Below, in pieces: positions 1 through 64,000 of a DNA stretch of 64,000 nt (position 1 is the stretch's first letter; each line of letters starts with the position of its first letter). A program made the translations under genes and the position numbers. The DNA comes from an uncultured Croceitalea sp. (lineage in GTDB: Bacteria; Bacteroidota; Bacteroidia; Flavobacteriales; Flavobacteriaceae), in contig CANNDD010000004.1 of assembly GCA_947503285.1 (NCBI GenBank), positions 434,001 through 498,000 on the forward strand, in the 5' to 3' direction. The notes under the pieces are model-generated. The model worked only from the letters and a program-made list of their open reading frames with translations, was not told where the DNA came from and searched no databases.

Positions 1-1380
1 GATGGTGGCACCTCTTCAGGATTTCGGTTTGACCCTGAGACAGAAGATGATAAAACCTTTCAATATTCATTCAATTACGACAAGCAGTTCAATGGGGACT
101 CCGACCATAAATTGACCTTCGCGTTCCAATACGAGACAACCGATGAAGTGGAGGAATCCTTAATCATCCAGAACGGATTCGATAGCGAAAGTGTGCGGAC
201 CGCTGAAGACCAGCAACGTGTTTTCATGCAAACGGATTATGTGGTTCCCGTCGGAAAAGCAGGGCAGTTCGAAATAGGTTATCGAGGCGATTTCAACCAA
301 TTGGAAACCGATTATGACGTCATTTTTATTGAGCCCACACTAGATGAACTTGGCATTACGGACCCTAGCAACCTGCTTGATTATAGGGAGACCATAAACG
401 CGGTCTACAGCCAATACGGTAGCAAAATAAATAAATTCTCATTTTTAGGCGGTTTGCGATACGAAGCCACCCGATTGATCATCAACCAGCTTGAAACCAA
501 TGATTTTAACCGAAACAACTTTGATGGGTTCTTTCCTACGTTCAACCTAAATTATGAGATGAATGAAAGAGAGAATTTTCAGTTAGGCTATAATAGGCGT
601 ATCAGAAGGCCAAGATCTCGATTTCTAAATCCATTTCCTTCAAGGTCCAGCCCCACGAACCTGTTTCAGGGTAATCCAAACTTGACACCTTCCTTTTCCA
701 ATCAAGTTGACCTAGGGTACTTAAAACGATTCGATAAGCTCACTATAAACAGTTCAGTTTACTTTCAAAGGGCTACCGACGTTATCACATTTATAACCGA
801 AGATTCTGGGGAAACAACTTTTTTTGATGGGGAAGAAGTGCGCATTATCAGAAGAACGCCTGTCAACCTAGCCCGTAACGATCGGTATGGCTTTGAATTC
901 AACACGAATTACCGACCAACAAGAAAATGGAACATTAACGGTAATATCAACATATTCAACCTAATCACTAGAGGTGATTTTAATGGTCAAAATTTTGATG
1001 CCGAAAATCTGAGTTGGTTCATTCGTTTGAACAATAAAGTAACGCTTCCGGGTAATGTCGATTGGCAAAGCCGCTTATTTTATAGGGGTCCTACTGAAAA
1101 TGCGCAAACCACAACAGAAGGAATCTTCTCTCTAAGCCTTGCTTTCAGCAAGGACTTATTTAAAGAGAAAGCTTCTTTGGCCCTTAATGTCAGTGATGTT
1201 TTCAACAGTAGAAAAAGAAGAAGCGAGACAATAACCCCTTCATTTATAAACAATAGTGAGTTTCAATGGCGGGAACGCAGTTTCAATTTAACCTTCACAT
1301 ACAGATTCAATCAGAAGAAGAATAGAAACGGCAATAGAAATCGTGATGATGATGGCGGTGGGGAAGAATATGGGGCGTAA
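1..1380 (+). CDS. TonB-dependent outer-membrane receptor, C-terminal part (partial)
   Basis: The frame is open from base 1, so the gene begins upstream of the window and only the last ~459 residues are seen. They are rich in alternating aromatic and polar residues typical of outer-membrane beta strands (for example NFQLGYNRRIRRP, WQSRLFYRG), and the chain approaches its end with the strand FNLTFTYRFN before a charged, Asn/Arg/Gly-rich tail. This matches the barrel of the outer-membrane beta-barrel family seen in Bacteroidota TonB-dependent receptors. The N-terminal plug is outside the window, so the substrate cannot be inferred. A hairpin terminator follows the stop codon directly. Confidence 0.82.
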   Translation, partial: DGGTSSGFRFDPETEDDKTFQYSFNYDKQFNGDSDHKLTFAFQYETTDEVEESLIIQNGFDSESVRTAEDQQRVFMQTDYVVPVGKAGQFEIGYRGDFNQLETDYDVIFIEPTLDELGITDPSNLLDYRETINAVYSQYGSKINKFSFLGGLRYEATRLIINQLETNDFNRNNFDGFFPTFNLNYEMNERENFQLGYNRRIRRPRSRFLNPFPSRSSPTNLFQGNPNLTPSFSNQVDLGYLKRFDKLTINSSVYFQRATDVITFITEDSGETTFFDGEEVRIIRRTPVNLARNDRYGFEFNTNYRPTRKWNINGNINIFNLITRGDFNGQNFDAENLSWFIRLNNKVTLPGNVDWQSRLFYRGPTENAQTTTEGIFSLSLAFSKDLFKEKASLALNVSDVFNSRKRRSETITPSFINNSEFQWRERSFNLTFTYRFNQKKNRNGNRNRDDDGGGEEYGA

Positions 1381-1390
1381 AACTAAAAAA

Positions 1391-1414
1391 GGAGCTTTAA
1401 AAGCTCCTTTTTTT
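1391..1414. terminator. Bidirectional intrinsic terminator
   Basis: A GGAGCTTT/AAAGCTCC stem is flanked by an A-run on the left and a T-run on the right. It lies between the stop codons of two convergent genes and can end transcription from both sides. Confidence 0.8.
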
Positions 1415-1586
1415 ATTCGTTTCGTGCAGCTCTTTTGGCTTCACGTCGCTCTTTCCACATTTCCAATAAATTTCCTCCTAACCAGTAAGGAACGACAAAA
1501 GTCAATAAAAATATCATCAACCAAAATCCAATGGTCAAGATGGTCAAAAATGCTAAAAATCCGAGATATTGGTCAAATTCTACCAT
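1413..1586 (-). CDS. Small 57-aa membrane protein
   Basis: A short reading frame on the minus strand starts at an ATG and encodes 57 residues. There is a short acidic N-terminus (MVEFDQYLGF), one long hydrophobic segment at about residues 8-36 (with WLMIFLLTFVVPYWLGG), and a very basic C-terminal tail (WKERREAKRAARNE). This architecture, a single membrane anchor with a positively charged cytoplasmic tail, is coherent, and the stop falls at the base of a terminator, which supports a real gene. The function is unknown. A longer plus-strand frame over the same bases looks like a shadow, because it is low-complexity and lies downstream of a terminator. Confidence 0.62.
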   Translation of the reverse strand: MVEFDQYLGFLAFLTILTIGFWLMIFLLTFVVPYWLGGNLLEMWKERREAKRAARNE

Positions 1587-1725
1587 GAAATCTTATTTTA
1601 CACGACAAAGATACCCTGAAAAGGTCAGAAATTACAAATGAATTATGAAAAAATATTAGAAACCTACAAAAATCAGGAATATATAAAACCACGATATTTT
1701 AACTTTACACTTATAAATCGATACT

Positions 1726-3123
1726 ATGGAATACCGGATAGAAAAAGATACAATGGGCGAGGTAAAAGTACCCTCGGATAAATATTGGGGAGCCCAAACG
1801 GAGCGTTCGCGTAATAACTTCAAAATTGGCCCAGCGGCCTCTATGCCCTTAGAAATTGTCTACGGTTTTGCTTATTTAAAAAAAGCGGCTGCGTATACCA
1901 ATCATGAACTTGGGGTGTTAGCAAAAGAAAAAAGGGATTTGATTGCAGCTGTCTGTGATGAAATCCTGGCTGGAAAACATGACGATCAGTTTCCTTTGGT
2001 GATTTGGCAAACAGGTTCAGGTACCCAAAGCAATATGAACGTGAACGAGGTCATAGCCAATAGGGCACATGAACTTGCCGGAAAAACTATCGGTGAAGGT
2101 GAAAAGACCATTCAACCTAATGACGATGTAAACAAATCACAATCTTCGAACGATACCTTCCCGACCGGGATGCATATTGCAGCGTATAAAAAAATTGTTG
2201 ACGTCACCATTCCGGGAGTAGAGCAACTCAGGAATACTTTGCAAAAAAAATCAGAACAATTCAAAGACGTAGTGAAAATAGGTCGTACCCACTTGATGGA
2301 TGCCACTCCCCTAACCTTAGGCCAAGAGTTTTCGGGTTATGTCGCACAATTGGACCATGGCTTGGCCGCCTTGAAAAACACCTTGCCACACTTAAGTCAA
2401 CTAGCTTTGGGCGGTACTGCAGTGGGCACGGGATTGAACACCCCAAAAGGCTATGACGTTTTAGTGGCAAAATACATAGCTGAATTTACCGGGCTGCCAT
2501 TTGTAACCGCAAAAAACAAATTTGAGGCCTTGGCTGCGCATGATGCCATTGTTGAAAGCCATGGAGCTTTAAAACAATTGGCCGTTTCGTTGAATAAGAT
2601 TGCGAATGATATACGTATGATGGCCTCAGGCCCCCGTTCAGGTATTGGTGAGATCATTATTCCTGCCAATGAACCAGGTAGTTCCATAATGCCAGGCAAG
2701 GTAAACCCGACACAATGCGAAGCGATAACCATGGTATGTGCGCAAGTCATAGGTAATGACGTTACCATATCGGTCGGGGGAACCCAAGGACACTATGAAT
2801 TAAATGTATTCAAGCCGGTAATGGCTGCCAATATTTTGGCCTCTGCACAGCTTTTGGGTGATGCAAGTGTGAGTTTTGACACCAACTGTGTAGCTGGTAT
2901 TGAGCCTAATCATGAAACAATAAAGACATTATTGAACAACTCTTTGATGTTGGTAACTGCCTTGAATACCAAAATTGGCTATTATAAAGCCGCGGAAATC
3001 GCCAATACGGCACATAAAAATGGGACGACCCTAAAAGAAGAAGCCATTAATCTGGGCTATGTTACAGCCGAAGAATATGATGAATGGGTGAAACCGGAAG
3101 CTATGGTCGGTAGTTTAAAATAA
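1726..3123 (+). CDS. fumC: Class II fumarate hydratase
   Basis: The 465-aa product catalyses reversible hydration of fumarate to L-malate in the TCA cycle and needs no iron-sulfur cluster. The fumarase/aspartase superfamily signature [11 protein letters not shown] lies at about residues 322-332, with the substrate-binding segments [19 protein letters not shown] and [10 protein letters not shown] ahead of it. Length and collinearity match bacterial FumC from end to end. The N-terminus [13 protein letters not shown] is the usual start of the family. The gene is monocistronic: it has its own leader and is followed by a strong hairpin terminator. Aspartase is the close alternative, but the active-site segments fit fumarase better. 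Confidence 0.96.
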
Positions 3124-3155
3124 AACCTTGAATAGTAAGGCTATTCAAATAAAAA

Positions 3156-3185
3156 TGGGCAATCTATCTTAGATTGCCCATTTTC
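3156..3185. terminator. Intrinsic terminator between fumC and the convergent gene
   Basis: A ten-base-pair stem TGGGCAATCT/AGATTGCCCA has a 5-nt loop (ATCTT), with an A-run before it and a T-run after it. It sits between two convergent stop codons and is probably used from both directions. Confidence 0.88.
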
Positions 3186-3209
3186 GTTATATAATATGGA
3201 TAGTGTTCC

Positions 3210-4097
3210 CTACTTGAGTACGAACTTAGATGTTCCTAATAATTTTAAGCCATCGTCATAAACATTGACCATATAATTTCCTTTTTGAAAATTATCAGCA
3301 GGTTTATTGATATAATCACACACATCCAAAGAACTATTCTCATAATAGAAGCTAGTGCCCTTAGTGTACGAAATAGAACCACCATTTTCATTGGTCATGG
3401 TAAGTCCTTCACCCAACGTGTTTCCTTGCGGGTCTAAAACCTCGATAAAAAATTCCCGATCACCGGCTTGTGCGATTTGATTGGAAGCAACAGTGAAACA
3501 AACTTTGAATTTGTCAGTAGCTTTAGCTCTTGAAGTAGAAACCAATTTACCGCTATTTCTTTCTTTTACGGCATCAATACTTTGACTTGAAAGATTCAAA
3601 GCAGATCCCCTTTCAACGGCATCGGCCAACTGCGTATTTGATACTACTAAAGAATCATTAAAAACAGTTTGTTTCTCCAACTCAACAAAAGTACTATCAC
3701 GTTGCATCGCCAACAAAGAGTTTGATTGCGTCAAAGAGTCTACTTGCTTCAATAATTCTTCCCGCTCAGCCTTTAAAACACTTACTTGCCTTCTATACCT
3801 AGATAAAGAAGCGATATCTGCTTTCATACCTTGAACGGAATCAATGTACTTTGCGATATTATCACGCGCTGCAACCAACTCTTCATTGGTAGCGTTACTT
3901 TCCAAAATCGCTTTATCATACTCTGACTTTAAGCTGTTTAAATCCTCAACAACCAATTCTTTCTCTTGCGTAAGCGCATCTGTTGTTTTTTTCTTGTCTT
4001 GGTAAAGACTAACGGTATAAATAATAGTGCCTAAAAGAATAACGCCTAAAAGGCCTGCTATAACTTTTAACCCGTTGTTACTTTTTGTCTCTGTCAT
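3210..4097 (-). CDS. Membrane-anchored coiled-coil protein, unknown function
   Basis: The 295-aa product has a short polar N-terminus, one transmembrane segment at about residues 10-31 (VIAGLLGVILLGTIIYTV) and then roughly 130 residues of heptad-like, Glu/Lys/Leu-rich sequence that should form a periplasmic coiled coil. The C-terminal ~110 residues (FKVCFTVASNQIAQAG onward, ending LGTSKFVLK) look like a compact beta-sandwich domain. There is no cleavable signal sequence and no catalytic motif. A role linking the inner membrane to an extracytoplasmic partner is conceivable but is only inference. It is transcribed alone toward fumC, with a shared terminator. Confidence 0.8.
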   Translation of the reverse strand: MTETKSNNGLKVIAGLLGVILLGTIIYTVSLYQDKKKTTDALTQEKELVVEDLNSLKSEYDKAILESNATNEELVAARDNIAKYIDSVQGMKADIASLSRYRRQVSVLKAEREELLKQVDSLTQSNSLLAMQRDSTFVELEKQTVFNDSLVVSNTQLADAVERGSALNLSSQSIDAVKERNSGKLVSTSRAKATDKFKVCFTVASNQIAQAGDREFFIEVLDPQGNTLGEGLTMTNENGGSISYTKGTSFYYENSSLDVCDYINKPADNFQKGNYMVNVYDDGLKLLGTSKFVLK

Positions 4098-4258
4098 AAT
4101 TTTAAATTTTAATAAACTCTTCTTTTAAAAAGTTTTTTTAAGTATTATGTTATATCTACGTTACGGTTTTCATTTTAGATGTTTTAGCACTTTCAATTTT
4201 GTGAAATATATAGGTAAGCCTAATAAATACTTAACTTTAAGACAAAATATTTTTTTCC

Positions 4259-5020
4259 ATGAAATCGTATTCCCTGTTTATAATACTCGCTGTATCCTTA
4301 GTGATGGCATGTAAAAATCGAAAAACGAATTCAGCAGAAATAGTAGCGTCAAAAACTGAATACCCTGAATTACGGATTGTCCCGATTGAACATGCCACTG
4401 CGGTCTTAAAATGGGGTGACATCACCATTTATATTGATCCTGTTGGTGGAAAAGAAGCCTTTGATGGTCATGAAGAACCCGATCTCATACTAATCACGGA
4501 CATACATGGTGATCATTTCAGCCTAGAAACATTAGAAGCCTTAAACACGCAGAAAGCCAAAATTATAGTACCGCAAGCCGTTGCCAACAAAATACCCGAA
4601 AAATTCACTCCCCAATTGGATGTGTTGAACAATGGTGATCGTAAAACGCGTTTTGGAATCAAGGTTGAAGCTATACCAATGTATAATCTGCGGGACGAAG
4701 CTTTGCAATTCCATACCAAAGGACGAGGCAATGGTTATGTCTTAAATTTGGGTGATGAACGCATCTATTTTTCTGGAGATACGGAGGATGTTCCAGAAAT
4801 GAGGGCATTGGAAAATATTGACAAGGCTTTTATTTGCATGAATTTACCGTATACAATGACCGTAGAAAGTGCTGCCGATGCCGTTTTGGAATTTCAACCT
4901 GCACAAGTATATCCCTATCATTACAGAGGAAGACCAGACGTGAGTGATGTGAAGAAATTTCAAGAAATAGTACATAGTACGAACCCTGACATTAAAGTGG
5001 TACAGCTGGACTGGTATTAA
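4259..5020 (+). CDS. Metallo-beta-lactamase-fold lipoprotein (UlaG-like)
   Basis: The 253-aa product begins with a lipoprotein signal (MKSYSLFIILAVSLVMACKN; lipid-attachment Cys at residue 18). The mature part resembles small metal-dependent hydrolases of the MBL fold: an N-terminal beta hairpin (IEHATAVLKWGDITIYIDPVGG), metal-site motif DIHGDHF at about residues 81-87, SGDTED near 172 and a late His in YPYHYRG. The first position of the usual HxHxDH motif is Asp here. The substrate is unknown. Extracytoplasmic anchoring is likely from the signal sequence. The gene stands alone between divergent and codirectional neighbours. Confidence 0.85.
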   Translation: MKSYSLFIILAVSLVMACKNRKTNSAEIVASKTEYPELRIVPIEHATAVLKWGDITIYIDPVGGKEAFDGHEEPDLILITDIHGDHFSLETLEALNTQKAKIIVPQAVANKIPEKFTPQLDVLNNGDRKTRFGIKVEAIPMYNLRDEALQFHTKGRGNGYVLNLGDERIYFSGDTEDVPEMRALENIDKAFICMNLPYTMTVESAADAVLEFQPAQVYPYHYRGRPDVSDVKKFQEIVHSTNPDIKVVQLDWY

Positions 5021-5079
5021 TACCATAAAACAAATACTTTCGTTAACTGCTTAGAATATTTTACATTTATTTCTCCTAT

Positions 5080-6507
5080 ATGCGATTATTTATACATTTC
5101 ACAGCTGTCACCCTATTCTGTATTCTCTTTTCTTGTTCAAAATCCGAGGGTACTGATTCTAATATGACAGATAACGAAGAGACTATTGATTTAGATTCCA
5201 GCCCTGTGATTTCTTCAATTAATATTGATGCTTCAAATAAATTTGCAGGTGATCAAATTAATGTAACTGCTGAAGTATCGGACATTAATAATGATATTGT
5301 ATCTTATGAGTGGTCTGTTTCTAACGGTACTTTTGAAACAGAAACAAATCAGTCTATTATTTGGAAAACTGATGATAATGTTGAAAATCATATCGTACGA
5401 CTGGTTGTTACAGATTCCAAAAATAATGCCACTACTAAATCCGAAAATATAAGACTGGATTTCGCACCACAAACTTTTCAAAAAATTGTTGAGGCAGAAT
5501 ATTATAGATTGTTTTCAGAAAACAAAATACTTGCCTTAGGGGAATATATCTTTTATTATTCAGCTGAAGCAACATTTTCGAACGGAGTAACCTACAGACT
5601 TAAAAAATTTGATTTTAAAGGGAATGAGATATGGACCAAAACTTATGAAGATTTTCCTACTGACCCTCGAAATGTAAATACACTTCTTAAAACTCCAGAT
5701 GAAAATATGATTATTGATATTGATGGTGCAATTGTAAAAGTGAACCAAGAGGGAGAAGTAATTTGGACCTATGGAAATCAATATTTAAAGCGGTTTTCCG
5801 TAATGGAGAATGGAGACTATTTTTTTATTGGTAGTATTAATGGTAATGCTTCATACCATATCCTAACACCAGATGGAGTCTTGGTAAGAGAAGGTACGAT
5901 TCAGGCCGACTATGAAATTTTTGGATTTACAGATGTTCTCAAAGCTACTTCTCAAGACACGTTCTATGCACTAGCTTATGTGAGTATTCCTGATAGTCCA
6001 TCTTCTCCAGGTGCTATTGTTCATATTGATTCCTCAGGAGATATTTTAGATACATTTGAAATAGCCTACAATCCTAGAACTAATGGCAGGTTTTTTTTAA
6101 ACGAAAAAAAAACGATTACCGGCTTTTTTACAACAAAAAGAGATGGAAATGCAACAATTAATAAAATAGAAATTACAGATTCCGGCGAATTAATTAATGA
6201 AACGGAATATACTTTCAACAGTTATACAGAATTACTAAATGTCGAACAGACCACTACAGGAGAATTCTTGATAGGTGGTACATTTGGTTTAATTTCAAGA
6301 CAGACAAAGAGTTTTATTGCTAAAATAAATATGAACGGGGGTATCGAATGGAATATTGAAAACGGAAATAATTCCGATTTAATGGATTTTTGTTCTGCAG
6401 TCTTAGAACTACCAAATGGAAAAATAATAGCTTCAGGTTCTACTCTATCAGGTACAAATGTAAAGGGTTTTTTAAACAAATATGATCCAGAAGGAAATTC
6501 TCAATAA
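5080..6507 (+). CDS. Lipoprotein with PKD/Ig-like domain and propeller-like repeats
   Basis: The 475-aa product starts with a lipoprotein signal (ILFSCSK, Cys at about residue 19). After an acidic linker comes a ~90-residue domain (SSINIDASNKFAGDQINV...YEWSVSNG...VTDSKNN) that reads as a PKD/Ig-like fold. The rest contains repeated units of the type FKGNEIWTKTYEDF, VNQEGEVIWTYGNQY and INMNGGIEWNIENGN, as in PQQ-type beta-propeller repeats. No catalytic residues were recognised, and a surface-binding or scaffold role is inference. The coding sequence is visibly more AT-rich than its neighbours, which may mark later acquisition. It converges on ettA with only 16 bases between the stop codons. 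Confidence 0.75.
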   Translation: MRLFIHFTAVTLFCILFSCSKSEGTDSNMTDNEETIDLDSSPVISSINIDASNKFAGDQINVTAEVSDINNDIVSYEWSVSNGTFETETNQSIIWKTDDNVENHIVRLVVTDSKNNATTKSENIRLDFAPQTFQKIVEAEYYRLFSENKILALGEYIFYYSAEATFSNGVTYRLKKFDFKGNEIWTKTYEDFPTDPRNVNTLLKTPDENMIIDIDGAIVKVNQEGEVIWTYGNQYLKRFSVMENGDYFFIGSINGNASYHILTPDGVLVREGTIQADYEIFGFTDVLKATSQDTFYALAYVSIPDSPSSPGAIVHIDSSGDILDTFEIAYNPRTNGRFFLNEKKTITGFFTTKRDGNATINKIEITDSGELINETEYTFNSYTELLNVEQTTTGEFLIGGTFGLISRQTKSFIAKINMNGGIEWNIENGNNSDLMDFCSAVLELPNGKIIASGSTLSGTNVKGFLNKYDPEGNSQ

Positions 6508-6523
6508 AAGATTGTACCAAATT

Positions 6524-8215
6524 TTATCTAATCAACTTCTTATACTTAATGCGTTTCGGCATGATATCGGCACCTAAGCGTTTCTTTTTATTCTCTTCAT
6601 AATCAGAAAAAGAGCCTTCAAAGAAATATACTTGTGAATCACCTTCAAAGGCCAATATGTGCGTACAGATACGATCTAAGAACCACCTATCATGTGATAT
6701 GATTACCGCACAGCCCGCAAAATTCTCCAGACCTTCTTCCAAAGCCCGTAAGGTATTTACGTCGAGGTCATTGGTAGGCTCATCAAGCAGTAGCACGTTG
6801 CCCTCTTCTTTTAAGGTCATCGCCAAATGAAGTCGGTTTCGCTCACCTCCTGATAGCATGTTGACTTTTTTGTTCTGTTCACTTCCTGAAAAATTAAATC
6901 GACTTAAATAGGCCCTTGAGTTTACCTGCTTACCCCCCATCATTACCAATTCTTGTCCGTCACTGAAGTTTTCCCATATTGATTTGTCTGGATCTATATT
7001 ACCATGACTTTGGTCAACATAGGCCAGTTTTGCAGTTTCGCCAACTGCAAACTCCCCTTTATTCGGGGTTTCTTCACCCATTATCATTTTGAAAATAGTG
7101 GTCTTACCCGCACCGTTAGGCCCTATGATGCCTACAATTCCTGCTTGTGGTAGGTTAAAATTCAGAGCTTCATAGAGTAATTTATCGCCGTAGGCCTTGC
7201 TTACTCCTTTTGCTTCAATAACGTTAGTACCTAAACGGGGGCCATTGGGAATATAAATCTCTAATTTTTCCTCAAGTTGCTTCTGGTCTTGGCTAATGAG
7301 CTTATCATAATTTTTCAAACGAGCCTTCTGTTTTGTCTGTCTCCCTTTAGCCCCTTGTCGAACCCATTCCAGCTCCCGCTCTAAGGTTTTTTGCCTTTTT
7401 GAAGCTTGCTTGCTTTCTTGGGCGAGTCTTTTGGATTTCTGGTCCAACCAACTTGAATAGTTCCCTTTCCATGGTATACCTTCCCCTCTATCCAATTCCA
7501 ATATCCAGCCAGCCACATTATCCAAAAAGTAACGGTCGTGTGTCACGGCAATCACAGTGCCTTTGTATTGGGCCAAATGGTGCTCTAACCAATGTACCGA
7601 TTCCGCATCCAAATGGTTGGTCGGTTCATCTAAAAGCAACACCTCGGGTTCTCGAAGTAGAAGGCGACACAACGCTACCCTTCTTCGTTCCCCTCCAGAA
7701 AGCACCCCTATTTTTTTATCGGAATCAGGCGTACGCAGGGCATCCATTGCGATTTCAAGCTTGGTATCCAACTCCCAAGCATTTGAAGCATCAATCTTAT
7801 CTTGAAGTACCGCTTGCTTGTCCATCAGTTTTTGCATCTTTTCAGCATCTTCATAGACCTCTGGCAAACCAAACATATCGTTGATTTTATTGTATTCGTC
7901 TAGAATGGCCACTGTTTCGGCTACGCCCTCTTTGACCACCTCCAAAACCGTTTTACTTTCATCGAGTTGGGGCTCTTGTTCTAAATAGCCTACGGAATAA
8001 CCTGGGGAAAAAACAACGTCCCCTTGAAAATTTTTATCCACACCGGCAATGATTTTCAACAAGGTTGACTTACCTGAGCCGTTAAGACCTAATATCCCGA
8101 TTTTGGCGCCATAGAAAAAGCTTAGGTAAATGTTCTTTAAAACAGGTGTATTGGCATTTTTATAGGTCTTGGTGACCCCTGACATTGAAAAGATGACCTT
8201 TTTGTCGTCTGACAT
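6524..8215 (-). CDS. ettA: Energy-dependent translational throttle protein EttA (ABC-F ATPase)
   Basis: The 563-aa cytoplasmic protein has two ABC ATPase domains and no membrane segment. Walker A motifs are GLNGSGKST (43-51) and GPNGAGKTT (365-373). Both LSGGE signatures and Walker B LLLDEPTNHLD/LLLDEPTNDLD are present. The charged linker between the domains (KQASKRQKTLERELEWVRQ) is the ABC-F inter-domain arm, and length and order match EttA, which binds the ribosomal E site and gates the first elongation steps according to ATP/ADP ratio. The ATG start gives the conserved opening DKKVIFSMSGVTK. A heptanucleotide tandem repeat lies 6-51 bases upstream of the start, inside the likely leader. 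Confidence 0.95.
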   Translation of the reverse strand: MSDDKKVIFSMSGVTKTYKNANTPVLKNIYLSFFYGAKIGILGLNGSGKSTLLKIIAGVDKNFQGDVVFSPGYSVGYLEQEPQLDESKTVLEVVKEGVAETVAILDEYNKINDMFGLPEVYEDAEKMQKLMDKQAVLQDKIDASNAWELDTKLEIAMDALRTPDSDKKIGVLSGGERRRVALCRLLLREPEVLLLDEPTNHLDAESVHWLEHHLAQYKGTVIAVTHDRYFLDNVAGWILELDRGEGIPWKGNYSSWLDQKSKRLAQESKQASKRQKTLERELEWVRQGAKGRQTKQKARLKNYDKLISQDQKQLEEKLEIYIPNGPRLGTNVIEAKGVSKAYGDKLLYEALNFNLPQAGIVGIIGPNGAGKTTIFKMIMGEETPNKGEFAVGETAKLAYVDQSHGNIDPDKSIWENFSDGQELVMMGGKQVNSRAYLSRFNFSGSEQNKKVNMLSGGERNRLHLAMTLKEEGNVLLLDEPTNDLDVNTLRALEEGLENFAGCAVIISHDRWFLDRICTHILAFEGDSQVYFFEGSFSDYEENKKKRLGADIMPKRIKYKKLIR

Positions 8216-8220
8216 ATGTT

Positions 8221-8266
8221 ATGGTTAATGGTTAATGGTTAATGGTTAATGGTTAATGGTTAATGG
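8221..8266. repeat. Heptanucleotide tandem repeat upstream of ettA
   Basis: Six perfect tandem copies of ATGGTTA are followed by four further bases of the unit (46 bases). The array sits 6 bases upstream of the ettA ATG on the opposite reading sense, i.e. in its expected 5' leader or promoter. Seven is not a multiple of three, but the array is outside the coding frame. Confidence 0.93.
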
Positions 8267-8381
8267 AAGCAACTAGATTCAATGAATACATCAAGTAGTT
8301 GCGAAAGTTTCACAAATAAACTGGAGTGCGGCATCATAATTCTAAATCACCATTAAAAAATTGGACTTGGATTTGAATTGG

Positions 8382-8564
8382 TTAAACCCGTCCTTTTAAG
8401 GCATTAAATACCCATGCCACAGCGAAAAAACCGATACCGACCGCAGCAAAACCCCATCCTGCCACTTCATCATATTTAAAAGCGCCAAGCGCAATCATGC
8501 CAACGCCCACAAAAATCATTATAAAGGTTGCCCAGGCCAAAACCGTATTTTTATTCATCCCCAT
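8382..8564 (-). CDS. Small 60-aa two-helix membrane protein
   Basis: The product is two hydrophobic helices (LAWATFIMIFVGVGMIALGAF and WGFAAVGIGFFAVAWVFNAL) joined by a short loop KYDEVAG, with a basic C-terminus KGRV. It resembles a small membrane protein family widespread in Flavobacteriaceae (known to me as the CAL67264 family; recalled, not searched). The start is either the ATG at 8564 or the one two codons later, and the second gives MNKNTVLAW. The function is unknown. It lies between ettA and an oxidoreductase gene, all on the same strand. Confidence 0.8.
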   Translation of the reverse strand: MGMNKNTVLAWATFIMIFVGVGMIALGAFKYDEVAGWGFAAVGIGFFAVAWVFNALKGRV

Positions 8565-8620
8565 AGGTTAATTTTATGTAAACTCAAATATCGTAAAAAT
8601 TGGTGATTGCCCACAATCTT

Positions 8621-9604
8621 TTAGGATTCAAATGGAAATCGAACACCAGTTTTATTTCTTATGGCATCCAACAAAGAAATTAAATCAAGACTATTCTGGT
8701 GTGACCATAAGTTACTTTCCAATTGTCCTTTTTTTATACACTCGTGAACTTCCACTATTTCGTACGTGTACCCCTTACCCTCCGTTGGCAGGTTTACTTC
8801 TTTTGTACCCTCCGAAGTTTTAATAGTGTACCCTTGGGATTCATGCCATCTGGGATGCAAAAAGATACTTCCATCGGTTCCCGCTAATTCCGCATTCATT
8901 CTGGTTTCGTTTGCAAAACTACTGTTCAAAATTGCCTGTCCGCCATCATATTTAAAGATAACCGAAGTCTGTACTTCAGTGCCATGTTCGTTGAAATTGG
9001 AAAAAGCAGCAATGTCTTTTGGCTTGCCCATCATTAGGTACGAAAGAAATACGGGGTAAATTCCAATATCCAAAAGTGTCCCACCTGCCAAATCCAAGTT
9101 GAACAATCTAGACTCTAATGGTCTATCCATGGCATAAAATCCGAAATCAGCGTTGATGTATTTCAGCTTACCGATGGTTCCATTCTCAACCAACCCCAAT
9201 GCTTTCTTTATGGTCGGATTAAATCTTGACCAAAGTGCTTCCATTAAAAAGACCTTATTTTCTTCTGCGACCTTTAGTAGTTCTTCAACCTCTAACCGAT
9301 TAATACCCATAGGTTTTTCACAAAGTACATGCTTGCCCGATTTCATAGCATTAATCGCAATATTTTTATGGAATGTATGTGGCGTAGCAATGTAGACCAC
9401 ATCTACTTCATCACTTTTGAATAAAGTTTCATAATTCGCGAAATAGTGGGCTGCTCCATTTTTATGGGCAAACTCTTTTGCTTTAGCCTCACTTCTTGAA
9501 GCGACCCCAGCCAAAACTGCATCTTCGACCAATTTCAAATCATTGGCAAAATGTTGGGCAATTTTACCAAGGCCTACGATACCCCATCTTATTTTACGCT
9601 GCAT
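8621..9604 (-). CDS. Gfo/Idh/MocA family NAD(P)-dependent oxidoreductase
   Basis: The 327-aa cytoplasmic enzyme has an N-terminal Rossmann fold with GIVGLGKIAQHF at about residues 8-19 and the family hallmark CEKPMG near residue 95, followed by the C-terminal beta-sheet domain typical of Gfo/Idh/MocA proteins (NADFGFYAMDRPLESRL, LDIGIYPVFLSYLMMG). Closest relatives by eye are the trans-1,2-dihydrobenzene-1,2-diol/D-xylose dehydrogenase-like members. The substrate, probably a sugar or polyol, is not determinable. It is divergent from the acyl-CoA carboxylase gene, with 65 bases between their starts. Confidence 0.9.
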   Translation of the reverse strand: MQRKIRWGIVGLGKIAQHFANDLKLVEDAVLAGVASRSEAKAKEFAHKNGAAHYFANYETLFKSDEVDVVYIATPHTFHKNIAINAMKSGKHVLCEKPMGINRLEVEELLKVAEENKVFLMEALWSRFNPTIKKALGLVENGTIGKLKYINADFGFYAMDRPLESRLFNLDLAGGTLLDIGIYPVFLSYLMMGKPKDIAAFSNFNEHGTEVQTSVIFKYDGGQAILNSSFANETRMNAELAGTDGSIFLHPRWHESQGYTIKTSEGTKEVNLPTEGKGYTYEIVEVHECIKKGQLESNLWSHQNSLDLISLLDAIRNKTGVRFPFES

Positions 9605-9669
9605 AGTACATTAAACTAATCGTTATTAGTGCTTATCTTTAAGGTCTAAATGATTTAAGCACGCTGTTA

Positions 9670-11298
9670 ATGGACCTAAAGTTCAATAAAAACGAAGACC
9701 AAAACAAATTAAAAGTATCAGAACTTCGAAACCGTCTTACCAAAGTAAAATTGGGGGGAGGTAAAAGTAGGATCGAAAAACTACATGCCAAGGGTAAAAT
9801 GACGGCAAGGGAACGCATAGCCTATCTTTTGGACGATGACGACGCCGGTATCGAAATTGGGGCATTCGCCGGTGATGGTATGTACGAGGCACATGGCGGC
9901 TGCCCTTCTGGGGGCGTAGTAATCAAAATTGGTCATGTTCAAGGAAAGCAGTGTATCGTCGTGGCCAATGATGCAACAGTAAAAGCTGGTGCTTGGTTTC
10001 CGATAACTGGAAAGAAAAATTTAAGGGCCCAAGAGCTAGCCATTGAAAATAAGTTGCCCATTATTTATTTGGTGGATAGCGCAGGTGTTTACTTGCCGAT
10101 GCAAGATGAGATCTTTCCTGACAAAGAACATTTCGGGCGCATATTTCGAAATAATGCCGTCATGAGCAGTATGGGAATCACCCAGATTTCTGCTGTCATG
10201 GGTAGTTGTGTGGCAGGGGGTGCCTATTTGCCGATAATGAGCGATGAGGCCTTGATCGTAGATAAAACAGGGAGCATCTTTTTGGCAGGTAGTTATTTGG
10301 TAAAAGCTGCCATAGGGGAAAGTATTGATAATGAAACCCTTGGTGGTGCAACTACACACTGCGAAATTAGTGGCGTAACCGATTATAAGGCAAAGGACGA
10401 TAAAGACGCCCTTGACACCATCAAAAATATTATGGGCAAGATAGGCGATTTTGACAAAGCAGGTTTTAATAGAATTAGAGCATCACTGCCTAAAGAAAAA
10501 CAAGAAGATATCTACGGCATACTGCCCTCATCACGTGCAGACCAGTATGACATGTTGGAAATTATAAAACGGCTTGTTGACGATTCTGATTTCAAACAGT
10601 ATAAAGAAGACTACGGAAAAACGATTTTGACCGGGTATGCACGTATTGATGGTTGGGCAGTGGGTATTGTTGCCAACCAACGAAAAGTAGTAAAAAACGG
10701 TAAAGGTGAAATGCAATTCGGTGGGGTCATTTATTCTGATTCAGCGGATAAGGCCACACGTTTTATCGCCAATTGCAACCAAAAGAAGATACCCTTGGTC
10801 TTTTTGCAAGATGTCACTGGTTTTATGGTCGGCAGTAAGAGTGAACACGCTGGTATCATTAAAGATGGTGCCAAAATGGTCAATGCAGTCAGCAATTCCG
10901 TAGTACCTAAGTTCACTATTATCATCGGCAATAGTTATGGTGCCGGTAATTACGCCATGTGCGGAAAAGCTTATGACCCAAGATTAATCGTTGCCTGGCC
11001 TACCGCCGAACTTGCGGTAATGAGTGGTAATTCAGCCGCCAAAGTCTTGTTACAAATCGAAAAGGCCTCTTTGGAAAAGAAAGGCGAAAAAATTGATGCT
11101 AAAAAGGAGAAAGAACTGTTTAACGAAATTAAAAATCGCTACGATAATCAGGTCTCCCCATACTATGCGGCCTCCCGTTTATGGACGGACGCCATTATAG
11201 ACCCTTTGGATACCAGAAAATGGATTTCAATGGGGATTGAAGCCGCGGACCATGCACCTATAGAGAAACAGTTTAATCTTGGGGTATTACAGGTGTAG
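9670..11298 (+). CDS. Acyl-CoA carboxylase, carboxyltransferase (beta) subunit, methylcrotonyl-CoA type
   Basis: The 542-aa biotin-dependent carboxyltransferase transfers carboxyl from carboxybiotin to an acyl-CoA. Both crotonase-fold halves are present: RLTKVKLGGGKSRIEKLHAKGKMTARERI region, LVDSAGVYLPMQDEIFPDKEHFGRIF, MGSCVAGGAYLP, then GFMVGSKSEHAGIIKDGAKM and GNSYGAGNYAMCG. The QDEIFPDKEHFGRIF segment and the HCEISGVTD segment are characteristic of the methylcrotonyl-CoA carboxylase beta subunit (leucine catabolism) rather than propionyl-CoA carboxylase. No biotin-carrying alpha subunit is nearby. Its C-terminal residues IEKQFNLGVLQV recur as a diverged relic at 14416-14454. Confidence 0.93.
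   Translation: MDLKFNKNEDQNKLKVSELRNRLTKVKLGGGKSRIEKLHAKGKMTARERIAYLLDDDDAGIEIGAFAGDGMYEAHGGCPSGGVVIKIGHVQGKQCIVVANDATVKAGAWFPITGKKNLRAQELAIENKLPIIYLVDSAGVYLPMQDEIFPDKEHFGRIFRNNAVMSSMGITQISAVMGSCVAGGAYLPIMSDEALIVDKTGSIFLAGSYLVKAAIGESIDNETLGGATTHCEISGVTDYKAKDDKDALDTIKNIMGKIGDFDKAGFNRIRASLPKEKQEDIYGILPSSRADQYDMLEIIKRLVDDSDFKQYKEDYGKTILTGYARIDGWAVGIVANQRKVVKNGKGEMQFGGVIYSDSADKATRFIANCNQKKIPLVFLQDVTGFMVGSKSEHAGIIKDGAKMVNAVSNSVVPKFTIIIGNSYGAGNYAMCGKAYDPRLIVAWPTAELAVMSGNSAAKVLLQIEKASLEKKGEKIDAKKEKELFNEIKNRYDNQVSPYYAASRLWTDAIIDPLDTRKWISMGIEAADHAPIEKQFNLGVLQV
11269..11285 (+). repeat. 17-bp direct repeat, left copy (inside the carboxylase 3' end)
   Basis: CAGTTTAATCTTGGGGT in the last codons of the carboxylase gene is repeated perfectly at 14425-14441. 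The two copies bracket the first two island genes. Confidence 0.9.
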
Positions 11299-11313
11299 CA
11301 GCCTTATAAAGCA

Positions 11314-13059
11314 TTAGATATTTATGGTAATCAGTTCTATAAGTTTGTTCTTAAGTGACAACCTAAACAGTTTATTTTCCACTCTTTCCGTTGCAAGCCC
11401 GAAATTGTGATATATCCTTACATTCAAAAAAGTTGGGGTCATTTTGGTATTTCCCAAATATTCAACATTTATTTTCCATTTTCCTTTAGATGAGTTTATG
11501 GGAATGAAATATTCTTTGGAAACGGGCGTTAACGGAAAATTAGTATTCCCTTGAGCCACTTCGTAAATACTGTTATCCCAATTAAAATAGTTCAAATTGG
11601 GGTCGACAAAATGAAAAACCAACGCCGCTTGGTCATCATTCCAATCTAAGACAATACGTGTTCCCCCTTCTTTGTCATCTCTGGATACATTTTTTACATC
11701 GTTTTTAAGTTGTTTTGATAACTGTTCAAATTCAGAAACAAATATTTCGTGGGACCATTCCGTTTCTGCAGTTAAATCACCTTGGTCTGTAAGTAAATTG
11801 TAGCGTTGTAAGAAGTTTAATGCCTTAAGTGCATCACCAGAAAGCCGATACGCATAATACAAATCAAGATATGATTGTGGTGAATGTGGCCATTTTTTGA
11901 ATTTATTCAAACAAACAGCTTTATAAGCAGCCACATTGTTGGTAATTTTAGCAATTTGGGCTAAAGCACGATAATATTCGTAGGAATCAATTTCTAGTTG
12001 GGCAGCTTCATCAAAAAGGGAAACAGAGAATGCATTACCCTTAAACTTGGTGTTAAAATGGTTAACCATATCCAAAACAAAGTAAGGGTTACTGCTATAC
12101 ACCTTTTTATGGTTTAAATAGATGGTTTTAGCCTCTTCAATTGCATTTACGCCTAATAAATCCTTTAAATACTTTGGCGAATTATCAATTTCTCGAGAAT
12201 AAGGGAGTGCTTTTAAATCATATGTGGTCTTACTGTTTTGCTTAGCCCGAAATTCCAGCTGTTTTTCCGTAGGGGAATAATTTGCAGATTTGGTATTGAT
12301 AACAAACACACCGCCAGCGCCTAACGAACCATAAACTGCTGTGCCGCCTAAACCGGGAATCCTAGCAATTCTTTTGATATTCGTAATATCTAAAAATCTG
12401 GGTGGGTCTTGATAAACAGTACCATCAACATCGTAAATTGCTTCCCTTGGATTTTGAATCGAACCTGTACCACGCATATAGATAACAGCATTGGGGTCAT
12501 CAGGCTGGACATTTATAGTGGGACTCCCTCGTAGTCTTACCTTAATTCCTGCAAACAAGCTTTGGAGCACCGTCAAAATATTGTTGGACGCAAAATTTAT
12601 TTGGTCCCCCTCCCTCACTTCTATGGCATATCCAGAGATTTTTTTATCCAACAGAGCGTATTTGGTTTTGACAATTTCTTTTTCTAGGTTATAGGCATCA
12701 AACAAAGCTTTCTGTTCTCGCAACCTGATTTGGTTTTTTTTGAGAACGACTTCATCTAAGATATTTGTTTCTGGGAATAATGCTACGTTCAATTCAGTTG
12801 GTATTTCGCCAGCTTTAAAAGTTTGTTCTTCCATCCCTTGAAAAGAGAAAATCAGAACAGTATCATCTTGCACTTGCAATTCATAAAAACCCTCATTGTT
12901 GGTATAAGTTCCTAAATCCTTATTTTCTTTTGCAAAAACATGGGCGCCAACCAAAGGTTGGTTTCCGTCTGTAACCTTCCCTTTCACCATTTTCACCGTT
13001 TGGGAAAACAACAACATTGGGGTCAGTAAACAACCGTAAAACCATTTCATACTACTCAT
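11314..13059 (-). CDS. Exported plug-TPR-DUF2135 protein (barrel-less TonB-plug family), member 1
   Basis: The 581-aa product has a signal peptide (MKWFYGCLLTPMLLFSQT), a carboxypeptidase-regulatory-like domain at about 22-95 (KVTDGNQPLVGAHVFAKEN), a TonB plug domain at about 150-265 with MRGTGSIQNP, EAIYDVDGTVYQD and VYGSLGAGGVFVINT, then a helical TPR-like stretch (~310-440) and a C-terminal ~110-residue beta domain with GGTRIVLDWNDDQ and INVEYLGNTKM, which I match to DUF2135/YfaP. There is no beta-barrel, so it is not a transporter. It is the most divergent of six paralogues. Its ATG follows the TAA of the upstream gene directly (TAAATG), so the two are translationally coupled. Confidence 0.8.
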   Translation of the reverse strand: MSSMKWFYGCLLTPMLLFSQTVKMVKGKVTDGNQPLVGAHVFAKENKDLGTYTNNEGFYELQVQDDTVLIFSFQGMEEQTFKAGEIPTELNVALFPETNILDEVVLKKNQIRLREQKALFDAYNLEKEIVKTKYALLDKKISGYAIEVREGDQINFASNNILTVLQSLFAGIKVRLRGSPTINVQPDDPNAVIYMRGTGSIQNPREAIYDVDGTVYQDPPRFLDITNIKRIARIPGLGGTAVYGSLGAGGVFVINTKSANYSPTEKQLEFRAKQNSKTTYDLKALPYSREIDNSPKYLKDLLGVNAIEEAKTIYLNHKKVYSSNPYFVLDMVNHFNTKFKGNAFSVSLFDEAAQLEIDSYEYYRALAQIAKITNNVAAYKAVCLNKFKKWPHSPQSYLDLYYAYRLSGDALKALNFLQRYNLLTDQGDLTAETEWSHEIFVSEFEQLSKQLKNDVKNVSRDDKEGGTRIVLDWNDDQAALVFHFVDPNLNYFNWDNSIYEVAQGNTNFPLTPVSKEYFIPINSSKGKWKINVEYLGNTKMTPTFLNVRIYHNFGLATERVENKLFRLSLKNKLIELITINI

Positions 13060-14271
13060 TTAATCAATCTTTTTTATTTCAAAACCATTATCTGGCAATA
13101 CAAATTTTCTAGTCATTTTAGGTTCCAATTTGGAGCCGGATTTTACCTTTTTAGTGAAAACTTGATATTCTTTTTTTGAAAAGGTCAATACATCGTTTCT
13201 TTTGGCATGAATCTTATAAAAACCTTCTTTGTTCGTCTTAGTGGTAATTTTGGTTCTTAAATTGAATACAAGAACATTTTCAATACCCTCTCCATTATCC
13301 GTCACTTTGCCAGAAATGACTTTTGCCCGTGCTTCTTTTCTTGCGACAAGTCTATCGTACCGATTAGCGAACTCTTCGGTAACGAGAAGTTCGGTTTCCA
13401 GTACGTAGGCCATGTTGATTGCTGATATTTTCACCCAATTACCTTGACTGGCATATCTTCTGTACGAACCAAACCTGTTGGAAGTAGCCAGTAATGCCAA
13501 AGCTGGTTTTTTCTTACCATATACCTCAACTAGCTCCAAGGCTAAAATGAAATTATCTTTAACGTATATATCGTAGGGGGTTAAATCTACTAAAACTGTT
13601 TCATATCCATGTTTAACCGTATAGAGGATGTTTTTTTTTGAATTATTTAAATTTGTTCGCGGTAGTCTATATAACCCTCCATCGTCATCATATATGTTTA
13701 TCCTTAGTAAAAGACTATCTGATTGGTTTTCCTTTATTTCGAATTGCAACTTATTTAGTTTACGCAAACCATCTTTGACAAGTATTCTTGTTGCAAGTTC
13801 CCCGCCAAGGGCAATGTCGTCTTTCCAGTAACCAATAACGTTTTCACCATAATTTCGATAACCGACCCCGTCAGGTATAAATACCTTTCCTTTATTTGAT
13901 ACAACTACCTCATCCAATGCCAAGTTGGTTGGTTCCATCAGAACATTTATGTTGGATAAGGAGCCATGTTCTATTACGTTTTTTATTGGAACTTCCTTTT
14001 TTTTATAACCCAATGAAGAAAACAAAAGAGTAGCTCCTAGATATTTATGGATATCCTCAATCTCCAAGGTGAATGATCCTTCGACATTGCTTACCGTACC
14101 AATGCCCTCATCAACAATTCCGATATTCACGAAGGGTATTCCTTGTTCCGTTTCGATATCAGTTACTTTACCCACAATACTAAGTTGACCTAACATTGCT
14201 TTCGAAAAAGATAAAAAAGCTAACGTCAAAAAAAGGCTTTTTAATGAAAGGGACAAGGAACATCCTATCAT
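13060..14271 (-). CDS. Exported protein with two carboxypeptidase-regulatory-like domains
   Basis: The 403-aa product has an N-terminal hydrophobic export signal ending near SKAMLGQ. The first carboxypeptidase-regulatory-like domain (KVTDIETEQGIPFVNIGIVDEGIGTVS) spans about 33-115. A central beta-rich domain follows (DSLLLRINIYDDDG, DIYVKDNFILALELVEVYG), then a second regulatory-like domain near the C-terminus (ISGKVTDNGEGIENVLVFN). No plug or catalytic motif is present. It is a clear paralogue of the gene at 14455-15591, and the two share the motif GYRNYGE and the central domain. It lies immediately upstream of plug protein 1 with no intergenic bases, which suggests their products work together. 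Confidence 0.75.
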   Translation of the reverse strand: MIGCSLSLSLKSLFLTLAFLSFSKAMLGQLSIVGKVTDIETEQGIPFVNIGIVDEGIGTVSNVEGSFTLEIEDIHKYLGATLLFSSLGYKKKEVPIKNVIEHGSLSNINVLMEPTNLALDEVVVSNKGKVFIPDGVGYRNYGENVIGYWKDDIALGGELATRILVKDGLRKLNKLQFEIKENQSDSLLLRINIYDDDGGLYRLPRTNLNNSKKNILYTVKHGYETVLVDLTPYDIYVKDNFILALELVEVYGKKKPALALLATSNRFGSYRRYASQGNWVKISAINMAYVLETELLVTEEFANRYDRLVARKEARAKVISGKVTDNGEGIENVLVFNLRTKITTKTNKEGFYKIHAKRNDVLTFSKKEYQVFTKKVKSGSKLEPKMTRKFVLPDNGFEIKKID

Positions 14272-14409
14272 TCCATAGAAATTAAATTGTTAGTTTCAAT
14301 ATACGAATCTAAAAAGCTATCTAAAGTATTTTCTATACAGTAAATCTTGTTAAAAATCATTCATAATTGCTTATACCCCAAAATAAACAACCTTCAAGCC
14401 GATAGTTAT

Positions 14410-14454
14410 GACACTATTGAAAAGCAGTTTAATCTTGGGGTCTTGCAAGTTTGA
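14410..14454 (+). pseudogene. Relic of the 3' end of an acyl-CoA carboxylase beta-subunit gene
   Basis: Read in the plus frame, these bases encode DTIEKQFNLGVLQV and a stop. The last 12 residues are identical to the C-terminus of the intact carboxylase ending at 11298, yet several codons differ synonymously (GTC TTG CAA GTT TGA here, GTA TTA CAG GTG TAG there). The similarity fades upstream of the Asp codon. The relic abuts the stop codon of the convergent gene at 14455 with no gap, much as the intact carboxylase lies 15 bases from its own convergent neighbour. It is a fragment left by recombination or insertion, not a functional gene. Confidence 0.8.
14425..14441 (+). repeat. 17-bp direct repeat, right copy (in the carboxylase relic)
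   Basis: Perfect match to 11269-11285. Together they flank a block of about 3.1 kb carrying two genes. Confidence 0.9.
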
Positions 14455-15591
14455 TTATTTTGTTTTCAAAATAATATTTTGGGTGATTTTATCGCCCACC
14501 CTAAAACTGAAGTCATGAAATCCGTCTTTTGTAAACGTTAGGATGTTCCCTTTTTTTGCAGGTATGATGTAGCGGCCCTTATCATCTGACGCAACAGTTT
14601 CTTTGGTAGTCGTATTGAAAACCGAAACCCCAGCGATCATTTGACCCCGTACAATTACAAAACCTGAAACCGTCTTTTGCTTTTTCTCCTTTTTCGCTTT
14701 TCTTCGTTCAAAACGTTGTGCGGTCTTTTCTGAGACCATCAATTCAGATGCTACATAATACGCCATGTTCACATCAGAGAAATGTTCCCACTTATCTTGA
14801 CTGGCATACTTTCTATACGAACCGTATCCATTGAGGGTTGCGGATAGAACCAGACCCAGCCCCTCTTCTCCATAGACCTTCAATAGCTCTAAGGAAACTA
14901 TAAAATCATCTTTAACGTAAATGTCATAGGGGCGTAAATCTACCTTGACCATACGGTCATCTTTTTGAACGGTACAGAGGATATTCTTACCCGAAGTGTT
15001 CAGGTTTGTGTCTGGCCTACCTAGATTGCCATCATCTTCATAAATATTTACCCGAAGCAGTAGACTGTCTGAGGGGTTATGCCATACCTCAAACTCAAAC
15101 CTGTTCAACCTTCGAAGGCCGCTTTTGGCAATTATCTTGGTACCCAATTCCCCCCCAAGTGCAATATTATCCTTCCAATAGCCATAATTCTTTTCCCCAT
15201 AGTTTCTATAGCCAATATTATCGCTGATGAACCGCTCCCCCTTATTGGATACCACGACTTCCTTTAATTCCATTATAGTAGGTTTCAATAGAATCTCAGG
15301 ATACTCGTTATAGACGATCTCTGCTTTGGAAACTGGAATATACTTGGTTTCGTAACCGATAGCGGAAAAAAGAATCTCAGCATCATCTTTGTAAACCTTG
15401 GACTTCAGGTTCAAATGGAACAATCCATCTTCATCACTGACCGTACCAATACCGACATCGACGATACCAATATTAACATAGGGAATGGGTTCTTTGGTTT
15501 CCGCATCCAAGATTCGACCTTTGAAGTCCTCTTGGGCCGATAATGTATTTGAAATCAAATAAACGGCCAAAATAAAAGCTTGCTTTTTCAA
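14455..15591 (-). CDS. Exported protein with two carboxypeptidase-regulatory-like domains (paralogue)
   Basis: The 378-aa product has a signal peptide (MKKQAFILAVYLISNTLSAQ), a regulatory-like domain at about 22-105 (GRILDAETKEPIPYVNIGIVDVGIG), a shared central beta domain (GYRNYGEKNYGYWKDNIALGG; SDSLLLRVNIYEDDG) and a C-terminal second regulatory-like domain (VSGFVIVRGQMIAGVSVFN). It is collinear with the 403-aa protein at 13060-14271. A Lys/Arg-rich helix (FERRKAKKEKKQK) precedes the last domain. No enzyme motif is visible. Its stop codon touches the carboxylase relic, and its ATG is 18 bases from the stop of the small secreted protein upstream, so they are probably cotranscribed. Confidence 0.75.
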   Translation of the reverse strand: MKKQAFILAVYLISNTLSAQEDFKGRILDAETKEPIPYVNIGIVDVGIGTVSDEDGLFHLNLKSKVYKDDAEILFSAIGYETKYIPVSKAEIVYNEYPEILLKPTIMELKEVVVSNKGERFISDNIGYRNYGEKNYGYWKDNIALGGELGTKIIAKSGLRRLNRFEFEVWHNPSDSLLLRVNIYEDDGNLGRPDTNLNTSGKNILCTVQKDDRMVKVDLRPYDIYVKDDFIVSLELLKVYGEEGLGLVLSATLNGYGSYRKYASQDKWEHFSDVNMAYYVASELMVSEKTAQRFERRKAKKEKKQKTVSGFVIVRGQMIAGVSVFNTTTKETVASDDKGRYIIPAKKGNILTFTKDGFHDFSFRVGDKITQNIILKTK

Positions 15592-15609
15592 TTCTTTCTG
15601 ATTTCGATT

Positions 15610-15996
15610 TTATAAGTTTTTAATGATTCTCATTTCCCTATAGGAAGTACCATAGGTAACGGTCAATACCTCAGAGTTTTTTTTATTTAAAAAAGGATGG
15701 TTTGATTCAATATGTCCTTCTAGTTTTGGGTATTTCACATTTATTCTTCCACGGTCATCTCCCCAATAAACAGCTATCAAGACAGCTATATTTAAAGTCC
15801 TTTTAGATGGTTTGGAAATACCCTTAAAATGGCGATACGCATTAGGCACCTTAACTTCTCCCCCCATAAAGTATTTATTAGAGCTGATCAACTCTGAATC
15901 ATTGCTTGATTGCCCAAACGATAGCCCATAAAAAAGAAAAAATAACAAAAGAATACAGGTGCTTTTGTTCCCTTTAATTCGTTTGTTTAATTCCAT
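15610..15996 (-). CDS. Small secreted protein, unknown function
   Basis: The 128-aa product has a charged start and a strong signal sequence (CILLLFFLFYGLSFGQ), leaving a mature part of about 95 residues. The mature sequence contains ISSNKYFMGGEVKVPNAYRHFKG and ends TYGTSYREMRIIKNL. I recognise no family. It is the first gene of a short minus-strand group that continues with the 378-aa regulatory-domain protein. Its AT-rich composition is like that of the adjacent genes. Confidence 0.62.
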   Translation of the reverse strand: MELNKRIKGNKSTCILLLFFLFYGLSFGQSSNDSELISSNKYFMGGEVKVPNAYRHFKGISKPSKRTLNIAVLIAVYWGDDRGRINVKYPKLEGHIESNHPFLNKKNSEVLTVTYGTSYREMRIIKNL

Positions 15997-16115
15997 GCCT
16001 CAAAGCAAAATACCAATACCTTAATTTAGTAAAAGGACTATAAAAATACCAACGTTTACAACCAAAACTTCACATCAGGTTTTCATTTCTTTATTTTTAA
16101 AGGTACGCATGATTG

Positions 16116-18626
16116 CTATTCAACGCTAAGCTGCCCTACGGACTGTACCTTAAATAGTTCTTGGTTGACATTTTTCAAGCTAACTTTGAATACCTTGGTT
16201 TTCTTACGCTGGCTCTTTGAACCATAGTTGTAATAGACCGTTGCCTTCAAGTAAGTGGGTGTCAAACTCTTATTGCCCAAATAATTGAGGTTTACACTCC
16301 ACGTGCCTGGTAAAGACCCATCTAACAGGTATTCGGTTACATTGTAGCCAAAGTCCTTCTCAAGATAAATCGTTTCCGAATTATCCATCAAACTATGCTT
16401 CCAAGTGTAATATTGATTTCCTGGATTCACAAATTGCAACTCAAATTCGGCCTCGCTATCGTTCCATTCAAAGACCAACCGGGTCCCTTTGAAATCCTCT
16501 TCGGCGATGTAAAGCTTCTTTACTTTTTTGGCATTCACTACGGCTTCACCATTCAGACTCAAAAGATTATTGAACTCCCGCTCCATTATGGGGCCAAAGC
16601 CCACCGTATCTTGCTTCATGAAACCCTGTTCGATTAAATAAGCGTAACGTGTATATATCGTAGCGGCGTCTTTCGATTCGTTTAGATTGCGATAGCTATT
16701 CGCCATATCCATATAGCTTTGCGCATAATTGGGGCGAAGGAGAAAAATTTCCTTATACGCCCCATTCGCCTGAGCGTATCGCCCTTGTCTTTCATATTGA
16801 TACGCCAAAGCCTTTAAAAGCACTGCATTGTTTTCAAAAAGACCATATTTGGCCTTGATAAAGGCATCGGCAAAATCTAGCTCGTCCCATTTATCTGAAA
16901 AATAGGAATAGGCATCCAAATAAAAGTATGGGGAACTTTTGTATTGAGCATCATAGGTATCAAAAACCGCTTTGGCATCTTCAAGGGAAGTACTTGCTTC
17001 CAATTCTTTTAAATAGGTCGCTTTATTTCTGTTGATATCGGCTTTGGTCAGTATTTTCCCATTTATAAAATTATTTCTCAAACGTGCCTGATCAACCAAG
17101 GATTTGTTACCTGGACTACCCGCTACGGTATTGATTACAATGACCCCTCCACTGCCAGCGGAACCGTAGGTGCTGGTCAAGGCCAGATTATTGAGTATTG
17201 CAACCCTTTCAATATTACCTGTATTTATCCAGATGGGTACATCAGTGAAAATTTGACCGTCTACGTCAAATATTGCTGTGGCCACATTGTTGATGGAATT
17301 CGCACCCCTTATCAAGACCGAACCCCCTACGCCCAAACAATCACCAATCACTGTAATTCCCGGAAACCTGGTCCTTAATAAGTCGAGGATACAAAGATTT
17401 ACAGAGGTAATATCTTCTTCAGTTATTACACGAATTTTACCCGCTGCCCTATCACCATCTAAATACCCAAAAGCAGTGCGTATAATATTTTTTCTACTAT
17501 TGTAATCTTCTTCCAAATCTTTTTGTGACATCCGTTTGCTCGATTCTACGGTTACCTCTTCCAACTCAGTTACTTCTGGAATCATCACCGGATTTAAAAA
17601 ACGTGTTACATCCTCAACCTTAATGGTAACCGTTTTCAAACCGATATAAGAAAACGTAATCTCATCGCCTGGATTGGCCTTGATTTTATATTTGCCCTTA
17701 TCATTGGTTCTTGTTGCCGTATTTGTTGCTTCAATTGAGATATTTACATCTGGTATAGGGGTCTTTCCATCAGTTACCGTACCTGAAATCAATTTTTTGT
17801 TTTGATTTCGTCTTTTGTTCTCATTTAAATATTGCCTTCCCAAATCAGGGCTTTTAATAAAATTGTCCCTGAGCCTTGCCCTATCCACGATCTTATTACC
17901 AAATGTGGTCCCCGAAAAGGTATTGATGACGATGACGCCACCGACATCCGCACCGTATTTTCTAGTCAACGCAGAACCTGCAAAAACTGCTACCCGTCTG
18001 ACATGCTCAATAGGAATGATATGAGGGTCCTGAATCAGCCCATCTACCTCAATAACGGTCTGGCCTACTGCCGAACGGATCGCTATCGGACCGGGTAATG
18101 CGCAACTCCCCTCAACCCGGAGTCCTGTAAAATTCAATCGTAACAAATCTAAAAGACAGGCACCATTTGCCTTAAAGTCATCTGCAGTCAATACCTGAAT
18201 ATCACCTATGGTCTTTTTGGTATCTAAAAGGCCAAAGCCTGTCATTACGATGTTCTTGTTAAAAGCATATTCTACCCGCAATTCTTTCTGCGATAATTTC
18301 TTTTTCTTTTGAACCGTGACTTCATCCAATTCAGTGACTTCGGGAAACATCTCTAGGTTCAGTATGCGGGTCACATCTTCGACCTTTATCGCTATTGTCT
18401 TCATACCGATAAAAGAAAAACGGATTTGATCGCCTGTCGCAACCGCAATTTTATACTTACCCCCACTATCGGTTACTGTTGTGATATCTTTGGTGAGATT
18501 GACTACTTTTATATTTTCTAAAACACTTACGTCTTCGAATACATAACCCGATAAAAAACGTTTTTCTTGCGCCTCAACGCTTATTAAAAACAAAAACAAG
18601 AGTGGAAAAAGAAAAATGTTTTTCAT
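16116..18626 (-). CDS. Exported plug-TPR-DUF2135 protein with two tandem plug modules, member 2
   Basis: The 836-aa product is about 250 residues longer than its paralogues because the N-terminal module is present twice. It has a signal peptide (1-20), module A (regulatory-like domain 23-105, plug 140-240 with VIEVDGLIQD and YGADVGGVIVINT), module B (regulatory-like domain 277-360, plug 395-502 with AIFDVDGQIFTD and YGSAGSGGVIVINT), TPR-like helices (about 570-665) and a DUF2135-like domain (715-817, RLVFEWNDSEAEF and NYLGNKSLTPTYL). Each plug carries a Cys pair with identical spacing (157/175 and 412/430). Module A has lost the RG of the IRG motif (IAIRSAVG). No barrel is present. Confidence 0.82.
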   Translation of the reverse strand: MKNIFLFPLLFLFLISVEAQEKRFLSGYVFEDVSVLENIKVVNLTKDITTVTDSGGKYKIAVATGDQIRFSFIGMKTIAIKVEDVTRILNLEMFPEVTELDEVTVQKKKKLSQKELRVEYAFNKNIVMTGFGLLDTKKTIGDIQVLTADDFKANGACLLDLLRLNFTGLRVEGSCALPGPIAIRSAVGQTVIEVDGLIQDPHIIPIEHVRRVAVFAGSALTRKYGADVGGVIVINTFSGTTFGNKIVDRARLRDNFIKSPDLGRQYLNENKRRNQNKKLISGTVTDGKTPIPDVNISIEATNTATRTNDKGKYKIKANPGDEITFSYIGLKTVTIKVEDVTRFLNPVMIPEVTELEEVTVESSKRMSQKDLEEDYNSRKNIIRTAFGYLDGDRAAGKIRVITEEDITSVNLCILDLLRTRFPGITVIGDCLGVGGSVLIRGANSINNVATAIFDVDGQIFTDVPIWINTGNIERVAILNNLALTSTYGSAGSGGVIVINTVAGSPGNKSLVDQARLRNNFINGKILTKADINRNKATYLKELEASTSLEDAKAVFDTYDAQYKSSPYFYLDAYSYFSDKWDELDFADAFIKAKYGLFENNAVLLKALAYQYERQGRYAQANGAYKEIFLLRPNYAQSYMDMANSYRNLNESKDAATIYTRYAYLIEQGFMKQDTVGFGPIMEREFNNLLSLNGEAVVNAKKVKKLYIAEEDFKGTRLVFEWNDSEAEFELQFVNPGNQYYTWKHSLMDNSETIYLEKDFGYNVTEYLLDGSLPGTWSVNLNYLGNKSLTPTYLKATVYYNYGSKSQRKKTKVFKVSLKNVNQELFKVQSVGQLSVE

Positions 18627-18699
18627 AAAAGGGTTTTTTTAATATGATTGGAAAAAGACCTTTATACTACTGAAAGTAAATCATCAAGAAAATCGACTT

Positions 18700-20430
18700 C
18701 TATTCCGTCACAATACCCCCAACGGATTGTACCTTGAAAAGTTCTTGGTTCACGTCTTTTAAGGTCAATTTAAAGACCTTGGTCTCTTTTCTCTGACTGC
18801 TAGACCCATAATTGTAATACACGGTAGCTTTCAAATACGTAGGTGTCAGACTCTTATTGCCCAAATACTTCACATTCACCCCCCATGTACCCGGTAAGGA
18901 ACCACCTAACAGGTATTCGGTAACGTTATAACCGAAATCTTTCTCACGATAAACGGTTTCAGGATTATCCATCAAACTATGCTGCCAAGTGTAGTATTGG
19001 TTTTCGGGGTTCACGAACTGAAGGTCAAATTCTGCCTCACTATCGTTCCATTCAAAGACCAATCGCGTACTCTCGAACTCATCTTGGGCCGTATAGAGCT
19101 TCGCAGACTTCGTCGAATTGACCAGCGCATTACGGTTCAAACTCAAAAGATTATTGAACTCCCGCTCTAATAAGGGACCAAAAACTATGCTATCTTGTTC
19201 CATAAAACCTTCTTGCACCAAGTAGTCGTATCTTGCGTAAATGGCAGCTGCCTGTTTGACTTGATTAAGATCTCGGTAACTATTGGCGATATCCAGATAA
19301 CTTTGGGCATAATTCGGTCGAAGTATAAAGACCTCTTTCAATACTGCATTGGCCTTTTCATAACGTCCCTGCTCTTCATAATGATAGGCCAAGGCTTTTA
19401 AAAGAACTGGGTTGTCTTTAAAAAGCCTGCTGTTAGTATCGATAATGGCATCTGCATACTCGCTATTATTCCACTTTTCAGTAAAATAAGTGGCCATATC
19501 CATAAAAAAATAGGGTGAGCTGGAATATGTGTTTTTATATTTTTCAAAAACCGCAGTTGCAGCCTCAAAGTTGCCACTGGCCTCCACTTCTTTTAAATAG
19601 GTTGGCTTATTCCTATCCAAATCCGTTTTGGTAAGTACCTTTCCGCTGACATAATTATTTCTTAATCGAGCACGATCTACAATATTATCCAATCTAGGAG
19701 TACCTGAAATGGTATTGATCACAATAACACCGCCCGCTCCAGTGCTTCCATATGAAACGGTTGTGGCCAAATTATTAAGTACAGCTATTCGTTTAATATT
19801 TCCTAAATCAATCCAAACTGGGATATCCGTAAAAATTTGACCGTCAACATCAAAGACCGCAGGTGGGGATTGGGTAATTGAGCCAGCACCACGAACAAAA
19901 ATTCTTCCATTTAAAATACTGACCCCAGGAAACCTACCCGTTGTTAATAAACTAATAATATCCAAATTCACCGATGTGATCTCACTGTCATCAATAATCC
20001 TTACGTTTCCAGGCGCCCTATCGGCATCTAAATAGCCAAAAGCGGTGCGGATAATATTCTTATTCAGTACATAATCCATTTCCAAATCCTTTTGTGATAT
20101 CCTTCTGCTATTCTGTACGATAACTTCATCCAACTCCGTAATATCGGGAACCATTATCGGATTTAGAATTTTAGTCACATCTTCCACCTTAATGAAAATG
20201 GTCTTCAATCCCGTATACGAGAATTTGAGCTTGTCTCCTGTTTCCACTTGAACCTCATACTTACCCTCACCATCGGTTACCGTACTAATATCTTTTTCAA
20301 TAATGGAGATATTGACATTTTCAATAGGTGATTTTCCATCACTGACCTTACCCACAAGGGTACGTTTCTGTTGCCCTATGGCAACAACGAATAGTAGCAA
20401 AAAGAACGGGAGTAAAATGGCGTTTTTCAT
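18700..20430 (-). CDS. Exported plug-TPR-DUF2135 protein, member 3
   Basis: The 576-aa product is read from the ATG at 20430, which gives the signal peptide MKNAILLPFFLLLFVVAIGQ shared with its paralogues; an ATG 57 bases upstream only adds a non-signal extension. Domains are regulatory-like at about 22-95, plug at 125-245 (FVRGAGSITQSP, VFDVDGQIFTD, YGSTGAGGVIVINT), TPR at about 320-400 and DUF2135-like at 455-558. The plug lacks both cysteines found in members 2, 4 and 6. The C-terminal half is nearly identical to member 4, but the plug differs strongly. It is separated from members 2 and 4 by about 70-110 bases, without obvious terminators. Confidence 0.82.
   Translation of the reverse strand: MKNAILLPFFLLLFVVAIGQQKRTLVGKVSDGKSPIENVNISIIEKDISTVTDGEGKYEVQVETGDKLKFSYTGLKTIFIKVEDVTKILNPIMVPDITELDEVIVQNSRRISQKDLEMDYVLNKNIIRTAFGYLDADRAPGNVRIIDDSEITSVNLDIISLLTTGRFPGVSILNGRIFVRGAGSITQSPPAVFDVDGQIFTDIPVWIDLGNIKRIAVLNNLATTVSYGSTGAGGVIVINTISGTPRLDNIVDRARLRNNYVSGKVLTKTDLDRNKPTYLKEVEASGNFEAATAVFEKYKNTYSSSPYFFMDMATYFTEKWNNSEYADAIIDTNSRLFKDNPVLLKALAYHYEEQGRYEKANAVLKEVFILRPNYAQSYLDIANSYRDLNQVKQAAAIYARYDYLVQEGFMEQDSIVFGPLLEREFNNLLSLNRNALVNSTKSAKLYTAQDEFESTRLVFEWNDSEAEFDLQFVNPENQYYTWQHSLMDNPETVYREKDFGYNVTEYLLGGSLPGTWGVNVKYLGNKSLTPTYLKATVYYNYGSSSQRKETKVFKLTLKDVNQELFKVQSVGGIVTE
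18715..19650 (-). repeat. Near-identical block, copy in member 3
   Basis: The DNA coding for the TPR and DUF2135-like parts matches 20555-21490 with only scattered differences, in contrast to the diverged plug-coding DNA next to it. This fits recent duplication or gene conversion limited to the 3' half. Confidence 0.8.
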
Positions 20431-20539
20431 AAAAAGGATTTTTAAAATTAAACCTGTGGAAACTTGTTTAGATTTATCAAACATCATACCAGAACCAAAT
20501 ACTTAAAGGTACCATATTCCAGTCCCTTCGCAATGCCTA

Positions 20540-22288
20540 TTACTTCGTGGCAATACTGCCAACGGATTGTACCTTGAACAGTTCTTGGTTCACGTCTTTT
20601 AAGGTCAATTTAAAGACCTTGGTCTCTTTTCTCTGACTGCTGGACCCATAATTGTAATATACCGTTGCCTTTAAATATGTAGGTGTCAGACTCTTATTGC
20701 CCAAATACTTCACATTCACCCCCCATGTACCTGATAAGGAACCATCTAACAGGTATTCGGTAACGTTATAACCGAAATCTTTCTCACGGTAAACGGTTTC
20801 GGGATTATCCATCAAACTATGCTTCCATAGGTGATATTGGTTTTCAGGGTTCACGAACTGAAGGTCAAATTCCGCCTCACTATCGTTCCATTCAAAGACC
20901 AATCGCGTTCCCTCGAACTCTTCTTGGGCCACATACAATTTGCTTGATTTTTGGGCCGTAATCACCGTATTACGTTTCAGACTCAATAGATTATTGAACT
21001 CCCGTTCTAATAAGGGACCAAAAACTATGTTATCTTGTTCCATAAAACCTTCTTGCACCAGGTAGTCGTATCTTGCGTAAATGGCAGCGGCCTGTTTGAC
21101 TTGATTAAGATCTCGGTAACTATTGGCAATATCCAAATAACTTTGGGCATAATTCGGTCGAAGTATAAAGACCTCTTTCAATACCGCATTGGCCTTTTCA
21201 TAACGTCCCTGCTCTTCATAATGATAGGCCAAGGCCTTTAAAAGTACTGGGTTGTCTTTAAAAAGCCTACTGTTATTCTCGATGATGGTATCAGAGAAAT
21301 CGGTATTGTTCCACTTTTTAGTAAAATAAGTGGCCATATCCATAAAAAAATAGGGTGAGTTTGAATATGGAGTTTGGTATTTTTCGAAAACAGCTACTGC
21401 AGCCTCAAAGTTGCCACTGGCCTCCAATTCTTTTAAATAGGTTGGCTTATTCCTATCCAAATCCGTTTTGGTAAGTACCTTTCCGCTTAGATAATTGTTC
21501 TTTAAACGGGCTTGATCAGCCATTTCGTTATTTCTTTGCCTTGGATGATAGCCAACGGTATTAATAACAACAACGCCACCGTTGCCTAATGTTCCATATG
21601 GTGTGGTGGTAGCCAAATTGTTTAATATTCCCACACGCCTTATTGCACCATAACTTAACCAAACTGGAGCATCCCTAAAAATTTGCCCATCAACATCAAA
21701 TATTGCAGAAGCTGGATTGTTAATTGATCCACTACCCCTCATGAAAACCTCGCCTCCTTTTTGGCAATCGCCGCTCACCCTTACCATCGAGAATTGACCT
21801 CGGAGCATATCAAGGATACACAAATCTATTGCGCTGATATCCCCTTCATTTAAAACACGAATATTACCTGCTGCCCTATCTCCATCTAAATACCCAAAAG
21901 CAGTACGTATGATATTTTTTCTGATGTTATAATCCGCTTCCAAGTCTTTTTGTGACATGCGCTTACTATTTTTCACGACCACCTCATCCAACTCGGTAAC
22001 ATCAGGGACCATTATCGGGTTGAGAATTTTAGTCACATCTTCTACCCTAATAAAAATGGTCTTAAAACCTATATATGAAAACCTAATCTTATCCCCCGTT
22101 TCCACGTGAACCTCATACTTACCCTCACTATCGGTTATCGTGGTAATTCCCTTTTCGACAATGGAGATATTAACGTTTTCAATAGGTGATTTTCCATCAC
22201 TGACCTCACCCACAAGGGTACGTTTCTGTTGCCCTATGGCAACAAAGAACAATAGTAAAAAGAACGGAAGTAAAATGGTTTTTTTCAT
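20540..22288 (-). CDS. Exported plug-TPR-DUF2135 protein, member 4
   Basis: The 582-aa product has a signal peptide MKKTILLPFFLLLFFVAIGQ, a regulatory-like domain at about 22-95, and a plug at 130-255 with the Cys pair in DLCILDML and VSGDC, FMRGSGSINNP, IFDVDGQIFRD and YGTLGNGGVVVINT. The TPR-like region with RYEKANAVLKEVFILRPNYAQSY follows, and then the DUF2135-like domain (RLVFEWNDSEAEF). An unusual basic insert (YHPRQRNNEMADQ) follows the plug. The C-terminal half and the signal region are almost the same as member 3, so the two are a recent duplicate pair with exchanged or fast-evolving plugs. The extracytoplasmic location is clear; the function is unknown. Confidence 0.82.
   Translation of the reverse strand: MKKTILLPFFLLLFFVAIGQQKRTLVGEVSDGKSPIENVNISIVEKGITTITDSEGKYEVHVETGDKIRFSYIGFKTIFIRVEDVTKILNPIMVPDVTELDEVVVKNSKRMSQKDLEADYNIRKNIIRTAFGYLDGDRAAGNIRVLNEGDISAIDLCILDMLRGQFSMVRVSGDCQKGGEVFMRGSGSINNPASAIFDVDGQIFRDAPVWLSYGAIRRVGILNNLATTTPYGTLGNGGVVVINTVGYHPRQRNNEMADQARLKNNYLSGKVLTKTDLDRNKPTYLKELEASGNFEAAVAVFEKYQTPYSNSPYFFMDMATYFTKKWNNTDFSDTIIENNSRLFKDNPVLLKALAYHYEEQGRYEKANAVLKEVFILRPNYAQSYLDIANSYRDLNQVKQAAAIYARYDYLVQEGFMEQDNIVFGPLLEREFNNLLSLKRNTVITAQKSSKLYVAQEEFEGTRLVFEWNDSEAEFDLQFVNPENQYHLWKHSLMDNPETVYREKDFGYNVTEYLLDGSLSGTWGVNVKYLGNKSLTPTYLKATVYYNYGSSSQRKETKVFKLTLKDVNQELFKVQSVGSIATK
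20555..21490 (-). repeat. Near-identical block, copy in member 4
   Basis: Partner of the block at 18715-19650. It covers the DNA for the TPR and DUF2135-like regions of member 4. Confidence 0.8.
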
Positions 22289-22364
22289 ATATCAAGTTTT
22301 ATGAATTAGATTCATGCCTATTACATTAAAATCATAGCCTATTTTAGATTAAGAATATCGATTC

Positions 22365-24155
22365 TTATTTTGTTACAATGCTACCAACGGATTGTACCTT
22401 GAACAGTTCTTGGTTCACATCTTTTAAGCTAAGTTTAAAGACCTTGGTCTCTTTTCTTTGACTTCTAGCTCCATAATTGTAATACACGGTAGCTTTCAAA
22501 TATGTAGGCGTCAAACTTTTATTGCCCAAATACTTCACGTTAACCCCCCATGTGCCTGGCAACGAACCATCAATCAAATATTCTTTGACACTATAGCCAA
22601 AATCTTTTTCGCGGTAAATGGTTTTTTCGTTGTCGGCCAAGCTGTGTTTCCATTTGTAATATTGGTTTTCAGGGTTCACGAACTGAAGGTCAAACTCCGC
22701 CTCGCTATCGTTCCATTCAAAGACCAATCGCGTTCCCTCGAATTCTTCTTGGGCCACGTAGAGCTTCCCAGACTTTGTGGAGTTGACCACAGCATTGCGG
22801 TTCAATACCAATAAGTTATTGAACTCCCGTTCCATTACGGGCCCAAAGCCTATACTGTCTTGCTCCATGAAACCCTCTTGTACCAAATAATCGTATCGTG
22901 CGTAAATGGAAGCCGCTTGCTTGACCTCATTCAAACTTCGGTAACTGTTGGCCATGTCCATGTAACTTTGGGCGTAATTGGGCCTTAGTATGAATACTTC
23001 CTTAAAAATGGCGTTTGCCTTTTCGAAACGTTGCTGCTCTTCATAGCGATAGGCCAATGCCTTTAGCAAGACCGGGTTGTCATCAAATAATGCGAAATTT
23101 TCATTGATTATGGCATCGGCATAATCCATATCATCATGGTTTTCTGAAAAATAGGTGTACGCATCCAAATAGAAGTATGGGGAACTGTAGTATGATGATT
23201 CATACTGGTCATATACCTTTTTCGCGTCATCAAAAGAAGTGCTGGCCTCCAATTCCTTCAGGTAGGTAGGATTATTATTAGCTACCTCTGCCCTAGTGAG
23301 TACTTTGGTATTTACATAGTTATTCTTGAGTCTGGCGCGGTCTACGATCTTATCATTTTGTGGCGTACCTGAAAAGGTGTTGATCACAATGACACCACCT
23401 GCACCAATGCTTCCATATCTGGTTGTGGTAGCCAGATTGTTCAATATGGCTATCCTTTTAATGTTTCCAATATCGATTGGAGGGGGAATATTGGTGAAAA
23501 TCTGTCCATCAATATCAAAAATAGCGGCCCTTTGATTGGTGAGTGAACCACGCCCCCTTATAAAAACACCACTTGAAGCTATGGATGCTTGATTAATCGG
23601 TGATACCTCTGCCAAATTATTGGCCCCAAATAAATTACCAGTTACTTGAACCCCGGGAAACCTGTTTTGCAATAATGCAAAGACGTTCACATTTACAGGG
23701 TTTATCTCACTATCATCCAAAGTTCTTACGTTACCAGCTGCTCGATCGGCATCTAAATAACCAAAAGCGGTGCGGATAATATTCTTATTCAGCACATAGT
23801 CTTCCTCTAAATCTTTTTGGGAAATTCTTCGACTGCTTTTTACGGTAACCTCTTCCAACTCCGTCACATCTGGCACCATTACCGGGCTTAGAAAGCGTGT
23901 AACATCTTCTACTCGAATTGAAATGGTTTTCATTCCCGTATAGGCAAACTGTAACACATCACCGGTTTCGGCCTTAATCGTGTATTTTCCATCGGCATCG
24001 GTTACCGTTGAAATTTGTTTTTCTTTAATATAGACGTTTACATTTTCTATTGGTGCTTGGTTGTCGGTAACCTTACCTGACACGATTCGTTGTTCTTGGG
24101 CACTGCCTATGAAACCGAAAAGAAACACGGCAACAAGTGGTAAAAGATTTTTCAT
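22365..24155 (-). CDS. Exported plug-TPR-DUF2135 protein, member 5
   Basis: The 596-aa product is read from the ATG at 24155 (signal peptide MKNLLPLVAVFLFGFIGSAQ); the longer frame begins at a TTG and adds 20 residues with no signal character. Domains are regulatory-like at about 22-95 (KVTDNQAPIENVNVYIKE), plug at 125-265 with an insertion of about 20 residues (NNLAEVSPINQASIASSG) before FIRGRGSLTNQR, then IFDIDGQIFTN and YGSIGAGGVIVINT, a TPR-like region and a DUF2135-like C-terminus. The plug cysteine pair is missing. A terminator separates it from member 6 upstream, so it probably has its own promoter in 24156-24275 and may lead a transcript running through members 4-2. Confidence 0.82.
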   Translation of the reverse strand: MKNLLPLVAVFLFGFIGSAQEQRIVSGKVTDNQAPIENVNVYIKEKQISTVTDADGKYTIKAETGDVLQFAYTGMKTISIRVEDVTRFLSPVMVPDVTELEEVTVKSSRRISQKDLEEDYVLNKNIIRTAFGYLDADRAAGNVRTLDDSEINPVNVNVFALLQNRFPGVQVTGNLFGANNLAEVSPINQASIASSGVFIRGRGSLTNQRAAIFDIDGQIFTNIPPPIDIGNIKRIAILNNLATTTRYGSIGAGGVIVINTFSGTPQNDKIVDRARLKNNYVNTKVLTRAEVANNNPTYLKELEASTSFDDAKKVYDQYESSYYSSPYFYLDAYTYFSENHDDMDYADAIINENFALFDDNPVLLKALAYRYEEQQRFEKANAIFKEVFILRPNYAQSYMDMANSYRSLNEVKQAASIYARYDYLVQEGFMEQDSIGFGPVMEREFNNLLVLNRNAVVNSTKSGKLYVAQEEFEGTRLVFEWNDSEAEFDLQFVNPENQYYKWKHSLADNEKTIYREKDFGYSVKEYLIDGSLPGTWGVNVKYLGNKSLTPTYLKATVYYNYGARSQRKETKVFKLSLKDVNQELFKVQSVGSIVTK

Positions 24156-24273
24156 AGCTTTCTTTTTAAAATTTTGTTTAGAAGTTACAAAGAAGTTAAA
24201 ATAGGGCTTTAACAATTAACAGAGTTTAACAGTACAATACTCTTAAATGATTGTAATACTATTAATTTAGGTT

Positions 24274-24302
24274 GAAAAAAATACCCCTGTGAAGGGGTAT
24301 TT
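24274..24302 (-). terminator. Intrinsic terminator after member 6
   Basis: A ten-base-pair stem AAATACCCCT/AGGGGTATTT has a 4-nt loop. Read on the minus strand it is followed by a run of seven T. It lies 16 bases past the stop of member 6 and splits the island into two transcription units. Confidence 0.88.
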
Positions 24303-24317
24303 CGATTTCAGGTGTTT

Positions 24318-26180
24318 TTATCGTAATACTAATTTGCTACCAACGCTCATTTGAAACAATTCGTAAGGGGCATTTTTAAGTGTCATTTTAAAGACTTTTG
24401 TTTCCTTTCTTTGGGAATAACTTCCGTAATCATAATACACCGTTGCCTTCAAATAAGTAGGTGTCAGACTCTTGTTACCCAAGTAGTTCACATTAATCGT
24501 CCATGTACCTGGCAAAGCGTTATCAATTAAATATTCCGCGGTATTGTAACCGTATTCTTTCTCTTTTCGAATCATCCCCGCATTGTCCGCAAGACTGTGT
24601 TTTAACAGTGTATATTGTCCACCCGGATTTACGAATTGCAACTCAAATTCCGCCTCGCTATCATTCCATTCAAAGACCAATCGGGTTCCTTTGAAGTCTT
24701 CGTCGGCAATAAACAATCCTGCCGCTTTTTCACCTTTGACCAAGGCATTTTTTTCCAACAAAAGAAAATTGTTGTATTCCCGCTCGAAGATAGCTCCAAT
24801 GCCAATGGAATCCTTTTCCATAAAACCTTGTTCAATCAAATAGTTATATCGCGTGTACATTGCGGCTGCCTGTTTGACATCCCTTAACTCCCTATAACTA
24901 TTTGCCAAGTCTAGATAAGACTGCGCATAATTGGGCCTTAACTTTAGCACCTTTTTAAACAAATTATTTGCCTTTTCAAATTCACCCTGTTCTTGATATT
25001 GGTATGCCAATGCCTTTAAAAGTACTGGATTTTGATTCCATAAATTACTATTGTCTTCCACTATCCCATCGGCATACTCCCCTTCATTCCATTTTTCCTT
25101 AAAGTACTTCTGTATATCAAGGGTAAAGAACGGAAGGCTGGCATATTGACCCGCATACTTTTGGTACGTTGTTTTAGCCTCTTCCAAAGTAGTACTCGCA
25201 TAGATATCTTGTAAATAAGTAGGCCAATTACGTCTAACTTCATCGGAGCCCAGAATATTAGACGCAACAAAATTATTTCGCAAACGGGCCTGATCGACAA
25301 TTTTATTTGATTGGGGGGTTCCGCTTATCGTATTAATAACAATAACACCGCCAGCGCCAGCGCTACCGTAATTAGTTGTTGTCGCAAAATTGTTAAGGAT
25401 AGCGATGCGCTTGATATTCTTAATATCCAACCAAATCGGAGGGTCATTGATAATCTGACCATCAATATCAAAAATTGCTGACCTGGGGTTGAACAACGAA
25501 CTAGCGCCCCTAATGAATACCTTTCCTTCATTAAGACTACCGCTAAGACCCGTACCTACCGGGTTCAAACCTACCACACCAGGGTCGTTGACATTTCTAC
25601 CTGTCAAATTGTTGAGTTCATTTGCTATGCCCTCATCACGGCCAAAAGCACCCATGCAAGTGCCTTGCACCCGAACGCCTGAAAATTCATTTCGCAATAG
25701 GTCTAAAATACAAATTGCAACAGGATTGATTTCTTCTTCATTCAAAAACCTAATATTACCTGGTGCCGTGGCAGCATTCAAATACCCGAATGCCGTGCGG
25801 ATCAAGTTCATATTCCTTGGATATTCAGAAGCAAGTTCACTTTGTGATTTTCTATTGCTACCCGTCACGGTTACTTCTTCAAGTTCTTCAATATCAGGAA
25901 CCATGTCAACGTTTAATATGCGTGTGACATCCTCAATCTTGATCTCTACGGCTTTCATACCTTGATAACTGTATCTTAAAGTGTTACCCATGGGCACTTG
26001 AACACGATATTTACCTAAATCATCTGTAGACGTATTCGCAGACGTACCTAAAACGGTTATGGTAACCCCAGACATGGGCGAACGACCATCGGTAACCACG
26101 CCAGAAACCGTTTTCATCGTATCTTGGCCAAAACTCACTAGGCCAACGAAAAACAAAAGAATCAAAGAATTTTTCATCAT
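24318..26180 (-). CDS. Exported plug-TPR-DUF2135 protein, member 6
   Basis: The 620-aa product opens with two consecutive ATG codons; the second (26177) matches the paralogues. It has a signal peptide (MKNSLILLFFVGLVSFGQD), a regulatory-like domain at about 24-95, and a plug with the Cys pair (AICILDLL, VQGTC) followed by the longest insertion of the family, about 45 Asn/Gly-rich residues (with ELNNLTGRNVNDPGVVG), before FIRGASSLFNP, IFDIDGQIINDP and YGSAGAGGVIVINT. A TPR-like region and a DUF2135-like domain complete it. It is the first gene of the island, transcribed alone and closed by a strong terminator. Confidence 0.82.
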   Translation of the reverse strand: MMKNSLILLFFVGLVSFGQDTMKTVSGVVTDGRSPMSGVTITVLGTSANTSTDDLGKYRVQVPMGNTLRYSYQGMKAVEIKIEDVTRILNVDMVPDIEELEEVTVTGSNRKSQSELASEYPRNMNLIRTAFGYLNAATAPGNIRFLNEEEINPVAICILDLLRNEFSGVRVQGTCMGAFGRDEGIANELNNLTGRNVNDPGVVGLNPVGTGLSGSLNEGKVFIRGASSLFNPRSAIFDIDGQIINDPPIWLDIKNIKRIAILNNFATTTNYGSAGAGGVIVINTISGTPQSNKIVDQARLRNNFVASNILGSDEVRRNWPTYLQDIYASTTLEEAKTTYQKYAGQYASLPFFTLDIQKYFKEKWNEGEYADGIVEDNSNLWNQNPVLLKALAYQYQEQGEFEKANNLFKKVLKLRPNYAQSYLDLANSYRELRDVKQAAAMYTRYNYLIEQGFMEKDSIGIGAIFEREYNNFLLLEKNALVKGEKAAGLFIADEDFKGTRLVFEWNDSEAEFELQFVNPGGQYTLLKHSLADNAGMIRKEKEYGYNTAEYLIDNALPGTWTINVNYLGNKSLTPTYLKATVYYDYGSYSQRKETKVFKMTLKNAPYELFQMSVGSKLVLR

Positions 26181-26250
26181 TTCAAAATTTTATTTAAAAA
26201 GTACAAAAAATTAGTTGGATTATCCCCTTTAAAAGGAAATTATCTTTGTA

Positions 26251-27597
26251 TCAATTAGTTACATGATTTTTTAAACGTGGAATCAATAGAAGATCCGTTT
26301 GTCTTCCATTGACGTAACGAAATCCATTTTTTCCATAAAATCCAGCTTCCTCCAACATAATCCTGATATCCCTCTTCCACTCTGGTACGGTTATCGTCGT
26401 ATTTAATTCAATGGCATATACCGTATTTGGGTTTAAGGGATAATTCTCGCCATCATCCTTCATAACGCCCCCTTGGGCATCCCACATACCTATAGTGGTT
26501 CCGGCCGAATGTCCATAAGACCCCAATGGATGGGTATAAATTGCCGGTCGAAGGCCAGCGACCTTGGCTTCAGCCAAAGATTCCGCTAAAATTTCATTGC
26601 CCGTTCTGCCCTGAATCATATTTTTCGTCAAAAAATCTTGAACCCTATTACCCTCTTTCAAGCCTTTTATCAAAAAATCGGGCGCTTTCTTTTCGTTGGG
26701 TCTTAACACATATGCCAGTTCTTGACAATCGGTATTCAACCTCAAATAGGTAATGCCAAAATCGCAATGCACCAAATCCCCTGGCATGATAACCATATCA
26801 TCAGGCCTTCCAGAAAAGGAATATAAATGCCCTACCAGTTCCATACTCGTTCGTTGTACATCCACTGTAGGGTGAAACCATGTCGCTAGGCCCAAATCCG
26901 TGACTTTTTGGCGAAACCACCATTCTACTTCCGTCGTGGTAGTTACACCGGGCGTTATCACTTTTTCTGAAAAAGCTTCTTTAATAATATCATGGGTAAT
27001 ACTTACCAATTGATTGTAGATGACCATTTCGCGATCTGTTCTGGTCTCAATCCACCGAACAGCCAATTGCTCGGCAGAAACTACTTTCTTATGCATTGCC
27101 TTGGGCAAATTTTGAAAAAATGCATCGTAATCCGTTTTGTTCAACCCATCGGCTATATTGTGGTCCTTAGAAAAGTTTAATCCTATTTTTTCTGGATTGC
27201 GTTCTTGGATCAATTGGATCAACCGCTTCCATTGGTCTGGTTCCTTTTCTTTGTCCCAAGCCGAGGTGATACTCTTGCCAACGTTATAACGCGCCACGGC
27301 CAGCTTTTCAATGGTATTGGCTTTCTTATTCCTATAAAACAACAAGATGGTTCTTCTTCTGGCATTGAGCCATGTCGCGGGGAGCATCGTTCTCAAAACG
27401 GGATCTTCATTATACTCCCTAGAAATAACAATCCACATGTCAATTTCCGATTTATCCATCAAAACGGGCAACAAGGTATTGAAACGATCTTCTAAAATTT
27501 CATCGATTACCCTAGCCCGCTCTTTTTCAGGAAGGATTTGCTGTGCTTTCGAAAAAAAAGGAGCTATAAAGATTAGGATAAAAAGTATTCTTCTCAT
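26251..27597 (-). CDS. Exported M24-family metallopeptidase (Xaa-Pro aminopeptidase-like)
   Basis: The 448-aa product has a signal peptide MRRILFILIFIAPFFSKAQ. The N-terminal half is a creatinase-like domain. The C-terminal pita-bread domain keeps metal-ligand candidates in order: Asp in HCDFGITYLRL, Asp in NTDCQ, His in THPLGSYGHSAG, Glu in YAIELNTT and Glu in IMLEEAG. The family removes N-terminal residues preceding proline. Export suggests it trims periplasmic or external peptides, which would suit an organism with a hydroxyproline operon nearby, but that link is inference. It ends 71 bases past the start of island member 6, in a separate unit. Confidence 0.87.
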   Translation of the reverse strand: MRRILFILIFIAPFFSKAQQILPEKERARVIDEILEDRFNTLLPVLMDKSEIDMWIVISREYNEDPVLRTMLPATWLNARRRTILLFYRNKKANTIEKLAVARYNVGKSITSAWDKEKEPDQWKRLIQLIQERNPEKIGLNFSKDHNIADGLNKTDYDAFFQNLPKAMHKKVVSAEQLAVRWIETRTDREMVIYNQLVSITHDIIKEAFSEKVITPGVTTTTEVEWWFRQKVTDLGLATWFHPTVDVQRTSMELVGHLYSFSGRPDDMVIMPGDLVHCDFGITYLRLNTDCQELAYVLRPNEKKAPDFLIKGLKEGNRVQDFLTKNMIQGRTGNEILAESLAEAKVAGLRPAIYTHPLGSYGHSAGTTIGMWDAQGGVMKDDGENYPLNPNTVYAIELNTTITVPEWKRDIRIMLEEAGFYGKNGFRYVNGRQTDLLLIPRLKNHVTN

Positions 27598-27680
27598 GAT
27601 TCTTAAGTAGTTATGGAATCTGAAAAATACCTAATTCCAAAGGATAAAAAAAGTGCTATCCAATAGTTTTATCGCTCAGT

Positions 27681-28730
27681 TCAGTTGACTTGCCCCGAAG
27701 TTTTCAAACGATTGACTTTTCCACTTTTGGTCTCGGCAAAATGGGCTACGGGGTAAAACGCTTTTGGAATTTCATATTTAGCCAAACCGTCCAATTTTGC
27801 AACTTGTTCTTGAATATTGCTTAATTCTGATTCTGATTCATAAAACAACACCGCTTTTTGCCCAAGTTTCCCATCGGGTATCCCTATAACAAAAAAACGC
27901 CCTGGAAACAACCGCGCCAGTTTTGCCTCTATCTGTTCGGGAATCAATTTTACGCCACCAGAGTTGATTATGGTATCGAACCTTCCTAACCATTGGAATT
28001 TTTCTTCATTGATCAACTTCACAATATCATTGGTAACGACTTTCTGATTGGTTATCTTGGGGGCATTGATTACCAGGCAATCACGCTCATCAATCGATAC
28101 GGTGATATCGGGCAAGGTCTTAAATACCCCTGAAGAATCCCCTAATGGTTTCACAGCAACATGCGTGATGGTTTCCGTCATTCCGTACGTCTCATAACAT
28201 GCAGTATTGATCAATCGCAATTTTTTTCTGAGGGAATTATTTACAGGTGCCCCACCGATAATCAATTGCTTTACTTTATACAAATCTTCTAAACTATTTT
28301 GAACTTGCATTGGTACCATGGCACAAAAGTCATATATGGTGCTGTTTGCCAATAATGGTGTGGCACTGGGTGCGACATAGTCCAATTCCAAACCCAATAC
28401 CAGAGCCCTTACCAACATCATTTTACCTGCTATAAAATCAGCCGAAAGGCATAAAAGGCTTGAATTACCCGGTTTCAAGTTGAAGAACGCACCCGTGGCC
28501 AATGCAGAGTTGACCATATGCTCTTTTTGAAGTGGTATTTGCTTTGGCCTACCGGTAGAGCCAGAGGTTTTCACCGTAATTTCAGGGGAGGGATTCAACC
28601 ACTCCAATAAAAAATGACCTATCGCGATTTCAAAAGGTGCACCTTCTTTCGCGAGGCTATATGAAAGCCCCGCTAGGGATTCCGCATTGAAATATCGTCC
28701 GTTAAGCTTGAACTTCGGATGGATTTTCAT
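27681..28730 (-). CDS. menE: o-Succinylbenzoate-CoA ligase
   Basis: The 349-aa adenylate-forming enzyme activates 2-succinylbenzoate to its CoA thioester in menaquinone synthesis. It has the AMP-binding loop SGSTGRPKQIP near residue 56, YETYGMTETITH near 180, the hinge LGRFDTIINSGGVKL and the catalytic Lys in KSGKVNRL close to the C-terminus. It is shorter than the ~450-aa enterobacterial MenE, as is usual in Bacteroidota, where the N-terminal part is reduced. Its start overlaps the CPBP protease gene by 29 bases and menC lies just upstream, so the three form one translationally coupled operon. This context decides the assignment over other AMP-binding ligases. Confidence 0.9.
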   Translation of the reverse strand: MKIHPKFKLNGRYFNAESLAGLSYSLAKEGAPFEIAIGHFLLEWLNPSPEITVKTSGSTGRPKQIPLQKEHMVNSALATGAFFNLKPGNSSLLCLSADFIAGKMMLVRALVLGLELDYVAPSATPLLANSTIYDFCAMVPMQVQNSLEDLYKVKQLIIGGAPVNNSLRKKLRLINTACYETYGMTETITHVAVKPLGDSSGVFKTLPDITVSIDERDCLVINAPKITNQKVVTNDIVKLINEEKFQWLGRFDTIINSGGVKLIPEQIEAKLARLFPGRFFVIGIPDGKLGQKAVLFYESESELSNIQEQVAKLDGLAKYEIPKAFYPVAHFAETKSGKVNRLKTSGQVN

Positions 28731-29646
28731 CTGCCAAGGCTAAAAATTCATTTTCTTCCATTACCTTTCCGAAGAGACGTTCCTTCCAATTTTCCCATTT
28801 ATATTTTTTACCCAATATGAAAAGAAGTATTGGAAAGACGATAAAAACCGGTATCAAGACATCCCACCCCAGAGCAGGTTCTGAAATGTCCTTAAAAATA
28901 GAATCCGTTTGAAACGCGGTCCAGTCGGCCGTGACCAATAAGGCGGTAATTAGGTTGTTCGCCGCATGAAAACCAAGGGCAAGTTCCAAACCTTCATCCA
29001 TAAGGGTCATTATACCTAAAAAGAATCCTGTTCCAATATAGTAGACCATTATTCCATACCCTAATTTTTCCACTTCGGGATTGGCAATATGCATTAGGCC
29101 AAAAAGTATGGAAGTTATGAACAACGGAACCCATCGGCTTTTGGCCAACAAGCCGATACCTTGCATCATATGGCCCCGAAACAGGTATTCTTCAAAGCTG
29201 GTCTGCAGGGGTATCAATAAAATTGCGATTACCGCTAAAATCAAAAACTTACTTACATCGAAATTAAGAACATAATCATCAGGTGAACCATACACATCGA
29301 TCAAAGTAAAAGCAATGGTGATGGCGGACCAAAGGGAGAAGACGAATAAGACCCGTTTCCAATCGATTTTCTTTCTTGAGGTCGTTAAAGAAGTGATTGA
29401 TTGCTGGTGTACCAAAATGGTCCATCCCAAAACCACAAAAAGACCTGCTATCAAAGGGGCCAAAAGTAGCACCAAAACAGTGGGAGAGCCCCACTGATCG
29501 ATCATTTGGGCCATGGCATCCTCTACATTTACCGGCGATAATAGTGTAGCTACATAATTTAATGTCATGAATGCCAAAAATGCAGTGGGAATAATGAAAA
29601 ACTTCCATAAGCCAAACTTTCCCTTATAACCCTGTTCTATATACAT
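28702..29646 (-). CDS. CPBP-family intramembrane protease
   Basis: The 314-aa product has about eight hydrophobic segments. The three CPBP/Abi motifs are present: EEYLFRG (two Glu and Arg) around residue 154, FGLMHIANP around 189 and FHAANNLITAL around 230, which hold the catalytic Glu and His residues in the membrane. The family comprises Rce1-type glutamic endopeptidases with varied roles. It overlaps menE (29 bases) and menC (10 bases), so it is expressed with menaquinone enzymes. A role in quinone metabolism or membrane quality control is inference. Confidence 0.9.
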   Translation of the reverse strand: MYIEQGYKGKFGLWKFFIIPTAFLAFMTLNYVATLLSPVNVEDAMAQMIDQWGSPTVLVLLLAPLIAGLFVVLGWTILVHQQSITSLTTSRKKIDWKRVLFVFSLWSAITIAFTLIDVYGSPDDYVLNFDVSKFLILAVIAILLIPLQTSFEEYLFRGHMMQGIGLLAKSRWVPLFITSILFGLMHIANPEVEKLGYGIMVYYIGTGFFLGIMTLMDEGLELALGFHAANNLITALLVTADWTAFQTDSIFKDISEPALGWDVLIPVFIVFPILLFILGKKYKWENWKERLFGKVMEENEFLALADENPSEVQA

Positions 29647-30689
29647 AAATCTTCAATTAAGTCTTGTTGCCAAGATAGTTCATTTCTATAAAATAGATTG
29701 CCTTCGGCAACGGCCAGTGGACTTTCAAAATTATTGGTGTATAAACTACCGGTACCCAAACCTTGCGGCATTTGGTTGTTCAATGTAAATGTCCATTGTG
29801 CAATGGCATTCAAACCAATATTACTCTCTAATGCACTGGTGACCCACCAACCGATACCGAGCGCTTCAGCCAAGTTTATCCATTCTTTGCTTGATTTGAA
29901 ACCACCCACTAAACTTGGTTTTAGAATAATGTATTGTGGTCGAATGGTCTCTAGTACATCGCGTTTTTTTGTTAGGTCAGAAACGCCTATTAATTCTTCA
30001 TCCAACGCTATCGGTAAGGGTGAACGTTGGCAAAGTTCCTTCATTTTAGTCCAATTCTTTGCTTTGATGGGCTGTTCAATGGAGTGCAGGTCGTAGGTAG
30101 CTAGTATTTTCAATTTTTCCAACGCACTTTCCGCAGAAAATGCACCATTCGCATCTACCCGAAGTTCTATTTCATCTTTGGAGAACCTTTTTCTGATAGC
30201 ATTCAAAAGCTTTAATTCTGCATCAAAGTCAATGGCCCCTATCTTCATTTTAAGGCACTTAAAGCCCTGAAGCAACTTATCCTCAATTTGTTGTAACATG
30301 AAGTCTTCACTGCCCATCCATATCAGACCATTGATTTCAATTGGCATTTCTTTATGGGTAAAATCAGACGGAAATAAAATAAAGGGATTTTTAGATCGTA
30401 AGGACAAAAATGCCTGTTCTAAACCAAATTGTATGGATGGAAACCCTACAAGTCTTTCCAATAATTTGTCAAGCCCTAGATGGATATGGTCAACCCCCCA
30501 TTTCAAGTATTCTTCATAATCATCACGATCATCAATACTCAACCCCCGTAAGATTCCACATTCACCAATACCAAGGTTTTGACCATCTTGTAAAATGATG
30601 AACCAGGTCTCTTTTTTGTTCAAAGTACCACGCGAGGTTCCACTCGGTCGTTTAAAGTCAAGAACATACTTTTTGTAAGTTGCTTTCAT
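29637..30689 (-). CDS. menC: o-Succinylbenzoate synthase
   Basis: The 350-aa enolase-superfamily enzyme dehydrates SHCHC to o-succinylbenzoate. The catalytic KxK motif (LKMKIGA) is near residue 145, metal ligands are in RVDANGAF, SIEQPIK and ALDEEL, and ILKPSLVGG carries the second catalytic Lys. The order follows the muconate-lactonizing branch. Adjacency to menE and overlap with the CPBP gene support MenC over N-acylamino-acid racemase or dipeptide epimerase, which share the fold. It is the first gene of this small operon, with 42 bases to the divergent dehydrogenase start. Confidence 0.92.
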   Translation of the reverse strand: MKATYKKYVLDFKRPSGTSRGTLNKKETWFIILQDGQNLGIGECGILRGLSIDDRDDYEEYLKWGVDHIHLGLDKLLERLVGFPSIQFGLEQAFLSLRSKNPFILFPSDFTHKEMPIEINGLIWMGSEDFMLQQIEDKLLQGFKCLKMKIGAIDFDAELKLLNAIRKRFSKDEIELRVDANGAFSAESALEKLKILATYDLHSIEQPIKAKNWTKMKELCQRSPLPIALDEELIGVSDLTKKRDVLETIRPQYIILKPSLVGGFKSSKEWINLAEALGIGWWVTSALESNIGLNAIAQWTFTLNNQMPQGLGTGSLYTNNFESPLAVAEGNLFYRNELSWQQDLIEDLCI

Positions 30690-30731
30690 GCCTGGTAAAA
30701 TTAGCCATATTTTTATCTTAAAATAATTGGA

Positions 30732-31526
30732 ATGGAAAAATTAAAGGGTAAGGTAATTTGGATTACGGGAGCCTCGTCAGGAATCGGTGAAGAACTTGCC
30801 TATCAACTGAGTAGTGAAGGTGCCAAACTTATACTTTCAGCAAGAAGGGCAAACCTCTTAGAAAAAACCAAGGCTAACTGCACCTTCAGCAATGACATTG
30901 AAATTCTTCCCCTCGACCTTAGACAATTTGATAAAGCAGCGGAAACAGCCGCTAAAGCTTGGGCCTGTTTTGGCTCAATAGATATGCTCATCAACAATGC
31001 TGGCGTAAGTCAACGCTCATTAATAGCTGAAACCAAATTTCAAGTATATAAGGATATTATGGACATTGACTATTTAGGAACGGTTGCACTAAGTAAGGCG
31101 TTACTACCTCGGTTTATAGCACGAAAATCAGGTCATTTTGTGGTCGTGAGCAGTCTTATGGGTAGGTTTTCATCCCCGTATCGATCCGGCTATTGCGCGG
31201 CAAAGCATGCGCTACATGGTTTTTTTGATTCGCTGCGTATGGAACACGAAAAAGACGGTATTGCCGTTACCATGGTCTGCCCCGGATTCGTAAACACCAA
31301 TATAGCCCATAACGCACTGACCGAAGATGGTTCAGAACAAGGCACCAATGATAATGCGACGAAAAACGGGATGTCAACACAGAAATTTTGCATGAAAATG
31401 CTAAGGGCGATTGAAAGAAAAAAATTCGAGGTATACATCGGGGGAAAAGAGGTGCAAGGTATTTATCTAAAGCGCTTCTTCCCTAAGCTACTGCACCGAC
31501 TGGTCTTACGTAGTGAAGTACGTTGA
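30732..31526 (+). CDS. Short-chain dehydrogenase/reductase (SDR)
   Basis: The 264-aa classical SDR has the cofactor loop TGASSGIG at residues 12-19, NNAGVS near 90, the catalytic Ser in VVSSLMGRF and Tyr/Lys in SGYCAAKHA near 155-160. A C-terminal hydrophobic/basic tail (YLKRFFPKLLHRLVLRS) suggests membrane association, as in the DHRS7-like branch. The substrate is not identifiable. It is transcribed away from menC and converges on the sensor kinase gene, leaving a single base between the stop codons. Confidence 0.9.
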   Translation: MEKLKGKVIWITGASSGIGEELAYQLSSEGAKLILSARRANLLEKTKANCTFSNDIEILPLDLRQFDKAAETAAKAWACFGSIDMLINNAGVSQRSLIAETKFQVYKDIMDIDYLGTVALSKALLPRFIARKSGHFVVVSSLMGRFSSPYRSGYCAAKHALHGFFDSLRMEHEKDGIAVTMVCPGFVNTNIAHNALTEDGSEQGTNDNATKNGMSTQKFCMKMLRAIERKKFEVYIGGKEVQGIYLKRFFPKLLHRLVLRSEVR

Positions 31527-31527
31527 C

Positions 31528-33492
31528 CTATTTAAAATTGAACCAAAAACGGACCCCTTCATTTGTTTTTTCTACATTCAATTTAGACTGCAACTGATTC
31601 ACCAGTCTATTGATCAATCGAAGACCCATTGATGAGTTGGTACGCTCATCGGTATCCTCTGGCAAGCCAACTCCATTATCGGCATATTCAAAATAGCCTT
31701 GTTCGCCATTCTTTCTAAGATGAATGTATATTTTACCGTTTTCATCACTCTCTGGAAAAGCATATTTGAATGTATTTGAAACCAATTCATTCAAAATAAG
31801 TCCGAAAGGTATTGCCCTATCGATATCAAGTTCCGTACCCTCGGCATCAACGGTAATACTTATGTTATGACCTCCCTTTTTGTAGACTGATTGTACACTG
31901 TTGATCAAACTCTCAATATAACCCTGCATTTCAATTACCGATAAATCATCGTTTTGATATAGCTTTTGATGTATCAGTGCCATAGCTTTCACCCTGCTTT
32001 TCCCTTCTTCAAGAGCAACTATTGCGGCCTTGCTTTTTGTGTTTCTGGTCTGCAGGCTCAATAGACTGGAAACCATTTGAAGGTTATTCTTTACCCTATG
32101 GTGTATCTCTTTTAACAAAGATTCTTTTTCTTTCAGGGAATTCTCAATGAAATGTTTTTGCTCAGCTATCAACCGTTGGTTTTTAATACTCTTCAGATAG
32201 GCATATACCAAGCCCGCAAAACCCAATAAGATAAACACCAACGAAATGTACACTAAAAAGATACGTTCATCCTTAGCCTGTATTTCGCTTCTAAATTTTT
32301 CGTTGGCCAATTTTTGTTCGTTTATCAATTTTCTAGAATTCTCTAAATCTGACGTACCTACTATCGCAACCAGTTGTTGTTTTAAGATTGAAAGCTCATT
32401 GGCTTTTATGGAATCGGAGATATGCTCATTGCGTTTGTAGTATTGTGAAGCACTCTGGTAGTTTTCAATTTTATCATAATACGAAGCCAAAAGCCTGTTC
32501 TTCTTAAGTTCTTGTTGTACCGTTACATTTTGATATGGACTTTCTAACAGCCTTTTTGCCGTTTTGTTATTGTCAAGTTGTAAATGGGCCTCTGCCAAGT
32601 TCAACGTGTTGTCGGTTATTTGTTCATTGAACTTTCCGTTGTTGTATTCAGAAAGTACCTCTATGCTTTCCTTTAAATAGGGTAAGGCCTCAATATAATT
32701 TTTGAGCATTACATGGCACTTTCCGATATTACCGGCTATCTCGGCTTTTAAAAATTCCGTTTCGAATAACTCAATTTCGGTTTTTGGTTTGCTAATGTCA
32801 TTGATAAATACCTCTAAGAAGCCATTTGCCTTGTTATACTCAGTAATGGCAGTGGCCGAAGATTTATCCATTCTTAAATAGTCGCCTACCTTATTATGGT
32901 GTTTCGCGAGTGCCAAATGGTCATTGTCGGGTATTGTTGGTTTTACAGCTAAAATATATTCTTTCATTGCCTTACGATACAAGCCCATATTGGCATAGAT
33001 ATCATAAAAATTGACCCCTTCAGAAATACCTAAAGCCGTTTTCTGTTCACGTATCTCGATTTGCTTATCATACATCTGAAGCCTACCGTAATTGTCATCC
33101 AATAAATTTAGGATCAACGTATTCAGTTCTATGTCCAAACTATCCTTATCCTTAAAAGCCTCTTTTGCAATTGCAATACTCTTATCATGGTCTCCAATAT
33201 CATGATATAGTTGTGCTTGCATCAACTTATAAGAACTGATTGCCAAAGAATCGCTTGTTTTCTCTGAAGAACTTAAATATACGTTTACGACTTCAAGCCA
33301 ATCATAGGCAGAATCATCGACATATCTATTTTGGGTGGTAAAAAAAAGTTTAAGTTTTTGTTGAGAGTCCTGGGCTTCTTGAAATTGTTCCAAAATACCG
33401 ACATTCAGGCTGTCGGCGTATTGGGCATATATACTGACGGGGCAACACCATAGTAGTATAAACAATAGTAAGAGGTGAATTCTTTTTGACAT
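31528..33492 (-). CDS. TPR sensor histidine kinase (HisKA_2 type)
   Basis: The 654-aa product starts at the ATG at 33492 with signal sequence SKRIHLLLLFILLWCC; the GTG 45 bases upstream would only extend it. The N-terminal ~380 residues are helical, TPR-like and periplasmic, followed by one transmembrane helix (IFLVYISLVFILLGFAGLVYAY), the phospho-acceptor box LLKEIHHRVKNNLQMVSSLL, and the ATPase with N-box NELVSNTFKYAFPE, DNGVGLPED and SSMGLRLINRL. This is the architecture of Bacteroidota kinases that signal to LytTR regulators. The LytTR regulator at 34020 on the same strand is the likely partner, separated by a non-coding gap of about 0.5 kb. Confidence 0.9.
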   Translation of the reverse strand: MSKRIHLLLLFILLWCCPVSIYAQYADSLNVGILEQFQEAQDSQQKLKLFFTTQNRYVDDSAYDWLEVVNVYLSSSEKTSDSLAISSYKLMQAQLYHDIGDHDKSIAIAKEAFKDKDSLDIELNTLILNLLDDNYGRLQMYDKQIEIREQKTALGISEGVNFYDIYANMGLYRKAMKEYILAVKPTIPDNDHLALAKHHNKVGDYLRMDKSSATAITEYNKANGFLEVFINDISKPKTEIELFETEFLKAEIAGNIGKCHVMLKNYIEALPYLKESIEVLSEYNNGKFNEQITDNTLNLAEAHLQLDNNKTAKRLLESPYQNVTVQQELKKNRLLASYYDKIENYQSASQYYKRNEHISDSIKANELSILKQQLVAIVGTSDLENSRKLINEQKLANEKFRSEIQAKDERIFLVYISLVFILLGFAGLVYAYLKSIKNQRLIAEQKHFIENSLKEKESLLKEIHHRVKNNLQMVSSLLSLQTRNTKSKAAIVALEEGKSRVKAMALIHQKLYQNDDLSVIEMQGYIESLINSVQSVYKKGGHNISITVDAEGTELDIDRAIPFGLILNELVSNTFKYAFPESDENGKIYIHLRKNGEQGYFEYADNGVGLPEDTDERTNSSMGLRLINRLVNQLQSKLNVEKTNEGVRFWFNFK

Positions 33493-33682
33493 TAGCCAGA
33501 ATATCTTTCTTTTAAAAATAGGTATAGGGCATACCACCTTGTATGCTACTTCATCAAATTTAATAGGATCAAACCTGTGTCCTCAATTTTTGTTGTCAAC
33601 TCACAGCACTTCGTGGTAAAAACTCTTAAAACACATTAACAATCTGGTTTTCAGGCCTTAAAAAATTAAGTGCTTTGTCAAT

Positions 33683-33717
33683 AAAAAAGACCGTACATCG
33701 ATAGTACAGTCTTTTTT
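33683..33717. terminator. Hairpin with A/T-tracts, probable bidirectional terminator
   Basis: AAAAAAGAC pairs with GTCTTTTTT, then a C/A mismatch and GTAC pairing with GTAC. It gives a T-run on either strand. It resembles the hairpin at 33966-33998. Confidence 0.7.
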
Positions 33718-33898
33718 AAACAACATTTTAGGTGATAAGATTTGGGTTGTTTCTTTTCACTTCATCAAAAGTAAATTGAATCTAATCTTGAATTCTAAAT
33801 ATGTTGTGAAAGTCACTTTTTTTGTTGTGAAAATCGAATCGCACCGCATCAAAACCCACTTTATCGGTGTTTTCTGCATTTCATGGAGCAGGTATCCA

Positions 33899-33916
33899 TT
33901 TTATGGCGCCATAAAA
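33899..33916. promoter_or_regulatory. 18-bp perfect palindrome
   Basis: TTTTATGGCGCCATAAAA is a perfect palindrome in otherwise gene-free DNA. It could be a protein-binding site. No matching copy was noticed elsewhere in the window. Confidence 0.4.
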
Positions 33917-33965
33917 ACCCTTTTAAAGGAGACAGTACCCTATTTGCTGGTTCAAAATTACCAAT

Positions 33966-33998
33966 AAAAAAAGCCATACAGATGAAGTACGGCTTTTT
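33966..33998 (-). terminator. Intrinsic terminator after the LytTR regulator gene
   Basis: AAAAAGCC pairs with GGCTTTTT, with an inner mismatch and TAC/GTA pairs. On the minus strand a run of seven T follows. It lies 21 bases past the regulator's stop. Confidence 0.78.
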
Positions 33999-34019
33999 CA
34001 ATTGTTAATCGTATTTGTA

Positions 34020-34805
34020 TCACGAGTTCATGGAAGAAATAATAAACTCCTTAAAATCTTTTGAAATGGGAATCAGGGTATTATTTATCATAATATCCTT
34101 TGAATTAATGGCATCGATATGATCGACATTTACGATATATGATTTATGAGCCCTATAAAATTTATTCTTGGGGAGTTTCTCAAGATAGTCCTTTAAAGGA
34201 GAACGCACTAAGAATTTTTTGTCTACGGTATTCACCTCCAAATAAACGTTGTCGGCTTTTATGAACTGAATGTCACCAAACTGAATGCGATAATAAAGAT
34301 GTTGCTTTTTGACAAAAATCGAGTCTTTCAATACGGAATTGGACATGAAGCTATCTCCCTCGTTACCGGCAATCTCCTTACTCTCAGATTTCTTGGCATA
34401 ATTGAAGTTCGACAAGGCAATCTCAATTGAGGTATATAAATCTTGTTGCTCAAAAGGTTTTACCAAATATCCATCTGGTTTTACCGTTTTTGCATTTTCT
34501 ACGGTAGCCTTATCTGAATTTGAGGTTACAAAAATGAAGGGAATGTTATAGGCATCCCTAATATGCTTTCCCAGATCAATACCGGTCTTATCAGATGCTA
34601 GAATGATATCGATTAGTACCAAGTCTACATGGTTATTTTTGAGCACCTCAACGGCCTGCTCATAAACAATGACGTTATCTACAACTTCGTAACCAATTTC
34701 TTCCAACATGGACTGCATATCATCAGCTATAATGACGTTGTCCTCTACAATGAGAATTTTAATGGGGTGTTCCAAAATATAATTGGGTTTAGATAGTTTT
34801 AACAC
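34020..34805 (-). CDS. LytTR-family response regulator
   Basis: The 261-aa product has an N-terminal receiver domain with acidic pocket VEDN (residues 20-23), phospho-acceptor Asp in LVLIDIILASD near residue 61 and Lys in GYLVKPFE near 112. The C-terminal LytTR DNA-binding domain includes FIKADNVYLEVNT and FYRAHKSYIVNVDHIDAI. No in-frame ATG is available, because a TGA directly precedes the GTG at 34805, so the start is GTG or the TTG ten codons later. It is the likely output of the TPR kinase encoded downstream. Six bases separate it from menA, so the menA transcript may read into it. Confidence 0.92.
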   Translation of the reverse strand: MLKLSKPNYILEHPIKILIVEDNVIIADDMQSMLEEIGYEVVDNVIVYEQAVEVLKNNHVDLVLIDIILASDKTGIDLGKHIRDAYNIPFIFVTSNSDKATVENAKTVKPDGYLVKPFEQQDLYTSIEIALSNFNYAKKSESKEIAGNEGDSFMSNSVLKDSIFVKKQHLYYRIQFGDIQFIKADNVYLEVNTVDKKFLVRSPLKDYLEKLPKNKFYRAHKSYIVNVDHIDAINSKDIMINNTLIPISKDFKEFIISSMNS

Positions 34806-34811
34806 TCAAAA

Positions 34812-35720
34812 CTACAAAAAATAATTAACTGTGATGTACTGGCAAAAAGCTATGGCAAAAGTACTTAATGCCAATTTTTTCAATTCGGGATCCAATGATT
34901 TAGGCTGATCCGTGTTTAGCACCTTGATAAAATGTATGGATACCGGAATGAAGAAAACAAGGTACGACCACCCAAGCAGTGTGTTCATTTTCAAAAATGT
35001 AAAAACAATAAAACATAAGAAACCTATACCCAACAATGCATAATGATATCGTTTTCCATTTCGGAATCCCATCTTTACGATCAACGTATTTTTACCGTGC
35101 TTTTTATCAGAAAGTACGTCTCTAAGGTTATTTAGGTTCAAGACGCCTACACATAGCATACCTATACCGATCGCGGGTAAAAAATCCATGGTGCTTATGG
35201 ATAAGGTATACAAGAATTTACTACCTAAAACCGCTACTAAGCCAAAAAACAAAAAAACGAAAAGGTCACCAAAACCTTGATAACCGTACGGGGATTTACC
35301 CATGGTATACTTTAAAGCGGCCCAAATACTGATTATGCCAAGCATCAAAAAAACCAGTACATACGGCAAACGGTCCATACCAAAAGCCATTATTACCAAG
35401 AATATCGTCAGCACCAAACTTATCGAAGAGCTAATAAAAATACCGACCAAAAGCTCTGACCGGGTAAGACTTCCGCTCTGAAGGGCGCGCTGCGGGCCTA
35501 CCCTATCATCGTTATCGGTACCCTTGACCCCATCACCATAGTCATTTGCAAAATTTGATGTTATCTGAAAAAAGATAGTCGTAAGAAGTGCCAATATAAA
35601 CACGAGGTCATTTGTATACCCTTCGTAATTGGCCAAAGCGGTACCTACCAAGATGCCTGAAATGGATAAGGGCAATGTTCTTAATCTAGCAGCACTAAGC
35701 CACGCTTTGAGCTTATTCAA
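34812..35720 (-). CDS. menA: 1,4-Dihydroxy-2-naphthoate polyprenyltransferase
   Basis: The 302-aa integral membrane prenyltransferase attaches the isoprenoid chain to DHNA. It shows the conserved opening KAWLSAARLRTLPLSISGI, the Asp-rich prenyl-diphosphate site NFANDYGDGVKGTDNDDRVGP at about 57-77, the second site NNLRDVLSDKKHGKNTL near 195-211, and eight or nine hydrophobic helices. The start codon is TTG: an in-frame TAG lies two codons upstream and no ATG precedes the conserved N-terminus. The gene follows the SPOR-domain gene by 9 bases and precedes the LytTR regulator by 6. Confidence 0.94.
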   Translation of the reverse strand: MNKLKAWLSAARLRTLPLSISGILVGTALANYEGYTNDLVFILALLTTIFFQITSNFANDYGDGVKGTDNDDRVGPQRALQSGSLTRSELLVGIFISSSISLVLTIFLVIMAFGMDRLPYVLVFLMLGIISIWAALKYTMGKSPYGYQGFGDLFVFLFFGLVAVLGSKFLYTLSISTMDFLPAIGIGMLCVGVLNLNNLRDVLSDKKHGKNTLIVKMGFRNGKRYHYALLGIGFLCFIVFTFLKMNTLLGWSYLVFFIPVSIHFIKVLNTDQPKSLDPELKKLALSTFAIAFCQYITVNYFL

Positions 35721-35729
35721 TTGCTATTG

Positions 35730-36329
35730 TTAATAGGATGCCTCAATCTTAAGTCGCTTTCCGTCTTTGTAAGATGCCACGAAAGCATCGGAGAAACCCA
35801 TCTGCACCAATTGCTTACGAAAGGTTTGTGCTTCTTCCAACGTTTCGAAGTTACCTAGGGAATAGGCGTAAAAAGGATTTGTTTTAACGAATAGCGTATT
35901 GGTCAGGGATTCAGAAGCCAAGGTGGCATTATTCTCAACAAATGACTTTACCTGAACGGAATAAATCTTCTCTTTTTCAAGAAATTCTTTAGCCAAGTAG
36001 AACTCTTTGACCAAACTCAATTCTTGGTTCTGGGTCTTTAGGTTGTCTATTCTTGCCCTAAAGGTGTCTAGACTGTCGACGACCTCCGCCAAGGTTTCTT
36101 GCCCCCTAAAATTATTGGAAGTGCGTAAGCCCGAAAAAAAGGACCAAAGGCCAAAAACCCCAAGTAGGATTACGGTCGTTACACCTCCCAAAATATTTCT
36201 TTGGATTTTAATTTTTCGTAAGTCCTTGTTCTTGTACTTTATCTGGTCGAGCAGGCGCTCATTGATAATCTGTGATTTTTCGATATCCTTATGAAGGTCC
36301 AACAAATCATTTTCTTCAATAAAAGGCAT
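35730..36329 (-). CDS. SPOR-domain membrane protein
   Basis: The 199-aa product is read from the ATG at 36329 (MPFIEENDLLDLHKDIEKS); the longer frame begins at a TTG and runs through intergenic-like sequence. A charged cytoplasmic helix comes first, then a transmembrane segment (ILGGVTTVILLGVFGLWSFFSG, about 53-74), a coiled-coil stretch, and a C-terminal SPOR-like domain (YSVQVKSFV...FYAYSLGNFETLEEAQTFRKQL...FSDAFVASYKDG). SPOR domains bind denuded peptidoglycan, often at the division site. Its order before menA and after the S1 protein is probably one transcription unit. Confidence 0.8.
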   Translation of the reverse strand: MPFIEENDLLDLHKDIEKSQIINERLLDQIKYKNKDLRKIKIQRNILGGVTTVILLGVFGLWSFFSGLRTSNNFRGQETLAEVVDSLDTFRARIDNLKTQNQELSLVKEFYLAKEFLEKEKIYSVQVKSFVENNATLASESLTNTLFVKTNPFYAYSLGNFETLEEAQTFRKQLVQMGFSDAFVASYKDGKRLKIEASY

Positions 36330-36481
36330 ATTCCTTAGGATTAAAATTATCTTAACTATGATGTTAAAGAAATAGCTTTCAGTAAGTTGTATATCGGGAC
36401 GGTACAAAAATAAAGTTTTTGTCGATACAAAAAAACATACCTCGTTGAAAACGCCCAAACTTCGATTAACAGTTTGCCGCC

Positions 36482-37318
36482 TCAATTGTTGATAAGACGG
36501 ATACCATCTTCTTGAATCGTTATTTTTCGGTCCTTATATAATACGCCGACCCCTTTTTTAAAGGCCTTTTTACTAAGCTGTAATTTCCTTTTGATTTCTT
36601 CAGGTAATGATTTGTCATGTAAGGGTAAGAATCCATCTTCTTCCAACAGTTTTTTATAGATCAAAGAAGCCGTGGCATCCAACATTTTGCTCCCTAAAGC
36701 TTGTAGTGAAATATCAATCTTTTTGTCTTCTCGTATTCTTTTGATATACCCCTTAAGTGTATCACCTATGGCGATCGGTCTAAATACCTCATCAAAAAAC
36801 AAGAGTCCTTTATGTTTATGCCCAATGATGACCTCCCAACCCAATTCGGTTTTGCGACTGACCAATATTTCTACTTCATCATTGTATTTAACACTGATTT
36901 CCTCATTGCTTAAGAATTTGTCTATCTTGCTTGAGGCAGTCAATCTAAAGCTTTGCTCGTCTAAATAACAATATACGACGTACCACCTGCCCGCTTCCAT
37001 TTTAACACGCTGTTCGCGATACGGAACGAATAAGTGTTTTTCGAGCCCCCAATCTAAAAATGCGCCTATGCTATTAACCTCGACAACCTTCAAAAAAGCA
37101 AAAGAGTTTCTGATAATAAATGGCTTGAGTGTAGTTGAGACCGGCCTTTCTTGTGAATCTAAATAACAAAAGACAGTTAGCTTTTCATCAAGCTTTACAT
37201 TTTCTGGAACATATTTATTCGGCAACAAAATTTCCGTACCGTCCTCATCTTCCAAAAACACCCCGACGCTAGTACTTCTATTTACCGTAAGTTCATTATA
37301 ATTACCCAATTGTATCAT
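36482..37318 (-). CDS. S1 RNA-binding protein of the CvfB family
   Basis: The 278-aa cytoplasmic protein is built of S1-like modules followed by a winged-helix C-terminus, the layout of the regulator CvfB. Typical segments are SVGVFLEDEDGTEILLPNKYV (residues 17-37), VVEVNSIGAFLDWGLEKHLFVPYREQ, VIGHKHKGLLFFDEVF, GYIKRIREDKKIDISLQ, and the C-terminal LPLHDKSLPEEIKRKLQLSKKAFKKGVGVLYKD helix-turn-helix. It presumably binds RNA and modulates gene expression. A strong terminator lies upstream of its start, so it heads its own transcript. Confidence 0.9.
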   Translation of the reverse strand: MIQLGNYNELTVNRSTSVGVFLEDEDGTEILLPNKYVPENVKLDEKLTVFCYLDSQERPVSTTLKPFIIRNSFAFLKVVEVNSIGAFLDWGLEKHLFVPYREQRVKMEAGRWYVVYCYLDEQSFRLTASSKIDKFLSNEEISVKYNDEVEILVSRKTELGWEVIIGHKHKGLLFFDEVFRPIAIGDTLKGYIKRIREDKKIDISLQALGSKMLDATASLIYKKLLEEDGFLPLHDKSLPEEIKRKLQLSKKAFKKGVGVLYKDRKITIQEDGIRLINN

Positions 37319-37333
37319 ATGGCAAAAGTAAGG

Positions 37334-37366
37334 TAAAAAAAAACCGCCTTTAATGCATAAAGGCGG
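37334..37366 (-). terminator. Intrinsic terminator after the DUF2853 gene
   Basis: CCGCCTTTA pairs with TAAAGGCGG (loop ATGCA), and on the minus strand a run of nine T follows. It ends the thioesterase-menF-menD-DUF2853 transcript 25 bases past the last stop. Confidence 0.92.
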
Positions 37367-37390
37367 CTATATTGATCCAATGGTATCGTT

Positions 37391-37732
37391 TTAGTTATAA
37401 ACCGATTCTTTACCGAAATGCCTTGCCAATTGATAGTAAATGACAGCCCTATGTTTGTTTTTATTAGAGCGACCATATTTATCTATTACCGAATTTATCG
37501 CCTCCATTAGCTTCGGACTATCGGCCATTCCTAATTTTTTGATCAAAAAATTATTCTTTACCGTTTCGAGTTCTTTGTCATCACCCCCAGAAACTTTGGA
37601 AGCATCCAAATTGTAGATTGCAGGCCCGAGACCTACAGCCACCTTGGTCAGTAGATCCATATCTGGGTTTTCACCGAACTTGTCCTTAATATCAGCAGCG
37701 TACTTTTCTATTAATTCATCTCTTTTACTCAT
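37391..37732 (-). CDS. DUF2853 family protein
   Basis: The 113-aa product is soluble, small and highly charged: MSKRDELIEKYAADIKDKFGENPDMDLL..., then VAVGLGPAIYNLDASKVSGGDDKELETVKNNFL and a C-terminal YGRSNKNKHRAVIYYQLA. I recognise it as DUF2853 from the LGPAIYN segment and length. The fold is all-alpha and the function is unknown. It is the last gene of the menF-menD operon, 39 bases after menD and directly before a terminator, an association often seen in Flavobacteriaceae (recalled). Confidence 0.85.
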   Translation of the reverse strand: MSKRDELIEKYAADIKDKFGENPDMDLLTKVAVGLGPAIYNLDASKVSGGDDKELETVKNNFLIKKLGMADSPKLMEAINSVIDKYGRSNKNKHRAVIYYQLARHFGKESVYN

Positions 37733-37771
37733 AATTGCTAGTGTTCTTTAGTAAATATTAGTTTATATGCT

Positions 37772-39520
37772 CTAAGATATAAAATCAAAATAACCAAGCA
37801 AAATTTTGCTATTTATTCTACGAGGGGTGAAAACCTCGAGTATTTTTGGTTTTTCAGAAGAATGATAAAAAGTGGTCAGACTTTTTTTCAATGATTCCAC
37901 ATCATCGGCAGATCTGTATTCGAACCCGTATTGTTGGCTCAAATGAAAGGCATTTTGGTTTTGCACCGTTTCAAAATAAGTCTCAAAACTTTCAGATTCA
38001 TCATTACCTGGCAGTATACGAAATATACCGCCCCCAGAATTGTTGATCAATATGATCCTGAAATCCTTTTTTATATAATTATTCCACAGGGCGTTACTAT
38101 CATAGAAAAAACTTAGGTCGCCGGTTATCAATACCGTTTGCGCATGTTCATAAAAAGATGCCCCGACCGCAGTTGATGTAGACCCATCTATGCCACTAGT
38201 GCCTCGATTACAAAAGACCTTCAATGATGGGTGTAAATCGAATAATTGTGCATACCTGACCGTTGAGCTATTGGCCAAATGTAGTTGACGGTCTTCGGGA
38301 ATTGTTTTCAACAACTGATAAAAAACCAAGTAATCTGAAAATGGCACCTCTTTTAAATAGCTTTGCCTTTTCAGTTGATACCCCAACTTAACTTTGTTCC
38401 AAGTATCAAAATAATCACTGGTTATTTGTCTATTCGAACCCTCGGAAAATAAAACATTCAAAAAGTTATTCGCAGTGGTTTTAAAATGTTCGGACAGCGA
38501 AAAATAAGTGTCATAAGCACGATTTTCCGATATATGCCAGTGATGCCCAGGTTGATACTTTCGCAAAAAGACCTTTATTTTCTTTGATACCACCAATCCG
38601 CCAAAGGTCAATAACACATCCGGCCGTAGCATATTGAAAAGGGTATCACGACGTTCCGATTTCTCAATGGGAAAAATAATACTGTCGATACTTGGAAAAA
38701 AATTTGGGTGATGCAGATTTGATGTGGTTTCAGTAAAAACGATAACCGAGGGGTCATTCGCCAAAATATCCAATAACCGTTGATCTACTTGATTGGGATG
38801 GTTTACCCCGACCAATACCATTTTCTTTTTAGCAGAAGCCCAAATTGATTTAAAGCCGTTCATTTCCTCTTTTTTGAAGTCACTTTTTAGGACCTTTTCA
38901 GGAAAATAGGCTTTACCCTTTTCGCGTATCGCTATGGTATCATATAAGGGCTCTTCGAAAGGAACATTGATATGGATGGGGGTATTCTTTTTAAACATCC
39001 TATCAAACGCCTTGTTCAATTCTTGGGTATTGTAGTCATCGATTTCGGTCTGGGAAGTTTCCAACAAATCGGGCGCATATTTACTCAATCTTTCCACGGC
39101 ATGTTCAACATCTATTTTGAGATTTGCCGAGTAAGCGATATGACGGTCAAAAACATGGTCTTGCCTAATCGTCTGGCCATCACCGACATCAATTTTATAG
39201 GGTGGCCTATCAGCGGATATCACCACAAGTGGAATAGCACTATAAAAAGCTTCAGCCACTGCGGGATAGTAATTTAACAAGGCACTACCAGAAGTACATA
39301 AAACTGCAACGGGGCTTCGCTGTTGTTGTGCCATACCAAGGGCGAAAAAAGCTGCCGAACGCTCATCTACAATACTGAAACAGGTGAAAAATGAATCTTC
39401 GGTGAAGCTTATGGTCAGTGGGGCGTTTCTTGAACCAGGTGAGATTATGATCTGTTTTACACCTCTTTCTTTTAAGCTTGACACTACGGCTCTTGCAGAT
39501 GGAATGCTTGATTGCTTCAT
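37772..39520 (-). CDS. menD: SEPHCHC synthase (thiamine-diphosphate enzyme MenD)
   Basis: The 582-aa product condenses 2-oxoglutarate with isochorismate to SEPHCHC, the first committed step of menaquinone synthesis. Family segments are IISPGSRNAPLTISF (about 24-38), FSIVDERSAAFFALGMA with the catalytic Glu, CTSGSALLNYYPAVAEAF, ISADRPP, and the ThDP/Mg site ITGDLSFFYDSNALWN near 440-455. The ATG at 39520 is chosen; a TTG three codons upstream also reads in. It lies 54 bases after menF, same strand. Length agrees with other MenD proteins. Confidence 0.95.
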   Translation of the reverse strand: MKQSSIPSARAVVSSLKERGVKQIIISPGSRNAPLTISFTEDSFFTCFSIVDERSAAFFALGMAQQQRSPVAVLCTSGSALLNYYPAVAEAFYSAIPLVVISADRPPYKIDVGDGQTIRQDHVFDRHIAYSANLKIDVEHAVERLSKYAPDLLETSQTEIDDYNTQELNKAFDRMFKKNTPIHINVPFEEPLYDTIAIREKGKAYFPEKVLKSDFKKEEMNGFKSIWASAKKKMVLVGVNHPNQVDQRLLDILANDPSVIVFTETTSNLHHPNFFPSIDSIIFPIEKSERRDTLFNMLRPDVLLTFGGLVVSKKIKVFLRKYQPGHHWHISENRAYDTYFSLSEHFKTTANNFLNVLFSEGSNRQITSDYFDTWNKVKLGYQLKRQSYLKEVPFSDYLVFYQLLKTIPEDRQLHLANSSTVRYAQLFDLHPSLKVFCNRGTSGIDGSTSTAVGASFYEHAQTVLITGDLSFFYDSNALWNNYIKKDFRIILINNSGGGIFRILPGNDESESFETYFETVQNQNAFHLSQQYGFEYRSADDVESLKKSLTTFYHSSEKPKILEVFTPRRINSKILLGYFDFIS

Positions 39521-39574
39521 GCTCCACAAAAATACGCACTGCGCAAATGAAAAACGAATCTTTCGACGGTAAGA

Positions 39575-40636
39575 TTATAATAATGACCGCATGGTCTTAC
39601 TTTTGTTCTCGGTTTCCATCCATTCTTTTTCTGGGTTGGAATCTTTTGTGATTCCGCCACCGACATAGATAAAAACTTCATTGTGTTCGATCTGCATACA
39701 TCTTAAATTAACATACAAGTCGGCAGCACCGGTTTCAGATAAATTCAACTCCCCTAAAAAACCAGTGTAATACGTTCGGTCATATCCCTCGTGCCCTAAG
39801 ATGAATTTTTTGGCTTCTTGCGTTGGAAGCCCACAAACAGCTGGGGTCGGGTGAATTTTTGAAACGACTTGCCTTAAATTGGCACCCAATGGTAAATTGG
39901 CATGGATATCGGTCTTTAAATGCCATAATTGACCTGCCCTTACCGATTTCGTTTCCGATACCTTTACCTCAGAGACTTCATTCTTAAGTTGATCGAGCAA
40001 ATAATCGGTGACCATTTTTTGCTCTTCCAGTTCTTTTTGTGACCAATCCGGATTTTTATCGGGCTCAACGGCAAGGGTGCCTGCTAAGGATGTAGTTTTC
40101 ATACGGTTACCCCTAATTTGCAAGAGGCGCTCGGGGGTCGCCCCCACCCACATTCCAACTTTAGGATGGTACCATAAATAACAGAAAGCATCCGGGTAAG
40201 CTTCTAAAGCCCTCAAAAAAATCGGCACGCCTTCTTCAAAAGTCTTTACGCTGATTTTTCTTGATAAGACTATTTTTTTTACCACACCTTTTTTAATAAG
40301 GGATATTCCCTTTTTCACCAAATTCATATGATCGTGTTTGCCTTTTTCGGAAGCAAATACCTCTGTACGATGTGAAACCTCAAATTTCCCTGAAGTAGCT
40401 TCAAAATGGTTATCAGTAGGTATCAAAAGTGTGGCTTGTTGATTATCAAAAGGTGAAAAGACAAAACCACTTTCAGAAAAATCGTGGGTATGGTGAAGCA
40501 CATCGTTATCTTGAAACAAACCCATTATGTTCAAAGTATTGGGGTGACGATAAACCACAAATGGTAAAGCAGCTTTTTTTTGTGTATCAACAGTTACTAA
40601 TAGCTCGTCAAGCTTAACTCTTTTTGGGTAACGCAA
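39575..40636 (-). CDS. menF: Isochorismate synthase
   Basis: The 353-aa chorismate-binding enzyme converts chorismate to isochorismate. It shows KKIVLSRKISV, WVGATPERLLQI, TTSLAGTLAV, HPTPAVCGLPTQEAK near residue 235 and YTGFLGELNL...LYVNLRCMQI near 275-300; the last part bears the Mg-binding Glu residues. The first conserved segment (KLDELL...LPFVVYRHPN) requires a non-ATG start: the TTG at 40636 is the best candidate and overlaps the thioesterase gene by 23 bases, implying translational coupling. The length is shorter than E. coli MenF (~430 aa), as common in Bacteroidota. Confidence 0.93.
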   Translation of the reverse strand: MRYPKRVKLDELLVTVDTQKKAALPFVVYRHPNTLNIMGLFQDNDVLHHTHDFSESGFVFSPFDNQQATLLIPTDNHFEATSGKFEVSHRTEVFASEKGKHDHMNLVKKGISLIKKGVVKKIVLSRKISVKTFEEGVPIFLRALEAYPDAFCYLWYHPKVGMWVGATPERLLQIRGNRMKTTSLAGTLAVEPDKNPDWSQKELEEQKMVTDYLLDQLKNEVSEVKVSETKSVRAGQLWHLKTDIHANLPLGANLRQVVSKIHPTPAVCGLPTQEAKKFILGHEGYDRTYYTGFLGELNLSETGAADLYVNLRCMQIEHNEVFIYVGGGITKDSNPEKEWMETENKSKTMRSLL

Positions 40637-41039
40637 TGGTAGTCAATTTACAGTTAGAGACTAGCTCGCCAAGCTCATTGGTAACTTTAATTTCCCAAAG
40701 TTGTGTTGTACGCCCTTTATGGATAATAGCGGCCCTAGCGTAGACATAGCCTTCTTTGATACTTTTTACATGATTTGCCGAGATTTCTATCCCCCGCACA
40801 TAAAACTCGTTACCATCAAGAAATATATACGATGCGGCACTGCCAACACTCTCTGCCAGAGCAGCTGTAGCCCCACCGTGCAAAACACCATCAGGCTGGT
40901 AGACCCTAGAGTTGACCGGCATTTTTGCGATTAAGAAATTTTCACCGACATCAATATACTCTATAGCTAAAGTCTCCATCAATGTACCTTTACATATCTG
41001 ATTGCAGACAGCCAAAATTTTTTCTTTATGGGTTTCCAT
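40614..41039 (-). CDS. PaaI-family hotdog thioesterase (candidate DHNA-CoA thioesterase)
   Basis: The 141-aa product starts at the ATG at 41039 (METHKEKILAVCN); the upstream ATG at 41105 would overlap the divergent hydrolase gene. The hotdog fold is recognised from VYQPDGVLHGGATAALAESVGSAASY (the HGG with catalytic Asp/Glu helix) and GRTTQLWEIKVTNELGELVSNCKLT. In menaquinone pathways a hotdog enzyme (MenI) hydrolyses DHNA-CoA. Its place as first gene of the menF-menD operon, overlapping menF by 23 bases, makes that role likely, but the family also includes phenylacetyl-CoA thioesterases. Confidence 0.88.
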   Translation of the reverse strand: METHKEKILAVCNQICKGTLMETLAIEYIDVGENFLIAKMPVNSRVYQPDGVLHGGATAALAESVGSAASYIFLDGNEFYVRGIEISANHVKSIKEGYVYARAAIIHKGRTTQLWEIKVTNELGELVSNCKLTTIALPKKS

Positions 41040-41097
41040 GGCAAGTTTTTGTAAAATTACATATTCCACATTCAAAAAATAGCAATTACTTTTGAAT

Positions 41098-41754
41098 ATG
41101 GCCATAAACGAACATTTGGTTACCTATCAACACACCAACACGTACGAAACGCTCAATGAACTTACGGAGAACACCAAAAATGTTTGGTTCGTTTTTCATG
41201 GAATGGGTTTTTTAAGCCGTTATTTCTTAAAATACTTCAAGGGCCTAGACCCGAGGGAAAACTATATCATTGCCCCTCAAGCTCCTTCAAAATATTATCT
41301 AAAAGACGATTTTAAACATGTTGGGGCCAGTTGGTTGACCAAAGAAACTACCGAACTTGAGATTGAAAATATACTTCGTTATCTGGATAGTGTCAAAAAA
41401 GCGGAAAACATTGGAAATGATAAAAGGATATTGCTTTTTGGCTTTTCACAAGGGGTTTCCGTTGTACTTCGATGGTTTGTAAGGAGAAACGTCAGTTGTA
41501 GCCTATTGGTTTTATATGCTGGCGGAATTCCTAATGAAATAAAGAAAGGGGATTTAAAATCCGTTTCGGCCAATGTTACCCAAGTAAAGGTAATTTATGG
41601 GGATAACGATGTCTTTCTGACAAAAGAACGTCTTCAAGAAGAAAAATTAAAAATAGAATCCCTTTTTGGAAAAAAGGCCGAAATCATAAATTTTAAGGGA
41701 GGTCATGAACTAAGGCCTGATATTATTGGCCATATTGCAAACACGTTGGCCTAA
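41098..41754 (+). CDS. Alpha/beta hydrolase (carboxylesterase/phospholipase-like)
   Basis: The 218-aa product starts at the ATG at 41098. It has the alpha/beta-hydrolase oxyanion region WFVFHGMGFLSRYF, the nucleophile elbow LFGFSQGVSV (Ser near residue 121), Asp in VIYGDNDVFLTKERL and His in FKGGHELRPDI, i.e. a full Ser-Asp-His triad. It has no signal peptide. It resembles the small carboxylesterase/lysophospholipase (YpfH/Est) group. It diverges from the thioesterase gene with 58 bases between starts, so a link with menaquinone synthesis (a MenH-like role) is possible only as speculation. Its stop overlaps the stop of the next, convergent gene. Confidence 0.87.
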   Translation: MAINEHLVTYQHTNTYETLNELTENTKNVWFVFHGMGFLSRYFLKYFKGLDPRENYIIAPQAPSKYYLKDDFKHVGASWLTKETTELEIENILRYLDSVKKAENIGNDKRILLFGFSQGVSVVLRWFVRRNVSCSLLVLYAGGIPNEIKKGDLKSVSANVTQVKVIYGDNDVFLTKERLQEEKLKIESLFGKKAEIINFKGGHELRPDIIGHIANTLA

Positions 41755-42683
41755 TTCGGGTCTTCTGTCTGGTTTTGTTCTTCTTTGAAATATTCAATTT
41801 CCCGAGTTATATATGAATTATCCGGGGTGATGATTTTTTTGACCCAATTTTTATACGGGCTGTCGTCAAATTGAAAAATATAGTTTTTGGTTGATTTTGC
41901 ATTTCCGATAGTAAAACGCACCTCGTTCAAGATGCCTTCTTTATCATATTCGTACGTTCTTTTCTCGGCTGGTACGAACTCATTTTCGGCCGTATCAAAT
42001 TTAAAAAACTGTTCGTGCTGTTTAAGTCCGTCTTCATCCATCGTTGTTTCAACGGCTTCATTGGGTTCGCCATCAACGAATTCCTTTCGCAATTGAATCT
42101 TTAATACATCACCATTCTTTAGCTTTTTTGTAGACCACCGTTCTGAACTTTGTATAACCCCGTTCTCATAAATACGTTCGGTAAGCTCGTCTTTGTATTG
42201 TGAATATTCGATGCTAACTTCATCTACCGCATCCTCATGTGATACAATGATTTTTTCAAGCTGGCCATCACTATTGTAATAATATTCTTGTTGCTCAAAA
42301 AATTCTTTATCAAAAGAGACTACCAATTCTTTGATATATTTCGTTTTGGTGGTATCGATTTTATAAAAATTCACCATGGACGTAGCTTCGTCAAGAATAG
42401 TTGACTTATAGCTCTCCATACGCTTTTCCACCAGCTCTTCATTTTGGTATTTGTAGACCGTAATATCTTTATCTTCCTCATTGTATTGGGTAGTTGATTT
42501 TATGAGGAAACCTGCCTCATTGAACTCGAATATTTCTTTTCCGTAATTGGTGATGACCGTACATGATTTGACCGGACCATTTAATTCGAAATCCAAAACC
42601 TTGAATACCCGGGGTTCTTGTGCCATTATCGACAGTAAACCAACTAAAAGGCAGAAAACTAGGGCGATGTATTTTTTTAGCAT
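41751..42683 (-). CDS. Exported protein with YD-like repeats, unknown function
   Basis: The 310-aa product has a signal peptide (MLKKYIALVFCLLVGLLSIMAQ). The mature part is acidic and built of repeated short hairpin units such as NEAGFLIKSTTQYN, YYNSDGQLEKIIVSHED and YDKEGILNEVRFT, the pattern of RHS/YD-like or YwqK-like beta-repeat proteins. There is no enzyme motif. A periplasmic or surface location is likely. It is monocistronic, between the hydrolase gene (convergent, stop codons overlapping) and the hydroxyproline operon upstream. Confidence 0.72.
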   Translation of the reverse strand: MLKKYIALVFCLLVGLLSIMAQEPRVFKVLDFELNGPVKSCTVITNYGKEIFEFNEAGFLIKSTTQYNEEDKDITVYKYQNEELVEKRMESYKSTILDEATSMVNFYKIDTTKTKYIKELVVSFDKEFFEQQEYYYNSDGQLEKIIVSHEDAVDEVSIEYSQYKDELTERIYENGVIQSSERWSTKKLKNGDVLKIQLRKEFVDGEPNEAVETTMDEDGLKQHEQFFKFDTAENEFVPAEKRTYEYDKEGILNEVRFTIGNAKSTKNYIFQFDDSPYKNWVKKIITPDNSYITREIEYFKEEQNQTEDPN

Positions 42684-42762
42684 ACCGCAAAATTACGTCG
42701 TAATCACAGAATTGAAAAACAAATGGGGTATCAAACAACGAAAAAGAAGTAACTATTGCTAA

Positions 42763-44013
42763 TTAGAACCTGCGTTCGGGGGCAAAAGCATTGATATTCA
42801 TCGTAAGGGGCCTGTTCATGATAAGCTGACTTGTCAATTTACCCGTTACGGGGCCTAAGCTCCAGCCCATCATAGCATGGCCGGTCGCAATGACTAGGTT
42901 ATTATAAGCTGCCGTTCTACCAATATAAGGAAGCCCATCAGGTGTGACGGGTCGTAGGCCACATTTTGCATGGTCTTTGGCCTCCCTTGAAATTTTAAGG
43001 GCCCCATAAAACCGCTCTGCTCCTTTCGCGATTGCTTCGACCCGATTTTTTCTGATATTATCATTGATTCCTGAAAACTCCATCGTGCCGGCGAAGCGGG
43101 TATATCCAAGCATGGGGGTAACCGCCATTTTGGCTTCCATTAAAATTGCAGGCATGCTGATACCCGTAGCTTCTTCAACGTTTATTCGGTAACCCTTTCC
43201 TGCTTGTAATGGTAGCTTAATACCGAGCTTTTTTGACAGGTTGGCCGACCAAGACCCTGCGGCCAAAACAAACTCATCAGCAGCATAGGACGTTGTTTTG
43301 GTGACCAGTTCAGTTAAAGAATTGTTTTTGAATTTGGCCGAAAGCACTTCTTCGTTTTGAGTTATTTCCACTCCTTTATTAATAAGAAATTCTTTCATTC
43401 TTTTCATAAAATCGGAAGGTGTACTGTGCCCGTCAGATTCATAATGAATTGCTCCCTTAGCATTTATATTAACATTCGGCTCTAAACGCGAAAGACCCAT
43501 TTTGTCCAATTCCCGTACTTCCAACCCAAGAAATTTTGCCTTTTCGGCAACTTCCAATTCATAATCCCGCTCTTTATTTGTTTGATATAACATCAACAGT
43601 CCTTTTCGTTCTAAATGAAAAGGACCCAAATCACCAGACTCCTTAATATCCATGAAAAGTTCCCTGCTCAGAACATTAACCTCTTTGATGATCGGAATGG
43701 CCTTTTCAACCTTTGTCTTGGTCGCAGATTTTTTAAAATACCATGCCCATTTTAGAAAGTCAATATCAAAACGGGGTTTGATGTAAAAAGGACTTGAAGT
43801 ATCGAACATATACCGTAAACCGGTAGAGATCATTCCCGGAGCCGCCATGGGTATGATATGACTTGGGGTCAAATATCCGGCATTCACATAGGAAGCCCCT
43901 GAGTCCATCGAAGATTTATCGATTACAACGACTTGGCATCCTTCTTTGAACAAATAATAAGCTGAACAAAGCCCGACAATACCGCCACCTATTATAATTA
44001 CTTTTTTGGCCAT
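42763..44013 (-). CDS. FAD-dependent D-amino acid dehydrogenase (D-hydroxyproline dehydrogenase candidate)
   Basis: The 416-aa DadA-type flavoprotein has the N-terminal FAD site VIIGGGIVGLCSAYYLFKEG (5-24), a DAO-fold body (FVLAAGSWSANLSKKLG near 250) and the C-terminal LRPVTPDGLPYIGRTAAYNNLVIATGHAMMGWSL. In hydroxyproline catabolism this enzyme oxidises cis-4-hydroxy-D-proline to the pyrroline carboxylate. The assignment rests on its position as the last gene of a tight operon with the epimerase, semialdehyde dehydrogenase and deaminase (gap of 4 bases to the epimerase gene). D-amino acid dehydrogenase with another substrate is the alternative. Confidence 0.88.
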   Translation of the reverse strand: MAKKVIIIGGGIVGLCSAYYLFKEGCQVVVIDKSSMDSGASYVNAGYLTPSHIIPMAAPGMISTGLRYMFDTSSPFYIKPRFDIDFLKWAWYFKKSATKTKVEKAIPIIKEVNVLSRELFMDIKESGDLGPFHLERKGLLMLYQTNKERDYELEVAEKAKFLGLEVRELDKMGLSRLEPNVNINAKGAIHYESDGHSTPSDFMKRMKEFLINKGVEITQNEEVLSAKFKNNSLTELVTKTTSYAADEFVLAAGSWSANLSKKLGIKLPLQAGKGYRINVEEATGISMPAILMEAKMAVTPMLGYTRFAGTMEFSGINDNIRKNRVEAIAKGAERFYGALKISREAKDHAKCGLRPVTPDGLPYIGRTAAYNNLVIATGHAMMGWSLGPVTGKLTSQLIMNRPLTMNINAFAPERRF

Positions 44014-44017
44014 GCTG

Positions 44018-45028
44018 CTACACTACTTGAAATCCATGGGCATAGGGATCATCGTCTATATCAATGGTTATGGTGTTTCGACCGTAGACTTTGGCCCACC
44101 CCTTGACACTCGGTATAATCGCTTGCTTCCCATCTAAATCCACTTCAGCTTCTACCCGACCTATGAAAGTCGAACCGATATAGCTTTCGTGAACGTAGTC
44201 TTCCCCCAGTCGTAATTCGCCTTTTGCATAGAGCTGGGCCAGTCGCGCTGATGTTCCCGTTCCACAGGGAGAGCGATCTATGGCCTTATCACCATAAAAG
44301 ACCGCATTACGACCTGAGGATTTACCATCTAAAGGTCTTCCTGTCCACAGTAAATGTGAGACATCACGTATGCTATCATTTTCTGGGTGTATAAAGCTAT
44401 TGGGATACTTTTCATTAATTCGTTTTCTCAATTCCCTTGACAGTTGAATCAATTTTGTGGCTGAAAAATTATGCATCCCCGAAAAATTCTTCTGCGGATC
44501 AATAATGGCATAAAAATTACCCCCGTAAGCCACATCGAAAACCAATTCACCTAGTTCAGGACACTTGACACTAAGTTCCGTTTCGGCCAAATAACTCTTG
44601 ACATTGATCAATTTTACCCATTCTACTTTTTCCTTAGGTTGCGCATATTCAATCTCAACCAATCCCGCAGGGGTTTCCAAACGTACACGCCCCTTTATTT
44701 TCGGATGAATCAATCCGTTCTCGATGCCTATGGTTATCGTACCTATGGTTCCGTGCCCGCACATGGGCAAACATCCACTAGTTTCTATGAACAACACCCC
44801 AATATCATTGGCAGGATTACTTGGTGGATATAAAATGCTGCCGCTCATCATATCATGCCCCCGAGGCTCAAACATCAAGCCCGTGCGGATCCAGTCATAC
44901 TCCTTAAGAAAATGTAATCGTTTCTCATCCATAGAACTTCCTTTTAACGGAGGTCCTCCTGAAACTACCAAACGTACTGGATTACCGCAGGTATGGCCAT
45001 CTATACATTCAAATGTTGGTACGGCCAT
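44018..45028 (-). CDS. 4-Hydroxyproline 2-epimerase (proline racemase family)
   Basis: The 336-aa product starts at the ATG at 45028 (MAVPTFECIDGHTCGNPVR); the reading frame extends 70 codons upstream but that overlaps the preceding gene. Two catalytic cysteines are present: Cys90 in MCGHGTIG and Cys255 in SPCGTGTSARLA. Having Cys at both sites marks racemase/epimerase activity rather than the Thr-bearing dehydratase branch. With the neighbouring DadA-like, DapA-like and aldehyde dehydrogenase genes it should invert trans-4-hydroxy-L-proline to the cis-D form, the first step of the pathway. Two bases separate it from the aldehyde dehydrogenase stop. Confidence 0.93.
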   Translation of the reverse strand: MAVPTFECIDGHTCGNPVRLVVSGGPPLKGSSMDEKRLHFLKEYDWIRTGLMFEPRGHDMMSGSILYPPSNPANDIGVLFIETSGCLPMCGHGTIGTITIGIENGLIHPKIKGRVRLETPAGLVEIEYAQPKEKVEWVKLINVKSYLAETELSVKCPELGELVFDVAYGGNFYAIIDPQKNFSGMHNFSATKLIQLSRELRKRINEKYPNSFIHPENDSIRDVSHLLWTGRPLDGKSSGRNAVFYGDKAIDRSPCGTGTSARLAQLYAKGELRLGEDYVHESYIGSTFIGRVEAEVDLDGKQAIIPSVKGWAKVYGRNTITIDIDDDPYAHGFQVV

Positions 45029-45030
45029 TT

Positions 45031-46614
45031 TTATACTTTTGATTTTGTCATCTCCCCATTTACCAACCTTGCAATTTGTAATGGGTTTTCGTCTTTTAAA
45101 GCATCGGGCAATAACCCATTTGGCCAGTTCTGAAAGCTGATAGGCCTTACCCAACGATCTATGGAATGTATGCCAACAGCTGTAAATCGACTGTCGGTTG
45201 AGGCCGGATAGGGTCCTCCATGCTGCATTGAGGGGCAAACCTCCACCCCGGTGGGAACACCGTTGAAAATCAATCGTCCAACCTTCTCTTGTAAAATATC
45301 CACAAGCGACCGATAATCTGCAATCTCATTATTTTCAGAAATGATTGTTCCCGTTAACTGACCATCAATGCAATCCACTGCTTTTTCAAGCTCTTCTTTG
45401 TTTTTACAATTGACAATCATTGAAAAAGGGCCAAACACTTCTTCATGTAGTTCATTGTTCGCCATAAAATCTGCACCTGAAACCATGACGACTGCTTGAT
45501 CGGCAAAGTTAGGTTGTACCTTACCTTTATAATTCGCTGCAACTTTTAATCCATCTTGCCCAAACATCTTGTCCTTACTTGATGCATATCGTTCTTTAAT
45601 GGACGGATTCAACATACAGGATGGTTCGATTTTTAAAATTTCTTGGGAAAGGACTTCTTTGAAATGTTGCAGTCCTTCACTTTCAATTACAAACAACAAA
45701 CCCGGATTGGTACAGAACTGACCCGTACCCAAAGTAATTGAAGATGCATAGGTTTTTGCCCAACCCACACCCTTGGTTTTCAAGGCATCTGGAAGTAACA
45801 CCACGGGATTAACACTACCCATTTCTGCAAAAACCGGTATCGGAATATCACGTTGCGAAGCCATATCAAACAATGCCCTTCCACCAGTAATGCTACCCGT
45901 AAAACCAACTGCCTTGGCCAATGGATGTTTTACCAACTGAATGCCCACTTCAATACCACTGCTGTTCAAATTGGAGAACACCCCCTCAGCGATATTTAGT
46001 TTTTTTGCCGCAGTAAGTATGGCTTGGGCAACAAGTTCTCCCGTACCTGCGTGCATAGGGTGGCTTTTTACCACTACTGGGCAGCCAGCGGCCAATGCAC
46101 TTGCGGTATCCCCACCTGCTGTGGAATAGGCCAAAGGAAAATTACTTGCCCCAAAAACCACGACAGGGCCCAATGGAACCATCATCTTACGTAAATCTGG
46201 TTTGGGCACCGGTCTTCTTTCAGGTAGTGCCGTATCAATGCTCGCTTTCACCCATGAACCATCATCGATCAGGGTTGCAAAAGAACGTAATTGCCCCACG
46301 GTTCTACCTCGTTCTCCCTTTGCCCTTCCTTCTGGCAAACCAGTTTCCAAACAATAGGTAGTAATCAATTCATCACCAAGGGCTTCAATCTCGTCTGCAA
46401 TTGAATTTAAGAATGTAGCCCGTTCTTTTCCTGTAGTCTTTTGATACTGATGGTACGCTTCGGTCGCTAGCTTAAGGGCTTCATCCACCTCGTTATCGGT
46501 AGCCTCATGAAATAATGGGGCATTAGGGCTATTTAATAGGGGGTTAAAAGTCTTAAACGTTTTTGTTCCGGATGCTGATGGTTGCCCCCCAACATAATTT
46601 TTTCCTGTAATCAT
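45031..46614 (-). CDS. Aldehyde dehydrogenase (2-oxoglutarate semialdehyde dehydrogenase candidate)
   Basis: The 527-aa product belongs to the NAD(P)-dependent ALDH superfamily. It shows VVVFGASNFPLAYSTAGGDTASALAAGCPVVVK (cofactor fold), the catalytic Glu in FAEMGSVNPVVLLP near 256 and catalytic Cys in TLGTGQFCTNPGL near 295. This sequence type is the 2,5-dioxovalerate (alpha-ketoglutarate semialdehyde) dehydrogenase branch, the final step that delivers 2-oxoglutarate from hydroxyproline or pentoses. It is in the operon between the deaminase (3-base gap) and the epimerase. Confidence 0.92.
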   Translation of the reverse strand: MITGKNYVGGQPSASGTKTFKTFNPLLNSPNAPLFHEATDNEVDEALKLATEAYHQYQKTTGKERATFLNSIADEIEALGDELITTYCLETGLPEGRAKGERGRTVGQLRSFATLIDDGSWVKASIDTALPERRPVPKPDLRKMMVPLGPVVVFGASNFPLAYSTAGGDTASALAAGCPVVVKSHPMHAGTGELVAQAILTAAKKLNIAEGVFSNLNSSGIEVGIQLVKHPLAKAVGFTGSITGGRALFDMASQRDIPIPVFAEMGSVNPVVLLPDALKTKGVGWAKTYASSITLGTGQFCTNPGLLFVIESEGLQHFKEVLSQEILKIEPSCMLNPSIKERYASSKDKMFGQDGLKVAANYKGKVQPNFADQAVVMVSGADFMANNELHEEVFGPFSMIVNCKNKEELEKAVDCIDGQLTGTIISENNEIADYRSLVDILQEKVGRLIFNGVPTGVEVCPSMQHGGPYPASTDSRFTAVGIHSIDRWVRPISFQNWPNGLLPDALKDENPLQIARLVNGEMTKSKV

Positions 46615-46617
46615 AGC

Positions 46618-47535
46618 CTAAAGTGATTTATAATCAGGTAAGGTCGGCCTTTCTGCCATTCCTTCTTGAATAATTTTTAAAACGCGTTCTCGTTCAGCCC
46701 CATGTAATGGAAGTCGTGGTGCTCTAACCACTTCCGTTCCAATACCAGTAGCAACTTCAGCTAATTTAATATTTTGAACCAATTGCGGATTGATATCAAG
46801 CTCTAATAATGGCAAAAACCAGCGATAGATTTCTAAAGCTTCTTTTGTCTTATTGGCCTTCGCCAACTTATATATAGCACAGGTTTCTGCCGGAAACGCG
46901 CAGACCAGACCGGCAACCCACCCATCAGCACCCATTAAAATACTTTCTAGGCCAAGGGTATCAACCCCTGTAAGTACTTTTAATCTATCTCCAAATCTTT
47001 TCTTTATCCTGGTAATATTTGAAATATCCCTGGTAGATTCCTTAACCGCCTGAATATTGTCGCATTCCAAAAGCGCTTCAAACATGTCTAAGGTAACTTC
47101 AATACCATAATCCACAGGATTGTTGTAGACCATAATAGGCAATTTTGTGCTTTTGGCAACTGCCTTAAAATAAACGACGGTTTCGTAATCATTGGCCTTA
47201 TATCTCATTGGAGGTAACATCATCAAGCCCTTTGCCCCGCATTTTTCAGCCACTTTTGCAGCTTCAATAGCTCCTTTAGTGGTTTGTTCAGCGATATTTA
47301 TAATGACGGGGACTTTATCATCGACAATACGTACTGTTTCAATTATCAATGCTTTCTTTTCTTCATCTGACAATGTACTTGCCTCACCAAGGGTTCCGCC
47401 AAGAATTATCCCAGCAACACCTGCATCCAATTGTGCTTTAATATTTACCTCAAACATTTTAAAATCCAACTCATCATTCGGAGTAAATTTTGTAGTAACC
47501 GCAGGCATAACACCTTGCCAAGCTAATGTTCCCAT
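46618..47535 (-). CDS. DapA-family lyase/deaminase (1-pyrroline-4-hydroxy-2-carboxylate deaminase candidate)
   Basis: The 305-aa TIM-barrel enzyme of the dihydrodipicolinate synthase family has GGTLGEASTLSDEEK (residues 43-57), the conserved Tyr in IMVYNNPVDYG near 138 and the Schiff-base Lys in IQAVKESTRDI near 167. In the hydroxyproline pathway a DapA-like enzyme deaminates 1-pyrroline-4-hydroxy-2-carboxylate to 2-oxoglutarate semialdehyde. Gene context selects this role over true DapA or other aldolases. It is the first gene of the operon, divergent from the AraC regulator. Confidence 0.88.
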   Translation of the reverse strand: MGTLAWQGVMPAVTTKFTPNDELDFKMFEVNIKAQLDAGVAGIILGGTLGEASTLSDEEKKALIIETVRIVDDKVPVIINIAEQTTKGAIEAAKVAEKCGAKGLMMLPPMRYKANDYETVVYFKAVAKSTKLPIMVYNNPVDYGIEVTLDMFEALLECDNIQAVKESTRDISNITRIKKRFGDRLKVLTGVDTLGLESILMGADGWVAGLVCAFPAETCAIYKLAKANKTKEALEIYRWFLPLLELDINPQLVQNIKLAEVATGIGTEVVRAPRLPLHGAERERVLKIIQEGMAERPTLPDYKSL

Positions 47536-47661
47536 ATTTTTTCAATTTTTATAAAAATACTGCTAGTAAATATTTTCCATTTTTCTTTTTTTATCCATTT
47601 TTGGTATTATATTACCTTGTTTTTTAAGATATATCATACCACTGGGTTAATTTTTGGAAAA
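47536..47661. promoter_or_regulatory. Divergent promoter region of the hydroxyproline operon and its AraC regulator
   Basis: An AT-rich 126-bp gap separates the two divergent starts. It contains the imperfect inverted repeat GGTATTATATTACC at 47603-47616, a candidate regulator site. No operator was proven. Confidence 0.45.
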
Positions 47662-48510
47662 ATGAAAATCTATCCGTTTAAAATTCCTAAGAAGCCGCAA
47701 GAGAATATTGTGGTACAAGAAGACCACGATCTAAGTTTTTTTGACAAACTACATCAACATGAAGAAATTCAAATAAGCCATATTTTAGAGGGAAGGGGAA
47801 AGTTGGTCGTGGGCAACAAGGTACATCGATTTGAACCTGGTGACACCTTTGCTATTGGCAGCAATATTCCCCATCTTTTCAAAAGCCGGGTAAGTAATGC
47901 TAAATCAAGAATGCTATCATTGTTTTTCTTACCCAATGCATTTGGGGAAAACTTTTTTGACTTACCCGAAATGAAACAAGTAGCGCCTTTTTTTGACAAA
48001 ATCAATTTTGGAATCTCTTTAAAATCAGCTAATAGTGCTATTTATGAAAAGTTCAAAATGATAAAAAGCCTTAATAAATATGAGCTTTTCTTAAGACTAC
48101 TTGATGTTTTAGAATCTTTTTCGGCAACAGATAGCTTACCGCTAAGCAATTACCCCTACCAAAAAAATTTATCAAACGATCATGGAAAGCGGTTACAGTT
48201 GATTTTTGACCATGTTATGAAAAATTTTCAAGATGAAATCAAGCTGAAAACCATTGCCGACCTGATTCATATGAGTCCGAATGCATTTTGTAGGTTTTTT
48301 AAACAACGTAGTAACAAATCGTTTTTCACCTTTGTCATTGAGGTTAGAATTGAACATGCTTGCCAGCTGTTACTCGAAAAAAAAGAAATGTCAAAAGCCG
48401 AGATAGCTTTATTGTCAGGTTTTAATACCATTTCAAACTTTAATAAACACTTTAAATCAGTTAAGGGGATAAGCCCTTCTAAATATCAAGAAAGAATGTC
48501 ATTAAATTAA
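47662..48510 (+). CDS. AraC-family transcriptional regulator
   Basis: The 282-aa product starts at the ATG at 47662, preceded by GGAAAA; a further 15-codon upstream extension is possible. The N-terminal half is a cupin-like sensor (LHQHEEIQISHILEGRGKLVVGN, HRFEPGDTFAIGSNIPH), and the last ~100 residues are the two helix-turn-helix AraC domain (IADLIHMSPNAFCRFFKQRSN, AEIALLSGFNTISNFNKHFKSVKGISPSKYQ). Its divergent placement beside the catabolic operon makes it the probable hydroxyproline-responsive activator. The inducer is inferred. Confidence 0.92.
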   Translation: MKIYPFKIPKKPQENIVVQEDHDLSFFDKLHQHEEIQISHILEGRGKLVVGNKVHRFEPGDTFAIGSNIPHLFKSRVSNAKSRMLSLFFLPNAFGENFFDLPEMKQVAPFFDKINFGISLKSANSAIYEKFKMIKSLNKYELFLRLLDVLESFSATDSLPLSNYPYQKNLSNDHGKRLQLIFDHVMKNFQDEIKLKTIADLIHMSPNAFCRFFKQRSNKSFFTFVIEVRIEHACQLLLEKKEMSKAEIALLSGFNTISNFNKHFKSVKGISPSKYQERMSLN

Positions 48511-48565
48511 TATTTCAAGCTGCCATCATCTTTCCGTATTTTTGAAACATAAGAACTTAAGTATC

Positions 48566-50134
48566 ATGAAAAAGTTATTGCTATTAGGTTTTGGATTTGT
48601 ACTAGCTTGTAATTCATCGCAAAAGACAGTGGTGGATAAGGCCGAGGATACCAAAGCACAAGATTGGTCAAAAATATATGCCCAAACCATTACCGAAGAA
48701 GAACTAAAAGAACATCTTTTCATTTACGCTTCAGATGATTTTGAAGGTAGGGAAACAGGAAAACCCGGTCAAAAGAAAGCAGTAGCATATCTTAAGAATG
48801 CATATGAGACCATGGGCATTCCAGCAGCCCAAGGCGACAATGAATACTTTCAAAAAGTACCGTTGGAAATAGGAAAAGTACCGGAAGGTGGGATAAAAAT
48901 CAATAATAAGCCGTTCGGGGTAGGTAAGGATATTTTGACATTTTCAACAGCTTCAGGAAATTTTAGCGAAATCATATATGCTGGATATGGAATTGAAGAT
49001 GGGAAATATAACGACTTTGCCAACCTTGATGTTACCGACAAGCTCGTTTTGATAAAGTCAGGGGAACCGCGAACTGAAGATGGTAACTACGTCATCTCGG
49101 GAACAAGCGAAAAATCCGTGTGGGGCAATATGTCCGAAGCCTTGGGGAAAAAATCTGAACTTGCCTACGCTAAAGGAGCCAAAGGCGTTTTGTACTTCGA
49201 CACCGAAAATTTCGCCCGGTATAAGCGCTATTTTGATTTTATGAAAACAAATGACAGCGGAAGGATGCAGTTGAAAGCGGAAAGCAGTGACAATTTTACG
49301 GTGCTTTTGAATGAGGCCGCAGCCACCACAATCTTAAAGAATATTTCAGAAGACCACGAGCCTAAAAGCATCGATATGCCCATAAGCCTTGACATTGAAA
49401 GCAAGAATAGTCAAATTGATTCAGAAAATGTAGCGGCAATCATAAAGGGGTCTAAGAAACCTGAGGAGTATCTAATTATTTCTTCGCATCTAGATCATAT
49501 TGGAATTACAGCGGATAATCAAATCAATAATGGTGCTGATGACGATGGATCGGGTACTGTAGCGCTTTTAGAGATTGCAGAAGCGTTTCAGAAGGCAGTG
49601 AGTGAGGGCAATGGGCCTGAACGTTCCGTGGTGTTCTTGCATGTGACCGGTGAAGAGAAGGGACTTTTAGGTTCAAAATATTACACGGATTATGAGCCGA
49701 TCTTTCCGCTTAAGAACACGGTCGCCAATCTTAATATTGATATGATCGGCCGTATTGATCCGAAAAGAACAGGAGACAGAAACTATCTTTACTTAATAGG
49801 ATCTGATAAATTAAGTACTGAACTTCATGAGCTATCGGAAGAAGTGAACAAAAAATATACGAATATTGAATTCGATTATACCTATAACGATGAAAATGAC
49901 CCTAATCGTTTTTATTATAGAAGTGATCATTACAATTTTGCCAAAAACAATATTCCAATCATTTTCTACTTCAATGGTACCCACGATGATTACCACAAAC
50001 CTGGTGATACCCCAGATAAGATAAATTATGATTTACTCGCCAATAGGACGCGATTGGTTTTTCATACCGCTTGGGAGGTTGCCAATCGGGCCAATAGGGT
50101 TATTGTCGATAAGCCCGTAGCGACTTCAAAATAG
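48566..50134 (+). CDS. M28-family metallopeptidase, lipoprotein
   Basis: The 522-aa product is read from the ATG at 48566, which yields a clean lipoprotein signal (MKKLLLLGFGFVLACNSSQK). A PA-like insert domain lies in the first half (TSEKSVWGNMSEALGKKSELAYAKGAKGVLYF). The zinc peptidase core has SSHLDHIG, NNGADDDGSGTVAL, LHVTGEEKGLLGSKYY (catalytic Glu pair), IDMIGRIDP and the final His in HDDYHKPGDTPDKI. It should act as an extracytoplasmic aminopeptidase anchored to a membrane. Substrates are unknown. It is followed by a hairpin terminator. Confidence 0.93.
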   Translation: MKKLLLLGFGFVLACNSSQKTVVDKAEDTKAQDWSKIYAQTITEEELKEHLFIYASDDFEGRETGKPGQKKAVAYLKNAYETMGIPAAQGDNEYFQKVPLEIGKVPEGGIKINNKPFGVGKDILTFSTASGNFSEIIYAGYGIEDGKYNDFANLDVTDKLVLIKSGEPRTEDGNYVISGTSEKSVWGNMSEALGKKSELAYAKGAKGVLYFDTENFARYKRYFDFMKTNDSGRMQLKAESSDNFTVLLNEAAATTILKNISEDHEPKSIDMPISLDIESKNSQIDSENVAAIIKGSKKPEEYLIISSHLDHIGITADNQINNGADDDGSGTVALLEIAEAFQKAVSEGNGPERSVVFLHVTGEEKGLLGSKYYTDYEPIFPLKNTVANLNIDMIGRIDPKRTGDRNYLYLIGSDKLSTELHELSEEVNKKYTNIEFDYTYNDENDPNRFYYRSDHYNFAKNNIPIIFYFNGTHDDYHKPGDTPDKINYDLLANRTRLVFHTAWEVANRANRVIVDKPVATSK

Positions 50135-50176
50135 TCAGGTCTTCCCTACCCCATTTTTGAGGTATGGCTACCCTAT

Positions 50177-50209
50177 AAAAAAGCCCTAACAATCATGTTA
50201 GGGCTTTCT
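50177..50209. terminator. Bidirectional intrinsic terminator
   Basis: AAGCCCTAAC pairs with GTTAGGGCTT around a 6-nt loop. There is a run of six T on the minus strand and a shorter one on the plus strand. It serves the M28 gene and the convergent tRNA. Confidence 0.85.
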
Positions 50210-50222
50210 ACTTACTTTTTTG

Positions 50223-50297
50223 GGTGGAAGACCGGGTTCGAACCGGCGACCCTCGGTACCACAAACCGATGCTCTAACCAGCTGAGCTACAACCACC
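50223..50297 (-). tRNA. tRNA-His (GTG anticodon)
   Basis: A cloverleaf can be drawn: D-arm GCTC/GAGC, anticodon stem TCGGT/ACCGA with loop TTGTGGT (anticodon GTG), and T-arm GCCGG/CCGGT with loop TTCGAAC. The extra 5' G (G-1) opposite C73, the mark of tRNA-His, is present. The CCA end is not encoded. The acceptor stem shows T opposite T at positions 5-68 and 6-67. Confidence 0.95.
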
Positions 50298-50441
50298 ATT
50301 TAAAGCGGTTGCAAAGATAATTTTTTTTATATCATCATTCCAAATAAAAATGATATCAAATTTGATTTGCCCGCCGTAATAGCTATCTTTTCAGCACAAT
50401 AGTGCTATTTTGAATTCAACCTACACGTTTTACCCTACCGT

Positions 50442-52460
50442 ATGAAGCTATTCCATTCTTGTTTTTGTGATGGTTTCAAATCTTTTCGCGTGGTTTTCAC
50501 TTTTTTTCTGGTCGTACAAAGTGTTCCGGCACAGGTAAGGTTCAGGGATAGTCTTGAAAGCAAGAGAAAGAATCTGGAATCTTTGAAAGACTTCAATGAG
50601 ACCGATACAACCTACATCAAAACCATCTATCAACTTGCCAATAGTTATGCCTATCACAACAGGGACAGCATGTTGCAACTGGCTTCAAAATCATTGGAAA
50701 TAAGTAAGAAAGAAGGGTATAGCAAAGGAATTGCAGGTTCAAATCTAGCTTTGGCAACTGCCCATATGCTTAGCGGAAAATTCAGTAAAGCTTTCGAGCA
50801 TGCCCAACTAACCGAAAGACTATCCAAAGAAATAAAGGCTGATACCATTTACCTAAGAACGCTGAATGTTCTGGGAATGGGGCATTTTATGAAAGGGGAG
50901 TATCCAAAAGGATATCTGGTATGTCAAAAGGGCAAAATGGAATCTGAAAGAACCAATAATAAGGAAATGCAGGTCGTATTCAATATGAATATCGCTACCT
51001 CTTTTGCCATACTGAGGGACGCCGAAAGGGCATTGCCCTACTATCAAAATTGCCTGAAGTTGCTTAAAACCATGAATGATGAAGTACAGCTGGCCGAAGT
51101 ACTCAGCAATTTGGGGTATTCATTTATTCAAAAAGGGGAATATGTCAAGGCACGTAAATACTCCCATGATGCATTGCATATTTTTGAAACACATCGAATT
51201 GGAGCTTGGACGGCCTTTGTCTACATCAATCTGGGCGAAATAGCCCTGAAACAAAAAGAATTTGACAAAGCCATTGCGAACTTCAAAAAATCGGAACAAT
51301 TACTTCTCGATATCGATGATAAACAGCGTGAGGCCGAGACCTATCTAGGGCTTGCAGCATCTTACTTGATGAAAAATGAGTTACGCCTAAGCGAATCATA
51401 TGCGTTGAGGGCAGAAACGATTTCAAGGTCAATCAATCTATATCCAGGATTGATAAGGGCATTTGACATACTTTATCAAATCCATAAGGAAAAAAATCAA
51501 CCAGAATTGGCGATAGCCTATTTAGAAGCCTCCGGTAACCTTGCTGATTCCATTCAAGTTGCCGACAATACCACAAAGTTTCTGATGTTGGAAGCCGAGA
51601 ATAATTTCGGAGAAGAACAAAAACGTATTGAAATTGAAAATAATAAGAAGTTAGAACGGCAGAAGGCAATTACCTATTTGTCAATCGTGCTTTTGATCCC
51701 CTTTCTGGCCATCTTGTTTCTCATTAGAAGAAATATTAAAACCCAAAAAATCGCCAATGAACAATTGATTCAAATCAACGCCACAAAAGATAAGGTTTTC
51801 TCTATCATTGGCCACGATTTAAAAGCACCTATCAATACTTTGCAAGAACTTTTGGCCCTTTATAAAAACAAAGGGATCACAGAAAAACAAATTGCTAAAA
51901 TAACCCCTAGATTAAAAGAAAATGTAGATCATAGTGCCTTTACCCTGAACAACCTCTTGTTTTGGGCACAGAAACAAATGAATGGTATTTCAGCAGTACC
52001 TGAACCTGTAAACCTTAAAGGGGTAATCGACGAAATTATTGTCTTGTACCAAGAGCAAATCGCAAAAAAAGAGCTTTTGGTTGTGCACAAAGAAGGTGAT
52101 ACCATCCAGATTTTTGTAGACAAAGAGCATATCAAGATCATACTTAGGAATATTATTTTCAATGCCATCAAATACAGTGACAAAAAAGGTGAAATACGTA
52201 TTACCTACGCCGTTGAATCAGAAGAAACGGTAATTGAAATATGTGACAGTGGTATCGGAATGGACAAGAATATGGTCAACTCGATTTTAAATGGACGGAA
52301 CATCGTTTCAAACCCGGGTACGGATAACGAAAAAGGTACCGGACTAGGTCTGGATATCTGCAAAGAACTTTTAAAGATAAATAAAGGACGTTTACATATA
52401 GAAAGCACGCCCAATACAGGTAGTTGCTTTAAGTTATTTTTTAAGACCAAGGGAAATTAA
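50442..52460 (+). CDS. TPR sensor histidine kinase 1 (HisKA type)
   Basis: The 672-aa product has a signal-like hydrophobic start (FRVVFTFFLVVQSVPAQ) and then about 330 residues of TPR repeats (LNVLGMGHFMKGEYPKGYLV, LSNLGYSFIQKGEYVKARKYS, NLGEIALKQKEFDKAIANFKK). One transmembrane helix near residue 410 (YLSIVLLIPFLAILFLI) follows, then the phospho-His box FSIIGHDLKAPINTLQEL near 450, N-box NIIFNAIKYSDK, DSGIGMD and GTGLGLDICKE. No receiver or regulator gene is adjacent. It is a tandem paralogue of the kinase downstream. Confidence 0.92.
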   Translation: MKLFHSCFCDGFKSFRVVFTFFLVVQSVPAQVRFRDSLESKRKNLESLKDFNETDTTYIKTIYQLANSYAYHNRDSMLQLASKSLEISKKEGYSKGIAGSNLALATAHMLSGKFSKAFEHAQLTERLSKEIKADTIYLRTLNVLGMGHFMKGEYPKGYLVCQKGKMESERTNNKEMQVVFNMNIATSFAILRDAERALPYYQNCLKLLKTMNDEVQLAEVLSNLGYSFIQKGEYVKARKYSHDALHIFETHRIGAWTAFVYINLGEIALKQKEFDKAIANFKKSEQLLLDIDDKQREAETYLGLAASYLMKNELRLSESYALRAETISRSINLYPGLIRAFDILYQIHKEKNQPELAIAYLEASGNLADSIQVADNTTKFLMLEAENNFGEEQKRIEIENNKKLERQKAITYLSIVLLIPFLAILFLIRRNIKTQKIANEQLIQINATKDKVFSIIGHDLKAPINTLQELLALYKNKGITEKQIAKITPRLKENVDHSAFTLNNLLFWAQKQMNGISAVPEPVNLKGVIDEIIVLYQEQIAKKELLVVHKEGDTIQIFVDKEHIKIILRNIIFNAIKYSDKKGEIRITYAVESEETVIEICDSGIGMDKNMVNSILNGRNIVSNPGTDNEKGTGLGLDICKELLKINKGRLHIESTPNTGSCFKLFFKTKGN

Positions 52461-52619
52461 TTTGCATTCGATTGAAGATTGCGAATTTTAAGATTCACCT
52501 AAAACATCGATGAAATACCTAATTTAAGCGTTGAAACACACAAAAAATAGTGTTTTCACAACAATTATTGGTCTACTCGGTTTTTGTAAGTTAGTTTAGC
52601 CCTAATTTGAAAGGCACCC

Positions 52620-54713
52620 ATGCCCCTTAATTTAACCTACAACACAAGACCAATTCCCAATAGGATTTTTAGCATTATTTGCATAGTGCTATTTTTTCTA
52701 TTGACCTCGCAGCCTTCATTTTCACAATACAGCTCAAAAGATAGCCTTTCGTTCGTTATTTCAAAACATCGAAAAAAGGCCAAAAACCTGCATAGTGATA
52801 CCACCTATATCAATACCCTAATACGGTTGGGGGGCACCTTAAGATTTGTAAAGACCGATAGCCTGTTATCATTATCAGAAGAAGCGCTTGCTTTAAGTAA
52901 GAAGGGAAATTATCCTCTCGGCATCAGTAGGGCAATGAACAATATCGGAGATCATTTCTCTGATAACGGGAACACGGTAAGGGCCATTACCTATTATAGA
53001 GAAGCCCTTAGTTTGGCAGATTCGTTGAAAAACATAAAACTATCAACGGCATTGTTAAACGATTTGGCAACTGAATATTCGTATACGGGCAATTATGCCA
53101 AAGCTTTGGAAAGTTACCTTTTGGCAATTGATAAGGCTAGTGATATCTCAGACAATAAAATGCTTTCCATTTTAAATGAGAATATTGCAAACCTATACGC
53201 CGCGCAAAAAGAATTCGAACAAGCACTGGACTTTTATAAAATCGTCAAACAACTTAACAAAGACATCGGTGACGAAATATTTTCTGCAGAGACGATGGGT
53301 AATATAGCATCAATACATGCCGATATGGGCAATTTTGATTATGCCATGTATAATGTCAACCAAAGTATCGTGATATTCGAGAAAAAGGAAATCTACGATT
53401 GGTTGGCCTACGTTTATGGGGTCAAAGGAGAAATCTATTTAAAACAGAATAAGTTCAAATGGGCCCTTTATTGGTTCGATCAAAGTAACATTCTTCATGA
53501 AAACCTTCAAGATGAACGTGGTAAGATAGATTTACTTAAAGGAATGGCCAAGGCACATCTAGGCTTAGAAAATTATACTGTGGCCAATACATACGCCTTA
53601 GAGGGGTTTGAGGTTTCAAAAAAAATAAAATCTTTGGAGGGCCAGATGAATTGTGCTGAAGTACTTTACGAATTAAATAAGAACAAGCAAGATTTTGAAA
53701 GGGCCCTTGGCTATCATGAAACCTTTCAGAAAATCTCTGATTCCTTATCTAGGGACGAGAATAAACGAAGCCTTACCCTGCTAAAAACGAAACTGAATTA
53801 CGACCAACAGAAAAAAGAGCTGATAGCCAAAAACGAAAAGACCTTGGCGAAACAGCGAAACTACATTACAGCTTCGATAATAATATTATTGATTCTTCTT
53901 GGCACTACGATACCCTTATACTTCAACCAAAAAAAGCAAAAAAAGCTCAATAAGTTACTGAAGTCAAAAACCGAAATTTTAAAGGATAGGGAAAAAGAAC
54001 TCAACGAGATAAATAAGACCAAAGACAAGTTATTCTCCATTATAGGGCATGACCTACGAGGTCCGATTGGGGCATTGCAAGGTATTTTAAAACTCTTTTC
54101 AAACGGTGATTTGGCTAAAGATGATTTTATTGGTTTTGTGCCTAAACTCAAAACCGATGTAGATCATATTCTTTTTACCCTCAACAACTTATTATCATGG
54201 GGGCACGCCCAAATGAACGGTACCGTTACACGGCCAAAGATCAATTCGATACACAAGTTGATTGAACGCAATATCCAATTTTTATCTGAGCTTGCTGCGG
54301 TCAAGTCAATCAAGATCATTAATCAAGTTACGGAAAATGCAATGGGATATTTCGATGAAAACCATATTGATATCGTTATACGAAACCTCATCAGCAATGC
54401 CATTAAATTTACGCCTGAAAATGGTCTGATTACCATTGAAGCAGAAGAAAACAAAGCAGTTTGGAACATAAGGGTAAGGGATACCGGCATTGGTATGGAC
54501 AATGATGTCATGCAAAAGATATTTTCCGATAATTCGAACATTACGACCTATGGTACCAACAATGAGAAGGGAACCGGCCTTGGTCTTTCGTTATGTAAAG
54601 AGATGGTACTCAAAAACAAAGGGGAAATATGGGTTGAAAGCCTGCCTAAAAAGGGCTCTACCTTTTACTTCACCATACCTAGGGTTGTCAAAAAGTACAA
54701 AAAAGCAAGTTAG
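52620..54713 (+). CDS. TPR sensor histidine kinase 2 (HisKA type)
   Basis: The 697-aa paralogue of kinase 1 has a leader with hydrophobic segment (ICIVLFFLLTSQPSFSQ), TPR repeats (MNNIGDHFSDNGNTVRAITYYREAL, LLNDLATEYSYTGNYAKALESY), a transmembrane helix (ITASIIILLILLGTTIPLYF near 420-440), a short coiled coil, the phospho-acceptor box FSIIGHDLRGPIGALQGI near 478, N-box NLISNAIKFTPE, DTGIGMDND and GTGLGLSLCKEM. It is separated from kinase 1 by 159 bases with no clear terminator. Its stop overlaps the end of the convergent bshB1 gene by 4 bases. The partner regulator is not in the vicinity. Confidence 0.92.
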   Translation: MPLNLTYNTRPIPNRIFSIICIVLFFLLTSQPSFSQYSSKDSLSFVISKHRKKAKNLHSDTTYINTLIRLGGTLRFVKTDSLLSLSEEALALSKKGNYPLGISRAMNNIGDHFSDNGNTVRAITYYREALSLADSLKNIKLSTALLNDLATEYSYTGNYAKALESYLLAIDKASDISDNKMLSILNENIANLYAAQKEFEQALDFYKIVKQLNKDIGDEIFSAETMGNIASIHADMGNFDYAMYNVNQSIVIFEKKEIYDWLAYVYGVKGEIYLKQNKFKWALYWFDQSNILHENLQDERGKIDLLKGMAKAHLGLENYTVANTYALEGFEVSKKIKSLEGQMNCAEVLYELNKNKQDFERALGYHETFQKISDSLSRDENKRSLTLLKTKLNYDQQKKELIAKNEKTLAKQRNYITASIIILLILLGTTIPLYFNQKKQKKLNKLLKSKTEILKDREKELNEINKTKDKLFSIIGHDLRGPIGALQGILKLFSNGDLAKDDFIGFVPKLKTDVDHILFTLNNLLSWGHAQMNGTVTRPKINSIHKLIERNIQFLSELAAVKSIKIINQVTENAMGYFDENHIDIVIRNLISNAIKFTPENGLITIEAEENKAVWNIRVRDTGIGMDNDVMQKIFSDNSNITTYGTNNEKGTGLGLSLCKEMVLKNKGEIWVESLPKKGSTFYFTIPRVVKKYKKAS

Positions 54714-55432
54714 ATAAGGTCTGTAATACGATCAACTGCGGCATAACGTTCTACATTGAAGCCCTCTGCATGGGCAACACCTATAAGTCTGCCCAAGTCA
54801 CGCGCCCTATAATTCACACTATCGATAAAATTCTTGCTACTTATTGGAGTTTCAGGTTCATCACTGTTAGGATCGTAAAATTGGGAACCATAGGCCAAAA
54901 TAGCTTTCGTTTTTGTTTCGATAAAATCAGAAACGTCTACGACAAAATCAGGTTCTAGGTTTTTCCATTGTATGAAATGATATACCAATTTTGGTCTCCA
55001 AGGGTCTTGCCACGAATCCACTCCATCAGCTTTGGTATTAATTTTAAGTAATCCACTTAGAAAACAAGCGTCACTTACCAATTTACTGCCTTTACCGTGA
55101 TCGATATGACGATCGTCAATCGCATTGCACAAGACTATTTCTGGTCGATATTTACGTATCACACGAATGACTTCCAGTTGATGTTCTTTATCATTTACAA
55201 AGAAACCATCGGCAAAACCTAAATTTTCCCTGGCAGAGACCCCTAATATCTTAGCGGCCTTTGCCGCTTCTTCATCACGAATCCGGGCACTTCCCCGAGT
55301 TCCCAGTTCCCCCCTGGTCAAATCAACAATACCAACTTTCTTACCGTTTGCCACTTCTTTTGCCATGGTTGCCCCAGCACCCAACTCGGCATCGTCAGGA
55401 TGCGCCCCAAATACTAAAATATCCAACTTCAT
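54710..55432 (-). CDS. bshB1: Bacillithiol biosynthesis deacetylase BshB1
   Basis: The 240-aa zinc-dependent LmbE-like deacetylase removes acetyl from GlcNAc-malate in bacillithiol synthesis. Metal and catalytic motifs are FGAHPDDAELGAGATM (His/Asp/Asp near 12-15), GELGTRGSARIRDEEA and DDRHIDHGKGSKLV with the further His near 112. The length and the HIDHGKG motif match BshB1 closely. The ATG overlaps the stop of the upstream trans-sulfuration gene (TAATG), so translation of the two is coupled. Bacillithiol is the main low-molecular-weight thiol in many Bacteroidota. Confidence 0.94.
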   Translation of the reverse strand: MKLDILVFGAHPDDAELGAGATMAKEVANGKKVGIVDLTRGELGTRGSARIRDEEAAKAAKILGVSARENLGFADGFFVNDKEHQLEVIRVIRKYRPEIVLCNAIDDRHIDHGKGSKLVSDACFLSGLLKINTKADGVDSWQDPWRPKLVYHFIQWKNLEPDFVVDVSDFIETKTKAILAYGSQFYDPNSDEPETPISSKNFIDSVNYRARDLGRLIGVAHAEGFNVERYAAVDRITDLI

Positions 55433-56601
55433 TATACCAATACGGATTTCGTTTTTACATGGGCCAAAGCTTGTTCAATATCACCTTTCAAATCCTTTAC
55501 TTCTTCAATACCCACTGAGAAGCGTATTAAGCCATCGCGTATGCCCTGTTTTTCCCTGTCCTCTTTTGACATTAAGGCATGCGAAGTCAACACTGGTGAA
55601 AGCATTGTACTTTCGACACCTGCCAAACTCATGGATGGTTTGATCAATTGAAGGGACTTCATAAATTGCGAGGCATCCAAAGAAGGTTTTAACTCAAAAG
55701 AAAGCATTCCCCCGAAACCATGCATCTGAGATTTTGCCAATATATGGTCTTTGTGGGACCTTAGGCCAGGGTAATACACGGCATCAATATCTTCATGACC
55801 TTCTAAGAATTCAGCCATTTTCTGTGCATTGTTATTTTGAGCGGTTACCCGAAGTCCCATTGTTTTTAAACTTCGTTCCAAGAGCCACACCGTTTGATCA
55901 CTCAAACTACCGCCAAAACAAATCGAAGATTCCCAAATTGCATCAATATAGGCTTGTGAGGCAGCGACAGCACCCGCACAAATATCTGAATGCCCCCCCA
56001 TATATTTCGTGGCACTATGAATGATAACATCGATTCCAAAATCCGCAGGATTTTGATTTACCGGACTGGCAAAGGTATTGTCGATCATCGTTAGTAGCTT
56101 GTTCTTCTTGGCCAATTCAGCAACCGCCGTCATATCGGTAATGGTCAAAAGCGGATTTGACGGGGTCTCGATATAGATGACCTTTGTATTCGGCTTAATT
56201 TCCCTTTCGATATCCTCTGCACCCCATCCTTCCGCGAAGGAATATGATATGCCATATTTTTCGAGCTGTGTTGTGGCAAAATTATAAGTGCCCCCGTAAA
56301 GTGTCTGCTGAAAAATGACATGGTCCCCCGCTTGTAAAAATGCCATTAAGGCATGACTAATGGCCGCCATACCACTGCCAAATATCAAAGCGGCCTCAGC
56401 ATGTTCCAAAGCCGCAATTTTTTTACTCAAGCCTTCTTGATTGGGTGTATTAAAATATCTGGGATACCTTTTAACATCGACATCTTCAAAGGCATATGAA
56501 GTACTCATGTACATGGGTGAGACCGCACCTTTGAATTGCTTGTCGGGTACTTCACCCACATGGGTGCAAATGGTATTCAAACCTATTTTATCTTTACTCA
56601 T
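55432..56601 (-). CDS. PLP-dependent trans-sulfuration enzyme (cystathionine gamma-synthase/lyase family)
   Basis: The 389-aa product belongs to the Cys/Met metabolism PLP family: ALIFGSGMAAISHALMAFLQAGDHV (phosphate-binding), VIYIETPSNPLLTITDM, DNTFASPVNQNPADFGIDVIIHSATKYMGGHSDICAGAV with the PLP-binding Lys near 203, and SFELKPSLDASQFMKSL. Members act as cystathionine gamma-lyase, gamma-synthase or methionine gamma-lyase, and sequence reading alone does not separate them. Its one-base overlap with bshB1 suggests that it supplies the cysteine used for bacillithiol. Confidence 0.9.
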   Translation of the reverse strand: MSKDKIGLNTICTHVGEVPDKQFKGAVSPMYMSTSYAFEDVDVKRYPRYFNTPNQEGLSKKIAALEHAEAALIFGSGMAAISHALMAFLQAGDHVIFQQTLYGGTYNFATTQLEKYGISYSFAEGWGAEDIEREIKPNTKVIYIETPSNPLLTITDMTAVAELAKKNKLLTMIDNTFASPVNQNPADFGIDVIIHSATKYMGGHSDICAGAVAASQAYIDAIWESSICFGGSLSDQTVWLLERSLKTMGLRVTAQNNNAQKMAEFLEGHEDIDAVYYPGLRSHKDHILAKSQMHGFGGMLSFELKPSLDASQFMKSLQLIKPSMSLAGVESTMLSPVLTSHALMSKEDREKQGIRDGLIRFSVGIEEVKDLKGDIEQALAHVKTKSVLV

Positions 56602-56691
56602 ATCTAAACTAAATTGACCCTAAAGTTAGCAAAATCATCAAGAATGCCCGTCATATAATATCAGGGGTATAGCATATGCCAAAACCAATTA

Positions 56692-58098
56692 TCAAACCTC
56701 AAAAGATTTCCATTTTCCCCTTTTAAACCAAACTATGGCTAACACAGCAAGTAATATTTCAGCGGTCGTAATCGCAATGAACACCCCAGTTGCACCAAAA
56801 TCAAAAAGAAAGGCCAAAGCATAGGCCACGGGCAACTGAAACATCCAAAAAGAAATAAAATTGATTTTTGTCGGGGTTCTCGTATCACCTGAACCGTTGA
56901 ATGCTTGGGTAACCACCATACCGTAAGCATAGAAAATATAGCCTGCGGCTATGATTTGAAGACAAAGTCCGCCGTTTTCCACAACCACCGTATTATCATT
57001 GAACCAACCAACGATCTCTTTGGCGAAAAAGAGGTATATCAATGATACCAAACCCATGAACAATGCATTATATTTTCCCGTTTTCCAAACAGAGCTTTCG
57101 GCACGGTCTGGTTGTTGGGCGCCAAGATTTTGGCCCACAAGTGTGGCAGCCGCATTACTCATACCCCATGATGGCATTAACGTAAATAGCATTACTCGAA
57201 TCGCTATGGTATACCCTGCCAACACCTCACTGCCAAATTCTGCTATGATACGCATTAAGAACACCCAACTTGAAGTCCCTATCAAAAATTGGGCAATGCC
57301 ACCTAAAGATACTTTTATCAAGTTCAGCATTACCTTGGTGTTGACCATAAAATCGTGGAAAGCAATCCTTATCCTACCCCATCCGAACAATAAAATACCC
57401 AATTGAAATAACACGGCCGTTCCCCTTCCGATATTCGTCGCAATGGCCGCGCCCATTACCCCTAATTCAGGAAAAGGTCCCCATCCGAAAATGAATAGGG
57501 GATCTAGAATAATATTGAGTCCATTTGATAAAACTAGGGTCCACATGGCGATTGAGGCATCTCCCGCCCCCCTGAAAATCGCATTGATCAAGAAAAGTAG
57601 CATTATCGTAATATTGCCACCTATCAACCACTTTGTATACCCTGCACCTTCTGCGATTAAGTCAGGTTGGGCACCCATCAATGCCAATATTTCTTTATGA
57701 AATAAAAAACCGAAAAGACCTACGATCAAAGCAACGGCAATTCCTAATAAGATAGCTTGTACAGCCGCCTCCCTAGCCCCTTTGATGTCTTTGGCCCCTA
57801 CCCTACGGGCCACTACCGCAGTTGCCGCCATACTTAAGCCGATGGCCACGGCATAGATCAACGTAATCACCGATTCGGTCAGGCCAACGGTCGCCACGGC
57901 ATTGACGCTGACTTGGGAAACATAGGCAATATCGACCAATGCGAAAATACTTTCCATGAGCATTTCTAAGATCATGGGTACCGAAAGCATAAAAATCGCC
58001 TTGCGAATGCTTCCAGTTGTGAATTCAGTTTCCTTGCCGGTAACGGCAATGATAAAATACCTGAATAGCTTTTTTATGGATATTGGTTGTGTCGTCAT
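56692..58098 (-). CDS. MATE-family efflux transporter
   Basis: The 468-aa inner-membrane protein has about twelve hydrophobic helices in two similar halves. The N-terminal IRKAIFMLSVPMILEMLMESIFALVDIAYVSQ and the loop GLSMAATAVVARRVGAKDIKGAREAAVQA are typical of MATE antiporters, as is the second-half ATLVGQNLGAQQPDRAESSVWKTG. These export cationic drugs or metabolites in exchange for Na+ or H+. The substrate is unknown. It is monocistronic, with a 212-base divergent region upstream. Confidence 0.93.
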   Translation of the reverse strand: MTTQPISIKKLFRYFIIAVTGKETEFTTGSIRKAIFMLSVPMILEMLMESIFALVDIAYVSQVSVNAVATVGLTESVITLIYAVAIGLSMAATAVVARRVGAKDIKGAREAAVQAILLGIAVALIVGLFGFLFHKEILALMGAQPDLIAEGAGYTKWLIGGNITIMLLFLINAIFRGAGDASIAMWTLVLSNGLNIILDPLFIFGWGPFPELGVMGAAIATNIGRGTAVLFQLGILLFGWGRIRIAFHDFMVNTKVMLNLIKVSLGGIAQFLIGTSSWVFLMRIIAEFGSEVLAGYTIAIRVMLFTLMPSWGMSNAAATLVGQNLGAQQPDRAESSVWKTGKYNALFMGLVSLIYLFFAKEIVGWFNDNTVVVENGGLCLQIIAAGYIFYAYGMVVTQAFNGSGDTRTPTKINFISFWMFQLPVAYALAFLFDFGATGVFIAITTAEILLAVLAIVWFKRGKWKSFEV

Positions 58099-58141
58099 TA
58101 AAATGAAATTATGTTAGTAAAAAAAAGAATGATGCCTACTG

Positions 58142-58159
58142 ACCGAAAAGTGCTTCGGT
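58142..58159 (-). promoter_or_regulatory. Small hairpin upstream of the MATE gene
   Basis: ACCGAA and TTCGGT can form a 6-bp stem about 45 bases upstream of the transporter start, possibly in its leader. The biological role is not shown. Confidence 0.3.
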
Positions 58160-58260
58160 TACCTAAATCGCCTTTCGGCCATGACATCGCTGCAATACAT
58201 AATTTCTATAACTTCATAATGAAACAAAGATGCTAAAAAAAAGCGTCTCATCAAATTGAA

Positions 58261-58301
58261 GTGGTTTTTTTTTGTAATATCATACTAAAATCAAAAACCA
58301 C
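58261..58301 (+). promoter_or_regulatory. Inverted repeat in the leader of the M14 gene
   Basis: GTGGTTTTT at 58261 can pair with AAAAACCAC ending at 58301 across a 23-base loop, only nine bases before the start codon. It could influence translation, or it may be chance in AT-rich DNA. Confidence 0.35.
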
Positions 58302-58310
58302 CTTAAAGTG

Positions 58311-59606
58311 ATGAAACCGATTCGCTTATCCCTATTGCTATTGCTCGTAACCCTCACGGCATGCAAAAACACCGAGTCTACGGTCAAAAAGAAAGCTATT
58401 GCCGATAAAGGATATCAAGGGCAACCCAAAAGTCCGGTAGTACCTACCGTCAATAGGCCCGTTCAAAAACAGTGGAAAGGGATTTGGACATTTGAAGATA
58501 GTACGACTTTCTTTTCAAATGATTTTGATGGCGCCCGTCTTAATGGGGTAGCCGATGATGGTAATGACCATTATACGGTTTGGATAACCGCAGAAAACAC
58601 CCCTATCAACGTGAGTCCGTGGTATGCCTTCAAGATATGGACGGAAAATCCTAGGGAAATTACGGTACGACTTTCTTATCAAGACTCAAGAAGCAGGTAT
58701 TACCCTAAGATAAGTACTGACGGAATTCGTTTTAAGCCTTTGGATAGTACCCGTTTTAAACCTATCAATCTTGGTGAGGGTGAATTCGGAATCAAAGCTG
58801 CACCAGAAATGGCAGAATTGCGCTTGGAAATAGGAAATACCCCATTATGGATTGCCGCCCAAGAACTTTATACCTCAGAAACCGTTGGAAAGTGGATGGA
58901 TTCGTTAGCGAACAAACCTTTTGTTCAGAACCATGAAATCGGAAAAAGCACCGAAGGTCGTTCTATGAACCTGATGGAGGTCAAGGCCAACAAAATCAGC
59001 AAAAAAGCCTTAATGATCATATCTCGGCAACATCCGCCAGAGGTTACAGGTTTTCTGGCCATGAAATCGTTTATGGAGACATTATCTGGAGAAAGTAAAA
59101 AAGCCAAAAAATTCCGGAATGCTTTTACCGTTTTCGCCGTACCATTGATGAATCCCGATGGGGTAGATAATGGACATTGGCGCCATAACATGGGTGGAAT
59201 AGACCTAAATCGGGATTGGCAAAATTTCAATCAGCCAGAGACCAGAAGCGTTCGCGATTTTTTAAGAAAAAAAGAGGCTGAAGGATATGAATTCGTTTTT
59301 GGTGCGGATTTTCACTCTACTTGGGATGATATTTACTATCCTTTGGATACCCTGGCTACCGGTCAAAGGGGAAAAATCGTGTTTGATTGGATTGAGGGTA
59401 TTAGCAAGCGTTTGCCCCAAAAACAAACCAACGTAAAGGCCTCTAAGCAACTTGACCCTACCATGGTTTCACGTACCTACTTTTTTGTGAACCATGATAT
59501 GCCTGCCATAGTTTTCGAGTTGGGCGATAATACCCCAAGACCATTTTTAAAGGAAAAAGGTAAAGTGGCGGCCGAAGAATTGATGCGTTTGTTAATGAAG
59601 GAATGA
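58311..59606 (+). CDS. M14-family zinc carboxypeptidase, lipoprotein
   Basis: The 431-aa product starts at the ATG at 58311 (a GTG lies one codon upstream). It has a lipoprotein signal MKPIRLSLLLLLVTLTACKN (Cys18). A ~170-residue N-terminal beta domain (WKGIWTFEDSTTFFSNDFDGARL...) precedes the catalytic M14 domain with the zinc motif RQHPPEVTG (His and Glu near 243-246), the Asn-Arg pair in GGIDLNRDWQNFNQPE, His in ADFHSTWDDIYYP and the general-base Glu in IVFELGDN. The domain order is that of M14 proteins with an N-terminal beta-jelly-roll. It should remove C-terminal residues from peptides outside the cytoplasm. Confidence 0.92.
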   Translation: MKPIRLSLLLLLVTLTACKNTESTVKKKAIADKGYQGQPKSPVVPTVNRPVQKQWKGIWTFEDSTTFFSNDFDGARLNGVADDGNDHYTVWITAENTPINVSPWYAFKIWTENPREITVRLSYQDSRSRYYPKISTDGIRFKPLDSTRFKPINLGEGEFGIKAAPEMAELRLEIGNTPLWIAAQELYTSETVGKWMDSLANKPFVQNHEIGKSTEGRSMNLMEVKANKISKKALMIISRQHPPEVTGFLAMKSFMETLSGESKKAKKFRNAFTVFAVPLMNPDGVDNGHWRHNMGGIDLNRDWQNFNQPETRSVRDFLRKKEAEGYEFVFGADFHSTWDDIYYPLDTLATGQRGKIVFDWIEGISKRLPQKQTNVKASKQLDPTMVSRTYFFVNHDMPAIVFELGDNTPRPFLKEKGKVAAEELMRLLMKE

Positions 59607-59647
59607 GACCTTACTTTCTGCATCATGCTTGCGATATGCATCCATGA

Positions 59648-62600
59648 CTAGCTTTTTGCATAGTTCACCCGGTACCTCCAAAGACTCAAGCCACCAAGGA
59701 TAAAAATCCCTAATACGGTGTACCAAACAAAGGTTGGTGTAATGACTTGATCACCGCTGGCATAACTATGCAGCCCTACCAAATAAAAATTTACCCCAAA
59801 ATAGGTCATCATAATACTGGCATAAGCAATGATACTCATAAAATTATAGATCCATTTGCCCCTAAGACCAGGTACCAAACGCATGTGTAGTACGAAAGCA
59901 TAGATCATGATGGAAATCAAGGCCCAAGTTTCTTTGGGGTCCCAGCCCCAATAACGCCCCCAACTTTCATTGGCCCATTGGCCGCCCAAGAAGTTACCAA
60001 TGGTCAACATTATCAAGCCAACGGTCAGTGCTAATTCGTTGATGATGGTCAACTCTTTAAGGTTGATCTCCATTCGTTTTTTGTTCTTTTTGGTGGTCAG
60101 TATCATGAGTGCCAAAGCAACTATGCCCAAAATCATACTTACCGTGAACGGGCCATAACTTCCTACTATTATAGGTACATGGATCATCACCCAATAACTG
60201 TCTAAAACTGGCACTAGATTGGCAATTTTAGGATCCACCCAGCTTTGATGGGCAATCCAAAGCAACATACAGGTCACAAAGGCGCTGGCGGCGAGTGTCA
60301 ATTCACTCTTGCGGCCAAAAGCCAATCCCATACCCATTGTGGCCCAAGACACATATAAGATACTTTCGTAAGCATCACTCCACGGCGCGTGACCAGAAAT
60401 ATACCAACGTAAAATCAACCCCGCGGTATGCCAAATAAAGAATAGAATAATGATACCTTTTAAAAAGAAACTTGCTGCGTTCCATAGTTCACGCTCTTTG
60501 AAAATCTTGAAAATCAGCACAAAAAACAGGAGCGCACCAACAAGTCCATAATAGCGGTATAAGCGATTGAATATATCCAGTTTATTGTATAAAATTTCAG
60601 TCGCTATTTTGCTGTCAGATGGCAATACCTCGGCACCATGGTTCTTTTGGTTCTGTTTGAATGCGGCCAATAGTTTGTCAGCTTGTGTATAGTCACCGGT
60701 TTTTATAGCTTGCCGGACTGTATTTAGGTAGTAGGGCAATCCATTGTTCATAAAATTGGCATAAAGAGAGTCCGCTACCTGATAATCGCCACTTCTAAAT
60801 TCCAATGGTGAAATCCACTTATTGTTCTCGTCATTCAATAAGGGAAATATCTTTACGATTTCACCGCTCAATGCCATATTCAAAAGCCCTAAACGTTCAT
60901 TGACCTTCTTAAAATCTTTTTGAAAGTTATTGGGATTATTGGTGGACGTAGCTTCCTCCATATAGGGCTTAAGCTTATACATTCCCGTGGCATCAAAGAA
61001 ATCCGTAGCCTTGACAAATTTTTGCTCTTTAGGTACTCCCACTATTTCCCGTATGCTATCATTTTCTTTCTTCCCCAAGGCAATGAACGCTGTATTGTAC
61101 CAAGCTGGTGGATTGAGCATCATGGAAATAAGCACTTGATCCGGATTCATTCCATTAAACTCATTCTTGCCGCTCAATTTACGTAACAACTCCGAAGAGA
61201 AGGTATGAATGGGCTTCATACGCCCTCCCTCGTCTTGAATGACCAAGGCCCCAAATTTATCGGAATGTTCTTTGCTTACCGTTGTGGAGGCCAAAACAGA
61301 ATCAATTTGCGCTTTTGTGGGTAACCGCTTATCATGCTCATTATTTTCTTGGGCCTGTAGCCCTAGAAATCCGAATAAAAACAATCCTGCCGTCAATGCC
61401 GCTTTTTTCTTTTTCAACTTACCCAATGATTTAGAGAGCTCTTTAAACCTTGTCTTTCCAAAGAACATGATACCCATTAAGCCAGCGTAAAGCAGAAAAT
61501 AACCTATGTATGTAATCCAAGTACCCCACTGATCGTGATTCACGGATAAGACCGTGCCCTTTTCATCTGGGTCAAAACTTGCCTGAAAAAAGCGATATCC
61601 CTTATGGTCTAAAACATGGTTCATGTAAATATCGTAGTCGAAGGGTTTTTCATCTTCAACCGTGATTTTACTCATAAATGATTTATAACTTGCCTCGGTA
61701 CCGGGATATTTTTCTGCAATAAAATCATTGAGCTTCATATGAAACGGAAGCTCATAAACTTTCGAACCATAAGACAATGCGAATTCCAATGCACCTACTT
61801 TAAACCTATCACTGAACTCAGCGGTACCCTTACTGCCCAATAACTTCTTCTCAACGGTTTCCCCATTGGCGGTAACGGTAACCACCAAGGCGTCCAAGGT
61901 TTGTTTGGTAATTTCTTCATCGGGTACTTTCACTACACCATACTTGCCTTTAATGAGTGGCTCAGGAATCACAAATTGCATATTCGCCATAGTGTATAAA
62001 GACCGTAATTGCAGGGTTTGTAGACTGTCTTTTACAACTCGTCCTTTAAACTGATCGGCCATTCGCATAAAGTCACCATCAAAAGGAGTTGAAATGAGGT
62101 AGGTGCTATCGGTAGTATGGATGTTGATGGCCCCATCAGTTTCTTTGTTCAGTGCAAAAAGTACATTATGGATGCTTGAGATACCACCATCCTCTAAATA
62201 ATGCTCGTGTCGTTGCCCATCGCCCGCCTCAACGATTTTCAAATAGTACTTACCATTTTCGTCAAGGATCAGGCCTTCTTTTGCGCCTTTGATAAAATCT
62301 TTATATTCAATCGTAAAAGCCTGACCATTAAAATCCTCACGCCAAGGCAAGTTACTGCGCTTTCCTTCGGGTGTCACCAAAATAGGATGCTGCAAGGTCT
62401 TGCGCATCATTTGGCCATTCAAATCACCATCAACATAAGCGGTCAAGTATGTTTTATCAGAATAAAATACCTTTTCTGATGCTCCCTCGCGAATCGGCAT
62501 CATGCCCTCATAACTGATATATCTCGTAACAAATGCACCGATAATGATAAGTATCCAAGATAAGTGAAGTATCAAAACAGGCCATTTTTTCCATTGTAAA

Positions 62601-62830
62601 AGCTTATACCTAAAAATATTGCCGGTGAAGTTGACTACAAAAAAGACCATAATGGCCTCGAACCAAGTGGCATTGTAGATGTATATTCGGGCCGTTTCCG
62701 TACTATAACTGCTTTCAACGAATGTGCCTATGGCCATTGCCGCAGCAAACAATAAAAACAAAACCGCCATTAATCGTGTAGAGAAAAGTGTCTTTTTAAG
62801 CAGTTCTACCATACCCTCTTTCTTTGGCAT
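59648..62830 (-). CDS. Cytochrome c biogenesis protein, ResB-CcsA fusion (CcsBA)
   Basis: The 1060-aa multi-spanning membrane protein delivers and attaches heme to apocytochrome c in the System II pathway. The N-terminal ResB (CcsB)-like half has membrane segments near the start (LMAVLFLLFAAAMAIGTFVE) and a large periplasmic domain, then a helix near 450. A second periplasmic region of about 300 residues follows, and the C-terminal CcsA half bears the tryptophan-rich heme-handling motif WGRYWGWDPKETWALI near 950-966 and several conserved His. The fused form is usual in Bacteroidota and Epsilonproteobacteria. A signal-like segment (AALTAGLFLFGFLGLQAQE) sits at the junction of the two halves. 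Confidence 0.93.
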   Translation of the reverse strand: MPKKEGMVELLKKTLFSTRLMAVLFLLFAAAMAIGTFVESSYSTETARIYIYNATWFEAIMVFFVVNFTGNIFRYKLLQWKKWPVLILHLSWILIIIGAFVTRYISYEGMMPIREGASEKVFYSDKTYLTAYVDGDLNGQMMRKTLQHPILVTPEGKRSNLPWREDFNGQAFTIEYKDFIKGAKEGLILDENGKYYLKIVEAGDGQRHEHYLEDGGISSIHNVLFALNKETDGAINIHTTDSTYLISTPFDGDFMRMADQFKGRVVKDSLQTLQLRSLYTMANMQFVIPEPLIKGKYGVVKVPDEEITKQTLDALVVTVTANGETVEKKLLGSKGTAEFSDRFKVGALEFALSYGSKVYELPFHMKLNDFIAEKYPGTEASYKSFMSKITVEDEKPFDYDIYMNHVLDHKGYRFFQASFDPDEKGTVLSVNHDQWGTWITYIGYFLLYAGLMGIMFFGKTRFKELSKSLGKLKKKKAALTAGLFLFGFLGLQAQENNEHDKRLPTKAQIDSVLASTTVSKEHSDKFGALVIQDEGGRMKPIHTFSSELLRKLSGKNEFNGMNPDQVLISMMLNPPAWYNTAFIALGKKENDSIREIVGVPKEQKFVKATDFFDATGMYKLKPYMEEATSTNNPNNFQKDFKKVNERLGLLNMALSGEIVKIFPLLNDENNKWISPLEFRSGDYQVADSLYANFMNNGLPYYLNTVRQAIKTGDYTQADKLLAAFKQNQKNHGAEVLPSDSKIATEILYNKLDIFNRLYRYYGLVGALLFFVLIFKIFKERELWNAASFFLKGIIILFFIWHTAGLILRWYISGHAPWSDAYESILYVSWATMGMGLAFGRKSELTLAASAFVTCMLLWIAHQSWVDPKIANLVPVLDSYWVMIHVPIIVGSYGPFTVSMILGIVALALMILTTKKNKKRMEINLKELTIINELALTVGLIMLTIGNFLGGQWANESWGRYWGWDPKETWALISIMIYAFVLHMRLVPGLRGKWIYNFMSIIAYASIMMTYFGVNFYLVGLHSYASGDQVITPTFVWYTVLGIFILGGLSLWRYRVNYAKS

Positions 62831-62912
62831 GCAAAAATACTTCGTTTTAAATGATTTTAAGTGCTTCAGACATCAAGAAAAGGTTGAACAAAATTGTTAA
62901 TTATTTTAGAAT

Positions 62913-63062
62913 GAACTCGTTTAAACTTTTTTGGATTGAAGCGAACCTGTCTCGCCAGTAGGCAGGTAGCAGCCCACGGAATGGAAAAAAAGACAAAAAG
63001 TAGGTGAAAAAGGGCTCCCGAACCGTCGGGATTCAGCCAATTGAAAAAATTTAAACGAGTTC
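62913..63062. mobile_element. MITE-like element with inverted terminal repeats
   Basis: GAACTCGTTTAAA at 62913-62925 is repeated inverted at 63050-63062, and the match continues imperfectly inward through the T-runs (about 25-28 bases). The 150-bp interior contains hairpins at 62945-62967 (stem ACCTGTCT/AGGCAGGT) and 63017-63030 (CCCGA/TCGGG). No open frame or transposase is present. This is the form of a miniature inverted-repeat element or another repeated non-coding element. Confidence 0.62.
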
Positions 63063-63095
63063 TATATCTAAGAGATCAAGTTCGTACTTTTGAAT

Positions 63096-63857
63096 ATGAT
63101 TTCGATTGTTATCCTAGGTTCTGGAAACGTTGCCTTTCATTTATACACCACCCTACTGGAAATCGATGATATTAATGTCATTCAGGTTTTTGGACGAAAC
63201 AGCAAAACCCTTGAGAGGTTCAATGAAAGCATTGAGATCACTACCTACCCTGAACACATTAAAAGTGCAGATCTCTATTTGATCGCGGTAAATGACGATG
63301 CCATACCCGATGTGGCCGAATTACTTGACAAAAAAACCGGATTGGTCTGCCATACCTCGGGCGGGGTGCAGATGGATGTAATCAAGGCAAAGAGAAAAGG
63401 CGTTTTCTATCCCCTACAAAGTTTTACAATGAATAGGGAAATTGATTTCAATACCATTCCTATTTGTATTGAGGCCATCGAAAAATCTGATTTGGCCCTT
63501 CTAAGGACAATTGGCTTGAAAATATCGAGATCAGTTCATGAAATAAGCTCAGCCCAAAGACAATACCTCCATTTAGCCGCGGTCTTTGCCAACAACTTCT
63601 CAAACCACTTGTTTTATATTGCCTCAGAGCTTTGCAAAGAACAAAAACTGTCTTTTGAGCTGTTGAAACCGCTATTACATGAATCAATTGCCAAACTTGG
63701 GCACACCAACCCAAAGAAGGCGCAAACCGGCCCGGCGAGAAGGGGAGACAACCTGACCATGCAAAAACATCTAGACCAACTTAAAAGTCCGATTCAAAAA
63801 AAGATATATCAACTATTAAGTGAATCCATTAAAACCACTTATGAAGAAAAATTATAA
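63096..63857 (+). CDS. Rossmann-fold DUF2520 protein
   Basis: The 253-aa product starts at the ATG at 63096 (MISIVILGSGNVAFHLY); a TTG two codons upstream also reads in. The N-terminal NAD(P)-type Rossmann fold (ILGSGNVAFHL) is followed by FGRNSKTLERF, LIAVNDDAIPDVAELL and VCHTSGGVQMDV, with the C-terminal helical DUF2520 domain (HLAAVFANNFSNHLFYIASELC, GHTNPKKAQTGPARRGD). This matches a widespread dehydrogenase-like family of unknown substrate. The 3' end overlaps the start of the next gene by 17 bases, so they are coupled. Confidence 0.9.
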   Translation: MISIVILGSGNVAFHLYTTLLEIDDINVIQVFGRNSKTLERFNESIEITTYPEHIKSADLYLIAVNDDAIPDVAELLDKKTGLVCHTSGGVQMDVIKAKRKGVFYPLQSFTMNREIDFNTIPICIEAIEKSDLALLRTIGLKISRSVHEISSAQRQYLHLAAVFANNFSNHLFYIASELCKEQKLSFELLKPLLHESIAKLGHTNPKKAQTGPARRGDNLTMQKHLDQLKSPIQKKIYQLLSESIKTTYEEKL

Positions 63858-64000
63858 AGAATACCTGAACCAAATCACCACTTTTGTTTTTGATGTTGAT
63901 GGTGTATTTACCGATGGTTCCGTGTTGATTACCGACACTGGTGAAATGCTTCGTAAAATGAACGTCAAAGACGGCTATGCCCTTAAGACCGCACTTATAA
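63841..64000 (+). CDS. HAD-family phosphatase, KdsC-like (partial)
   Basis: The first 53 residues of a longer gene are seen, starting MKKNYKEYLNQI. The HAD motif I is FVFDVDGVFTDG, with TDTGEMLRKMNVKDGYALK downstream, characteristic of KDO-8-phosphate phosphatase (KdsC) and close relatives in lipopolysaccharide synthesis. It is cut by the window edge. Seventeen bases of overlap with the DUF2520 gene imply coexpression. Confidence 0.85.
   Translation, partial: MKKNYKEYLNQITTFVFDVDGVFTDGSVLITDTGEMLRKMNVKDGYALKTALI

Follow-up and report, generated by a model that had tools for sequence, protein, structure and literature searches.

Gene content and genomic context of the array

The window (64,000 nucleotides of genomic DNA from an uncultured Croceitalea sp.) contains six ORFs encoding plug proteins, every one of them on the minus strand and within positions 11314-26180. 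The first gene of the array codes for an exported protein of 620 amino acids (24318..26180), in which the ORF list and profile searches delineate a CarbopepD_reg domain, a plug, a TPR region and a DUF2135 domain. It is followed by genes encoding a 616-aa member (22365..24215), a 582-aa member (20540..22288), for which an AlphaFold model was made, a 595-aa member (18700..20487), the nearest paralogue of the 582-aa protein despite a divergent plug, an 836-aa member (16116..18626) and a divergent 581-aa member (11314..13059) sharing 30% identity with the 620-aa protein. The true starts of the ORFs annotated at 616 and 595 aa probably lie further downstream: a stretch resembling a signal peptide begins, by eye, at residues 21 and 20, respectively. 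For the former the probable start is the ATG at 24155, giving 596 aa. The ORF list, the profiles and the fold confirm the initial annotation, which had described six exported proteins of common architecture devoid of a barrel. It had overlooked that the 836-aa protein carries two CarbopepD_reg-plug units ahead of its TPR/DUF2135 carrier, and that the island also holds, on the minus strand, two genes whose products, of 378 aa (14455..15591) and 403 aa (13060..14271), each have a pair of CarbopepD_reg domains but no plug in profile searches, as well as a 128-aa ORF (15610..15996) that starts, by eye, like a signal peptide and matches no family above cut-off. Genes related to that of the 378-aa protein, which shares homology with the N-terminal part of a plug-TPR protein (L042), lie in the array at 31 of the 55 loci having both flanks.

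Neighbourhood comparison identified as syntenic flanks a 448-aa protein upstream (26251..27597, minus strand) and a 542-aa protein downstream (9670..11298, plus strand), which by resemblance we take to be an M24-type peptidase and an acyl-CoA carboxylase. The array, conserved in marine flavobacteria, occupies one fixed chromosomal site, in a neighbourhood common to many species; to the question raised previously, whether it recurs in other Flavobacteriaceae, the answer is yes, and the word "island" should not be taken to mean a mobile element. This fixed neighbourhood had gone unnoticed, as had relatives bearing a VIT domain, found in five of the ten relatives scanned. In two distant genomes (L043 and L044) the same neighbourhood holds a VIT-plug-TPR-DUF2135 gene, for which reason the window genes, whose six proteins have no VIT domain according to Pfam, look like VIT-less derivatives.

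Domain architecture and plug fold

In the 582-aa protein, a CarbopepD_reg domain of the SusC NTE type (residues ~21-97, 21998..22228, minus strand, as are the features below) was delimited by Pfam, AlphaFold and Foldseek, and a plug domain (~126-250, 21539..21913) by the AlphaFold model together with profile and fold comparison. Pfam and AlphaFold then place TPR-like helices (~291-450, 20939..21418) and a C-terminal beta domain with a sub-threshold DUF2135 match (~455-575, 20564..20926). The model has a pLDDT of 91.4 (88.8 for the plug alone) and, behind the plug, about 320 residues of helices and beta domain with no transmembrane beta-barrel. In all six proteins the best match to the SusC/RagA profile TIGR04056 falls within model positions 1-293 of 981, and no barrel family is listed among their profile matches. 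The previous statement that they cannot be transporters therefore holds for the proteins by themselves, since the barrel is missing.

AlphaFold, Foldseek, profile searches and hhalign concur in identifying the middle domain as a TonB-receptor plug, a reading that the initial annotation had offered as refutable and that the model, Foldseek and hhalign all uphold; it is based on fold, profile and hhalign evidence and not on Pfam Plug scores. The profile check suggested at that time gave a mixed outcome: CarbopepD_reg_2 is above cut-off in 6/6 proteins, Plug only in the 836-aa protein (E 5.2e-9), with weak matches in three others (E 0.0018-0.0062) and none at E<=1 in the 582-aa and 581-aa proteins. 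The TPR model is above cut-off in three (620, 582 and 595 aa), below it in two and without a match in the 581-aa protein. DUF2135 (PF09906, gathering cut-off 22 bits) is reached in two proteins (22.9 and 22.1 bits), the other four scoring 16.1-17.6 bits, and attains 40-72 bits in six of the ten relatives scanned.

Conservation and mosaic structure

Having a SusC-like N-terminus, these genes could in principle be decayed SusC genes or products of assembly frameshifts, a possibility that we consider extremely improbable and that the retention of the plug, the tail length and dN/dS rule out, as the earlier annotation had held. Of the 161 uncut relatives, which come from 75 named loci, 159 match the plug; a tail of 307-334 residues follows it in the 155 relatives of the two main length classes, and the same neighbourhood recurs in many species. 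Pooled dN/dS is 0.05-0.15 across domains and 0.109 for the plug (16 pairs): the whole protein is under purifying selection.

Some tandem copies are mosaics that carry divergent plug heads on near-identical carriers, a feature that had escaped notice. Two L092 copies have a synonymous difference of 0.70 in the plug versus 0.01-0.05 in the carrier, and two window copies 0.66 versus 0.22-0.29 (permutation p 0.0005 in both cases); the difference between plug and carrier is absent (p>0.2) in 6 of the 10 chosen pairs. Of five bands of plug identity, two show a within-locus excess of carrier identity at p<0.05 and one shows the reverse. Positive selection on the plugs is unsupported at the pooled dN/dS given above, and where paralogue plugs diverge most the synonymous sites diverge as well, so that recombination between copies fits the divergence better.

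A conserved TonB-box-like motif

Between the CarbopepD_reg domain and the plug, the 582-aa protein has the sequence LDEVVV (residues 100-105, 21974..21991), and minus-strand counterparts occur in every other member: LEEVTV in the 616-aa protein (23841..23858) and in the second unit of the 836-aa protein (17547..17564) and, as read from the translations, LEEVTV in the 620-aa (25866..25883), LDEVIV in the 595-aa (20116..20133), LDEVTV in the first unit of the 836-aa (18312..18329) and LDEVVL in the 581-aa protein (12742..12759). This TonB-box-like motif had previously been overlooked. In the SusC protein Bt1763, the NTE is followed immediately by the TonB box, VDEVVV; the box is described as flexible in the structure of the NTE, and its deletion or alanine substitution is reported to cause growth defects resembling loss of SusD (PMC7782687). 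The conserved LDEVVV lies where SusC has its TonB box and overlaps a segment modeled with low confidence, residues 102-107 being one of two segments with pLDDT < 50.

Among 111 aligned proteins the motif columns are conserved as L in 111, E in 98, V in 110 and the last V in 103. The six-residue window ranks 30 of 556 in conservation, and 6 of 425 when the DUF2135-like region is set aside; some stretches within the DUF2135-like domain, TPR and plug are more conserved. Pooled dN/dS is lowest (0.051) for the box with its linker, and a simple motif pattern misses 21 of 132 family members, many with LDNVTVT-like variants. In this genome, proteins lacking a plug match, among them the DUF5686 protein L163, L175 and L176 (the last being the 403-aa protein of the array), likewise have the motif behind CarbopepD_reg. 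Its presence is therefore no specific indicator of TonB binding, which remains putative.

This last observation is what one would expect of a TonB-independent scaffold, in which NTE and plug would serve just as stable folds for contacts with other proteins or with ligands, and the motif would be the usual tail of CarbopepD_reg domains in Bacteroidota. That plug heads differ among some copies would also suit a binding surface. We regard this explanation as possible, though less likely than not: the motif is well kept despite its overlap with a low-confidence segment, it is found in linkers without a recognised NTE, and TonB_C-like domains occur in the same slot of three long relatives.

The long VIT-TPR-DUF2135 proteins of Bacteroidota, for which no published name was found in the open-access literature searched, have a TPR-DUF2135 carrier homologous to that of the window proteins, but also a VIT and a VWA-like part that the window genes lack; no alpha-2-macroglobulin was recognised in gene lists of the neighbours of long relatives. 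Of 62 pre-TPR linkers of long relatives, 30 match Pfam CarbopepD_reg_2 at E<=0.001, 20 match Plug and two match TonB_C; with a third TonB_C match at E 0.0023, three of the 62 would carry a TonB C-terminal-like domain in the slot of the plug, which is likewise a new observation, although a single linker exceeds the family cut-off of TonB_C. Of the 32 linkers in which no NTE domain was recognised, 11 hold the motif, one of them a TonB_C linker, where shuffles predict 0.24, the pattern having been picked after inspection of the linkers and the shuffles preserving composition only; it is absent from 6 of the 30 NTE-bearing linkers. Where a linker has no NTE, its motif may be a remnant left by the loss of a plug.

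A possible role as TonB-docking adaptors

TonB is the motor link for outer-membrane transporters. The array proteins retain the SusC order of signal-peptide-like start, NTE, TonB-box-like motif and plug, with the carrier in place of the barrel, which suggests a class of soluble partners predicted to bind TonB. Our preferred but tentative explanation, which we put at somewhat short of even, is that they are soluble periplasmic TonB-docking adaptors. As in SusC, the LDEVVV segment would bind TonB at its C-terminal domain. The plug, varying among tandem copies, would serve either as a head that confers specificity or as a module that responds to force, and the more constant TPR/DUF2135 carrier would grip a shared envelope partner. 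Pulling by TonB, or its occupancy, would then be coupled to the partner of the carrier, or TonB apportioned among clients. Pfam found neither a TonB gene nor a SusD family member among the nine ORFs of the array; the genome encodes two TonB_C proteins, of 238 aa (C1:220600) and 247 aa (C1:96478).

A broader proposal, possible but doubtful, is a widespread soluble class in the periplasm of Bacteroidota that uses both halves of the TonB coupling as swappable heads, mounted on a TPR-DUF2135 carrier and in many cases preceded by a VIT domain: NTE-box-plug heads in many, the TonB C-terminal domain in few. TonB would in that case act on, or be regulated by, proteins of the cell itself other than outer-membrane transporters.

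Alternatively, the free plug might act as a decoy or in trans, entering or blocking SusC-type barrels or titrating TonB. The near invariance of the plug core residues RG, DG, YG, GG and NT over 111 proteins would suit such a role, which we judge unlikely. In a survey of the genome with PF00593 alone, 24 of 24 above-threshold barrels have a plug match in their own ORF (one of these plug matches being below cut-off), leaving a supply of plugs to plug-less PF00593 barrels unsupported, and Pfam detects no barrel among the nine ORFs of the array; below the threshold, one PF00593 barrel, at C5:83592, lacks a plug match. These arguments concern the trans-acting half of the idea and leave TonB titration unaffected.

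If true, the adaptor reading would introduce host-encoded, barrel-less proteins as a new type of TonB client or regulator, in bacteria of a phylum heavily reliant on SusCD uptake, and would provide natural soluble plug domains suited to probing the effect of TonB on a plug without a barrel. The different heads on almost the same carrier in some tandem copies would offer a simple test of head specificity.

Comparison with known systems

In the open-access literature searched, barrel-less plug proteins of this kind came up in no title or abstract, and the term "DUF2135" was not found. By its published description, the Riemerella competence protein has no evident link to the array proteins.

BamP, described as a periplasmic BAM subunit with a loop in BamA (PMC12611786), has a CarbopepD_reg domain related to those of the array. 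Through this domain BamP (9n2d_E) is the second structural match and a profile match, and the array has two-CarbopepD_reg genes of its own. A BAM accessory of this kind, docking its CarbopepD_reg domain on BamA so that the array aids outer-membrane protein assembly, is nonetheless quite unlikely: the 249-251-residue BamP has no counterpart of the plug or TPR, and BamP membership is ruled out by the NF053692 scores of the array proteins (17.5-55.7 bits against a cut-off of 230, the 128-aa ORF having no score). The best NF053692 score in the genome, 142.6 bits, lies outside the array.

PorE is described as combining a CarbopepD-type domain with CpoB/TPR, TolB and Pal parts, and TonB/TolA-like force transduction has been suggested for it (PMC12204202). 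The likeness is one of described domains, and no plug is described for PorE. A parallel in domain order is found in the SusC/RagA TonB-dependent transporters, which share NTE, TonB-box position and plug in identical order, with matches by profile, fold and hhalign, and have a beta-barrel where the array proteins have the TPR and DUF2135-like carrier. Colicins are soluble partners of TonB. A further precedent is ferredoxin, a soluble protein that binds the TonB homologue FusB (PMC13253070). Ferredoxin and colicins arrive from outside the cell, whereas the array proteins are the cell's own exported products.

Domain content and plug fold of the array proteins

The array, on the minus strand from 26180 to 11314, comprises six plug proteins of 620, 616, 582, 595, 836 and 581 residues, all provided, as judged by eye, with signal-peptide-like starts, together with two genes that each encode two CarbopepD_reg domains and an ORF of 128 aa. 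One of these two-domain genes (14455-15591) has a signal-peptide-like start at a TTG, and initiation at the first ATG (272 aa) would truncate the N-terminus. The other five plug proteins share 30-56% identity with the first (620 aa). Pfam searches detected CarbopepD_reg_2 above the cut-off in all six, a TPR model above the cut-off in three, DUF2135 at the cut-off in two and the plug above the cut-off in one, the 836-aa protein, which is built of two domain-plug units. For TIGR04056 (SusC/RagA), the best stretch fell within the first 293 of 981 model positions in every protein.

The 582-aa member gave no Pfam plug match at E ≤ 1 and was therefore chosen for structure modelling, using an input alignment of 111 family proteins (mean pLDDT 91.4). 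Foldseek against the PDB ranked first the N-terminal (NTE) domain of a SusC (9hfj) and second BamP; TPR structures were among the remaining matches, and SusC 8aa4_A came 37th (117 columns, rmsd 2.3, E 0.0028). When the plug region was modelled separately (pLDDT 88.8), the best 50 of 80 matches were all TonB-dependent receptors, headed by a SusC (E 3e-6, TM 0.63 by query). Alignment of 59 family plugs with 12 receptor plugs of the same genome using hhalign gave a probability of 98.4%, and the family profile retrieved from the PDB a SusC at E 1.1e-25 and, over the plug, the colicin I receptor (E 1.9e-7) and FepA (E 5.9e-7). The model, Foldseek, hhalign and the profile search agree that the middle domain is a plug, as the initial annotation claimed.

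An intact family at one chromosomal site

Recurrence of the array in other Flavobacteriaceae, for which a survey had been proposed, was seen across 75 loci. These came from searching with the TPR-DUF2135 part and keeping the best 80 of 173 matches, and they belong to Flavobacteriaceae genera, with a few assigned only to Bacteroidetes or Bacteroidia. They hold 168 members, of which 161 are uncut by a contig end: 133 measure 550-640 aa, 22 measure 650-760 aa and six have other lengths. A family plug profile, whose 59 input rows are all drawn from the family itself, matched 159 of the 161, the two missed being fragments of 287 and 240 aa, and 307-334 residues follow the plug in the 155 members of the two main length classes. 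An independent profile, made from receptor plugs of the window's genome, matched 43/133 of the shorter and 22/22 of the longer class. Pooled over 16 close inter-locus pairs (32 tested, the rest being too diverged; the pairs share taxa), dN/dS was lowest in the motif and linker (0.051), followed by the DUF2135-like domain (0.067), the TPR (0.108), the plug (0.109), the second linker (0.122) and the NTE domain (0.153). On the plug matches, the regular tail and the low dN/dS we reject the reading of these genes as decayed SusC genes, against which the initial annotation had also argued. Shortened array copies at L114 (287 and 415 aa) and L143 (240 aa) are possibly decaying members.

Across the clade the array lies in one neighbourhood, whose genes were grouped by clustering and which we take, by resemblance, to be menC, CPBP, menE and an M24 peptidase on one side and acyl-CoA carboxylase, Gfo and ABC-F on the other. 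Among the 55 of 75 loci with both M24 and carboxylase genes on the stretch covered, the number of members is one in 11, two in 22, three in 13, four in 7 and five in 2, and no member falls outside the M24-carboxylase interval; 21 loci include a 650-760-aa member and 31 a two-CarbopepD_reg gene. The window's array has six members. All copies are on a single strand in 75/75 loci.

Mosaic heads and carriers

Array copies can pair near-identical carriers (TPR plus DUF2135-like part) with distant heads (NTE plus plug). Synonymous difference between two copies of Croceitalea dokdonensis (L092) is 0.01-0.05 in the carrier versus 0.64-0.70 in the head, and between 20540-22288 and 18700-20487 of the window 0.22-0.29 in the carrier versus 0.66 in the plug (p 0.0005 by permutation in both cases). 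Ten pairs, chosen post hoc, were tested; the contrast recurs in two more (p 0.004 and 0.045) and not in the other six (p > 0.2). With near-duplicates removed beforehand, the nearest relative was in the same locus for 21/80 DUF2135-like domains, 19/80 TPR, 14/80 NTE and 6/80 plugs. At matched plug identity, two of five bands had within-locus carriers more alike than between-locus ones (p<0.05), and in the 0.3-0.4 band they were less alike. The pattern is consistent with carriers being homogenised by occasional recombination and heads remaining diverse, but is no rule that every pair follows.

Long relatives and origin of the array

A wider search with the carrier profile of the long relatives, longer TPR-DUF2135 proteins, gave matches in 27/247 genomes of a phylum sample (E ≤ 1e-20), 22/395 of a class sample (E ≤ 1e-40) and 57/397 of a family sample (E ≤ 1e-55), these samples overlapping and the phylum and family counts including short members. 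VIT, checked in some long relatives, was present in 5/10 proteins scanned. The matching loci yielded 65 long relatives; after removal of three fragments, 62 linkers ahead of the TPR remained, with CarbopepD_reg_2 in 30, Plug in 20 and TonB_C in 2 at E ≤ 0.001. In three 400-aa linkers a TonB C-terminal-like domain stands where other long relatives have the plug: L188 scores 26.1 bits (cut-off 24.6), and L254 and L250, with weaker scores of 22.7 and 18.8, align to it at 36 and 46% identity. The remaining linkers hold partial plug-like pieces (by eye) or none of these domains. By eye, plug-like pieces in the L240, L237 and L246 linkers lie ahead of the TonB-box-like motif, not behind it.

The extra N-terminal part of the 650-760-aa members looks like a VWA domain, with a weak Pfam match in one of seven scanned and a metal-site-like DxSxS pattern near the start of 12/22. 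In two distant genomes (L043, L044) the neighbourhood (presumed menC, CPBP, menE and carboxylase) contains a 1126- or 1105-aa gene with VIT, a weak VWA match, CarbopepD_reg, Plug, TPR and DUF2135; in L043 the M24 gene is on the opposite side of it. In the simplest history, whose direction we infer, VIT and later the VWA-like part would have been lost, and the gene duplicated in tandem. The 1005-aa gene of L042 links the array's two gene types, since it starts with a stretch that aligns to the two-CarbopepD_reg protein of the window at 37% identity (278 residues) and continues into CarbopepD_reg, Plug and TPR.

Two further genes of the window's genome carry plugs: in a DUF4139/DUF4140 protein (L067:856-2883; G000:C4, about 130 kb) the DUF4139 match encloses CarbopepD_reg and Plug, and a protein that matches MG2 weakly (L064:1-2058; G000:C9, about 141.8 kb) has a plug near its C-terminus and ends about 99 residues later. 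Barrel-less plugs thus also occur outside the array. A sub-threshold plug match lies in a short 135-aa open frame (G000:C2:69699-69929). We found no published description of barrel-less plug proteins of this type in the open-access literature.

Location and possible function

The array proteins are probably soluble and periplasmic, because they combine signal-peptide-like starts with an invariant Gln near the predicted cleavage site (111/111 rows) and show neither a lipobox (by eye) nor, among their profile matches, a secretion-sorting model. The best-supported function would be docking of the NTE and motif to TonB, the plug serving as a variable head and the carrier being held by a common partner. 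In the window's genome, TonB_C is matched by three ORFs, of 238, 247 and 620 aa. A trans-plug role found no support among the PF00593 barrels of this genome.

As a six-residue stretch the motif ranks 30th of 556 in conservation, and 6th of 425 once the DUF2135-like region is left out; it overlaps a segment with pLDDT <50 in the 582-aa model. Its reading as a TonB box is favoured by its presence in 11/32 linkers without a recognised NTE, from nine genera, against 0.24 expected by shuffling; the pattern was set once the linkers had been inspected, and one of these 11 is a TonB_C linker. Linkers with an NTE have it in 24 cases and miss it in six. Against this reading, the motif also stands behind CarbopepD_reg in plug-less proteins of the window's genome, and 21/132 family members miss the simple pattern, many being LDNVTVT-like variants.

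Ferredoxin uptake offers a precedent for soluble TonB partners, according to the abstract of PMC13253070, and a CarbopepD-type domain is suggested, in excerpts of PMC12204202, to couple PorE to a TonB/TolA-like protein. For the SusC Bt1763, excerpts of PMC7782687 place the TonB box VDEVVV directly behind the NTE, describe it as flexible in the NMR structure and report growth defects like those of SusD loss upon its deletion or alanine replacement. The equivalent residues are well conserved in the family, with L in 111, E in 98, V in 110 and V in 103 of 111 proteins.
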